Origin: Deltaproteobacteria bacterium
GTDB taxonomy: Bacteria > Desulfobacterota > GWC2-55-46 > DRME01
Reading direction: 5' to 3'
Length of the DNA: 32,746 nt
Assembly (NCBI GenBank): GCA_011375175.1
Contig: DRME01000097.1
Span: 1-32,746, forward strand
Below the pieces are notes generated by a model. It was not told the DNA's origin, made no database searches, and saw nothing but the letters and a program-made list of their open reading frames with translations. Below are positions 1 to 32,746 of this stretch, piece after piece. The position numbers were made by a program, and so were the translations under genes. Positions within the stretch are counted from its first letter, which is position 1. Each line of letters begins with the position of its first letter.

Positions 1-597
1 AATTCCTTCCGGGAGAAGCGAGATCCGGAAACATTGGCAAAGATTATTCCGATTACCGAGGGTATTGGTAAAAACGCCGATGTGTTTGTGAAACTTTTCA
101 GTCGCCTTGATCCTCTTGCTGCCGGGAAAAGAAGCAGAAGAAGGTCACTGCCTCTCAGAAGAACGATTGAGGAAATATTTGAGGTCTTCAGCGAGGAAAT
201 GAAAAAAATCGGTATTACTACCAAGGTTAACGGCCCCGGTGATTTCAGATTTACATGCTGGCATCAGGATGTGTATGCGATTTTCACCAACCTGATCGAT
301 AACAGTATTTACTGGATGAATGAAAAAAAATCCCCAAAAAAGGAAATCACCGTCGACATCGCAACAGACGGAAATGAACTTCTATACATTGATTATCAGG
401 ATACCGGTCCGGGAATAGAATCACAGCTCATAACCAGCGAAGTAATTTTTGAGCCTCAGTTTTCCACCAAACCAGATGGTACGGGGCTCGGACTGGCTAT
501 TGCCGGTGAGGCATCCACCCGAAATGGACTTGCGCTGAAGGCTTTCGAGTCTGAAAGTGGTGCATTTTTCAGATTGCAACCGAAGTCGGAGAATTAA
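1..597 (+). CDS. Histidine-kinase-like ATPase (5' end outside window)
   Basis: The frame is open from base 1, so the N-terminus lies outside the window; the TTG at 34 is probably internal. The C-terminal GHKL/HATPase_c fold is complete. The N box reads NLIDNSIYWM (from base 289), the G1 box DTGPGI (400-417), an F-box-like stretch IFEPQFSTK follows, and the G2 box is GTGLGLAI (from 478). These are histidine-kinase ATP-binding motifs. No histidine is visible in the helical part ahead of the ATPase, so a HisKA phospho-acceptor, if present, is off-window. The next gene, a receiver protein, starts 3 bases after this stop, so the two are probably a sensor/partner pair. Because a Vsr endonuclease follows, a GHKL ATPase of a restriction or defence system is an alternative to a normal sensor kinase. 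The trio is clearly more AT-rich than the DNA beyond 9 kb. Confidence 0.8.
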   Translation, partial: NSFREKRDPETLAKIIPITEGIGKNADVFVKLFSRLDPLAAGKRSRRRSLPLRRTIEEIFEVFSEEMKKIGITTKVNGPGDFRFTCWHQDVYAIFTNLIDNSIYWMNEKKSPKKEITVDIATDGNELLYIDYQDTGPGIESQLITSEVIFEPQFSTKPDGTGLGLAIAGEASTRNGLALKAFESESGAFFRLQPKSEN

Positions 598-599
598 TC

Positions 600-1712
600 A
601 TGCCTGAGATTAAATTAATGATTATTGAGGACGCCGAATCGGACTTGAATGTTTGTAGAGATTCTGTTGAAATTTATCAACAGAAAAAAATTGATGAAGG
701 CGTTAATCTGACATTTAAATTGATAGAATGCAAGAAGGTTGATGACGCTCTTGATAAGATAGATGGTTCATTCGATGGCGCAATTATTGACCTGAAATTT
801 TCTGATGGTGATAACAGAGGAAAAGATGTTTTGGCAAAAATCAAAGATTCTTTTTTCCGAATACCTGTTATTATTCTCACGGGGACGCCAGACAGCATAG
901 GTGAGGAAGAAAAATCTGATTTGGTCAAGGTTCTGAAAAAAGGTGAGGCAGATTACCAGAAAGACATACTTGATGTGTTTTTTGAAATTTATAATACAGG
1001 CCTGACAAAAATCATGGGGGGAAGGGGAAAGATAGAGCAGACGCTGAATGAAGTGTTCCTGAAGAATCTGTTGCCCCAGTTACCGGACTGGAAAATCTAT
1101 GGGAAAGCAAATCCGTCGAGAACCGAGAAGGCATTGCTGCGTTTCACACTTAATCATCTTGTACAGATTCTTGATGACGATGAGGATCAATGTTTCCCGG
1201 AGGAAGTCTATATTTATCCTCCATTTTCGGATGGCCTGAAGACGGGAAGTATTGTAAAGAAAATGGATGGGGAAGATCTTTATGTGGTATTAAGTCCGGC
1301 CTGTGATCTGGTTGTAAGAAGCGATGGCAATTTCAAGACTGATCGTATCCTTCTCGTTGAGGTTGAAGAAGCGAACTCAATTATTGATGCAGCATTGAAT
1401 GGCATTACCAAAAAGGCCAAGAAAGAGAACAAGCTCAAAAACGTCTTTGGCAATAATTACACTGGTTACTTTCACTGGTTGCCTAAGACAGGTTACTTCG
1501 AGGGTGGGTTTATTAATTTCAGAAAAATATCAACGTGTACAAAAGATGAATTCGAGAACGCTTATAATCAACCGCACATTCAGATCTCCCCGCACTTCGT
1601 GAAAGATATATTGTCCCGTTTTTCTTCCTATTATGCCCGTCAGGGGCAACCTGACATCGAACGCAACAAAATAATTGATGAGGTGGTTTCCTCATCCGGG
1701 GAGACAGAATAA
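600..1712 (+). CDS. Receiver-domain protein with unclassified C-terminal domain
   Basis: This 370-residue protein has a CheY-like receiver over about residues 1-125. The acidic pair is E10/D11, the phospho-acceptor is D64 (in AIIDLKF), the switch residues are T94/T96 (ILTGT), and the conserved lysine is K113 or K114. It should therefore be phosphorylatable. The remaining 240 or so residues do not look like a DNA-binding output domain: I see no helix-turn-helix, GGDEF, HD or AAA+ motif. They contain an SPACDL motif (232-237) in a predicted beta-rich segment and a lysine-rich stretch near 270-282. I do not recognise this domain; an effector or sensor domain of a defence module is a guess. The gene sits 3 bases after the kinase-like gene, and its TAA shares one base with the vsr ATG, so the three are very likely translated together. 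Confidence 0.8.
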   Translation: MPEIKLMIIEDAESDLNVCRDSVEIYQQKKIDEGVNLTFKLIECKKVDDALDKIDGSFDGAIIDLKFSDGDNRGKDVLAKIKDSFFRIPVIILTGTPDSIGEEEKSDLVKVLKKGEADYQKDILDVFFEIYNTGLTKIMGGRGKIEQTLNEVFLKNLLPQLPDWKIYGKANPSRTEKALLRFTLNHLVQILDDDEDQCFPEEVYIYPPFSDGLKTGSIVKKMDGEDLYVVLSPACDLVVRSDGNFKTDRILLVEVEEANSIIDAALNGITKKAKKENKLKNVFGNNYTGYFHWLPKTGYFEGGFINFRKISTCTKDEFENAYNQPHIQISPHFVKDILSRFSSYYARQGQPDIERNKIIDEVVSSSGETE

Positions 1713-2119
1713 TGGATGTTCACTCGCCGGAACAACGAAGCTACAACATGTCCCGGATAAAAGGCAAAAACACGAAACCGGAGTTGTTGGTTCGTAAATG
1801 GCTGTGGTCGCGAGGGTACAGATATCGACTTCATCGGAAAGATCTGCCAGGCAAACCCGATATTGTTTTCCCCCGGCAAAGAAAGGCAGTCTTTGTGCAT
1901 GGTTGTTTCTGGCATAAACATGATTGCAGGTATTTCAAGTGGCCCAGGACAAACAGAGAATTCTGGAAAAAGAAGATCAATGAGAATGTCAGACGCGATC
2001 AAAAAAACTATCAAGATCTGATTGCAGATGGCTGGAACTATTTCATCGTATGGGAGTGCGAACTCAAAGAAGATATCGCCGGACTTTGGGACAGACTCGC
2101 TGAGTTTCTGGAAAACTGA
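1712..2119 (+). CDS. vsr: Vsr-type very short patch repair endonuclease
   Basis: This 135-residue protein matches the length and motifs of Vsr endonucleases, which nick next to T:G mismatches at methylated-cytosine restriction sites. D50 in LPGKPDIVF corresponds to the catalytic aspartate. H63 and H68 in FVHGCFWHKHDC correspond to the active-site histidines. C65, H70, C72 and C116 (in VWECEL) match the four structural zinc ligands. The TRxEFWxxKIxxNVxRD-like helix is also present. Vsr normally accompanies a cytosine-5 methyltransferase. None is visible here; it may lie left of the window or be absent. Vsr-fold enzymes also serve as the nuclease of some restriction or defence systems with GHKL ATPases, which fits the two preceding genes. 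The ATG shares one base with the previous stop codon. Confidence 0.93.
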   Translation: MDVHSPEQRSYNMSRIKGKNTKPELLVRKWLWSRGYRYRLHRKDLPGKPDIVFPRQRKAVFVHGCFWHKHDCRYFKWPRTNREFWKKKINENVRRDQKNYQDLIADGWNYFIVWECELKEDIAGLWDRLAEFLEN

Positions 2120-2187
2120 GCATCACGAGGAATTATGGCAGGCAGAAGACAATACAGGCCATATGGTATGCAGTAAGGAAATCTGAA

Positions 2188-3228
2188 ATGGGATTCCGTT
2201 TCTGGAGAAGAATCAAAATCGCACCTGGAGTGACCCTGAACCTGAGCAAATCGGGTGGATCGCTCTCGTTCGGACCACGAGGTGCGAAGTTCACCGTTGG
2301 CTCCCGAGGCAAACGTGCGACGGTGGGTATTCCGGGAACGGGGCTATTTTACACCACAACCCTTCCAAGCGGGAGATCAGGCGGCCGGAGAAGCGCGTCC
2401 TACTCTGCTCAGGCCGCCCCAACCGTCCGCCCGGAAGACCGCCTGACCCTGGGCTTCTTCAAGCGGCTCATCACGCCGGACGACGAGGAGGCCTTGGTGG
2501 ACGGTTGCCGGGAGCTGGTACTGGGCAACGAAGAGAAGGCCCTCGAACACCTCGAGAAGGCCGCTCACTTGGCCGACGGCGCGTACCTTGCCGGTTTCCT
2601 GGCCCTCAAGAAGGAGCGGCTGGAAGAAGCTGCGAGCTATCTGTCCACGGCCGCCGAAAAGCACCGCCGCTTGAGCCGTTACTTCTCCAAATACGGCATC
2701 TCCGCCACCATGAGCCTGCCCATCACAGACGAGATATCCGCGCATGTGGGCCCGGATCTTCGGGGTGTGTTGCTGGGCCTGGTAGAGGCCTACCAGCGTC
2801 AGGAGCGTTGGCAGGATGCGATTGCCTGCCTGGAAAAACTGCGGCGGCTCGAACCCGACGACGTGGTGGTGAAGTTGTCTCTTGCAGAGCTGCTGCTGGA
2901 CGCTCATCCGGGCGTCAAGAACGTCTGTCAGAAGGTTGTACGGTTGGTTGAGGGCATTGAGAACGAGACGCCTATCCATGCAGCTTTGATGCTTTACAAA
3001 GCTAAAGCGCTTCGGCACCTCGGTCTGGCAACCGCGGCCCGGGACACATTAACAGCCGCCCTGCGCCGCAAGAAAGGCCGGTCCGATGATCTCCTCCGCG
3101 CCCTGCGTTACGAACGCGCTCTGGCCTACGAGGATTTGGGGCAGAAGTCTCGCGCCCGTGCCGAGTTCGAGAAGCTTTATGCTGAAGCCCCGGATTTCGA
3201 GGACGTGGCAGTTCGGTTGGGGCTTTGA
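2188..3228 (+). CDS. DUF4236 domain protein with TPR-like repeats
   Basis: This 346-residue protein opens with a DUF4236 domain (about residues 1-57), whose signature is GFRFWRRIKIAPG, NLSKSGGS, then GTGLFY. The function of that domain is not known. From about residue 100 to the end the protein is alpha-helical with degenerate TPR-like repeats (for example GLVEAYQRQERWQDAIACLEK and RYERALAYEDLGQKSRARAE), which suggests a protein-interaction scaffold. No signal peptide or membrane segment is seen. The start is supported by a GGAA-type ribosome site (taaggaaa) about 9 bases upstream. The next gene begins 30 bases downstream, so it may belong to the operon that ends in the Gabija pair. GC content rises from the start of the gene into the TPR part. 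Confidence 0.8.
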   Translation: MGFRFWRRIKIAPGVTLNLSKSGGSLSFGPRGAKFTVGSRGKRATVGIPGTGLFYTTTLPSGRSGGRRSASYSAQAAPTVRPEDRLTLGFFKRLITPDDEEALVDGCRELVLGNEEKALEHLEKAAHLADGAYLAGFLALKKERLEEAASYLSTAAEKHRRLSRYFSKYGISATMSLPITDEISAHVGPDLRGVLLGLVEAYQRQERWQDAIACLEKLRRLEPDDVVVKLSLAELLLDAHPGVKNVCQKVVRLVEGIENETPIHAALMLYKAKALRHLGLATAARDTLTAALRRKKGRSDDLLRALRYERALAYEDLGQKSRARAEFEKLYAEAPDFEDVAVRLGL

Positions 3229-3258
3229 ACCGCGATATGGTTGAGGAGGATATCTGCA

Positions 3259-3588
3259 ATGATCCAGGACCTGGAACGGGTCGAGTACCGCAAGGGACTG
3301 CTCGGAAAGGGAATGAAAGCGGACGGTCTGCCTATGAAAGTCTGGCGGGGGGCCAAGATTTCCGCAGACGTAAGGAAGGCGATCAACGAGGAGGATTTGC
3401 TCAATCTTAGCGGTGTTTATGGGGACAAGCATGCCGGTGTTCCTGTGGAATGCGACCACCTGAAACTGGCCCTGACCGACGACACGGTCGAGATCACGGT
3501 CTTTAACCGAGGGATCACGCTGTTCATGTCGGACGACGAACGGGTCCGACGCATCCACCGGGTCCTGTGCAAGCTGGATAGAAATTAA
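3259..3588 (+). CDS. Unknown small protein upstream of Gabija genes
   Basis: A protein of 109 residues with no family I recognise. The ATG at 3259 is chosen because a strong AGGAGG lies at 3244-3249; a TTG at 3241 in the same frame would overlap that ribosome site. The protein is charged and probably soluble, with no membrane segment or signal peptide. The middle and C-terminus (about 55-100) alternate short beta-like stretches with acidic turns. Its TAA shares one base with the next ATG, so it is translationally coupled to the following small gene and, through it, to the OLD nuclease. An accessory or regulatory role in the defence locus is inferred from position only. Confidence 0.7.
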   Translation: MIQDLERVEYRKGLLGKGMKADGLPMKVWRGAKISADVRKAINEEDLLNLSGVYGDKHAGVPVECDHLKLALTDDTVEITVFNRGITLFMSDDERVRRIHRVLCKLDRN

Positions 3589-3872
3589 TGGTACTAGGAA
3601 AGTCCAATGCAAAGAAAATCGCCTGGTGCGGACGGATCAAAGCCGTTCAGCCACGAATCCGTCCCATGCGGTCTTTCGACGAGCGACACCACAGCTACCA
3701 GGGTTACGTGCTTCGCGTTGACGGAACAATCGGGGACTCATCCGACCTGTCCGACCCGCACATCATCGCTGCGGAGGTCACCGAAGATATTGAATCGGCT
3801 CTGAAACAGATCCGGGATGCGCTTGGTGACCTAGAGGAACGGGCAAACATCGTGAAGGAGCCGGCGCTATGA
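3588..3872 (+). CDS. Unknown small protein coupled to gajA
   Basis: A protein of 94 residues, not recognised. The N-terminal half is basic and aromatic (GRIKAVQPRIRPMRSFDERHH) and may form a small beta barrel. The C-terminal part from about residue 63 is an amphipathic helix (TEDIESALKQIRDALGDLEE). Its ATG overlaps the preceding stop by one base, and its TGA overlaps the gajA ATG by four bases (ATGA). It has no strong ribosome site of its own, consistent with coupled translation. An antitoxin-like or nuclease-regulating role is possible but unsupported by any motif. Confidence 0.65.
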   Translation: MVLGKSNAKKIAWCGRIKAVQPRIRPMRSFDERHHSYQGYVLRVDGTIGDSSDLSDPHIIAAEVTEDIESALKQIRDALGDLEERANIVKEPAL

Positions 3873-5578
3873 GGATTCGGCAGGTGGAGATCGAAAGATT
3901 TCGGGGTATCAAGGAGCTGAAGTGGTGTGTTGATGGCGATATTGTGTGCCTCATTGGACCGGGTGACGCTACCAAGACGACGATCCTCGACGCCATAGAG
4001 CTTGCGTTGTCGCCACGGTGGAACATCCCTTTCGACGACACGGACTTCTATGATGCGGATACGTCCGAGCCTATCGTCATCCGCGTCACCGTTGGCGACC
4101 TGCCTGAGGAATTCAAAAGCGATGCAAAGTACGGCCTCGAGGCCCGAGGCTGGAGCCCCAGCGGTGAGCTCCATGACGAACCCGAGCAAGAAGACGAAAT
4201 GGTTCTGACCATCCAGCTTCGCGTCGAACCCTCGCTGGAGCAGTCGTGGGCCGTCGTCAATGACCGAAACCCAGAGGGGAAACACATCACGGCCAAGGAC
4301 AGGGAGAAGCTTGGATGTGCCCGGCTGGGAGACTACTTAGACAGGCACTTCTCTTGGAGTCGAGGGTCAATCCTTTCCCGACTCACTGGCGAGGCGGACA
4401 GCCTTTCCGGTATCCTCGCCGAGGCGGGTCGAGCCGCACGGAGTGCTCTTGCTGATGTTCCGCACGAGAAGCTTTCCAGTCTTCGACAGGCGGCATTACG
4501 GGCGAGACAAGCCGGCAAGGAGATGGGAGTTGCTCCAACGGCTGAGTACAAGCCACATCTGGACGTCCAGGCCGTGTCTGTCGGACTTGGTGGGGTCTCT
4601 CTCCATGACGGCGAGGTTCCCCTGCGACGTGCGGGCCTTGGTACACGACGGCTTCTCGCTGTCGCAATGCAACGTGAGGTTGCCAAGGCTGGCGGGCCTA
4701 CCTTGATTGATGAGGTGGAGCATGGACTGGAGCCGCACCGCATTCGACGTCTAATTCGGGTGCTTAGCGCTAACGACGGCGCACTAGGTCGGCGGCACGT
4801 GCTAATGACGACACACTCGCCTGTCGTCCTCGGCGAGCTCAATGCCCAAGACATCCGAATTGTCCGGCACGAGCATGGGGTCACGAAGGTCTATTCCGTC
4901 CCGGAGGACTTGCAACCAATCGTTCGGAAAGCGAGCGAGGCATTCCTTGCCCGTAAAGTTATCGTCTGTGAGGGAAAAACAGAACTTGGGTTTTGCCGGG
5001 GGCTCGATGCGTGGTGGTCCAGGGATGGCAGACCATCCTTTGCCTTGGCAGGGATTGCGCTTGCGGATGGGGGAGGGTCAGAAGCCACCCGCGTCACAAA
5101 GGCGCTGGCCGACCTTTCTTATGATGTCTTGTTTCTTGGTGACTCGGACCAACCCATTGACCCAGATCAAAATGCTCTTGAGCAGGCAGGTGTGAAGGTC
5201 CTCCTCTGGGATGGGGATACAGCAATTGAACAACGAATCGGGTTGGATTTGCCTTGGGACGGTGTTGTCGACGTCGTGAACTTGGCGATGAACGTTTGGG
5301 GCGAGGACAGTGTACGGGACGCCATAGCTACCAGGTTGGAAGCTCACTCTGAGAGAAAGTTGACCAACAACCCATCAGACTGGCTCGGTTTAGGCCCAAA
5401 CGATGACGACTTCCGAAAGGCCATCGGCGATGCGGCAAAAAAGAAAGGTTGGTTCAAGCGCGTTGATCTTGCCGAGGACTTGTCAGAGATAGTCATCAAA
5501 TATTACGTCAATATCAAGGAGACAGACCTCGGGCAGAAGATAGCTGCTCTTCAAAAGTGGGCGCACAGCGATGAATGA
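3869..5578 (+). CDS. gajA: OLD-family ATPase/TOPRIM nuclease, GajA-like (Gabija)
   Basis: A protein of 569 residues, close to the usual GajA length. An ABC-type ATPase comes first: FRGIKELKW, then a P-loop at residues 30-38 (GPGDATKTT), and TLIDEVEHG around residue 277 as Walker B, followed by a TTHSP switch-histidine motif. A TOPRIM domain follows, with VIVCEGKTE (E368) and FLGDSDQ (D425, D427), which form the metal-binding site of the nuclease. Class 2 OLD enzymes sit beside UvrD-like helicases and form the Gabija anti-phage system, in which GajA cuts DNA when nucleotide levels fall. The helicase gene overlaps this one by eight bases, as expected. One oddity is that the usual glycine before the P-loop lysine is T35. 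The two small genes upstream are not part of the classical two-gene system. Confidence 0.88.
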   Translation: MRIRQVEIERFRGIKELKWCVDGDIVCLIGPGDATKTTILDAIELALSPRWNIPFDDTDFYDADTSEPIVIRVTVGDLPEEFKSDAKYGLEARGWSPSGELHDEPEQEDEMVLTIQLRVEPSLEQSWAVVNDRNPEGKHITAKDREKLGCARLGDYLDRHFSWSRGSILSRLTGEADSLSGILAEAGRAARSALADVPHEKLSSLRQAALRARQAGKEMGVAPTAEYKPHLDVQAVSVGLGGVSLHDGEVPLRRAGLGTRRLLAVAMQREVAKAGGPTLIDEVEHGLEPHRIRRLIRVLSANDGALGRRHVLMTTHSPVVLGELNAQDIRIVRHEHGVTKVYSVPEDLQPIVRKASEAFLARKVIVCEGKTELGFCRGLDAWWSRDGRPSFALAGIALADGGGSEATRVTKALADLSYDVLFLGDSDQPIDPDQNALEQAGVKVLLWDGDTAIEQRIGLDLPWDGVVDVVNLAMNVWGEDSVRDAIATRLEAHSERKLTNNPSDWLGLGPNDDDFRKAIGDAAKKKGWFKRVDLAEDLSEIVIKYYVNIKETDLGQKIAALQKWAHSDE

Positions 5579-6986
5579 GGCTGAGACCCTGGCAAGAAGT
5601 CGTCTTGGCTCGATGATCGCCGCTGCAGGATGCGGCAAGACCTACCTGATCGGGATGGCCGTCGCGAAGTACGGGAACGGACGGGAGCTTGTGCTTACCC
5701 ATACCCACGCGGGAGTGGATGCGCTCCGCCGCCGGCTTGCCACGTTCGGGGTTCCAGCAAAGGCTTACCACGTGGATACGATAGCCGGATGGGCACTCCG
5801 ACTGGCAGTATCCTTCCCACGGACATCTGCGTTGCCGACGCCCAAGCCTCGAACTATCGACGAATATGACGCAGTCTACGTCGCAGCCACTCGCTTGCTC
5901 CACCTTCGTCCAATTCAGGATATCCTACGGGCATCCTACACCGGTGTATACGTGGACGAGTATCAAGACTGCACCATAGAGCAGCATGAACTCGTGCTGG
6001 CTCTTGCCGATATTCTGCCCTGCAGGATAGTCGGCGATCCACTCCAGGCGATCTTCGACTTCGGCAATAACAAGCCAATCGACTGGAATACACACGTGGT
6101 TCCGCACTTCGAACCTGTTCCCGAACCAACCGTTCCCTGGCGATGGCGGAACTCGAATCCTGAGCTTGGGGAGTGGCTCCAAGAGGTCAGAGAGAGACTC
6201 TCGAACGGCTGCGATCTAGATCTTCGCGGTGCGCCCGTTCAATGGATCGAGGCTCGCTCGATGGAAACTAGCCAGGGGAAACAACTGGCGGCCTGCTTCG
6301 ACGCAGCTCGGAGCGATGGTAAGAGGGTCATCGCTATCCTGCAGTGGCGTAATCAATGCCATGAACTGGCCAGCCGCCTTAGGGGTATTTACTCCTGCGT
6401 CGAGGCCATTGATGAGAAGGACCTTTACGAAGCTGCCAAACAGTTTGATAACGCAATCGGGCCGGCGAGGGCCATCGCAGTTCTCGACTTCGCCAAGAAG
6501 TGCATGACCAAGGTTTCGACAGAGCTTAGGAGTACGTGGAACGCATTCAGTGAGGGAAGGCCCCCAAAGGGACGCAAACATCGCGAACAAATCGGAGCTC
6601 TGATCGCCGTTGCTCAGGAACCGGATTATCGGCCTGTGGCAGTGGCGCTTGAATCCTTCAGACTGATTCCGGGCGCTAAAGTGTATCGCAGGGAGCTGCT
6701 GCGGGAGATGATGAAGTCTATTCTTGCTGTGGCGACGGCAGAAGCAGCGAACCTGGAGGAGGCGGCCTGGATTATCCGGAACCGGACACGACAGATTGGC
6801 CGTCGACTACCACGGTGTGCGGTTGGCACAACTCTCTTGGTCAAAGGCCTAGAGTTCGATCATGCTGTACTCCTAGACGCCGATGCATATAACCGAAGGA
6901 ACTTGTATGTTGCACTCACACGTGGGTCCACATCGCTCACCATTGTCTCAAGGTCGCGAATTATTCAACCGAAGGAAGATGGTTGA
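5571..6986 (+). CDS. gajB: UvrD/Rep-like helicase, GajB-like (Gabija)
   Basis: A protein of 471 residues, a size typical for GajB and much shorter than UvrD or Rep. Superfamily 1 motifs are present in order: Walker A AAAGCGKT near residues 17-24, motif Ia LTHTHAGVDALRRRL, motif II VYVDEYQDC, motif III RIVGDPLQAIFDF, motif IV VPWRWRNSN, and the C-terminal pair LLVKGLEFDHAVLLDA and NLYVALTRG. All residues needed for ATP hydrolysis appear intact. GajB is thought to be activated by DNA ends and to drop ATP levels, relieving inhibition of GajA. The gene overlaps gajA by eight bases and ends the operon. No clear terminator follows. Confidence 0.87.
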   Translation: MNEAETLARSRLGSMIAAAGCGKTYLIGMAVAKYGNGRELVLTHTHAGVDALRRRLATFGVPAKAYHVDTIAGWALRLAVSFPRTSALPTPKPRTIDEYDAVYVAATRLLHLRPIQDILRASYTGVYVDEYQDCTIEQHELVLALADILPCRIVGDPLQAIFDFGNNKPIDWNTHVVPHFEPVPEPTVPWRWRNSNPELGEWLQEVRERLSNGCDLDLRGAPVQWIEARSMETSQGKQLAACFDAARSDGKRVIAILQWRNQCHELASRLRGIYSCVEAIDEKDLYEAAKQFDNAIGPARAIAVLDFAKKCMTKVSTELRSTWNAFSEGRPPKGRKHREQIGALIAVAQEPDYRPVAVALESFRLIPGAKVYRRELLREMMKSILAVATAEAANLEEAAWIIRNRTRQIGRRLPRCAVGTTLLVKGLEFDHAVLLDADAYNRRNLYVALTRGSTSLTIVSRSRIIQPKEDG

Positions 6987-7043
6987 ACAGAGCAACCGAT
7001 TGCAAAATCAGCGATGTGGACGTGTTATGACAACACCGCGTTT

Positions 7044-7073
7044 GATATGGCAGTGGGAATCGAACCCACGTCC
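7044..7073 (-). other. tRNA/tmRNA-like T-arm fragment, possible attachment-site relic
   Basis: On the reverse strand, 7053-7069 is a perfect T-arm: GTGGG, TTCGATT, CCCAC, preceded by GGAC as in many tmRNA 3' ends. The following bases (TGCCATATCA) do not make a normal acceptor end with CCA, and no matching 5' half or anticodon arm is seen upstream. It is therefore a fragment, not a gene. Integrases often recombine at exactly this part of tRNA and tmRNA genes, so it could mark the right end of the island carrying the defence genes. The whole gap from 6987 to 7359 holds nothing else I can support; an imperfect hairpin around 7148-7175 is visible. Confidence 0.4.
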
Positions 7074-7359
7074 ATTCTCTGTTTGGGGAAAATGTGGAGA
7101 AAAACATTTCCCGCGTAGGGACGCGGAGAACGGCACTTGGAAACTCTCAAGGCATTGTAAATAAAAGGCTTTTGATGCGTAGGCGCTGGGGAGACTGAGT
7201 TTTGGGAAGGCGGCGAGCCCTCCACCAGCCTTCGCTTCGAAACCTGTTGAGAAGAGAAGGCTGCCGCGTCGAAGTTGCACGACAACGAAGACGGGCTTTT
7301 TTATAATGCTATTGTTGTTTCGAAGCTCCGGCTCGGCACGCCTTACGAGCATGGGGACG

Positions 7360-7605
7360 ATGAACTTTTATTATGTTTACATCTTGCAATCCGAATCCGA
7401 CCCCGAACATTTTTACACGGGTTTCACCGAAGACCTCGATTCTCGCCTGAAATCACATAATTCCGGTCAGGTTACATCTACGACGAAATACAAGCCGTGG
7501 CACATTAAAACAGCCATAGCGTTCACCGATCGGGAGAGAGCATTGGACTTCGAAACTTATCTAAAAAGTCCATCAGGCCGGGCTTTTGCAAAGAAACGAC
7601 TTTGA
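7360..7605 (+). CDS. Small GIY-YIG nuclease-domain protein
   Basis: A protein of 81 residues that is a single GIY-YIG domain, as in the UPF0213/YhbQ group. The first half-motif is YVYILQS (residues 5-11) and the second is YTGFT (19-23), a variant of YIG. The conserved arginine in DLDSRLKSHN is R29 and the catalytic glutamate is likely E65 in ALDFETYLKS. All the expected active-site positions are therefore occupied. The start at 7360 (MNFYYVY) fits the family's short N-terminus, with GGGGAC just upstream. Starts at 7306 or 7351 are possible but add unconserved residues. Stand-alone copies are common in accessory regions, and their role is unclear. Confidence 0.85.
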   Translation: MNFYYVYILQSESDPEHFYTGFTEDLDSRLKSHNSGQVTSTTKYKPWHIKTAIAFTDRERALDFETYLKSPSGRAFAKKRL

Positions 7606-7934
7606 TCTCCGGGATTCTCCACCCGCCTGAGGGGCGAAGCCCCGTAATAAGAGCCACTTAGTGGCCTCCCTCTTTTCCCGCCTTTCATTCTCTGTTTGCC
7701 CCCAGATTCTCTGGCCTCGAAGGACGAAGTCTCAAAGCTCGTCCGGTTGGGCAATCCCTTTTATATCAAGGACCTAAGCCGACCGGCCGTTTTCGCAAGT
7801 TTGGAAACACGGCCTGTGGTGCGAAAAAGCACCCGAATTTTCGAACCAAAAGTCCGTCGCAGGGTTTGAGAAATGGGATTAATGCGCGGATTTCCCGGCG
7901 GGGAGTCTCGACACTCGATTTGGAATTTGGTTTT
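7606..7934. other. Non-coding gap with short hairpins
   Basis: I see no gene in this stretch. Two small palindromes lie close together just after the GIY-YIG gene: GGGGCGAAGCCCC at 7631-7643 and GCCACTTAGTGGC at 7653-7665, the latter followed by a pyrimidine-rich run (ctccctcttttcccg). The second could be a weak terminator. The rest, to the attC-like palindrome, has no recognisable content. It is AT-richer than the core genome and probably belongs to the accessory debris. Confidence 0.4.
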
Positions 7935-8008
7935 GACAACGCTGCAGCTAAAAGGCTGGTAAAGGAGCGCAGAGGGTTTGCCAGTCCTCTTTCAGCCGCT
8001 TGTTAGGC
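7935..8008 (-). repeat. Integron attC-like recombination site
   Basis: Read on the reverse strand, this begins with GCCTAAC at 8008-8002, a perfect match to the RYYYAAC box of attC sites. It overlaps the stop codon of the reverse-strand gene, which is the usual cassette arrangement. The opposite end has GCTGCAGC followed by GTTGTC at about 7946-7935, where only the GTT core matches GTTRRRY. The two halves fold back on each other imperfectly: AAC-AAGCGGCTGAAAG against CAACGCTGCAGCTAAAAG, then ACTGGCAAA against TTTACCAG. The spacing (about 74 nt) and imperfect palindromy are typical. No integrase gene is present in the window. Confidence 0.5.
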
Positions 8009-8365
8009 ATTTTCATCATCTAAAACAATTACTTCTTCATCTCTTGAGCGATTTGGATTGTTGTAATGAAAACAATAAACAATTGGTATTCCGGTGTCTC
8101 CCAATATCTTGGACAGCAATTTAGTCAATTCCAAGCCTTTTTTATCAAGTTCATACCAAGGAAAATTCGGATTAGTATCAGGCTCCCCGCTATCTATCCA
8201 ACACGCCAACCCATACAGCTGATCTTCAATTTCACGTATTTCTTCGATTCTTGGATGATTCTCAAAATAATTAGTCAGCTCAAAAGCACAGTAGTTTTCG
8301 TCACAGGCATAGCATGGCCCATAGTCCGGCATTATCCGTATGATTTTCGGTAACTTTCCATCCAT
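8003..8365 (-). CDS. Unknown AT-rich protein, candidate gene-cassette cargo
   Basis: A soluble protein of 120 residues that I do not recognise. It is acidic, with a cysteine-containing YACDENYCAFEL stretch near residues 18-29 and a helical EEIREIEDQLYGLACWID segment in the middle. It ends with a run of acidic residues (EEVIVLDDENA). Base composition is far more AT-rich than the core genome. The ATG is followed by a second ATP-like start context of no note; the reading frame is clean. Its TAA stop lies inside the RYYYAAC box of the attC-like site, so it looks like cargo of an integron cassette. Such cassette genes often encode unknown, toxin-antitoxin or immunity-type proteins. Nothing here decides which. 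Confidence 0.65.
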   Translation of the reverse strand: MDGKLPKIIRIMPDYGPCYACDENYCAFELTNYFENHPRIEEIREIEDQLYGLACWIDSGEPDTNPNFPWYELDKKGLELTKLLSKILGDTGIPIVYCFHYNNPNRSRDEEVIVLDDENA

Positions 8366-8514
8366 TTTCGTTGCCTAAATAGTTATTCTACAAGAAATCT
8401 CCGTTTGCCGGGTACGCCCCCCCAAAAATACATTTTACACTCAGCTCCGCTCGTAATCAACATATTCGGTTAAGATGTTTTAACCACCCAAACCTTAATC
8501 GAGAGTAGGAGGAG

Positions 8515-8601
8515 ATGACTGCCAAAAAGAAGATAGCACAGACGAGGCTCTCAATGCTACAGCTTGCAGAAAAGCGCCGTAACGTCTACGAGGCCTGCCG
8601 C
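8515..8601 (+). pseudogene. N-terminal remnant of an IS481-like transposase
   Basis: The first 29 codons (MTAKKKIAQTRLSMLQLAEK, then NVYEACR) closely resemble the start of IS481-family transposases, whose N-terminal helix-turn-helix usually reads LxLAExLxNVSEACR. A good ribosome site (AGGAGG) stands just before the ATG, so the 5' end of the element is intact. After residue 29 the similarity stops and the DNA continues as unrelated sequence. The frame stays open by chance into aroD, giving a misleading long reading frame. The match is from memory of the family motif. Confidence 0.6.
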
Positions 8602-8685
8602 CGGCGGGTACCCCTTGGCGCCGATATGGCGGCATATCTCGTCCAGGGTCTCCCGCTGCAGCAGGGTAATCTCGTCTGTTTTGCC
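8602..8685 (-). pseudogene. LexA-like N-terminal fragment
   Basis: The reverse strand encodes 28 residues beginning GKTDEITLLQRETLDEIC and ending GAKGYPP. This resembles the start of LexA repressors (LTxxQxxVLxxI...GYPPTxxEI). It has no start codon, follows an in-frame TAA, and breaks exactly at GYPP, where the IS481-like remnant begins on the other strand. It looks like a relic truncated by the insertion. The segment is too short for certainty and could be chance resemblance. From 8690 to 9066 I see no gene, only a degenerate repeat copy. Confidence 0.3.
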
Positions 8686-8873
8686 TTAAGCCCATGGCTA
8701 CCACATTTACCAAAAACGAAAGACCCACCGGGCCAGATAAACCAGAGTCCCCTCGAGTCAGGGCTTCCTCGGCCCCGCGGCGCCGAACCTTTCTCCTTGA
8801 CTAAGAAATCGCCTTACGTTATGCTGGACTACCGCGCGCCGGCAAGTTCCGCTCAAGGAAACTCTTTTTCACC

Positions 8874-8904
8874 GAGGAAGCCTTTTTTGCAGGAGTGTCC
8901 CCTC
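8874..8904 (+). repeat. Degenerate copy of repeat module A
   Basis: The stretch gaggaagccttttttgcag followed by gagtgtcccctc resembles the module A hairpin seen intact at 13128-13157 and 32426-32456. It lacks perfect pairing. It is preceded by ggaaactc and followed by aattccctcc, which echo sequences flanking the intact modules. This suggests the repeat family also reached this junction, close to where the core genome resumes. Confidence 0.35.
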
Positions 8905-9066
8905 GAATTCCCTCCAATCAAGTACGCCGCGGCGGCTCTCCCTGCGCGCAGAGGCGGGGCGGCGGGGGCGGCGAAGGGTTTCGGGGGAGAGAGGGCTACT
9001 GCGGGTGTGAAGGCCCTTGCGCCTGGCCCTTCCCGGCTTTCGAGGGGCGGCGCCTCGGGGAAGGCG

Positions 9067-9834
9067 ATGAAGATAGGAGAGATCGAGGTGGGCGGCGGCA
9101 GGACCGCCGTCGTCGGGGTGATAATCGACGGCCTTCGGGCGGCGACCCTGAGAAAGGCCGCGGCCCACGGCGCAGACATCCTCGAGCTGAGGATCGACAC
9201 CTTCGAGGGGGCCGACCCCGAAAAGCTGTCGAGAGGGCTGAGGCGCATCCGCTCCGGAGGCCGGAGCCCCGCGGCGTCGATGCCGCTTCTGGCCACCGTG
9301 CGGAGCGCAAGGGAGGGTTCGCCTGCGCGCCTTTGCGACGCACTGAGGCTCGAGCTCTTCGAGGCGGCGGCCCCCTGGGTCGACGCCGTTGACATAGAGA
9401 TATCGTCGAGCGCCATAGCCGCGCAGGTGGCGGCCCTGGCAAGGCGGCGCAGACTCAGGCTCATAGCCTCGTTTCACGACTTCAGGGGCACTCCGGGCGC
9501 TGCGAGACTGGCGTCCGTCGTCGACGAGGGCAAGGCCCTGGGAGCCCATATGGTGAAGATCGCCGCCAGGGCCGACCGGCCGGCGCAACTGCGCCGCCTT
9601 GCGGCGCTCCTCCTGGACCGCAACGACCTGGCGGTCGTGGCCATGGGAGGTTTCGCCGCCGCTTCACGGGTCTTTTTCCCCATGCTCGGCTCGCTCCTCA
9701 CCTACGGCGCCGTGACCGAGGCCACGGCGCCGGGACAGATGCCCCTGCGAGAGCTGCGAAAGGCGCTTGAACGCTTCAGCCCCGCCCGCCTCCAGGGAGG
9801 CCGCGCCGGGGTCCTTCCTGTAAACGGCTCATGA
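9067..9834 (+). CDS. aroD: Type I 3-dehydroquinate dehydratase
   Basis: The enzyme converts 3-dehydroquinate to 3-dehydroshikimate in the shikimate pathway. The protein has 255 residues, normal for type I enzymes. Its key residues are all visible: E40 and R42 in ELRID, catalytic H137 in IASFHDF, Schiff-base lysine K164 in AHMVKIA, and R201 in SRVFFPMLGSLLTYG. The start at 9067 is chosen because conserved sequence begins there and GGGGAAGG lies just upstream. The frame is open back to 8515, but that extension reads through mobile-element debris with no family similarity. aroD stands alone ahead of the glycolytic genes, 140 bases from gapA. Confidence 0.93.
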   Translation: MKIGEIEVGGGRTAVVGVIIDGLRAATLRKAAAHGADILELRIDTFEGADPEKLSRGLRRIRSGGRSPAASMPLLATVRSAREGSPARLCDALRLELFEAAAPWVDAVDIEISSSAIAAQVAALARRRRLRLIASFHDFRGTPGAARLASVVDEGKALGAHMVKIAARADRPAQLRRLAALLLDRNDLAVVAMGGFAAASRVFFPMLGSLLTYGAVTEATAPGQMPLRELRKALERFSPARLQGGRAGVLPVNGS

Positions 9835-9851
9835 ACCCGCGGTCGCTGTGA

Positions 9852-10982
<1,131 letters not shown>

Positions 10983-11014
10983 GGACCGTCCCTTTCCAGC
11001 CAGGAGCGACCCAC

Positions 11015-12226
11015 ATGATGATGAAGGACCTCGCCTACATAGACGAGATAGACATAAAGAACAAACGGGTGCTCATCCGGGTGGACTTCAACGTGCCGCT
11101 CGACGAGCGGGGCAACATAACCGACGACACGCGCATACGGAGCGTGCTCCCCACCATAAACTACGCACTCGACGAGAACGCAATGGTCGTGCTCGCCTCC
11201 CACCTCGGAAGGCCCAAGGGCAGGGTGGTCGAGTCCATGAGCCTTCGCCCCGTGGCCAGGCGTCTGGCCAGGCTCCTCGAAAAGGAAGTGAGGCTCGCGC
11301 CCGACTGCGTGGGCGAGGAGACCCGCGCCATGATCGACGCCATGGCCCCGGGCGAGGTGGTGCTCCTGGAAAACCTGCGCTTCCATCCCGAGGAGGAGCG
11401 AAACGACGAGGACTTCGGCCGCAGGCTCGGCGAACCGGTGGAGGTGTACATAAACGACGCCTTCGCAACGGCCCACAGGGCCCATGCGTCGAACGTGGCC
11501 GTAACCCACTACGTGAAGGCCTGCGGCGCCGGGCTCCTCATGAAAAAGGAGCTCGCCTACTTCGCCAGGGCCCTGGAAGACCCCATCCGGCCGCTGGTGG
11601 CCATCATAGGAGGCAAGAAGGTCTCCGACAAGATCGGCGTACTCACGAGCCTGTGCGACAGGGTCGACAAGCTCATAATAGGCGGCGGCATGGCGCTGAC
11701 CTTCCTGAAGGCCATAAAGTACAACATAGGCCGCTCCTTCTGCGAGGACTCGGTGCTCGACGAGGCGCGCGAGGTCTTGAGGAAGGCCAGGGACAGGGGC
11801 ATCAAGCTCTACCTCCCTGTCGACTTCGTCGTGGCCGACCGCTTCGCGCCCGACGCCGAGACCAAGGTCGTGACCTCCCAGGAGATACCGCCCGAGTGGA
11901 TGGCCCTGGACATAGGTCCGGCTACGGTCACCCTCTTTTCCGAGGCCGTTCAGAACGCAAAGACCATCATCTGGAACGGCCCCATGGGTGTCTTCGAGAT
12001 GGACGCCTTCAGCCGCGGAACCTTCGCCCTCGTCTCCAGTGTGGCCAACGCCTACGCCCTCACCATAGTGGGCGGCGGAGACACGGACGTGGCAGTGCAC
12101 CGCGCCGGCGAGTACGCCAAGATAAGCTATATCTCCACCGGCGGAGGCGCCTTCCTGGAGATACTCGAGGGCAAGGTGCTGCCCGCCATCGCCGCCCTCC
12201 TTGAGGCCCGCCGGGCCGCGCTCTGA
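11015..12226 (+). CDS. pgk: Phosphoglycerate kinase
   Basis: This 403-residue protein transfers phosphate between 1,3-bisphosphoglycerate and ADP. It shows [12 protein letters not shown] (residues 18-29), the substrate-binding [18 protein letters not shown] and [13 protein letters not shown] motifs, and the nucleotide-binding NGPMGVFEM and GGGDT in the C-terminal lobe. The length is typical of monomeric bacterial enzymes. Three ATG codons occur in a row (11015, 11018, 11021). The first is taken because AGGAG at 11002-11006 is 8 bases ahead of it. The frame is open far upstream within gapA, but that extension is an out-of-frame reading of gapA. Confidence 0.97.
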
Positions 12227-12277
12227 AGGGCGGGGCCGGCGGGACGGACCGAGTATAGTCGCCACGGAGGACCTGAC

Positions 12278-13030
12278 ATGGCAAAACCTCTCATCGCCGG
12301 CAACTGGAAGATGCACTGCACGGTCAGCGAGGGCGTGGAGCTCGTCATGAAGCTGCGCGAGCTCGTAAAGGGCGTGGACGAGGTGGAGGTCGTCATAGCC
12401 CCGCCCTTCACGGCCCTCTACCACCTAAACTTCCTCACGGCCGACAGCCCCATAAGGCTCGCCGCCCAGGACCTCTTCTGGGAGGAGAGCGGCCCATACA
12501 CCGGCGAGGTATCGCCCGCCATGGTGCGCGACGTGGGATGCGACTACGTCATAGTCGGCCACAGCGAGCGGCGCGCCCTCTTCGGCGAGACCGACGACAC
12601 GGTCAACAGAAAGGTCCACGCGGCGCTCAAGGCGGGGCTGCGCCCCATAGTCTGCGTCGGCGAAACGCTCGACGAGAGGAAGGAGGGGAAGACCCTGGCC
12701 AGGGTGCGCCGCCAGGTGGAACGCGCGTTATCGGGTGTGGGACCGGCCGTGCTCAAGGAGGTGGTCATCGCCTACGAACCCGTCTGGGCCATAGGCACGG
12801 GACTTACGGCGACGCCCGGGCAGGCCGAGGAGGTCCACCAGTCACTGCGCGAGCTCCTCTTCGAGCTCTACGACGCCGACAAGGTGAAGCCGGCGCGCAT
12901 CATATACGGCGGCAGCGTGAAGGCGGCGAACATCGACAGCCTCATGGCCTGCCCGAACATAGACGGCGCCCTCGTCGGCGGCGCAAGCCTCAAGGCCGAC
13001 GAGTTCGCAAGGATCGTCCGCTTCGAGTGA
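12278..13030 (+). CDS. tpiA: Triosephosphate isomerase
   Basis: This 250-residue TIM-barrel enzyme interconverts dihydroxyacetone phosphate and glyceraldehyde-3-phosphate. The active site is complete: N9 and K11 in GNWKM, H95 in VIVGHSERR, E167 in IAYEPVWAIGTG. The phosphate-binding YGGSV and GALVGGASL motifs are near the C-terminus. CGGAGG lies about 7 bases before the ATG. It is 51 bases after pgk in the same operon. A hairpin of the repeat family starts 5 bases after the stop and may serve as the 3' end of the transcript, though it lacks a T tract. Confidence 0.97.
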   Translation: MAKPLIAGNWKMHCTVSEGVELVMKLRELVKGVDEVEVVIAPPFTALYHLNFLTADSPIRLAAQDLFWEESGPYTGEVSPAMVRDVGCDYVIVGHSERRALFGETDDTVNRKVHAALKAGLRPIVCVGETLDERKEGKTLARVRRQVERALSGVGPAVLKEVVIAYEPVWAIGTGLTATPGQAEEVHQSLRELLFELYDADKVKPARIIYGGSVKAANIDSLMACPNIDGALVGGASLKADEFARIVRFE

Positions 13031-13035
13031 TCCCG

Positions 13036-13289
13036 GAGGGAAGCCTTTTGTAAAAGGGTCATGGACCCACGGTTCCCTCAGGGTAATTAATCGGAGTTCC
13101 CCTATGGAAACTCTGATTAATTACCCTGAGGGAACCTTTTTGTAAAAAGGTTCCCTCAGACTCCCTCCAAAAACTTTAAACGCCCTGCGGATCACCCCGA
13201 TTTTGCAAGCAAAATCGGGGTGATCCGCAGGGAATTAAAAGTCTTTGAAGGGGGGCTGGGGGAAACTTTCTACAGAAAGTTTCCCCCAG
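13036..13289. repeat. Repeat cluster R1: modules A, G pair, A, B, C
   Basis: A chain of hairpins between tpiA and secG. Module A with a small inner hairpin is at 13036-13079. Two inverted copies of a short unit (GGTAATTAATC arms, one mismatch in 22) are at 13077-13130. Compact module A is at 13128-13157 (GAGGGAACC arms around TTTTTGTAAAAA). Module B has a perfect 24 bp stem with a 2-base loop at 13183-13232 and weaker outer arms from 13163 to about 13254. Module C is at 13256-13289 (CTGGGGGAAACTTTC arms). No protein is encoded. The same modules recur at four other places in the window. Confidence 0.9.
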
Positions 13290-13320
13290 TGTAATAAATC
13301 AGAGCTTCCCTATATATTCG

Positions 13321-13398
13321 CGGCGGCTCCCGGGGGCTCGACCCGCATAGGCGTAAAAGAATCCCGCCTGGCGCGGGCCGAGCCCCCGGGAGCCGCCG
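13321..13398 (+). repeat. Repeat module D, copy 1: invariant head on a 20 bp stem
   Basis: Bases 13321-13340 pair perfectly with 13379-13398, making a 20 bp GC-rich stem. The 38 nt head (13341-13378) contains GCGTAAAAGAAT and CCCGCCTGGCGCGGGC, and is nearly the same as in the three other D copies. The stem sequence is not shared with the others except for its inner CTCG/TTCG end. From here to secG there is a possible promoter and no gene. Confidence 0.9.
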
Positions 13399-13459
13399 GC
13401 CGAGGGGCGAAAGATTCTCAAGGAAGCCCCAGTAGCGGCGCCACCGGAAGAGTTTTCCC

Positions 13460-13488
13460 TTGACCACGACGGCTCTTTTGGTTTAACC
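13460..13488 (+). promoter_or_regulatory. Possible sigma-70 promoter for secG
   Basis: TTGACC at 13460-13465 is followed after 17 bases by TTAACC at 13483-13488. The -35 box is good and the -10 box weak. It lies about 77 bases ahead of the secG ATG and after the repeat cluster, so secG need not depend on the gap-pgk-tpi transcript. Confidence 0.35.
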
Positions 13489-13564
13489 TGAAAGGCGCCA
13501 TCACAACAACATACGATGAGAGCCGGCTACTCTTGTCCGGTGTCTTGCGCAGTCGAGGATAGTC

Positions 13565-13882
13565 ATGTTAACAGTGGTAACGGTCATACACGTATTGGTA
13601 TGCGTCTTTCTCATCATATCGATCCTCTTCCAGGTGGGAAAGGGCGCGAGCATAGGGTCGACCTTCGGCGGGGCGTCGAGCCAGACGCTCTTCGGCAGCG
13701 CCGGACCGGCCACCTTCCTGAGCAAGGTGACGGCCGCCAGCGCCGTCATATTCATGGTCACGTCCCTCTACATCACCTACTCCAAGAGCAGACACGACAG
13801 CGGTTCCGTAATGGCCGACGTGCCGGTGGTCAAGGAGGTCCCCGTCGAAAAGGCCCCGGAGCAGGAGCAGCCGGCACAGTGA
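13565..13882 (+). CDS. secG: Preprotein translocase subunit SecG
   Basis: A protein of 105 residues forming the small accessory subunit of the SecYEG channel. Two membrane helices are visible, about residues 2-22 (LTVVTVIHVLVCVFLIISIL) and 53-73. Between them is the conserved cytoplasmic stretch with LFQVGKGASIGSTFGG and TLFGSAG. The C-terminal tail is charged and proline-rich. A weak GAGGA ribosome site precedes the ATG. The tpiA-secG-tRNA-Leu order is common in bacteria. Confidence 0.93.
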   Translation: MLTVVTVIHVLVCVFLIISILFQVGKGASIGSTFGGASSQTLFGSAGPATFLSKVTAASAVIFMVTSLYITYSKSRHDSGSVMADVPVVKEVPVEKAPEQEQPAQ

Positions 13883-13971
13883 TCCCTCTCGGGGGATGGG
13901 CTAAGAGGGCCGGCACGGCGGACGGACGGCGCAGTCGGGTCCCGGGAAGGAGGCCCTGACTTATTATCCTT

Positions 13972-13990
13972 GAGGAACCTTTTTGCAGGG
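13972..13990 (+). repeat. Half copy of repeat module A
   Basis: The sequence gaggaacctttttgcaggg matches the left arm of module A but has no right arm. It lies 90 bases after secG and is probably a decayed copy. Confidence 0.4.
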
Positions 13991-14042
13991 GACACAAACC
14001 CGGCGGCTGCCCCTGGGCGGCCAAGCCGAGTCTTCTTAGTCC

Positions 14043-14071
14043 TTGACTTTCACAGCCGAAAGATGTTAGAT
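14043..14071 (+). promoter_or_regulatory. Sigma-70 promoter of tRNA-Leu
   Basis: TTGACT at 14043-14048 and TTAGAT at 14066-14071 are separated by exactly 17 bases. The -10 box ends 11 bases before the first base of the mature tRNA, so transcription would start very near its 5' end. Confidence 0.65.
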
Positions 14072-14082
14072 TAACAGTCCAT

Positions 14083-14167
14083 GCCGAAGTGGTGGAATTG
14101 GTAGACACGCCATCTTGAGGGGGTGGTGGGGCGACCCGTGGGGGTTCGAATCCCCCCTTCGGCACCA
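14083..14167 (+). tRNA. tRNA-Leu (anticodon GAG)
   Basis: An 85-base class II tRNA. The acceptor stem GCCGAAG pairs with CTTCGGC, and A plus an encoded CCA follow (14164-14167). The D arm contains TGGTGGAATTGGTAGACAC. The anticodon stem CCATC/GGTGG encloses TTGAGGG, giving anticodon GAG for CUC and CUU. A long variable arm (about GGGCGACCC) and the T arm GGGGG-TTCGAAT-CCCCC are all intact. It has its own promoter just upstream. The kamA-like gene follows after about 200 bases, in which I see no other gene. Confidence 0.97.
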
Positions 14168-14373
14168 TTCTGTTTGTTCTTTCAACGTTCGACCTCAACG
14201 TCGTTTCCACCGGTTAGACTTTCGCCCTTTCCCCCTGCCATCGCCGCCATGGAACCGTCGCCCCCTGCGGGGCCGCAGGTCTGGAGGTCTTCGACCTCGA
14301 CCGTCCGCTTCCAGGCATGGGGCGTCCCTCTTCTCCGACGCCCGGGAGACGGAACCGCAACGAGGAGAGATGT

Positions 14374-15450
14374 ATGGAACAATGGAGAGAGGAACTCCGT
14401 AACAGCGTCAACACGCTCGAGAGGCTGAGGGAATATATAGACGTCACGCCCGAGGAGGAGGAGGCCGTAACCACTCTGGGCACCCGCTGGGGCACGACAC
14501 CGTACTTCGCCTCGCTCATGGACCGCAATGACCCGGCCTGCCCCGTCCGCCGCCAGGTCGTACCGTCGCTCAAGGAGCGCGAGAACCGCTACGGCATGGA
14601 CAACTTCCTCGTCTGGAAGGAGAACCGCGACAACGGCGAGGACCGTCCCGACAGCATCGCACGCCAGTACACCGACCGCATAGCCTTCACCATAACCGAC
14701 ACGTGCGCCATATACTGCCGCCACTGCTTCCGCAAGGAGGTGGTCATCGACAAGGAGCTCGAGCTTCGCTTCGACGTCGACGAGGGTCTGCGGTGGATAA
14801 GGGAGCACAGGGAGATAAGGGACGTGCTCGTCACCGGCGGCGACCCCTTCATCCTGAGCGACGACAGGATCGGCTACATCGTCGCCAGGCTGCGCGAAAT
14901 AGGACACCTTGAGATGATAAGGTTCGGCACCAGGACCCCCATCGTCCTGCCGAGCCGCATAACCCCGGGCCTCAAGCGCGTGCTGGGCGGCTTCCACAAG
15001 GTGCCCATCTGGCTCAACACCCAGTGCAACCACCCCAAGGAGATAACCGAGCAGACGGCCCGCGCCGTCTACGAGCTCGCCACCTGCGGCATAAACGTGG
15101 GCAACCAGGCCGTGCTCATGAAGGGCATAAACGACGACGTAGCGACCTTCAGGAAGCTGCACGAAAAGCTTCTGAGCGTGCGCATCAGGCCCTACTACCT
15201 CTTCTACTGCCAGGCCGCCCCCGGCATCGACCACTTCCGCACGCCCGTGGAAAAGGGCGCCGAGCTCATCCGCGACGCCCTCAGGGGCCACACCACCGGC
15301 CTTGCACAGCCCCTTTACGTCAACTCCACCAACATCGGCAAGATACCGCTCATGCCCGACTACTACATGGTGGGCAAGAACGAAAAGGAGTACACGCTGC
15401 GAAACTTCAGGGGAGAGCACACCACGTTGCCCAACATACCGGCCGACTGA
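14374..15450 (+). CDS. KamA-family radical SAM 2,3-aminomutase
   Basis: A protein of 358 residues. The radical-SAM cluster motif is CAIYCRHCF (C111, C115, C118), followed by a GGDPF motif (155-159). HFRTPVEKG and LRGHTTG match the KamA family. K323 in [11 protein letters not shown] is at the position of the PLP lysine of lysine 2,3-aminomutase. The two aspartates that hold the lysine side chain in KamA seem to be replaced, by Q280 in YCQAAPG and by N317 or a neighbour in YVNST. The substrate may therefore not be lysine; glutamate or another amino acid is possible. The start at 14374 has GAGGAGA just upstream; an ATG at 14317 lacks this. It is shorter than clostridial KamA. Confidence 0.85.
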
Positions 15451-15535
15451 TCCCCATCTCTCCCCGAGAGATCGGAGAGGACGGCGGGCCCTCCGTCGGC
15501 CGCGCACTCCGTCCCTGCGGGGAGAGCCGCGGCTC

Positions 15536-16906
15536 CTACCCCCTTGCAAGGAGGTCCCAGAGCGGACCTCTGCGGCCGAGGCGGCGCAGCATCGCCACCG
15601 TCTCCGCGCCGGTCCTTATGTGAAGGCCGGGCACTATCCAGTTGGGGCGGCTCAGGGCGTACTCTCTCACCATCTCGACGAGCCGGCGCGCCGGAAGGTG
15701 CGGCGAGAAGTAGAAGACGGGTTCGAGAAGCGGCTCTCCCCTCCCGATCACCCCCTCCTCCAGCGCCCTCCCGGCAAGCCCCGTGCCCGGATAGACCCTC
15801 ACCCCCAGCATGGCTATGACCGCTCTCGGTCTTATGCGCTCCATGAAGGAAAAGGTCCCGGCAAGGGTCTGCTCCGTCTCCCCCGGCCCTCCCAGTATCA
15901 GGTAGTGGGCCGCCTCGAGGCCGGCGCGGTCGCAGAGGTGCTGGGCCCTGGCCACGTCATCGGCGGTAAAGCCCTTGTCCAGGGCCGCGAGTGTAGAGTC
16001 GCCGCCGCCGTCGGTGCCGAACTCGACGGCCATGCAGCCCGCGCGCTTCATCACGTCGAGGAGAGCGGCGCTCATGGTCCTCGGCGTGGCGAAACAGGTC
16101 CACCGCACCCGTATATTGCGCCTTATCATCTCCTCGCAGATGAGGTGGGCGTGCTCCTCGGGAGAGTTGAATATGTCGTCCACGAAGAAGATGTAGTCCA
16201 CGCCGTGACGGCCCGCGAGGGCCTCGATCTCTTCGGCCACCTCGGCGGGCTCGCGCAGACGCAGCCGCCTCCCCTCTATCATGGGGTAAGTGCAGTAGGT
16301 GCAGGAAAAGGGGCAGCCGCGCTTGGTCTGCACGCTGCCCATGCCTCCCTCCTCGAGGTAGCGGCCGTTGTCGAGAAGGGAGCGGGCCGGCGCAAGGCGG
16401 CCGAAGTCCTCGTCGAAACGGGCGGTCCCTTTCGCCCCGCCGCCCGGCCTGAGCAGATTGGGCACGCCGTCCACATCGCCCCCTCCCTCGAGCGCCTCGA
16501 CGAGCCTGACAAGGGAGCCCTCTCCCTCGCCCCGTATGCCGTAGTCTGCGCCCGTGTAGGCGAGCACCTCGCGGGGAAAGATGGAGAAGCCCGGCCCCCC
16601 GACCACCACGGGGGCGTCGGAGACCTCCTTGAGCCTCGCCACGACCTCTCTTGCGGCCGGCAGGTAGAAGACGCTTGCGGGATAGGTGAGGTTGTCGACG
16701 TTGCGGATGGAGAGCCCTATGAGGTCGGCTCCGAAGGAGCGGGCGGCGGCCGCGGCCGCGGCCGGCCCGTCGTCCTCGAAGCAGAGGTCGAGCACGCGCA
16801 CGCGGTGGCCGGCCTCGATGAGAGAGGCGGCCACGTAGGCGATCCCCAGCGGCGCCACCGGGTAGGGAGAGCGCTCGCGGTTGGCCGATATCAGCAGTAC
16901 TTGCAT
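15536..16906 (-). CDS. B12-binding-domain radical SAM protein
   Basis: A protein of 456 residues. An N-terminal Rossmann-like cobalamin-binding domain (about 1-135) has PLGIAYVAA and VVVGGPGFS but no DxHxxG, so any cobalamin would bind without a histidine ligand. A radical-SAM domain follows, with C198, C202 and C205 in CPFSCTYC, and VDDIFN and LGGPGET motifs typical of this superfamily. The C-terminal 60 or so residues are helical. The group includes methyltransferases and ring-forming enzymes; the exact reaction cannot be read. It is the last gene of an overlapping operon, sharing 16 bases with the SPASM gene before it. It ends 85 bases from the convergent kamA-like gene. Confidence 0.85.
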   Translation of the reverse strand: MQVLLISANRERSPYPVAPLGIAYVAASLIEAGHRVRVLDLCFEDDGPAAAAAAARSFGADLIGLSIRNVDNLTYPASVFYLPAAREVVARLKEVSDAPVVVGGPGFSIFPREVLAYTGADYGIRGEGEGSLVRLVEALEGGGDVDGVPNLLRPGGGAKGTARFDEDFGRLAPARSLLDNGRYLEEGGMGSVQTKRGCPFSCTYCTYPMIEGRRLRLREPAEVAEEIEALAGRHGVDYIFFVDDIFNSPEEHAHLICEEMIRRNIRVRWTCFATPRTMSAALLDVMKRAGCMAVEFGTDGGGDSTLAALDKGFTADDVARAQHLCDRAGLEAAHYLILGGPGETEQTLAGTFSFMERIRPRAVIAMLGVRVYPGTGLAGRALEEGVIGRGEPLLEPVFYFSPHLPARRLVEMVREYALSRPNWIVPGLHIRTGAETVAMLRRLGRRGPLWDLLARG

Positions 16907-18000
16907 GACGGGGCGTCTTCCAGCGGGCTCGTCCCGTCACCGTCGCCGCGGCCGGCCCGCTCCTCCCCGAGCCAGCACTTGGGGTCGGAGGCGAGGTAGT
17001 TGCCCGTCATCTGGTAGGCGTTGCCGCGACAGCCGTAGCAGTCGGGACTCAGCTCGCAGGTGCCGCAGGGGCCCTCGATCTTGCTGTGGATGTTGCGCAG
17101 GTCCTGGATCACGCGGCTCGTGCGCAGTATCTCGGCAAGGGGCTGGCTCCGCACGTTGCCCACGAATATGTCGATGCCCGTGCATGGCTGGACATAGCCC
17201 TGGGAGTTGACGAGCGTGGAGTAGAGATGGCGCCTGCAGGTGAAGGAGGCTATGGTGGGGTGGGGGTTCCAGTCTATGGAGAACTCCTCGTTGTCTATGC
17301 GCCGCAGCCTCTCGAAGACGCGCTTTATCTCGCCGTTGTCCACGAGGAGTTCGCCGTGCTCGCGGGCCCGGCCCTGGAGGGTGAGTATCTCGAAATAGGG
17401 GACGACCCCCCTGCGCCGCGCCCAGCGCCACATCTCGGGCACCTCATCGATGTTCTGCCTCACTATCACCGTCTGGATTCCCATCTGCCGGGACGGGGCC
17501 GGATAGCCGGCGGCGAAGAGATTCTCGATGGCGCCGCGGATCCTGTCGTAGGCCCCTTCCACGCCCGCCAGGCTGTCCTGGATGCGTGGCGAGAAGCTGT
17601 TGTGCTTCACCACGACCGTGACGCCCCGGCCGGCCAGAAAGCGCGCGAGCTCGGCGGTGAGCAGGAGTCCGTTGGTGAAGAGCGACTGGTCAAGCCCCCT
17701 GGAGCGTATGTAGTCGATCACCTCCGGCAGCCGCCCGTAGAGCAGGGGCTCGCCGCCGCCGAGAAGTATGATCTTCTTTGCGCCGAGACGGGCCGCCTGG
17801 TCTATGACCGAGCAGACCTCGTCGAAGTCGAGCTCGTCCTTGAGGGGCTCACCAGCCGACGAATAACAGTACAGGCACCGCAGATTGCACCTCTTGCTGA
17901 ACTCGAGCTCCAGCGAAAGGAGTCCTCCCCGCCTCAGCGTCTCTTCGATCTCGTCGTCCGTAAAGTCGAGTCCGTGGATGACCTCGTAGTTAAAGGACAT
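16891..18000 (-). CDS. Radical SAM/SPASM protein
   Basis: A protein of 369 residues. The radical-SAM motif CNLRCLYC gives C38, C42 and C45, and LLGGGEPLL follows. The C-terminal region has many cysteines (YVQPCTGID, GPCGTCELSPDCYGCRG, DPKCW, and a terminal CKYC), as expected for SPASM domains binding one or two extra clusters. SPASM enzymes often modify ribosomal peptides or act on protein partners; no precursor peptide is evident next to it. The start at 18000 is 2 bases after the stop of the adenylating enzyme gene. A longer frame upstream runs antisense-free but out of frame through that gene and is not coding. Confidence 0.87.
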   Translation of the reverse strand: MSFNYEVIHGLDFTDDEIEETLRRGGLLSLELEFSKRCNLRCLYCYSSAGEPLKDELDFDEVCSVIDQAARLGAKKIILLGGGEPLLYGRLPEVIDYIRSRGLDQSLFTNGLLLTAELARFLAGRGVTVVVKHNSFSPRIQDSLAGVEGAYDRIRGAIENLFAAGYPAPSRQMGIQTVIVRQNIDEVPEMWRWARRRGVVPYFEILTLQGRAREHGELLVDNGEIKRVFERLRRIDNEEFSIDWNPHPTIASFTCRRHLYSTLVNSQGYVQPCTGIDIFVGNVRSQPLAEILRTSRVIQDLRNIHSKIEGPCGTCELSPDCYGCRGNAYQMTGNYLASDPKCWLGEERAGRGDGDGTSPLEDAPSCKYC

Positions 18001-18002
18001 GT

Positions 18003-19310
18003 TTAAGGAGTACCCCCTTCCGGTCTTTTTTTCTCCCGCTTGTCCACGAAGGTAGCCTTCTTGCGCCGTCCGTCGAGGCAGAGAAGGGCCTCGACTTCCG
18101 GGGGGCTCATGATCACGATATCGGGCGTTACGCGCAGCACGGCCCTCAGCGTCGAGCGGAGCTCGTCGGCGAAGGCGTAGTCCTTTCGCTCGGAGCCGAC
18201 CCTCACGAGCACGCGGTCCGAGCCGTCGGCGGCGCTTCGCGCCTCTATCTGGAAGTTGACCACCCCGCTTACGCGAAGCAGCGCGTTCTCGAGGGCCGGA
18301 GGATAGACGGTCGTGCCCTTGACCTTGAGCTTCTGTCCGCGCCTCCCTATCACGGGCCCTATGCGCAGCGCGCGGTTGCCGCAGGGACAGTGACCTTCGA
18401 CGATGAAGCTCATGTCGCCGGTCCTGTACCTGACAAGCGGCATGCCCTCCACGCCGAGAGTGGTGAGCACGAGCTCGCCCGGCTCGCCCGGGCCGAGAAC
18501 GCGCCCCTCGTCGTCGACGACCTCGACGTGAACGAAGTCGGGATGGGCGTGGAAGCCCCTGTGTTCGGCGCACTCCGTGAAGGCCGTCTGGGCCTCGGTG
18601 ATGCCGTAGGTGGAGAAGGTCTCGCACCCCCATGCCTCCTCGACGAGCACGCCGAGGCGGTTGGAGCCGAAGTCCTCGTTCCTCACCGTCTCGCCTATGA
18701 GAAGGGCCTTGGGCACGAGCCCTTCGACGGCGATGCCGAGGCGGCGCGCCTCCGAGGCCATGTGTACGAGGAAGCTCGGCACGGCCACGACGGCGGCGGG
18801 CCGCAGGGATCGGAGGAGCTCGAGGTGGCGAAGCGGGGACTTGGGCCCGCAGCGCACGGCGGCGGCGCCGAGGCGGGCAAGGCCGCTGTGGTAGGCGAGC
18901 CCCGCGATGAAGAGGCTGTCCATGGTGACGGCCAGGTGGACCACATCGCCCTCGCCGAGCCCCATGCGCTCGAAGGAGCGCCTCTCGTTCTCGGCGAGCC
19001 TTTCGATGTCGGCCGCCGTCATGGCGAAGAAGAGAGGCTCCCCCGTCGTGCCGGTGGTGGAGACGATCTCCCTTACGGCCCGGCGCCCGGCGGCGAGGAA
19101 GTCCCAATTGGACCTCTCTATGTCCCCCCGTGTCGTGAGAGGGAGGCCTGGCAGGTCTTCGACCCCCCTGAAGGCGGCGGCGTCGATGCCGAGCCTTGCG
19201 AACCTCTCCCTGTAGAATGGAGAGGCCGCGGCTGCGTACCTGACCGCGGCCCTGAGCAGCTCGTTGTGGTCCCCCGGCGGCGAAACCCCGCCCCCGCTCT
19301 CTTCACTCAC
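18003..19310 (-). CDS. Phenylacetate-CoA-ligase-like AMP-forming enzyme
   Basis: A protein of 435 residues, the usual length for the phenylacetate-CoA ligase/coenzyme F390 synthetase group. It shows the AMP-binding loop STTGTTGEP (83-91), the adenine-contacting YGITEAQ, the ribose-binding RYRTGD, and a C-terminal subdomain with GRRGQKLKVKG. A CxCG pair (HCPCGNR) resembles the cysteine motif of this subgroup. It should adenylate an aromatic or other carboxylic acid and probably form a thioester. It overlaps the ketoacyl-synthase-like gene by eight bases and the SPASM gene follows directly. The substrate is unknown. Confidence 0.87.
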   Translation of the reverse strand: MSEESGGGVSPPGDHNELLRAAVRYAAAASPFYRERFARLGIDAAAFRGVEDLPGLPLTTRGDIERSNWDFLAAGRRAVREIVSTTGTTGEPLFFAMTAADIERLAENERRSFERMGLGEGDVVHLAVTMDSLFIAGLAYHSGLARLGAAAVRCGPKSPLRHLELLRSLRPAAVVAVPSFLVHMASEARRLGIAVEGLVPKALLIGETVRNEDFGSNRLGVLVEEAWGCETFSTYGITEAQTAFTECAEHRGFHAHPDFVHVEVVDDEGRVLGPGEPGELVLTTLGVEGMPLVRYRTGDMSFIVEGHCPCGNRALRIGPVIGRRGQKLKVKGTTVYPPALENALLRVSGVVNFQIEARSAADGSDRVLVRVGSERKDYAFADELRSTLRAVLRVTPDIVIMSPPEVEALLCLDGRRKKATFVDKREKKRPEGGTP

Positions 19311-20100
19311 CCTCGGTCTCTCCGCTTGCAGGTTCTCCGGCCGCGCCGTCCGGCCCCGGGAAGAGGCCGCTTCGCCGCCCGTCGATCTCCACGGTCACGC
19401 CGCGCCCGCTGTCGTCGCAAAACTCCATCAAGGCGCGGCCCCCTCCGCAGGCATCGAGGAAAGCCGCGAACGTCTCGCCCATGGCGCGGCAGAGCCTGCG
19501 GCCCTCCCCTCTTCTCTCCGCACCGCTCTCAAAGGCCCCTCTCAGACAGAGGGGGGCGCTGCGGGCCGACAGGAGCAGTGTAAGGGCGCTCCCCTCGGCG
19601 ACAGCCGCGCAGAGCACCCTGGCGGCGCGTCCCGTCTCAACGAGCATTCGGCCGTGAACCAGGGCCTTGAGAAACGACAGCGGGCCGCTCGTCACGGTAA
19701 GGCTCTCGCCGCGCAGGCCGTGGACGATTGACAGGCGCGCCGCCAGGGCGTTGGGGCTCGTATAGGGGAAGACAAGAGGGCTTGCGCCGAGGGGCCCCTC
19801 CTCCACCACCGCCGCGAAGTAGTCGGCCTTCCAGCCGTCCACGACCGTATCAACGGCGGCCACAAGGGCCGTGTCGTCGAGCCCGGCCCCCTCCCCCCCC
19901 TCGGCCCCCTGCAGACCGGCGGCCTCGATGGTCCGGCCCGCGCAGGCAACGAGCAGCGCCTCCTCGTCGAAGAGGGTCCTCACCGGCAGGGCCTCGACGG
20001 CCGAAGGGTCGTCGAGGAAGGCGACCCCCTCGATGGCCGGGGCCGGCCCGCCGGAGCCTCCACCTCCATCCCCTGAGCCGCGAAGGTCCGTCAGGCTCAC
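19303..20100 (-). CDS. Ketoacyl-synthase-like protein lacking active-site cysteine
   Basis: A protein of 265 residues resembling the N-terminal half of beta-ketoacyl synthases of the Ketoacyl-synt_2 type. The best stretch is [15 protein letters not shown] with [15 protein letters not shown] and [13 protein letters not shown] (about 110-153). The place where active enzymes carry TACSS reads VTSGPLS, so the nucleophilic cysteine is missing, and the C-terminal histidine half is absent. It may be a chain-length-factor-like or scaffold subunit. The N-terminus is glycine-rich. Its ATG overlaps the preceding stop by four bases and its end overlaps the next start by eight. Confidence 0.65.
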
Positions 20101-21476
20101 CGGCCGTGTTCCTCCACCTCGTCCTCTGAAGGGACGACTATCCAGGTCTTTTCGAGCGAAAACCTCATGGCGAGCTCGTTGGCGACCCTGCGGGCCTGCT
20201 CCCCGCTCGGAAAGAATCCGACCCGCACCCTGTAGAGCGTATCTCCGTCGTATAGGAGCTCCGTTATGTATGCGTTGAAGCCGGCGCGCTCGACGAGGGC
20301 GGCAAGGCCCTCCGCGTCGGCGCGCGTGCCGTAGGTGGCGAGGTTGACGGCCCAGGGCCGGGCCGCGGCCTCATCCTCTTCGTCGGCGGCCTCCTCGCCG
20401 CCATTTATGATGACGATGCGCCCCTTGCGAGCCTCCTGCTCCTGCGCCCCCGGACTCTCCCGGGGTCCGCCCTGCTCCTGCGCCGGGGCCTCGACCTCGA
20501 CCTTCCTGCCGGTGATCGCCTCAACGGCCCCGGCGGCCTCGACCCTCACCCAGGGGTCGGGGTCGGCGAGCGCCGCCTCCAGGGCGTCCGCGGCCCTGCG
20601 GGCCTTGAGCGAACCCAGGGCCCTGGCGGCCTCGCGGCGCACGAAGGGCTCGGCGTCGTCCTTCAGGGCCTTCACAAGGGCATCGACGGCCGCCTCGCCG
20701 CCCACCACGCCGAGCCTGCGGGCGGCGTCGGCGCGCCTGTGCCACTGCTCCCCGGCGTCGAGAAGCGTCTTTACGTCACCGGACGCCTTGTAGCCGGGCT
20801 CATAGACCGGAGCGAGCCAGAAGGGCACGGAGCGGCGGCGCCTCTTTCCGTCCGTCCCGGCGGCGGGCTTTTCCGCGGGCTTCGCCGCCCTTGCCGTCGC
20901 CTTCTTTTCGGGAGGAGCGGCCCGCGGCCTCTTCTTCCCGGCCCCCGCGGCGGCCGTCCCGCCGACCTCCACGCCGAGCAGCGAGAGCGAGTTGCGGGCG
21001 GCTGCGGCCACGATCGCCACCTCCACCTCCTCGCCGTCCACCACGTCGGGCGCCGTCTCGTCGTCCTTGAGGGCGGCGCGCAGCGCATCGACGGCCCTCG
21101 CATCACCGATGCGGCCCAGCGACTCGGCGGCCTCGGCCCGCACATAGACGTTCTCGTCCGTTGAGAGCGCCTCGATAAGGGGCTCGACGGCCAGGGGGTC
21201 TCCTATGGCTCCCAGTGCGTAGGCCGCGTTCTGGCGTACCTTCCAGTGGTCGTCCACCTTGAGGGCCATGGCCAGCGGCTCCACCGCGGCCGGCCCGGCC
21301 CCGGCAAGCCTCTTGGCGGCCTCGGCCCTCTCGCCCCAGGAGCGCTCCATGTCCTCGAGCACGAGTACATCGTCCGCCAGCTTCTCGTCGACCGCCTGCG
21401 ACGGCGACGGCGCAAAGGACGCAAGGCAGAGGAAAAAGAGCAGCGGCGCGGCCGGCGGGTATCGTCCAGAGGCCAT
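20097..21476 (-). CDS. Secreted HEAT-repeat protein with SPOR domain
   Basis: A protein of 459 residues. An N-terminal signal peptide (hydrophobic [12 protein letters not shown], ending near SQA) directs it to the periplasm. HEAT or PBS-lyase-type helical repeats follow in two blocks (about 40-140 and 240-325; for example [25 protein letters not shown] shortened units). A lysine/alanine/proline-rich linker separates the blocks. The last 80 residues form a SPOR domain ([20 protein letters not shown], then YRVRVGFF), which binds peptidoglycan lacking stem peptides. The start at 21476 has GGGGAGGG seven bases upstream; the ATG at 21497 lacks one. It heads the five-gene operon, with a 4-base overlap to the next gene. 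Confidence 0.8.
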
Positions 21477-21725
21477 AAGCCCTCCCCATCTATTCATCGA
21501 AAGAAACGGCGCCCGAGGCGCCGCCGCGCGGCGGCGAAGACCGCATCGCGGGGCCCCTTTCGATTTTAAGCCATATCACGTCATAAATCGAGTCTTTTTA
21601 CGCCGCAAGCGCCGCCTCCCAGGGGCGCCTCCGCCCTCGGCATGGCTCACCGCCGGCCGCTGCCGGACCGTGCCGGCCTCACCGCGCGCCCCCGCCCGGT
21701 GCGGCCCGGGCAGGCTTCCACCACG

Positions 21726-22334
21726 TCACGCCGGGCGTTCGAGTATACAGAAGAGCGCCAGCGGCTCGTGGTCGAGCGTGCCCCTGAAGGACGACTCCCT
21801 GACGGAGAGCACCTCGAGGGAACCCTCGAAGATATCCCGTATCATCTCGGCCGTGAACCGGTACGGCCCGCCCTCGACGGTCGTCTCGGCGGTGCTGAAG
21901 GTCTTGAGAAATAGCAGGCCCCTGGGCCGCAAGAGGCGGCGCACGGTGCGCACGTACACCGGGCGGTCGTCGGGGGCGATGACGTGGAAGCATCCCCTGT
22001 CGAAGACCATGTCGAAAGGACCGCAGAGGGACGAACCGCAGATGTCGTCGACGGCGAAACGGACGTCCACGCCCTCGGCCCCGGCCAGCTCCGCCGCCTT
22101 GCGCACCGCGGCGGCCGATATGTCGGCGGCCGTCACGCGGAAACCCCTCTTTGCGAGGGCCACGGCCTGGGTGCCGGGTCCGGCGCCGAGATCGAGCACG
22201 TCGCCGCCTTCGATACCGAGCTCGTCGAGCGCCGCCGCCAGGTCGTGGTCGAGCTCGCGGTGGAACCACGGCATCCGCTCCACGGCCTCTTCTTCATAGT
22301 ATGTATGCCAGTCGACGAAACGGCGCTTACTCAC
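21726..22334 (-). CDS. Class I SAM-dependent methyltransferase
   Basis: A protein of 202 residues with a standard Rossmann methyltransferase fold. Motif I is VLDLGAGPGTQA (46-57), the acidic end of strand 2 is AADIS, motif II is FDMVFDRGCFHV, and the post-motif LLRPRGLLFLKTFS matches motif III. The N-terminal WHTYYEEE and the DRGCFH feature resemble small thiol or metalloid methyltransferases. The substrate cannot be told. It stands apart from its neighbours: about 250 bases separate it from the SPOR gene, and repeat cluster R2 lies upstream. Confidence 0.85.
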   Translation of the reverse strand: MSKRRFVDWHTYYEEEAVERMPWFHRELDHDLAAALDELGIEGGDVLDLGAGPGTQAVALAKRGFRVTAADISAAAVRKAAELAGAEGVDVRFAVDDICGSSLCGPFDMVFDRGCFHVIAPDDRPVYVRTVRRLLRPRGLLFLKTFSTAETTVEGGPYRFTAEMIRDIFEGSLEVLSVRESSFRGTLDHEPLALFCILERPA

Positions 22335-22440
22335 AGTGAGGGCTCCCGCTGCCCGGCAAGAGACTTTCGATCCCCTTCGGCTCCCCTGTCTTGCGGAGCA
22401 GGGAGCTTACTTACTTGGGACAGCTCTGATTTATTGCACT

Positions 22441-22487
22441 GAGGGAACCTTTTTGTAAAGGGTCACAGACCCACGTTTCCCCCAGGG
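22441..22487 (+). repeat. Repeat cluster R2: A/C hybrid hairpin
   Basis: The left half (gagggaacctttttgtaaa) is module A; the right half (acgtttccccca) is module C. Between them is the small inner hairpin gggtcacagaccc. The arms pair only partly, so this looks like a recombinant of two modules. The flanking ctgatttattgcact is the unit that precedes module A at 32402-32425 and, inverted, follows it at 24837-24857. Confidence 0.75.
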
Positions 22488-22528
22488 TAATCGAAGGGGG
22501 CGTCTTGTCCGCGCCGGCTGCCTCGGCG

Positions 22529-22602
22529 GGCTGCACCGGGGGTTCGGGCCGCAAAGGCGTAAAACAATCCCGCCTGGCGCGGGCCGAACCCCCGGTGCAG
22601 CC
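22529..22602 (+). repeat. Repeat module D, copy 2
   Basis: Bases 22529-22546 pair perfectly with 22585-22602 (18 bp). The 38 nt head (22547-22584) carries CGCAAAGGCGTAAAACAAT and CCCGCCTGGCGCGGGC. The stem differs from copies 1 and 3 and partly resembles copy 4. It is followed by CCGAATAACATACGATGGGG (22609 on), a unit also found after copy 4. Confidence 0.9.
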
Positions 22603-22629
22603 GAATATCCGAATAACATACGATGGGGC

Positions 22630-22672
22630 GGGGGAAAACGTGGGCCTGTGGCCCTTCTCCAGAAAGTTCCCC
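22630..22672 (+). repeat. Repeat module C with inner hairpin
   Basis: Arms ggggaaaac and agaaagttcccc enclose the inner hairpin tgggcctgtggccc. It is the same type as 30961-31008 and 31132-31179. It lies 20 bases downstream of the sdhE stop codon (reverse strand), where it could protect or end the operon transcript. Confidence 0.8.
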
Positions 22673-22691
22673 ATAGGGTAATCAAAGACCC

Positions 22692-23570
22692 TCACCCCAG
22701 GACCTTCTCCGGTGTAACGAGGTGGCGCGAGAGTCCGAGCAGCTCCGCTCCCATGCCCAGGGCCAGCCCCACGAGCTGGGCCACGTGGAAGACGGGCAGC
22801 CCCAGGCGCTGGCCCGCCTTCTTTTCGGCCATGTTCTGGTAGTTGTCGAGGTTTATGTGGCAGAAGGGACAGGGCGTGACCATGCAGTGGGCGCCCATGA
22901 GCTTTGCGTCCTGGAGGCGTCTTGCCGTCATGTCCAGGGCCATCTCCTCGGCCACCAGGTCGACCTGAAAGCCGCAACAGCGGGTTCTGCCCGAATACTC
23001 CACGGGCTCGGCGCCGACGCACCTTATGACCGACTCGAGGGAGGCCGGGTCCTGGGGGTCGTCGAAGCCGAGCGCTGAAGAGGGCCTCAGGCTGTGGCAG
23101 CCGTAAAAGGGGGCCACCCTGAGCCAATCAAGGGGCCTCACCACCTTCTCGCCGAGGGCATGGAGCCCGTAGTCCTCTATGAGCACCCAGTGGAGAAGCT
23201 TCACCTCCACGCCGCCCGAATAGCGCAGGCCCGTCTTTCCGAGCGTCGAGTTGACCCGTTCCAGGAGCGCCCGGTCCGAGCGCAACTCGGCCTCGGCCGT
23301 GCGCATGACCATGAGGCACGTCGAGCATATGGTCAGGATGTCGAGCTCCATCTCCTCGGCCTGGGCGAGGATCCTCGCATTCAGGGTGAGCGAGAGCTCG
23401 CGATCGTAGTCGGTGAGCAGTCCGGCGCCGCAGCAGTTGGCCCTGGGCATGTCGTAGAGGGTGATGCCGAGGGCCTTGGCCACCCGCCGCGTCGTCTCGT
23501 TGGCCTCCTTGGTTATCTCCTGCGAGGCGCATCCCGGATAATAAGCATACCTGAGCTTCGACACGCTCAC
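22692..23570 (-). CDS. sdhE: Succinate dehydrogenase/fumarate reductase CCG-domain subunit (SdhE/HdrB-like)
   Basis: A protein of 292 residues with two CCG domains like HdrB of heterodisulfide reductase. The first is C14 ... C46-C47 ... C82/C85 (YYPGCAS, ANCCGAG, CSTC). The second is C158 ... C198-C199 ... C234/C237 (YGCHS, RCCGF, CPFC). Such domains bind non-cubane iron-sulfur clusters. In non-classical (type E) succinate:quinone reductases this subunit replaces the haem-containing membrane anchor and passes electrons to quinone or another carrier. No membrane helix is seen. The GTG start at 23570 shares four bases with the sdhB stop, so the two are coupled. It is not the flavinylation factor also named SdhE. 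Confidence 0.88.
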   Translation of the reverse strand: MSVSKLRYAYYPGCASQEITKEANETTRRVAKALGITLYDMPRANCCGAGLLTDYDRELSLTLNARILAQAEEMELDILTICSTCLMVMRTAEAELRSDRALLERVNSTLGKTGLRYSGGVEVKLLHWVLIEDYGLHALGEKVVRPLDWLRVAPFYGCHSLRPSSALGFDDPQDPASLESVIRCVGAEPVEYSGRTRCCGFQVDLVAEEMALDMTARRLQDAKLMGAHCMVTPCPFCHINLDNYQNMAEKKAGQRLGLPVFHVAQLVGLALGMGAELLGLSRHLVTPEKVLG

Positions 23571-24526
23571 TCCCCCCTCTTCTTCGCCTCCACGGCCTTG
23601 CATATGGCCCTCACCTCGTCTATGCCCTCTATGGCGGGGAAGATGATGGGGTGGGGCATCTTGCCGTGAAGCTCCATCTTGAGGCCGAAGGGTATCATGC
23701 CCAGCGAGCGCAGAAACCCGAGGGTCTTGAACGTCATGGCCGCCTCGTCGAGCCTGCCCACGCGCCTTACCGAGTCCACGAGGGCCTCGACGTGCCTCGC
23801 CCCCTCGTTCTCCGTTATGCCGTACTCCATGGCCCTGGCCCGAAGCTCCTCTATGGCCCGGAGCGGCGAGACCTCCTTGGGGCAGTACTCGGTGCAGTGG
23901 TAACAGCGCACGCAGTCCCACATGCCGTGCTCCTCGCTCAGGCGCTCAAGGCGCCGCTCGGCGTTGGCGTCGCGCACGTCTCCCACGAAACGCCATGCCT
24001 TGGCCAGCGCCGACGGTCCTATGTAGCGCTCGTCCACCTCGGTGGCGTTGCACGAGGCGTTGCAACTGCCGCACATGATGCACCGCTGCGAGGCGTCGAT
24101 CCTCGCGGCCTCGTCCCTCGATATGCTCCAGCCGCCCTCGGGCGGCTCGCCCCCGGAGGTGAGGTAGGGGGAGACCTTCTCGATCTTCTTCCAGAAGGGG
24201 TCCATATCGACGACGAGGTCCTTTATGACCTTGAAGTTGCCCAACGGCTCGAGGATCACCTCCCCGCGCTTCCTGTACTCCGCGGCGAGCTGCGTGCGGC
24301 AGGCGAGCTTGGGAAAGCCGTTTATGTTCATGGCGCAGGAGCCGCATATGGCGCTGCGGCAGGAACGGCGGAACGAGAGGGTGGGGTCGTCCTCGTCGGC
24401 GATCTTCAGCAGCGCCTCCAGCACCGTCATCCCCTCGGCGACCTCGACCGTGTAGGCCTGGATATAGGTGTCGTACCGGTCGGCCGAGAGCGGGTCGCAA
24501 CGGCGTATCTTTATCTTTATCTTCAT
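23567..24526 (-). CDS. sdhB: Succinate dehydrogenase/fumarate reductase iron-sulfur subunit
   Basis: A protein of 319 residues, longer than classical SdhB (about 240) because of a C-terminal helical extension. The [2Fe-2S] ligands are C56, C61, C64 and C76 (SCRSAICGSC ... ACRT). The first [4Fe-4S] motif is C149, C152, C155, C159. The third is CVRCYHCTEYCP (C205, C208, C211, C215). Classical enzymes lack a cysteine at the C208 position and carry [3Fe-4S] there, so this subunit probably has a second [4Fe-4S], the hallmark of type E enzymes with an SdhE partner. It is separated from sdhA by a 330-base repeat cluster and overlaps sdhE by four bases. AGAGAAGG abuts the start codon closely. Confidence 0.93.
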   Translation of the reverse strand: MKIKIKIRRCDPLSADRYDTYIQAYTVEVAEGMTVLEALLKIADEDDPTLSFRRSCRSAICGSCAMNINGFPKLACRTQLAAEYRKRGEVILEPLGNFKVIKDLVVDMDPFWKKIEKVSPYLTSGGEPPEGGWSISRDEAARIDASQRCIMCGSCNASCNATEVDERYIGPSALAKAWRFVGDVRDANAERRLERLSEEHGMWDCVRCYHCTEYCPKEVSPLRAIEELRARAMEYGITENEGARHVEALVDSVRRVGRLDEAAMTFKTLGFLRSLGMIPFGLKMELHGKMPHPIIFPAIEGIDEVRAICKAVEAKKRGE

Positions 24527-24546
24527 CCTTCTCTCTTAGGGGTATA

Positions 24547-24630
24547 GGCGGCGGCCCACGGCAGGCTCGGCCCGCGCCAGGCGGGGTCTGTTTACGCCTT
24601 TGCGGCCCGAGCCTGCCGTGGGCCGCCGCC
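24547..24630 (-). repeat. Repeat module D, copy 3 (inverted)
   Basis: Bases 24547-24569 pair perfectly with 24608-24630, the longest stem of the four (23 bp). The 38 nt head, read on the reverse strand, has CGCAAAGGCGTAAACAGAC and CCCGCCTGGCGCGGGC. The element is in the opposite orientation to the other three copies. It lies 20 bases before the sdhB start on the sdh transcript, so a strong mRNA hairpin would stand right upstream of the ribosome site. Confidence 0.9.
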
Positions 24631-24646
24631 CGGGGCGTCAATTACC

Positions 24647-24836
24647 CTGGGGGAAACTTTCTGTAGAAGGGCCATAGGCCCACGTTCCCCCCAGACCCCC
24701 TTCAAAGACTTTTAATTCCCTGCGGTTCATCCCGATTTTGCAAGCAAAATCGGGATGAACCGCAGGGCGTTAAAAGTTTTTGGAGGGAGTCTGAGGGAAC
24801 CGTGGGTCTGTGACCCTTTTACAAAAAGGTTCCCTC
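24647..24836 (-). repeat. Repeat cluster R3: modules C, B, A in inverted order
   Basis: Module C with inner hairpin is at 24647-24694, module B at 24718-24767 (perfect 24 bp stem), and module A with inner hairpin at 24793-24836. This is the mirror image of the A-B-C order in clusters R1 and R4. Module B here has TTCAT where R1 has ATCAC, and the opposite arm carries the matching changes. The cluster sits between sdhA and sdhB within an otherwise functional transcription unit. Confidence 0.9.
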
Positions 24837-24858
24837 AGTGCAATAAATCGGAGTTTCC

Positions 24859-26529
24859 TTAATACGTCCTTTCCCTGGGTTTGAACCTCGTTATGGTCAC
24901 GTCCCTGTACGACAGTTTGAAGGCGCCGTCCTCTTTCCTCACCAGCGTATGTTTGAGCCAGTTGTCGTCGTCCCGCCGGGGGTGGTCTGTGCGGAAGTGG
25001 GAGCCGCGGCTCTCGGTGCGGGCCAGCGCCCCCGTGAGTATGGCCTCGCAGACGTCGAGGATGTGGCCCAGCTCGAGCACCGCCGGGAGCTCCATGTTGA
25101 AGATATCGCCCCGGTCGGTCAATGCAACGCGCCCGTAGCGCTCCCTGAGCCCCTCTATCGCCGAGAGGGCCTCCCTCAGACGCCCCTCGTCGCGGAAGAC
25201 GCCGCACATGGCCTCCATTACCCGCCCGGCCTCGTTCCTCACCGCAAAGGCCGGCTCTCCGTCGGCGCGGTTGAGGATGCGGGCTATGGGCTCTGCCGCC
25301 AGGGCGAGGGCGTCGGAGGGGAAGTCCTCGAGCCTGCTTTCCAGGGCGAAGTCCCCGGCGGCCCGGCCCGCCCGCCTGCCGAAGACCACGGCCTCGAGAA
25401 GCGAGTTGCCGCCCAGGCGGTTTGCGCCGTGTACGCTCACGCAGGCACACTCGCCGGCGGCGAAGAGTCCCCTCACCGACGTCCTGCCGTCCACGTCCAC
25501 CCTGATGCCGCCCATGGAGTAGTGGGCCGTCGGCTTTATGGGCACGGGCTCGTAGACGGGGTCCACGCCCGCGAAGTTGACGGCTATCTCGCGGATCTGG
25601 GGGAGCCGCTCGTTTATCTTCGCCTCGCCGAGGTGACGCAGGTCGAGGAAGACGCAGCCGTCCACACCGCGGCCCTCGTCTATCTCGGTCTGCTCGGCGC
25701 GGCTCACCACGTCGCGGCTTGCGAGCTCCTTCTTCTCCGGCGCGTAGCGCTCCATGAAGCGCTCGCCCTCCGCGTTTATGAGGTAGCCGCCCTCGCCCCT
25801 CGCGCCCTCGGTCATGAGCATGCCCGTGCGCTTGAGTCCCGTGGGGTGGAACTGGACGAACTCCATGTCCATGAGCTCAAGCCCCGCGTCGAGGGCAAGC
25901 CCCATGCCGTCGCCCGTGCAGGTGAGTGCGTTCGTGGTGGTGGCGAAGGCGCGTCCGTAGCCGCCGGAAGCGATTATGACAGCCTTGGCCCGAAGCCTGT
26001 GGAGCGTGCCGGTGGCGAGGTTCATGGCTATGACGCCGCGCACAACGCCCTCGCGGACCACGATGTCCACGACGAACCACTCCTCGTAGATGAAGACGCC
26101 GTGCTTGATGACCTGTTCGTAGAGGAGATGGAGAAGGCCGTGGCCCGTGCGGTCGGCGAGGTAGCAGGTGCGCGGATAGCCGGCGCCGCCGAAGGGGCGC
26201 TGGGCTATGGCTCCGGCCTCGTCGCGGGAGAAGAGCGCGCCCATGCGGTCGAGCTCCAGTATCTCCGCCGGGGCCTCGCGGCAGAGGACCTCGACGGCGT
26301 CCTGGTCGGCCAGGTAGTCGCTGCCCTTGACGGTGTCGAACATGTGGTCTTCCCACGAGTCCGTCTCCTTCATGGCGGCGTTTATGCCTCCCTGGGCGGC
26401 GACCGAGTGGCTGCGCACCGGGTGGACCTTGGAGACGACGGCGACGTTTATACCGCGCCGGGCCGCCTCGACGGCGGCCCTCATCCCGGCAAGGCCGGCG
26501 CCTATTATGACGATGTCGTGGGTGACCAC
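24859..26529 (-). CDS. sdhA: Succinate dehydrogenase/fumarate reductase flavoprotein subunit
   Basis: A protein of 556 residues that interconverts succinate and fumarate. The FAD-binding N-terminus is [15 protein letters not shown]41 of [14 protein letters not shown] is the expected site of covalent FAD attachment. Substrate-site motifs [24 protein letters not shown] and [14 protein letters not shown] are all present, and the C-terminal helical domain ([15 protein letters not shown]) is complete, unlike the second flavoprotein at the right edge. The start is GTG at 26529. It follows korC by about 250 bases, in which I see no gene. The partner subunits lie beyond repeat cluster R3. Confidence 0.95.
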
Positions 26530-26782
26530 AGGTCGGCCTCGGGCAACAAAAAAGGCCCCGACGGCCCCCGGCGCAACGGCCGGGGACCGGCCGGGACCCG
26601 GTCGGTCTCTATGTGCATGGCAGCAACCATGACAGTCAACGACTTCTCCTGAAAGAGGGCGCCGCGCGGCTTCTCAACTCCGTCCCCCCGCCGCAGGCGC
26701 TAAAGCGCCGGCGCCGTTGCGACAGGTGCGGGATTCGAGCGGCGTGTCTGCGGTCTCGGCGCGCCGCCGGCGACGGAAGAGG

Positions 26783-27337
26783 TCAGGCCGAACCCGCGGC
26801 CAGCTCCCTGCCCTTTTCGAAGCCTATGTTTATGGCCTTCTTGTTAAGCTCCAGGAAGGGCTTGGGGACCCTGGCGAGCACGGCCCGCTCCATGGCGTCG
26901 GGCTTGACGATGCCGGTGAGCTCGGTTATGAGGCCCAGCGAGATGATGTTGGCCACGATGGTCTTGCCCAGCTCCGTGCGGGCCGTCTCGATGATGGGAA
27001 AGCTGTAGACCCTGAAGTCGCCGGCCGGGACGTCCTTCACCTCGTCGGAGTCGACAAGGAGTATGCCGCCGGGCTTTACGTCCTTGTAGTACTTGCTGCA
27101 GGCCTCCTGCGTCATGGCGAGCATGCAGTCTATCTGCGTGGCCTTGGGGTAGTCTATGGGCTCGTTGCTTATGATGACCTCGGCCTTGCTCGCCCCTCCG
27201 CGCGACTCGGGGCCGTAGGACTGGCTCTGGGCCGCGTTCTTTGTGTCGTAGATGGCGGCCGCCTCGGCCATGATGATACCGGCCAGTATCATGCCCTGGC
27301 CGCCCGAGCCGCTGAAGCGTATCTCGTATCTGTCCAT
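26783..27337 (-). CDS. korC: 2-oxoglutarate:ferredoxin oxidoreductase gamma subunit
   Basis: A protein of 184 residues with the gamma-domain signature IRFSGSGGQGMILAG at residues 6-20, and SYGPESRGGASKAEV near 40-54. This subunit supports the CoA-dependent part of the reaction. It is the last of four genes (korD-korA-korB-korC on the reverse strand) but is separated from korB by about 230 bases of C-rich repeats. Family members acting on other 2-oxoacids look alike. The sucCD neighbours argue for 2-oxoglutarate and succinyl-CoA. Confidence 0.9.
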   Translation of the reverse strand: MDRYEIRFSGSGGQGMILAGIIMAEAAAIYDTKNAAQSQSYGPESRGGASKAEVIISNEPIDYPKATQIDCMLAMTQEACSKYYKDVKPGGILLVDSDEVKDVPAGDFRVYSFPIIETARTELGKTIVANIISLGLITELTGIVKPDAMERAVLARVPKPFLELNKKAINIGFEKGRELAAGSA

Positions 27338-27431
27338 TACCGCAGATCCTCCTGTATGTGAAGCTCTATTGCGTCACTGACCGCCGCCGCGCCGTCGTCC
27401 GCAGGTCGAGACATCGCCCTCCCTGCGCCCC

Positions 27432-27520
27432 CCTGCCCCCCGGCGCCGGCCTCCCCCTGCGCCACCATGCTCCACTGCACCGGCCTGCCCCCCCGGTGCC
27501 GGCCTGCCCCCCGGCGCCGG
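27432..27520. repeat. C-rich short repeat between korB and korC
   Basis: Three copies of CCTGCCCCCCGGCGCCGG or a one-base variant occur at 27432-27449, 27484-27502 and 27503-27520; the last two are directly adjacent. On the kor transcript this region is strongly G-rich, with runs of six or seven G. No protein is encoded here. Confidence 0.7.
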
Positions 27521-27565
27521 TCCCGCCCGCGCCACAGCGGCGCGCCATCCCCGCCGGAGCGGGCG

Positions 27566-28420
27566 TCACTTGCCCTGGGCCTTCTCCACGAGCTTTGCGT
27601 ACTGGTCGCAGTACTCGGGCCGCTCCACCTGGTGGAGTATGCCGCGCAGCATCTTGCCCTCCACCTTCTCGGGCGGGAGCCTGTCGGCCTGCCTGGCCGA
27701 GACGGTGCCGTTCTTCTCGATGATCTCCATCATCTGGGAAGCGCTCTTGAACTTGTTCTGCCTGCCGAAGTAGACGGGGCAGGAGTCGATCACCTCGACC
27801 ACGGCCGTGCCCTTGTGCTTGATGGCGGCGAGGATGATCTTCTCGAGTTCCTGGGTGTGATAGGCCGTTCCCCTGGCCACGAAGGTGGCTCCCGCGGCCT
27901 TGGCCATCTCGCAGCAGTCGAAGGGCGGCTCGATGGAGCCGTAGCGGCTCGTGTGGGAGATGGAGCCCTCGGGCGTGGTGGGCGAGAACTGGCCGCCCGT
28001 CATGCCGTATATGTTGTTGGTGTAGACGAGTATGACCATGTCGATGTTGCGGCGGCAGGTGTGGATGAAGTGGTTGCCGCCTATGGCCAGGGCGTCGCCG
28101 TCGCCGGTGGTGACGATGACCTTGAGCTCCGGTTTCGCAAGCTTCACGCCGGTGGCGAAGGCGAAGGCCCTGCCGTGGATGGCGTGGAGCGTATTGAAGT
28201 CCACGTAGCCCGGCGTGCGGCTCGAACAGCCGATGCCGGAGACCATGCATATCTCGTCCTTGGTGAGCCCGCTCTTGTCCACGGCCCGCAGGAGCGACTT
28301 GAGCACTATGCCGTGCCCGCAGCCGGGACACCAGATATGGGGCAGCTTGTTGGGCCTCAAGTACTTGCTGTAGTCGAACGGCACGCTCGGCTTCCTCGCA
28401 ACAGCGGCTACTGCCGACAT
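27566..28420 (-). CDS. korB: 2-oxoglutarate:ferredoxin oxidoreductase beta subunit
   Basis: A protein of 284 residues carrying the thiamine-diphosphate site: HIWCPGCGHGI near residue 28, VSGIGCSSRTPGY, and the TPP motif from TTGDGDALAIGGN to NNIYGMTGGQ. Catalysis is decarboxylation of 2-oxoglutarate with reduced ferredoxin as product, or the reverse in CO2 fixation. It has no ferredoxin domain of its own; that role falls to korD. It lies 35 bases after korA. The sequence is of the Kor/Vor type, and substrate assignment rests mainly on the flanking sucCD and sdh genes. Confidence 0.93.
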   Translation of the reverse strand: MSAVAAVARKPSVPFDYSKYLRPNKLPHIWCPGCGHGIVLKSLLRAVDKSGLTKDEICMVSGIGCSSRTPGYVDFNTLHAIHGRAFAFATGVKLAKPELKVIVTTGDGDALAIGGNHFIHTCRRNIDMVILVYTNNIYGMTGGQFSPTTPEGSISHTSRYGSIEPPFDCCEMAKAAGATFVARGTAYHTQELEKIILAAIKHKGTAVVEVIDSCPVYFGRQNKFKSASQMMEIIEKNGTVSARQADRLPPEKVEGKMLRGILHQVERPEYCDQYAKLVEKAQGK

Positions 28421-28455
28421 GATGGTACCTCCATTTTGCTTTGAAAGTTTCGACC

Positions 28456-29586
28456 CTACGCGAATTTCTCCACCTCGGCCAGTATCTGACCGGGGTTTAT
28501 GGGCTCACCGTCGACCCTGCCGATGCCGACGACTTCGGAGTCCCTGGCGCAGCGCTCCACCTCGAGCACGGCCTGGCCGAGATTCATCTCCGGGACGATT
28601 ATGCCCTTGACCTGCCTTGATAGCTCGCGCACCGCCCTGTCGGGGAAGGGCCAGAGGGTGAGCGGCCTGAGAAGCCCCGCCTTTATGCCCTTCTCCCTCG
28701 CCGCCCTCACGGCGTAGCGAGCGCTGCGGGCCGTCGAGCCGTAGGCGAAGACGGCCACCTCGGCGTCGTCGAGCATGTACTCGTCGTTTTTCCAGATGTC
28801 GTCGAGGTTGTTCTCGATCTTGCGCATGATGCGCTTGTTGCCCTCTTCGATGACGGCGGCGTCGTTGGTGGGGAAGCCGTCGTCCTTGTGATTGAGACCC
28901 GTTACGTGGAAGCGGTAGCCCTCGCCGTAGGCCGCGAGGGGCGGCACCTCGAAGCGCGTGTCGTAGGGGTTGTACTCCTCGGGGCTGCATGTGGGTTTTG
29001 CCCTCTCGACGACCTCGAGCTCGCCGGGCTCTGGCAGGGTGATGGGCTCGCGCATGTGTCCCACTATCTCGTCGTAGAGGACCACCACGGGCGTGCGGTA
29101 CTTCTCGGCGAGGTTGAAGGCCCGCACCGTCTCGGTGAGTATCTCCTGCACGTAAGCGGGCGTGACCGATATGGCCGGGTGGTCGCCGTGGGTGCCCCAC
29201 TTCGCCTGCATCACGTCCGACTGGCTCGGCCCGGTGGGATATCCCGTCGATGGTCCGCCCCTCATGACGTTTATGATCACGCAGGGCACCTCGGCGATGC
29301 AGGCGTAGCCGAGCCCCTCCTGCTTGAGCGAGAAGCCGGGGCCGCTGGTGGCGGTGAGCGACTTGCTCCCAGCAAGCGACGCCCCTATGACGGCGCCGAT
29401 GGAGGCTATTTCGTCCTCCATCTGTATGAACTTGCCTCCCGCCTTGGGCAGCCTCACGCTCATCACCTCGGCCACCTCGGTCGAGGGAGTAATGGGATAT
29501 CCGGCGAAAAAGTTGCAACCGGCGTAGAGGGCGCCTTCGGCGCAGGCCTCGTTGCCCTGGTACAGTTTCTTCCTCTTTTCTGCCAT
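28456..29586 (-). CDS. korA: 2-oxoglutarate:ferredoxin oxidoreductase alpha subunit
   Basis: A protein of 376 residues with the pyrimidine-binding domain of the family: GNEACAEGALYAGCNFFAGY, then YPITPSTEVAE and QMEDEIASIGAVIGAS, and the TATSGPGFSLKQEG motif. The C-terminal half (about 270-376) is the transketolase C-terminal-like domain that includes GSTARSARYAV and GLLRPLTLWPFP. The ATG at 29586 is preferred to an upstream TTG. It starts 37 bases after korD. All expected motifs are present. Confidence 0.93.
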   Translation of the reverse strand: MAEKRKKLYQGNEACAEGALYAGCNFFAGYPITPSTEVAEVMSVRLPKAGGKFIQMEDEIASIGAVIGASLAGSKSLTATSGPGFSLKQEGLGYACIAEVPCVIINVMRGGPSTGYPTGPSQSDVMQAKWGTHGDHPAISVTPAYVQEILTETVRAFNLAEKYRTPVVVLYDEIVGHMREPITLPEPGELEVVERAKPTCSPEEYNPYDTRFEVPPLAAYGEGYRFHVTGLNHKDDGFPTNDAAVIEEGNKRIMRKIENNLDDIWKNDEYMLDDAEVAVFAYGSTARSARYAVRAAREKGIKAGLLRPLTLWPFPDRAVRELSRQVKGIIVPEMNLGQAVLEVERCARDSEVVGIGRVDGEPINPGQILAEVEKFA

Positions 29587-29623
29587 TATCAAGGAACCCC
29601 CGTTTCTTGTCTTGTCCGGTCCG

Positions 29624-29830
29624 TCAATCGAAGACCTGTATGGCGAAATCTGGACACCTCAGGTCGCAGAGCTGACACCTCGTGCAGGCCTCCAGGTTGT
29701 GCACGGCCACGCAGGAGCCCTTCATCTCGAGCACGTTGGTGGGACAGAAGTCGACACAGATGCCGCAACCCTTGCAGAGGTTCTCGTATATCTCGATCCT
29801 CGGCAGTTTCTTGGCCGCCTCGCTGCTCAT
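29624..29830 (-). CDS. korD: Ferredoxin-type delta subunit of 2-oxoglutarate oxidoreductase
   Basis: A protein of 68 residues with two [4Fe-4S] motifs: CKGCGICVDFCP and CTRCQLCDLRCP. It is the electron-carrying delta subunit that couples the TPP site to free ferredoxin. It is first of the four kor genes, with a GGAGGTG ribosome site six bases before the ATG. The gap to sucD is about 110 bases. Confidence 0.93.
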   Translation of the reverse strand: MSSEAAKKLPRIEIYENLCKGCGICVDFCPTNVLEMKGSCVAVHNLEACTRCQLCDLRCPDFAIQVFD

Positions 29831-29941
29831 CGCACCTCCAAGTCAGAAGTTTATATGGAACATCACCGGAAGGCGGAATTCTACCATGTGAAGGGCCGCA
29901 AGTCAAATCATTCCGCCCTCGCCCCCTCCCTCTCCGGCGGC

Positions 29942-30814
29942 CTATCCGCCGAGGACCTCCCTGACGGCCGCGCCTATTCTGGCCGTGCTCTTGACGGTCT
30001 TTATGCCGGCCGCCTCCATGGCCTCGTACTTCTCGTCGGCCGTGCCCTTGCCGCCGGCGATTATGGCGCCGGCATGGCCCATGCGCTTGCCCTTGGGAGC
30101 GGTGACGCCGGCCACATGGCCCACGACCGGTTTCGTCATCTTCTCCTTGACGAACTGCGCGGCCTCCTCCTCGGCCGTGCCGCCGATCTCGCCGATCATG
30201 ACGACCGCCTCGGTATCGGGGTCCTCCTCGAAGAGGGCGAGCACGTCGACGAAACTGGTGCCGTTGACGGGGTCGCCGCCTATGCCCACGCAGGTGGACT
30301 GCCCCAGCCCCAGGCGGGTTAGCTGGTCGACGGCCTCGTAGGTGAGAGTGCCGCTGCGGGAGACGACCCCCACGGAGCCGGGCTTGTGGATGTGGCCGGG
30401 CATGATGCCGATCTTGCACTCTCCCGGCGTGATGACGCCGGGACAGTTGGGCCCCACAAGCCTCGCGTCCCGTCCCTCCATGAACCTCTTGACCTTCACC
30501 ATGTCGAGCACCGGTATGCCCTCGGTGATGCAGACCACAAGCCCTATGCCGGCGTCTACGGCCTCCATTACGGCGTCGGCCGCGAAGGCCGCGGGCACGT
30601 ATATGACCGATGCGTCGGCCCCCGTCTCCCTCACGGCCTCGGCCACGGTGTTGAAGACCGGTATGCCGTCAACGTCGCTTCCGCCCTTGCCCGGCGTCAC
30701 GCCGGCGACCATCTTCGTGCCGTACTCCACCATCTGACGGGTGTGGAAGGTGCCCTGCTCACCCGTTATGCCCTGACAAACAACCCTCGTCTCCCTGCCC
30801 ACCAAGATGCTCAC
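29942..30814 (-). CDS. sucD: Succinyl-CoA synthetase alpha subunit
   Basis: A protein of 290 residues that, with SucC, interconverts succinyl-CoA and succinate with phosphorylation of a nucleotide. The CoA-binding [13 protein letters not shown] is at residues 16-28, VGPNCPGVI follows, and the phospho-histidine is H247 in [12 protein letters not shown]. The start is GTG at 30814, with AAGGAGGG seven bases upstream. A longer frame upstream runs into the repeat cluster and is not coding. The sucC gene lies 370 bases upstream on the same strand, with repeat cluster R4 between. Confidence 0.95.
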
Positions 30815-30836
30815 GTCAAACCCTCCTTGACTTCTC

Positions 30837-31008
30837 GAGGGAACCTTTTTGCAACAAGTTCCCTCAGACTCCCTCCTCCCTCCAAAAACTTTTAACGCCC
30901 TGCGGATCATCCCGATTTTGCCTGCAAAATCGGGATGATCCGCAGGGAATTGAAGGGGGCCTGGGGGAAACGCGGGCCTATGGCCCTTCTACAGAAAGTT
31001 TCCCCCAG
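30837..31008 (+). repeat. Repeat cluster R4: modules A, B, C
   Basis: Module A is at 30837-30865 with an altered loop (TTTTTGCAACAAG). Module B is at 30898-30947, with a perfect 24 bp stem and CT as the loop. Module C with inner hairpin is at 30961-31008. The order is the same as in R1. The cluster begins 22 bases upstream of the sucD start and lies between sucC and sucD. Confidence 0.9.
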
Positions 31009-31032
31009 ACTGCCCGCGCCGACTGCCTCGGG

Positions 31033-31105
31033 GGCTGTGCCGGGGGTTCGGGCCGCAAAGGCGTAAAAACCCCGCCTGGCGCGGGCCGAACCCCCCGGCA
31101 CGGCC
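31033..31105 (+). repeat. Repeat module D, copy 4
   Basis: Bases 31033-31050 pair with 31087-31105 with one bulged C and one G-T pair. The head (31051-31086) is 36 nt and contains CGCAAAGGCGTAAAAA and CCCGCCTGGCGCGGGC. The unit CCGAATAACATACGACGGGG follows at 31112, as after copy 2. Confidence 0.88.
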
Positions 31106-31131
31106 GAAGATCCGAATAACATACGACGGGG

Positions 31132-31179
31132 CTGGGGGAAACGCGGGCCTGTGGCCCTTCTTCAGAGAATTTCCCCCAG
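31132..31179 (+). repeat. Repeat module C with inner hairpin, second copy in R4
   Basis: Arms ctgggggaaac and gaatttcccccag enclose gcgggcctgtggccc. It lies 4 bases from the sucC stop codon, so it forms the first structure after that gene on the transcript. Confidence 0.8.
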
Positions 31180-31183
31180 GCAA

Positions 31184-32356
31184 TCAACCGGCGCCGGCGG
31201 CGGCCACGACCTTTTCGGCCGCTTCGTCCATGCGTTCGGCCGTGATGATATTGAGACCGGAATCCCCGAGTATGGCCCGTCCCTTGTCGACGTTGGTGCC
31301 CTGGAGCCTCACCACGAGCGGCACCTTGACGCCCACTTCCCTGGCGGCCGCCACCACGCCCTCGGCTATGATGTCACAGCGCATGATGCCGCCGAAGATG
31401 TTGACCAGCACGGCCCTGACGTTGGGGTCGCTCATGAGTATCTTGAAGGCCGCCGTCACCTGCTCTTTCGACGCCCCGCCGCCCACGTCGAGGAAGTTGG
31501 CCGGGTTTCCGCCGTAGAGTTTTATTATGTCCATGGTGGCCATGGCCAGGCCCGCGCCGTTGACCATGCAGCCTATGGTGCCGTCGAGGGCCACGTAGTT
31601 GAGGTCGTGGCGCGACGCCTCTATCTCCTTGGGGTCCTCCTCGTCGAGGTCGCGCAGCCCCTCTATGTCCTTGTGCCTGAAGAGCGCGTTGTCGTCGAAG
31701 CTTATCTTGGCGTCCAGCGCGATGACGTCGCCGTCCCCGGTCACGACCAGCGGGTTTATCTCGGCCATGGAGGCGTCGGTGCCCACGAAGGCGTTGTAGA
31801 GGCCCGTCATGAACTTTACGGCCTTGCCGACCCTGGCCTTGTCGAGACCGAGGCCGAAGGCGAGGTTTCGCGCCTGGTATGGCATGAGCCCCACGGCCGG
31901 GTCCACGTACTCGCGCAGTATCTTCTCCGGGCTCTTCGCCGCCACCTCTTCTATCTCCACGCCGCCCTCGGAGCTCGCCATCATGCACACGCGCTGGCGG
32001 CCCCTGTCGACAACGAGGCCGACGTAGAGCTCCTGCGCTATGGCGCACCCTTCCTCGACGAGGACCTTCTTCACCTCCCTGCCCTCAGGACCGGTCTGGT
32101 GGGTGACGAGCACCTTGCCGATGAGCTCCCTTGCATACGCCGCGGCCTCGTCGCGGCTCCTCGCAAGCTTCACTCCGCCCGCCTTGCCGCGCCCTCCGGC
32201 GTGTATCTGGGCCTTGACAACACAGACGGGACCGTCGTCGAGGAACTCCTTTGCGATCTCCTCCGCCTCCTGGGGCGTAAAGGCGACCTTGCCGCGCGGC
32301 ACGGCCACGCCGTAACGCCTCAAAATCTCCTTGGCCTGATACTCGTGAATGTTCAT
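31184..32356 (-). CDS. sucC: Succinyl-CoA synthetase beta subunit
   Basis: A protein of 390 residues, normal length. It starts [17 protein letters not shown], the typical N-terminus of the ATP-grasp half. Nucleotide-binding residues lie in [19 protein letters not shown] (about 44-62), and the magnesium-binding AEINPLVV motif is near residue 198. The C-terminal CoA-ligase-like domain has [23 protein letters not shown] and [12 protein letters not shown]. All are intact. It is the first complete gene of the cycle block on this strand, with the second flavoprotein gene upstream across a module A hairpin. Confidence 0.96.
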
Positions 32357-32425
32357 TCCCCCTGTCCCCTCCTCCTTAGCGTCTTCCTGCTCTCCTTGCC
32401 TGAGGAAACTCCGACTTATTGCACT

Positions 32426-32456
32426 GAGGGAACCTTTTTGTAAAAAAGGTTCCCTC
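32426..32456 (+). repeat. Repeat module A, isolated copy (R5)
   Basis: GAGGGAACC and GGTTCCCTC arms around TTTTTGTAAAAAA form a near-perfect hairpin. The unit ggaaactccgacttattgcact stands before it in two parts (32404-32425), the same flank seen at the other A copies. It is 14 bases from the end of the flavoprotein gene and 70 bases upstream of sucC. Confidence 0.85.
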
Positions 32457-32469
32457 AGGCGCGCGGGCC

Positions 32470-32746
<277 letters not shown>

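Follow-up and report, generated by a model that had tools for sequence, protein, structure and literature searches.

A ladderane-type gene block in a deltaproteobacterial genome: probable segment of a lipid pathway split over four loci

The closest described system is the gene cluster kuste3335-3352 of Kuenenia stuttgartiensis, the standing candidate for ladderane synthesis. Its published order begins with a deacetylase-like gene (kuste3351) and continues with a FabF (3349), a non-canonical FabF (3348), a SAM methylase (3347), another FabF (3346), a gene listed as unknown (3345), a phenylacetyl-CoA ligase (3344), two SAM radical proteins (3343 and 3342), FabG (3341), ACP (3340) and FabZ (3339) (PMC2649909, PMC4790861). 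The AmxMT1-type methyltransferase of this cluster was reported to be without close relatives elsewhere (Rattray 2009, PMC2649909).

The window considered here, that is, the whole stretch of DNA analysed, is a 32,746-nt contig from a deltaproteobacterial genome and carries five ORFs of interest at positions 15536-21497. The initial annotation could match this set to no known pathway, a view overturned by a family assignment (TIGR04072) and by gene order: the match is to the ladderane-type FASII cluster of Kuenenia and Desulfotalea. We consider it probable that the stretch from 15536 to 20100 serves starter loading and radical tailoring within a type II fatty-acid/polyketide lipid pathway of ladderane type, whose genes here lie at four loci.

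The gene block and its recurrence in relatives

All five genes lie head to tail on the minus strand and, as first described, overlap or nearly touch: junctions, in order of transcription, are -4 bp (HEAT/SPOR to KS-like), -8 bp (KS-like to ligase), +2 bp (ligase to SPASM) and -16 bp (SPASM to B12 radical SAM). GC content across the block is about that of the flanks, and a promoter search at the block returned neither a sigma-70-like promoter nor an informative terminator. Pfam domains bear out the identities originally given: two radical SAM enzymes, an adenylating enzyme, a ketosynthase-like protein and a SPOR protein.

The gene at 15536-16906 (minus strand, 456 aa; Pfam B12-binding and Radical_SAM), the positional equivalent of kuste3342, carries a CxxxCxxC motif and passes the NCBIfam equivalog TIGR04072, rSAM_ladder_B12, with 437.6 bits against a cut-off of 360 (residues 2-454). 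Its nearest solved structure is 6wte, a tryptophan C2-methyltransferase with a B12-binding domain (150.7 bits). The second radical SAM enzyme (16891-18000, minus strand, 369 aa; Radical_SAM and SPASM), the positional equivalent of kuste3343, is 60-68% identical across 11 relatives and shares with them ten invariant cysteines, namely CX3CX2C plus seven more. It reached no NCBIfam equivalog, the best being AhbD at 149 of 500 bits; heme-b synthase AhbD, NirJ and PqqE were rejected as identities, with scores far under the cut-offs and a genomic context that does not match.

The PaaK/FlxY-like adenylate-forming ligase (18003-19310, minus strand, 435 aa) corresponds in position to kuste3344. It contains a Pfam AMP-binding domain, with AMP-binding_C_2 also seen below its cut-off, and conserves the motifs TTGTTG, RYxTGD and a C-terminal RK. 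The best NCBIfam match is to the flexirubin ligase FlxY (NF053551), full-length at 407.7 bits but short of the curated cut-off of 520, while the closest solved structures are phenylacetate-CoA ligases; NCBIfam cut-offs being missed, it was accepted neither as a true FlxY nor as a true PaaK.

The KS-like protein (19303-20100, minus strand, 265 aa), in the position of kuste3345, has a weak ketoacyl-synt match (E 3.7e-5) that spans half of the domain. A glycine replaces the active-site cysteine of active KSs and the second thiolase half is missing, in agreement with its first description as an inactive ketoacyl-synthase-like protein. In the AlphaFold2 model (pLDDT 79.6) the predicted fold resembles the half-size chain-length factors (CLFs) of polyene synthases: the top four Foldseek matches are all CLF subunits, those of ishigamide synthesis (6kxf_B, 6kxd_B, 6kxe_B) and ApeC (6qsp_B), with TM values of 0.55/0.61. 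Model and sequence together thus predict the attributes of such a CLF, that is, a KS fold, non-catalytic and reduced to one thiolase fold. No match to Pfam PF13723 (Ketoacyl-synt_2) was obtained at E 0.01, and the homologue at relative locus L036 scored 16.1 bits against a gathering cut-off of 25.

The fifth gene (20097-21497, minus strand; inner ATG at 21476) encodes a HEAT-repeat protein with a hydrophobic N-terminus and a C-terminal SPOR domain (Pfam HEAT_2, SPOR).

Searches with tblastn found ligase, SPASM and B12 radical SAM genes in one run in 11 genomes of the same class, with KS-like directly upstream in nine; Nitrospirota MAGs (L090, L091) and Omnitrophica (L095) have the run as well. 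Where enough contig remains, the block is mostly embedded in a complete type II FAS cluster ordered deacetylase, small membrane protein, KS, dead KS, methyltransferase, KS, then the block, then ketoreductase, ACP, FabZ and glycosyltransferase; besides ACP, ketoreductase and FabZ, such clusters hold three more KSs and an exporter. Because it recurs in relatives, the four-gene order is more than chance. Far from being scattered there, the finding that would have told against the grouping, the four genes stand together, and it is in the present genome that the larger cluster is scattered.

The original five-gene set is therefore upheld for KS-like, ligase, SPASM and B12 radical SAM, and fails for the HEAT/SPOR gene, a local neighbour that is missing from every relative's cluster. 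Besides the genome itself, a match at E <= 1e-30 turned up in one of 59 genomes, confined to the HEAT part, and in no same-order genome; lacking conservation with the block, the gene was rejected as a pathway member. The proposed link to the cell envelope through this protein consequently loses its support; an envelope connection is more likely to run through MMPL and LPLAT genes at other places in the genome.

At L036/L087 the order equals that published for kuste3351-3339, position by position; it recurs at L042/L080 and L085, in some cases with extra genes inserted. In position the block matches kuste3345-3342, an equivalence drawn from the published numbering, TIGR04072 and AmxMT1. The cluster's methyltransferase was found in 10 of 117 genomes, all ten among the 13 with a strong SPASM match (hypergeometric 3e-12, relatedness ignored), and its distribution is patchy within genera.

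The remainder of the pathway in this genome

Three further contigs hold what the window lacks. Contig C10 carries the deacetylase, the small membrane protein, KS-a, a dead KS-b, an AmxMT1-like methyltransferase and KS-c; next in the published order come the KS-like, ligase and two radical SAM genes of the window contig (C97); C134 has the ketoreductase, ACP, FabZ, a glycosyltransferase and a second methyltransferase; and C65 has a phytoene-desaturase-like oxidoreductase, an MMPL exporter, a further B12 radical SAM and an acyltransferase. The ladderane-type gene set (FASII, SAM radical, phenylacetyl-CoA ligase, divergent FabF paralogues and phytoene-desaturase-like) is thus all present, and the pathway seems to be whole, with its genes distributed over four loci. 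The C10 methyltransferase (L078:6324-7439) is of AmxMT1/Kuste3347 type: it matches anammox AmxMT1 (8hd2_A) at 226.6 bits (E 4.4e-66), the next PDB match scoring 26 bits. ACP and FabZ gave general FASII matches only against the PDB.

Within each of the segments on C10, C97 and C134 the kuste3351-3339 order is preserved. This genome therefore shows it piecewise only, and in trees of the three segments the genome groups with the same relatives each time. The split over four contigs, with no single locus holding all the ladderane-type FASII genes, is read from an assembly of 138 contigs (genome 98.6% complete). An artefact of contig ends was rejected as its cause: the segments lie inside their contigs, bordered inwards by unrelated genes, and the GC content of the block is like that of its flanks. 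Two other contigs were considered and set aside. C116 is a separate KS cluster, the best KS-c, ketoreductase and FabZ matches being on C10 and C134; the ligase-like and radical SAM genes of C63 are weak matches in a surface-polysaccharide-like context. No dedicated PPTase was found beside the dispersed genes, one being present in the separate C116 cluster.

The break-up divides the cluster into modules. That KS-like, ligase and both radical SAM genes have been kept side by side suggests that they act together. Tools that seek one locus may miss split clusters of this kind.

Proposed pathway and alternatives

Homologies, motifs, gene order, co-occurrence and shared trees are what the sequences show; for substrate, order of steps and product we infer the following scheme. 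The ligase would adenylate a carboxylic-acid starter and pass it to a dedicated ACP (or CoA), and two pairs of KS and non-catalytic partner, KS-a:KS-b and KS-c:KS-like, would lengthen it by malonyl units. Since no enoyl reductase accompanies ketoreductase and FabZ in the cluster, the chain on which these two act would stay polyene-like. The two radical SAM enzymes of the block may act on the ACP-bound chain or on the starter, by methylation, oxidation or C-C bond formation; MMPL exporter and acyltransferase would export the product and anchor it in the envelope. The early suggestion that an acyl or aromatic compound is synthesised or modified holds in outline, given that relatives place the block within a type II FAS/PKS cluster.

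It is possible, if doubtful, that the genes belong to an anaerobic relative of aryl-polyene/flexirubin synthesis, in which an aromatic acid, loaded by the FlxY-like ligase, is lengthened by KS/CLF pairs to a conjugated aryl polyene; the radical SAM enzymes would modify its ring, and the product would be an envelope pigment. The ligase's best family and its solved relatives would fit, as would the likeness of KS-like to CLFs of polyene systems and the proximity of the B12 radical SAM to enzymes that methylate aromatic rings; MMPL, LPLAT and glycosyltransferase, together with LolA at L037, recall aryl-polyene clusters. Yet the FlxY cut-off is missed, KS-like falls under the PF13723 threshold, and the nearly complete genome has no match to PF00221 or PF04345, neither an aromatic amino-acid lyase nor a UbiC-type chorismate lyase being found, so that canonical starter supply was rejected; moreover, radical SAM enzymes are not known from the aryl-polyene clusters described. 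A self-contained operon of all five genes, making its own envelope-linked product independently of KS genes elsewhere, is highly unlikely: the 4-bp overlap of HEAT/SPOR with KS-like would allow one transcript, but the five include neither ACP nor catalytic KS, the presence of the four block genes follows that of the C10 genes from one genome to the next, and HEAT/SPOR is nearly absent from the class.

That the organism makes ladderanes or other ring-fused lipids, or polyunsaturated hydrocarbons as in Desulfotalea psychrophila, is unlikely. In its favour, the order agrees one gene after another with the main Kuenenia candidate cluster, down to a methyltransferase of AmxMT1 type, and AmcF-AmcG sets a precedent for a KS and a small Cys-less partner cyclising an ACP-bound chain. 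However, D. psychrophila, which has a syntenic cluster, yielded no ladderanes, new fatty acids did not appear when Kuenenia genes were expressed heterologously, 'ladderane' clusters occur in many non-anammox phyla for which no ladderanes are known, and the C31:9 hydrocarbon of Geobacter has been linked to pfa-like synthases instead. It is quite unlikely, too, that this non-anammox lineage, with the full Kuenenia-type set, makes a ring-containing polyene lipid (ladderane-like or radically cyclised), KS-c/KS-like and the two radical SAM enzymes forming rings on the ACP.

Comparison with known systems

The lipid pathway proposed here shares with the aryl-polyene (ApeO-ApeC) and ishigamide (Iga11-Iga12) PKSs a KS with a non-catalytic partner, ApeC being likewise half-size, a ketoreductase and dehydratase without an enoyl reductase in the cluster, and MMPL export genes; it differs in its radical SAM enzymes, in the aryl starter enzymes not found and in the PF13723 score. 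With the cispentacin pair AmcF-AmcG, a KS and its 'cyclization factor' (PMC10698177), it has in common a KS with a small Cys-less partner and a start by an adenylate-forming acid-ACP ligase; KS-like, however, matches AmcG (NF058659) at just 21.5 bits against a curated cut-off of 80.

The FASII loci of Desulfotalea psychrophila (DP1853/DP1855 and neighbours) share both radical SAM enzymes (Kuste3342/DP1853, Kuste3343/DP1855), the ligase and a phytoene-desaturase-like gene. Their arrangement is seen in Desulfobulbaceae-type loci L092 and L094, which are more distant (SPASM about 52-55% identical) and differ in having an extra radical SAM, a second ACP and a PlsC-like gene; no AmxMT1-type gene was found there.

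It is with Kuenenia stuttgartiensis (Rattray 2009, PMC2649909; Javidpour 2016, PMC4790861) that the likeness goes furthest: relatives share gene kinds and order from 3351 to 3339, and two radical SAM enzymes, a phenylacetyl-CoA ligase, a dead KS and a SAM methylase are common to both. A further point in common is the methyltransferase on C10, whose AmxMT1 match is the protein of Brocadia fulgida. The present host, in contrast, is not an anammox bacterium and its cluster is split. The full set, in the same order and including a methyltransferase thought peculiar to anammox, thus occurs in Deltaproteobacteria and Nitrospirota MAGs: either the product is a more widespread polyene-type lipid and not a ladderane, or ladderane-like lipids are more widespread than has been thought.

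Architecture of the operon and its proteins

Five minus-strand open reading frames occupy positions 15536-21497 of the window, with junctions of -4, -8, +2 and -16 bp: as the initial annotation had it, the genes overlap or nearly touch. Their Pfam domains are B12-binding/radical SAM (15536-16906), radical SAM/SPASM (16891-18000), AMP-binding (the ligase, 18003-19310), partial ketoacyl-synthase (the KS-like protein, 19303-20100) and HEAT/SPOR (20097-21497). Conserved motifs are kept in the ligase and in both radical SAM enzymes, and these three look functional. With 437.6 bits, the B12 radical SAM protein exceeds the curated cut-off (360 bits) of NCBIfam TIGR04072, rSAM_ladder_B12, titled 'lipid biosynthesis B12-binding/radical SAM protein'. 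Its closest solved structure is a tryptophan C2-methyltransferase and, among curated families scoring under cut-off, BzaD is closest; on these grounds C-methylation would be the default guess at its activity. The top NCBIfam match of the ligase, FlxY of flexirubin synthesis, stays under its cut-off (407.7 against 520 bits), and the SPASM enzyme reaches no NCBIfam equivalog cut-off.

The description of the KS-like protein as an inactive ketoacyl synthase is borne out: glycine stands at the position of the cysteine of active ketosynthases, and the second thiolase half, which bears the catalytic histidines, is missing. The AlphaFold2 model of the protein (mean pLDDT 79.6) finds its best four PDB matches in the chain-length-factor (CLF) subunits of ishigamide synthase and in ApeC, from aryl-polyene synthase. 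ApeC is likewise half-size relative to its ketosynthase, with a single thiolase fold; the KS-like protein therefore most likely serves a ketosynthase as non-catalytic partner, and its neighbour in relatives is the ketosynthase KS-c. The cysteine-less AmcG, a small partner protein of cispentacin synthesis, has been linked to ring closure (PMC10698177), but its sequence match to the KS-like protein is weak. Counterparts shrunk to ∼190 aa occur in Nitrospirota (L090 8082-8651, L091 7950-8525), and a possible homologue of 145 aa, near AmcG in size, in a Desulfobulbaceae-type locus (L092 6756-7193).

Convergent to the block, just past a tRNA-Leu (14083-14167), lies a lysine 2,3-aminomutase-like radical SAM gene (14374-15450, plus strand) that is not in the cluster of relatives. 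Elsewhere in the window a Gabija-type anti-phage pair (3869-6986, plus strand; PADLOC models GajA 641 bits, GajB 533 bits) stands alongside a Vsr nicking endonuclease (1712-2119); the GC content of positions 1-9000 is 42-58%, below that of the remainder (62-72%).

The block in related genomes

TIGR04072 is found over cut-off in 24 of 117 related genomes. In relatives these genes do not lie scattered: 11 genomes of the same class have ligase, SPASM and B12 radical SAM genes side by side in unchanged order, and in nine of them the KS-like gene comes directly before the ligase. The exceptions are L039, where the upstream part of the locus differs, and L037, where KS-c is joined to the ligase by an apparent deletion. 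At the latter junction (10351-11413) KS-c is seemingly cut short and fused to the final 85 residues of the ligase, and the KS-like gene is missing; deletion or assembly collapse could account for this, in a genome (G022) of just three contigs.

Judged where the contig leaves enough sequence, the block mostly lies inside a full cluster: deacetylase, small membrane protein, KS-a, dead KS-b, the methyltransferase MT1, KS-c, KS-like, ligase, SPASM, B12 radical SAM, ketoreductase, ACP, FabZ, glycosyltransferase and a second methyltransferase, MT2. A PPTase, an MMPL exporter and a phytoene-desaturase-like gene are near it. A scan of named genomes for the SPASM gene returned Deltaproteobacteria MAGs, two Nitrospirota MAGs, Desulfobulbaceae/Desulfobacterales and one Omnitrophica; the block also occurs in L090, L091 and a further locus, L095. 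HEAT/SPOR is in none of the relatives' clusters (same-class loci, L090, L091, L095), so that of the supposed five-family association four members stand and the fifth falls away.

In the block tree G012, G028 and G031 (one family; L041, L048, L060) group with G060, G051, G056 and G061 (another family of the class; L042, L038, L044, L039), and G022, of the former family, falls apart from them, which points to lateral transfer of the cluster. In G031 the B12 radical SAM gene is split over two frames (L060 9125-10415), by frameshift or sequencing error. At six loci of the same phylum (L045, L049, L050, L051, L053, L057) a TIGR04072-type protein that scores above or slightly below the cut-off adjoins a ketoreductase, sometimes with KS, ACP or LPLAT, and without SPASM, ligase or KS-like; this is another context of the family.

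A pathway probably dispersed over four loci

The window is an entire contig of a 2.49 Mb genome (98.6% complete, 138 contigs), which was searched for the missing genes by ketosynthase, ketoreductase, exporter and desaturase. Contig C10 carries deacetylase, membrane protein, KS-a, KS-b, MT1 and KS-c, followed by a sensor kinase; C134 carries ketoreductase, ACP, FabZ, glycosyltransferase and MT2, preceded by a hemerythrin-like gene; C65 carries phytoene-desaturase-like, MMPL, another B12 radical SAM and LPLAT genes, followed by mreB-type genes. All segments are internal to their contigs, and that of C10 stops precisely where the window block would start. MT1 is present in 10 of 117 genomes, each of which belongs to the 13 whose SPASM match is strong (a count uncorrected for relatedness), and is patchy within genera. 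As far as G006, G008 and G022 are represented in the trees of the window, C10 and C134 segments, these trees agree in grouping this genome with them, and differ at weakly supported nodes only. We conclude that a single pathway has probably been split into four loci. The genome also holds a separate polyene-type type II KS cluster (contig C116; L079 175-10298) with four KSs, two dehydratases, a PPTase, two ketoreductases, an ACP-like protein and an LPLAT, and without the radical SAM block.

As to substrate and product, we infer that the ligase would put a carboxylic acid onto ACP, to be elongated by KS-a:KS-b and KS-c:KS-like pairs; with ketoreductase and FabZ at work and no enoyl reductase in the cluster, double bonds would remain. 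The radical SAM and methyltransferase enzymes may tailor the chain, and MMPL and LPLAT may export and anchor it. The usual aryl starter is disfavoured, because the genome holds neither an aromatic amino-acid lyase nor a UbiC-type chorismate lyase.

Relation to the 'ladderane' clusters

The Kuenenia stuttgartiensis 'ladderane' genes kuste3335-3352 are listed with functions in Table 2 of Javidpour 2016 (PMC4790861). From kuste3351 to 3339 they read deacetylase-like (an assignment from Rattray 2009, PMC2649909), small protein, FabF, non-canonical FabF, SAM methylase, FabF, unknown, phenylacetyl-CoA ligase, two SAM radical proteins, FabG, ACP and FabZ. Two relatives' loci (L036, L087) keep this order except for one TPR-type gene beside the deacetylase. 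Going by published order and TIGR04072, KS-like, ligase, SPASM and B12 radical SAM would correspond to kuste3345, 3344, 3343 and 3342. By the structural model, 'unknown' proteins of the kuste3345 type may be read as CLF-like ketosynthase partners, which adds interest.

Similar clusters are reported from Desulfotalea psychrophila, Geobacter and Pelobacter; Kuste3343 was paired with DP1855, and Kuste3342 with DP1853, by a reviewer; Kuste3347 (the methylase) and Kuste3351 are without synteny in D. psychrophila and show little similarity elsewhere (Rattray 2009, PMC2649909). Against the crystal structure of anammox AmxMT1 (8hd2), MT1 of C10 scores 226.6 bits, and the next PDB match has 26 bits; as to the methylase, the window lineage is therefore a closer non-anammox counterpart than is D. 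psychrophila. Metagenomes have already yielded 'ladderane' clusters outside anammox bacteria, Desulfobacterota and Omnitrophota among them, so the present cluster belongs to a known kind; E. coli expressing the Kuenenia genes made no new fatty acids. What is added is an AmxMT1-type gene together with the full gene order outside anammox bacteria, and a dispersed arrangement in which the four-gene block stays together.
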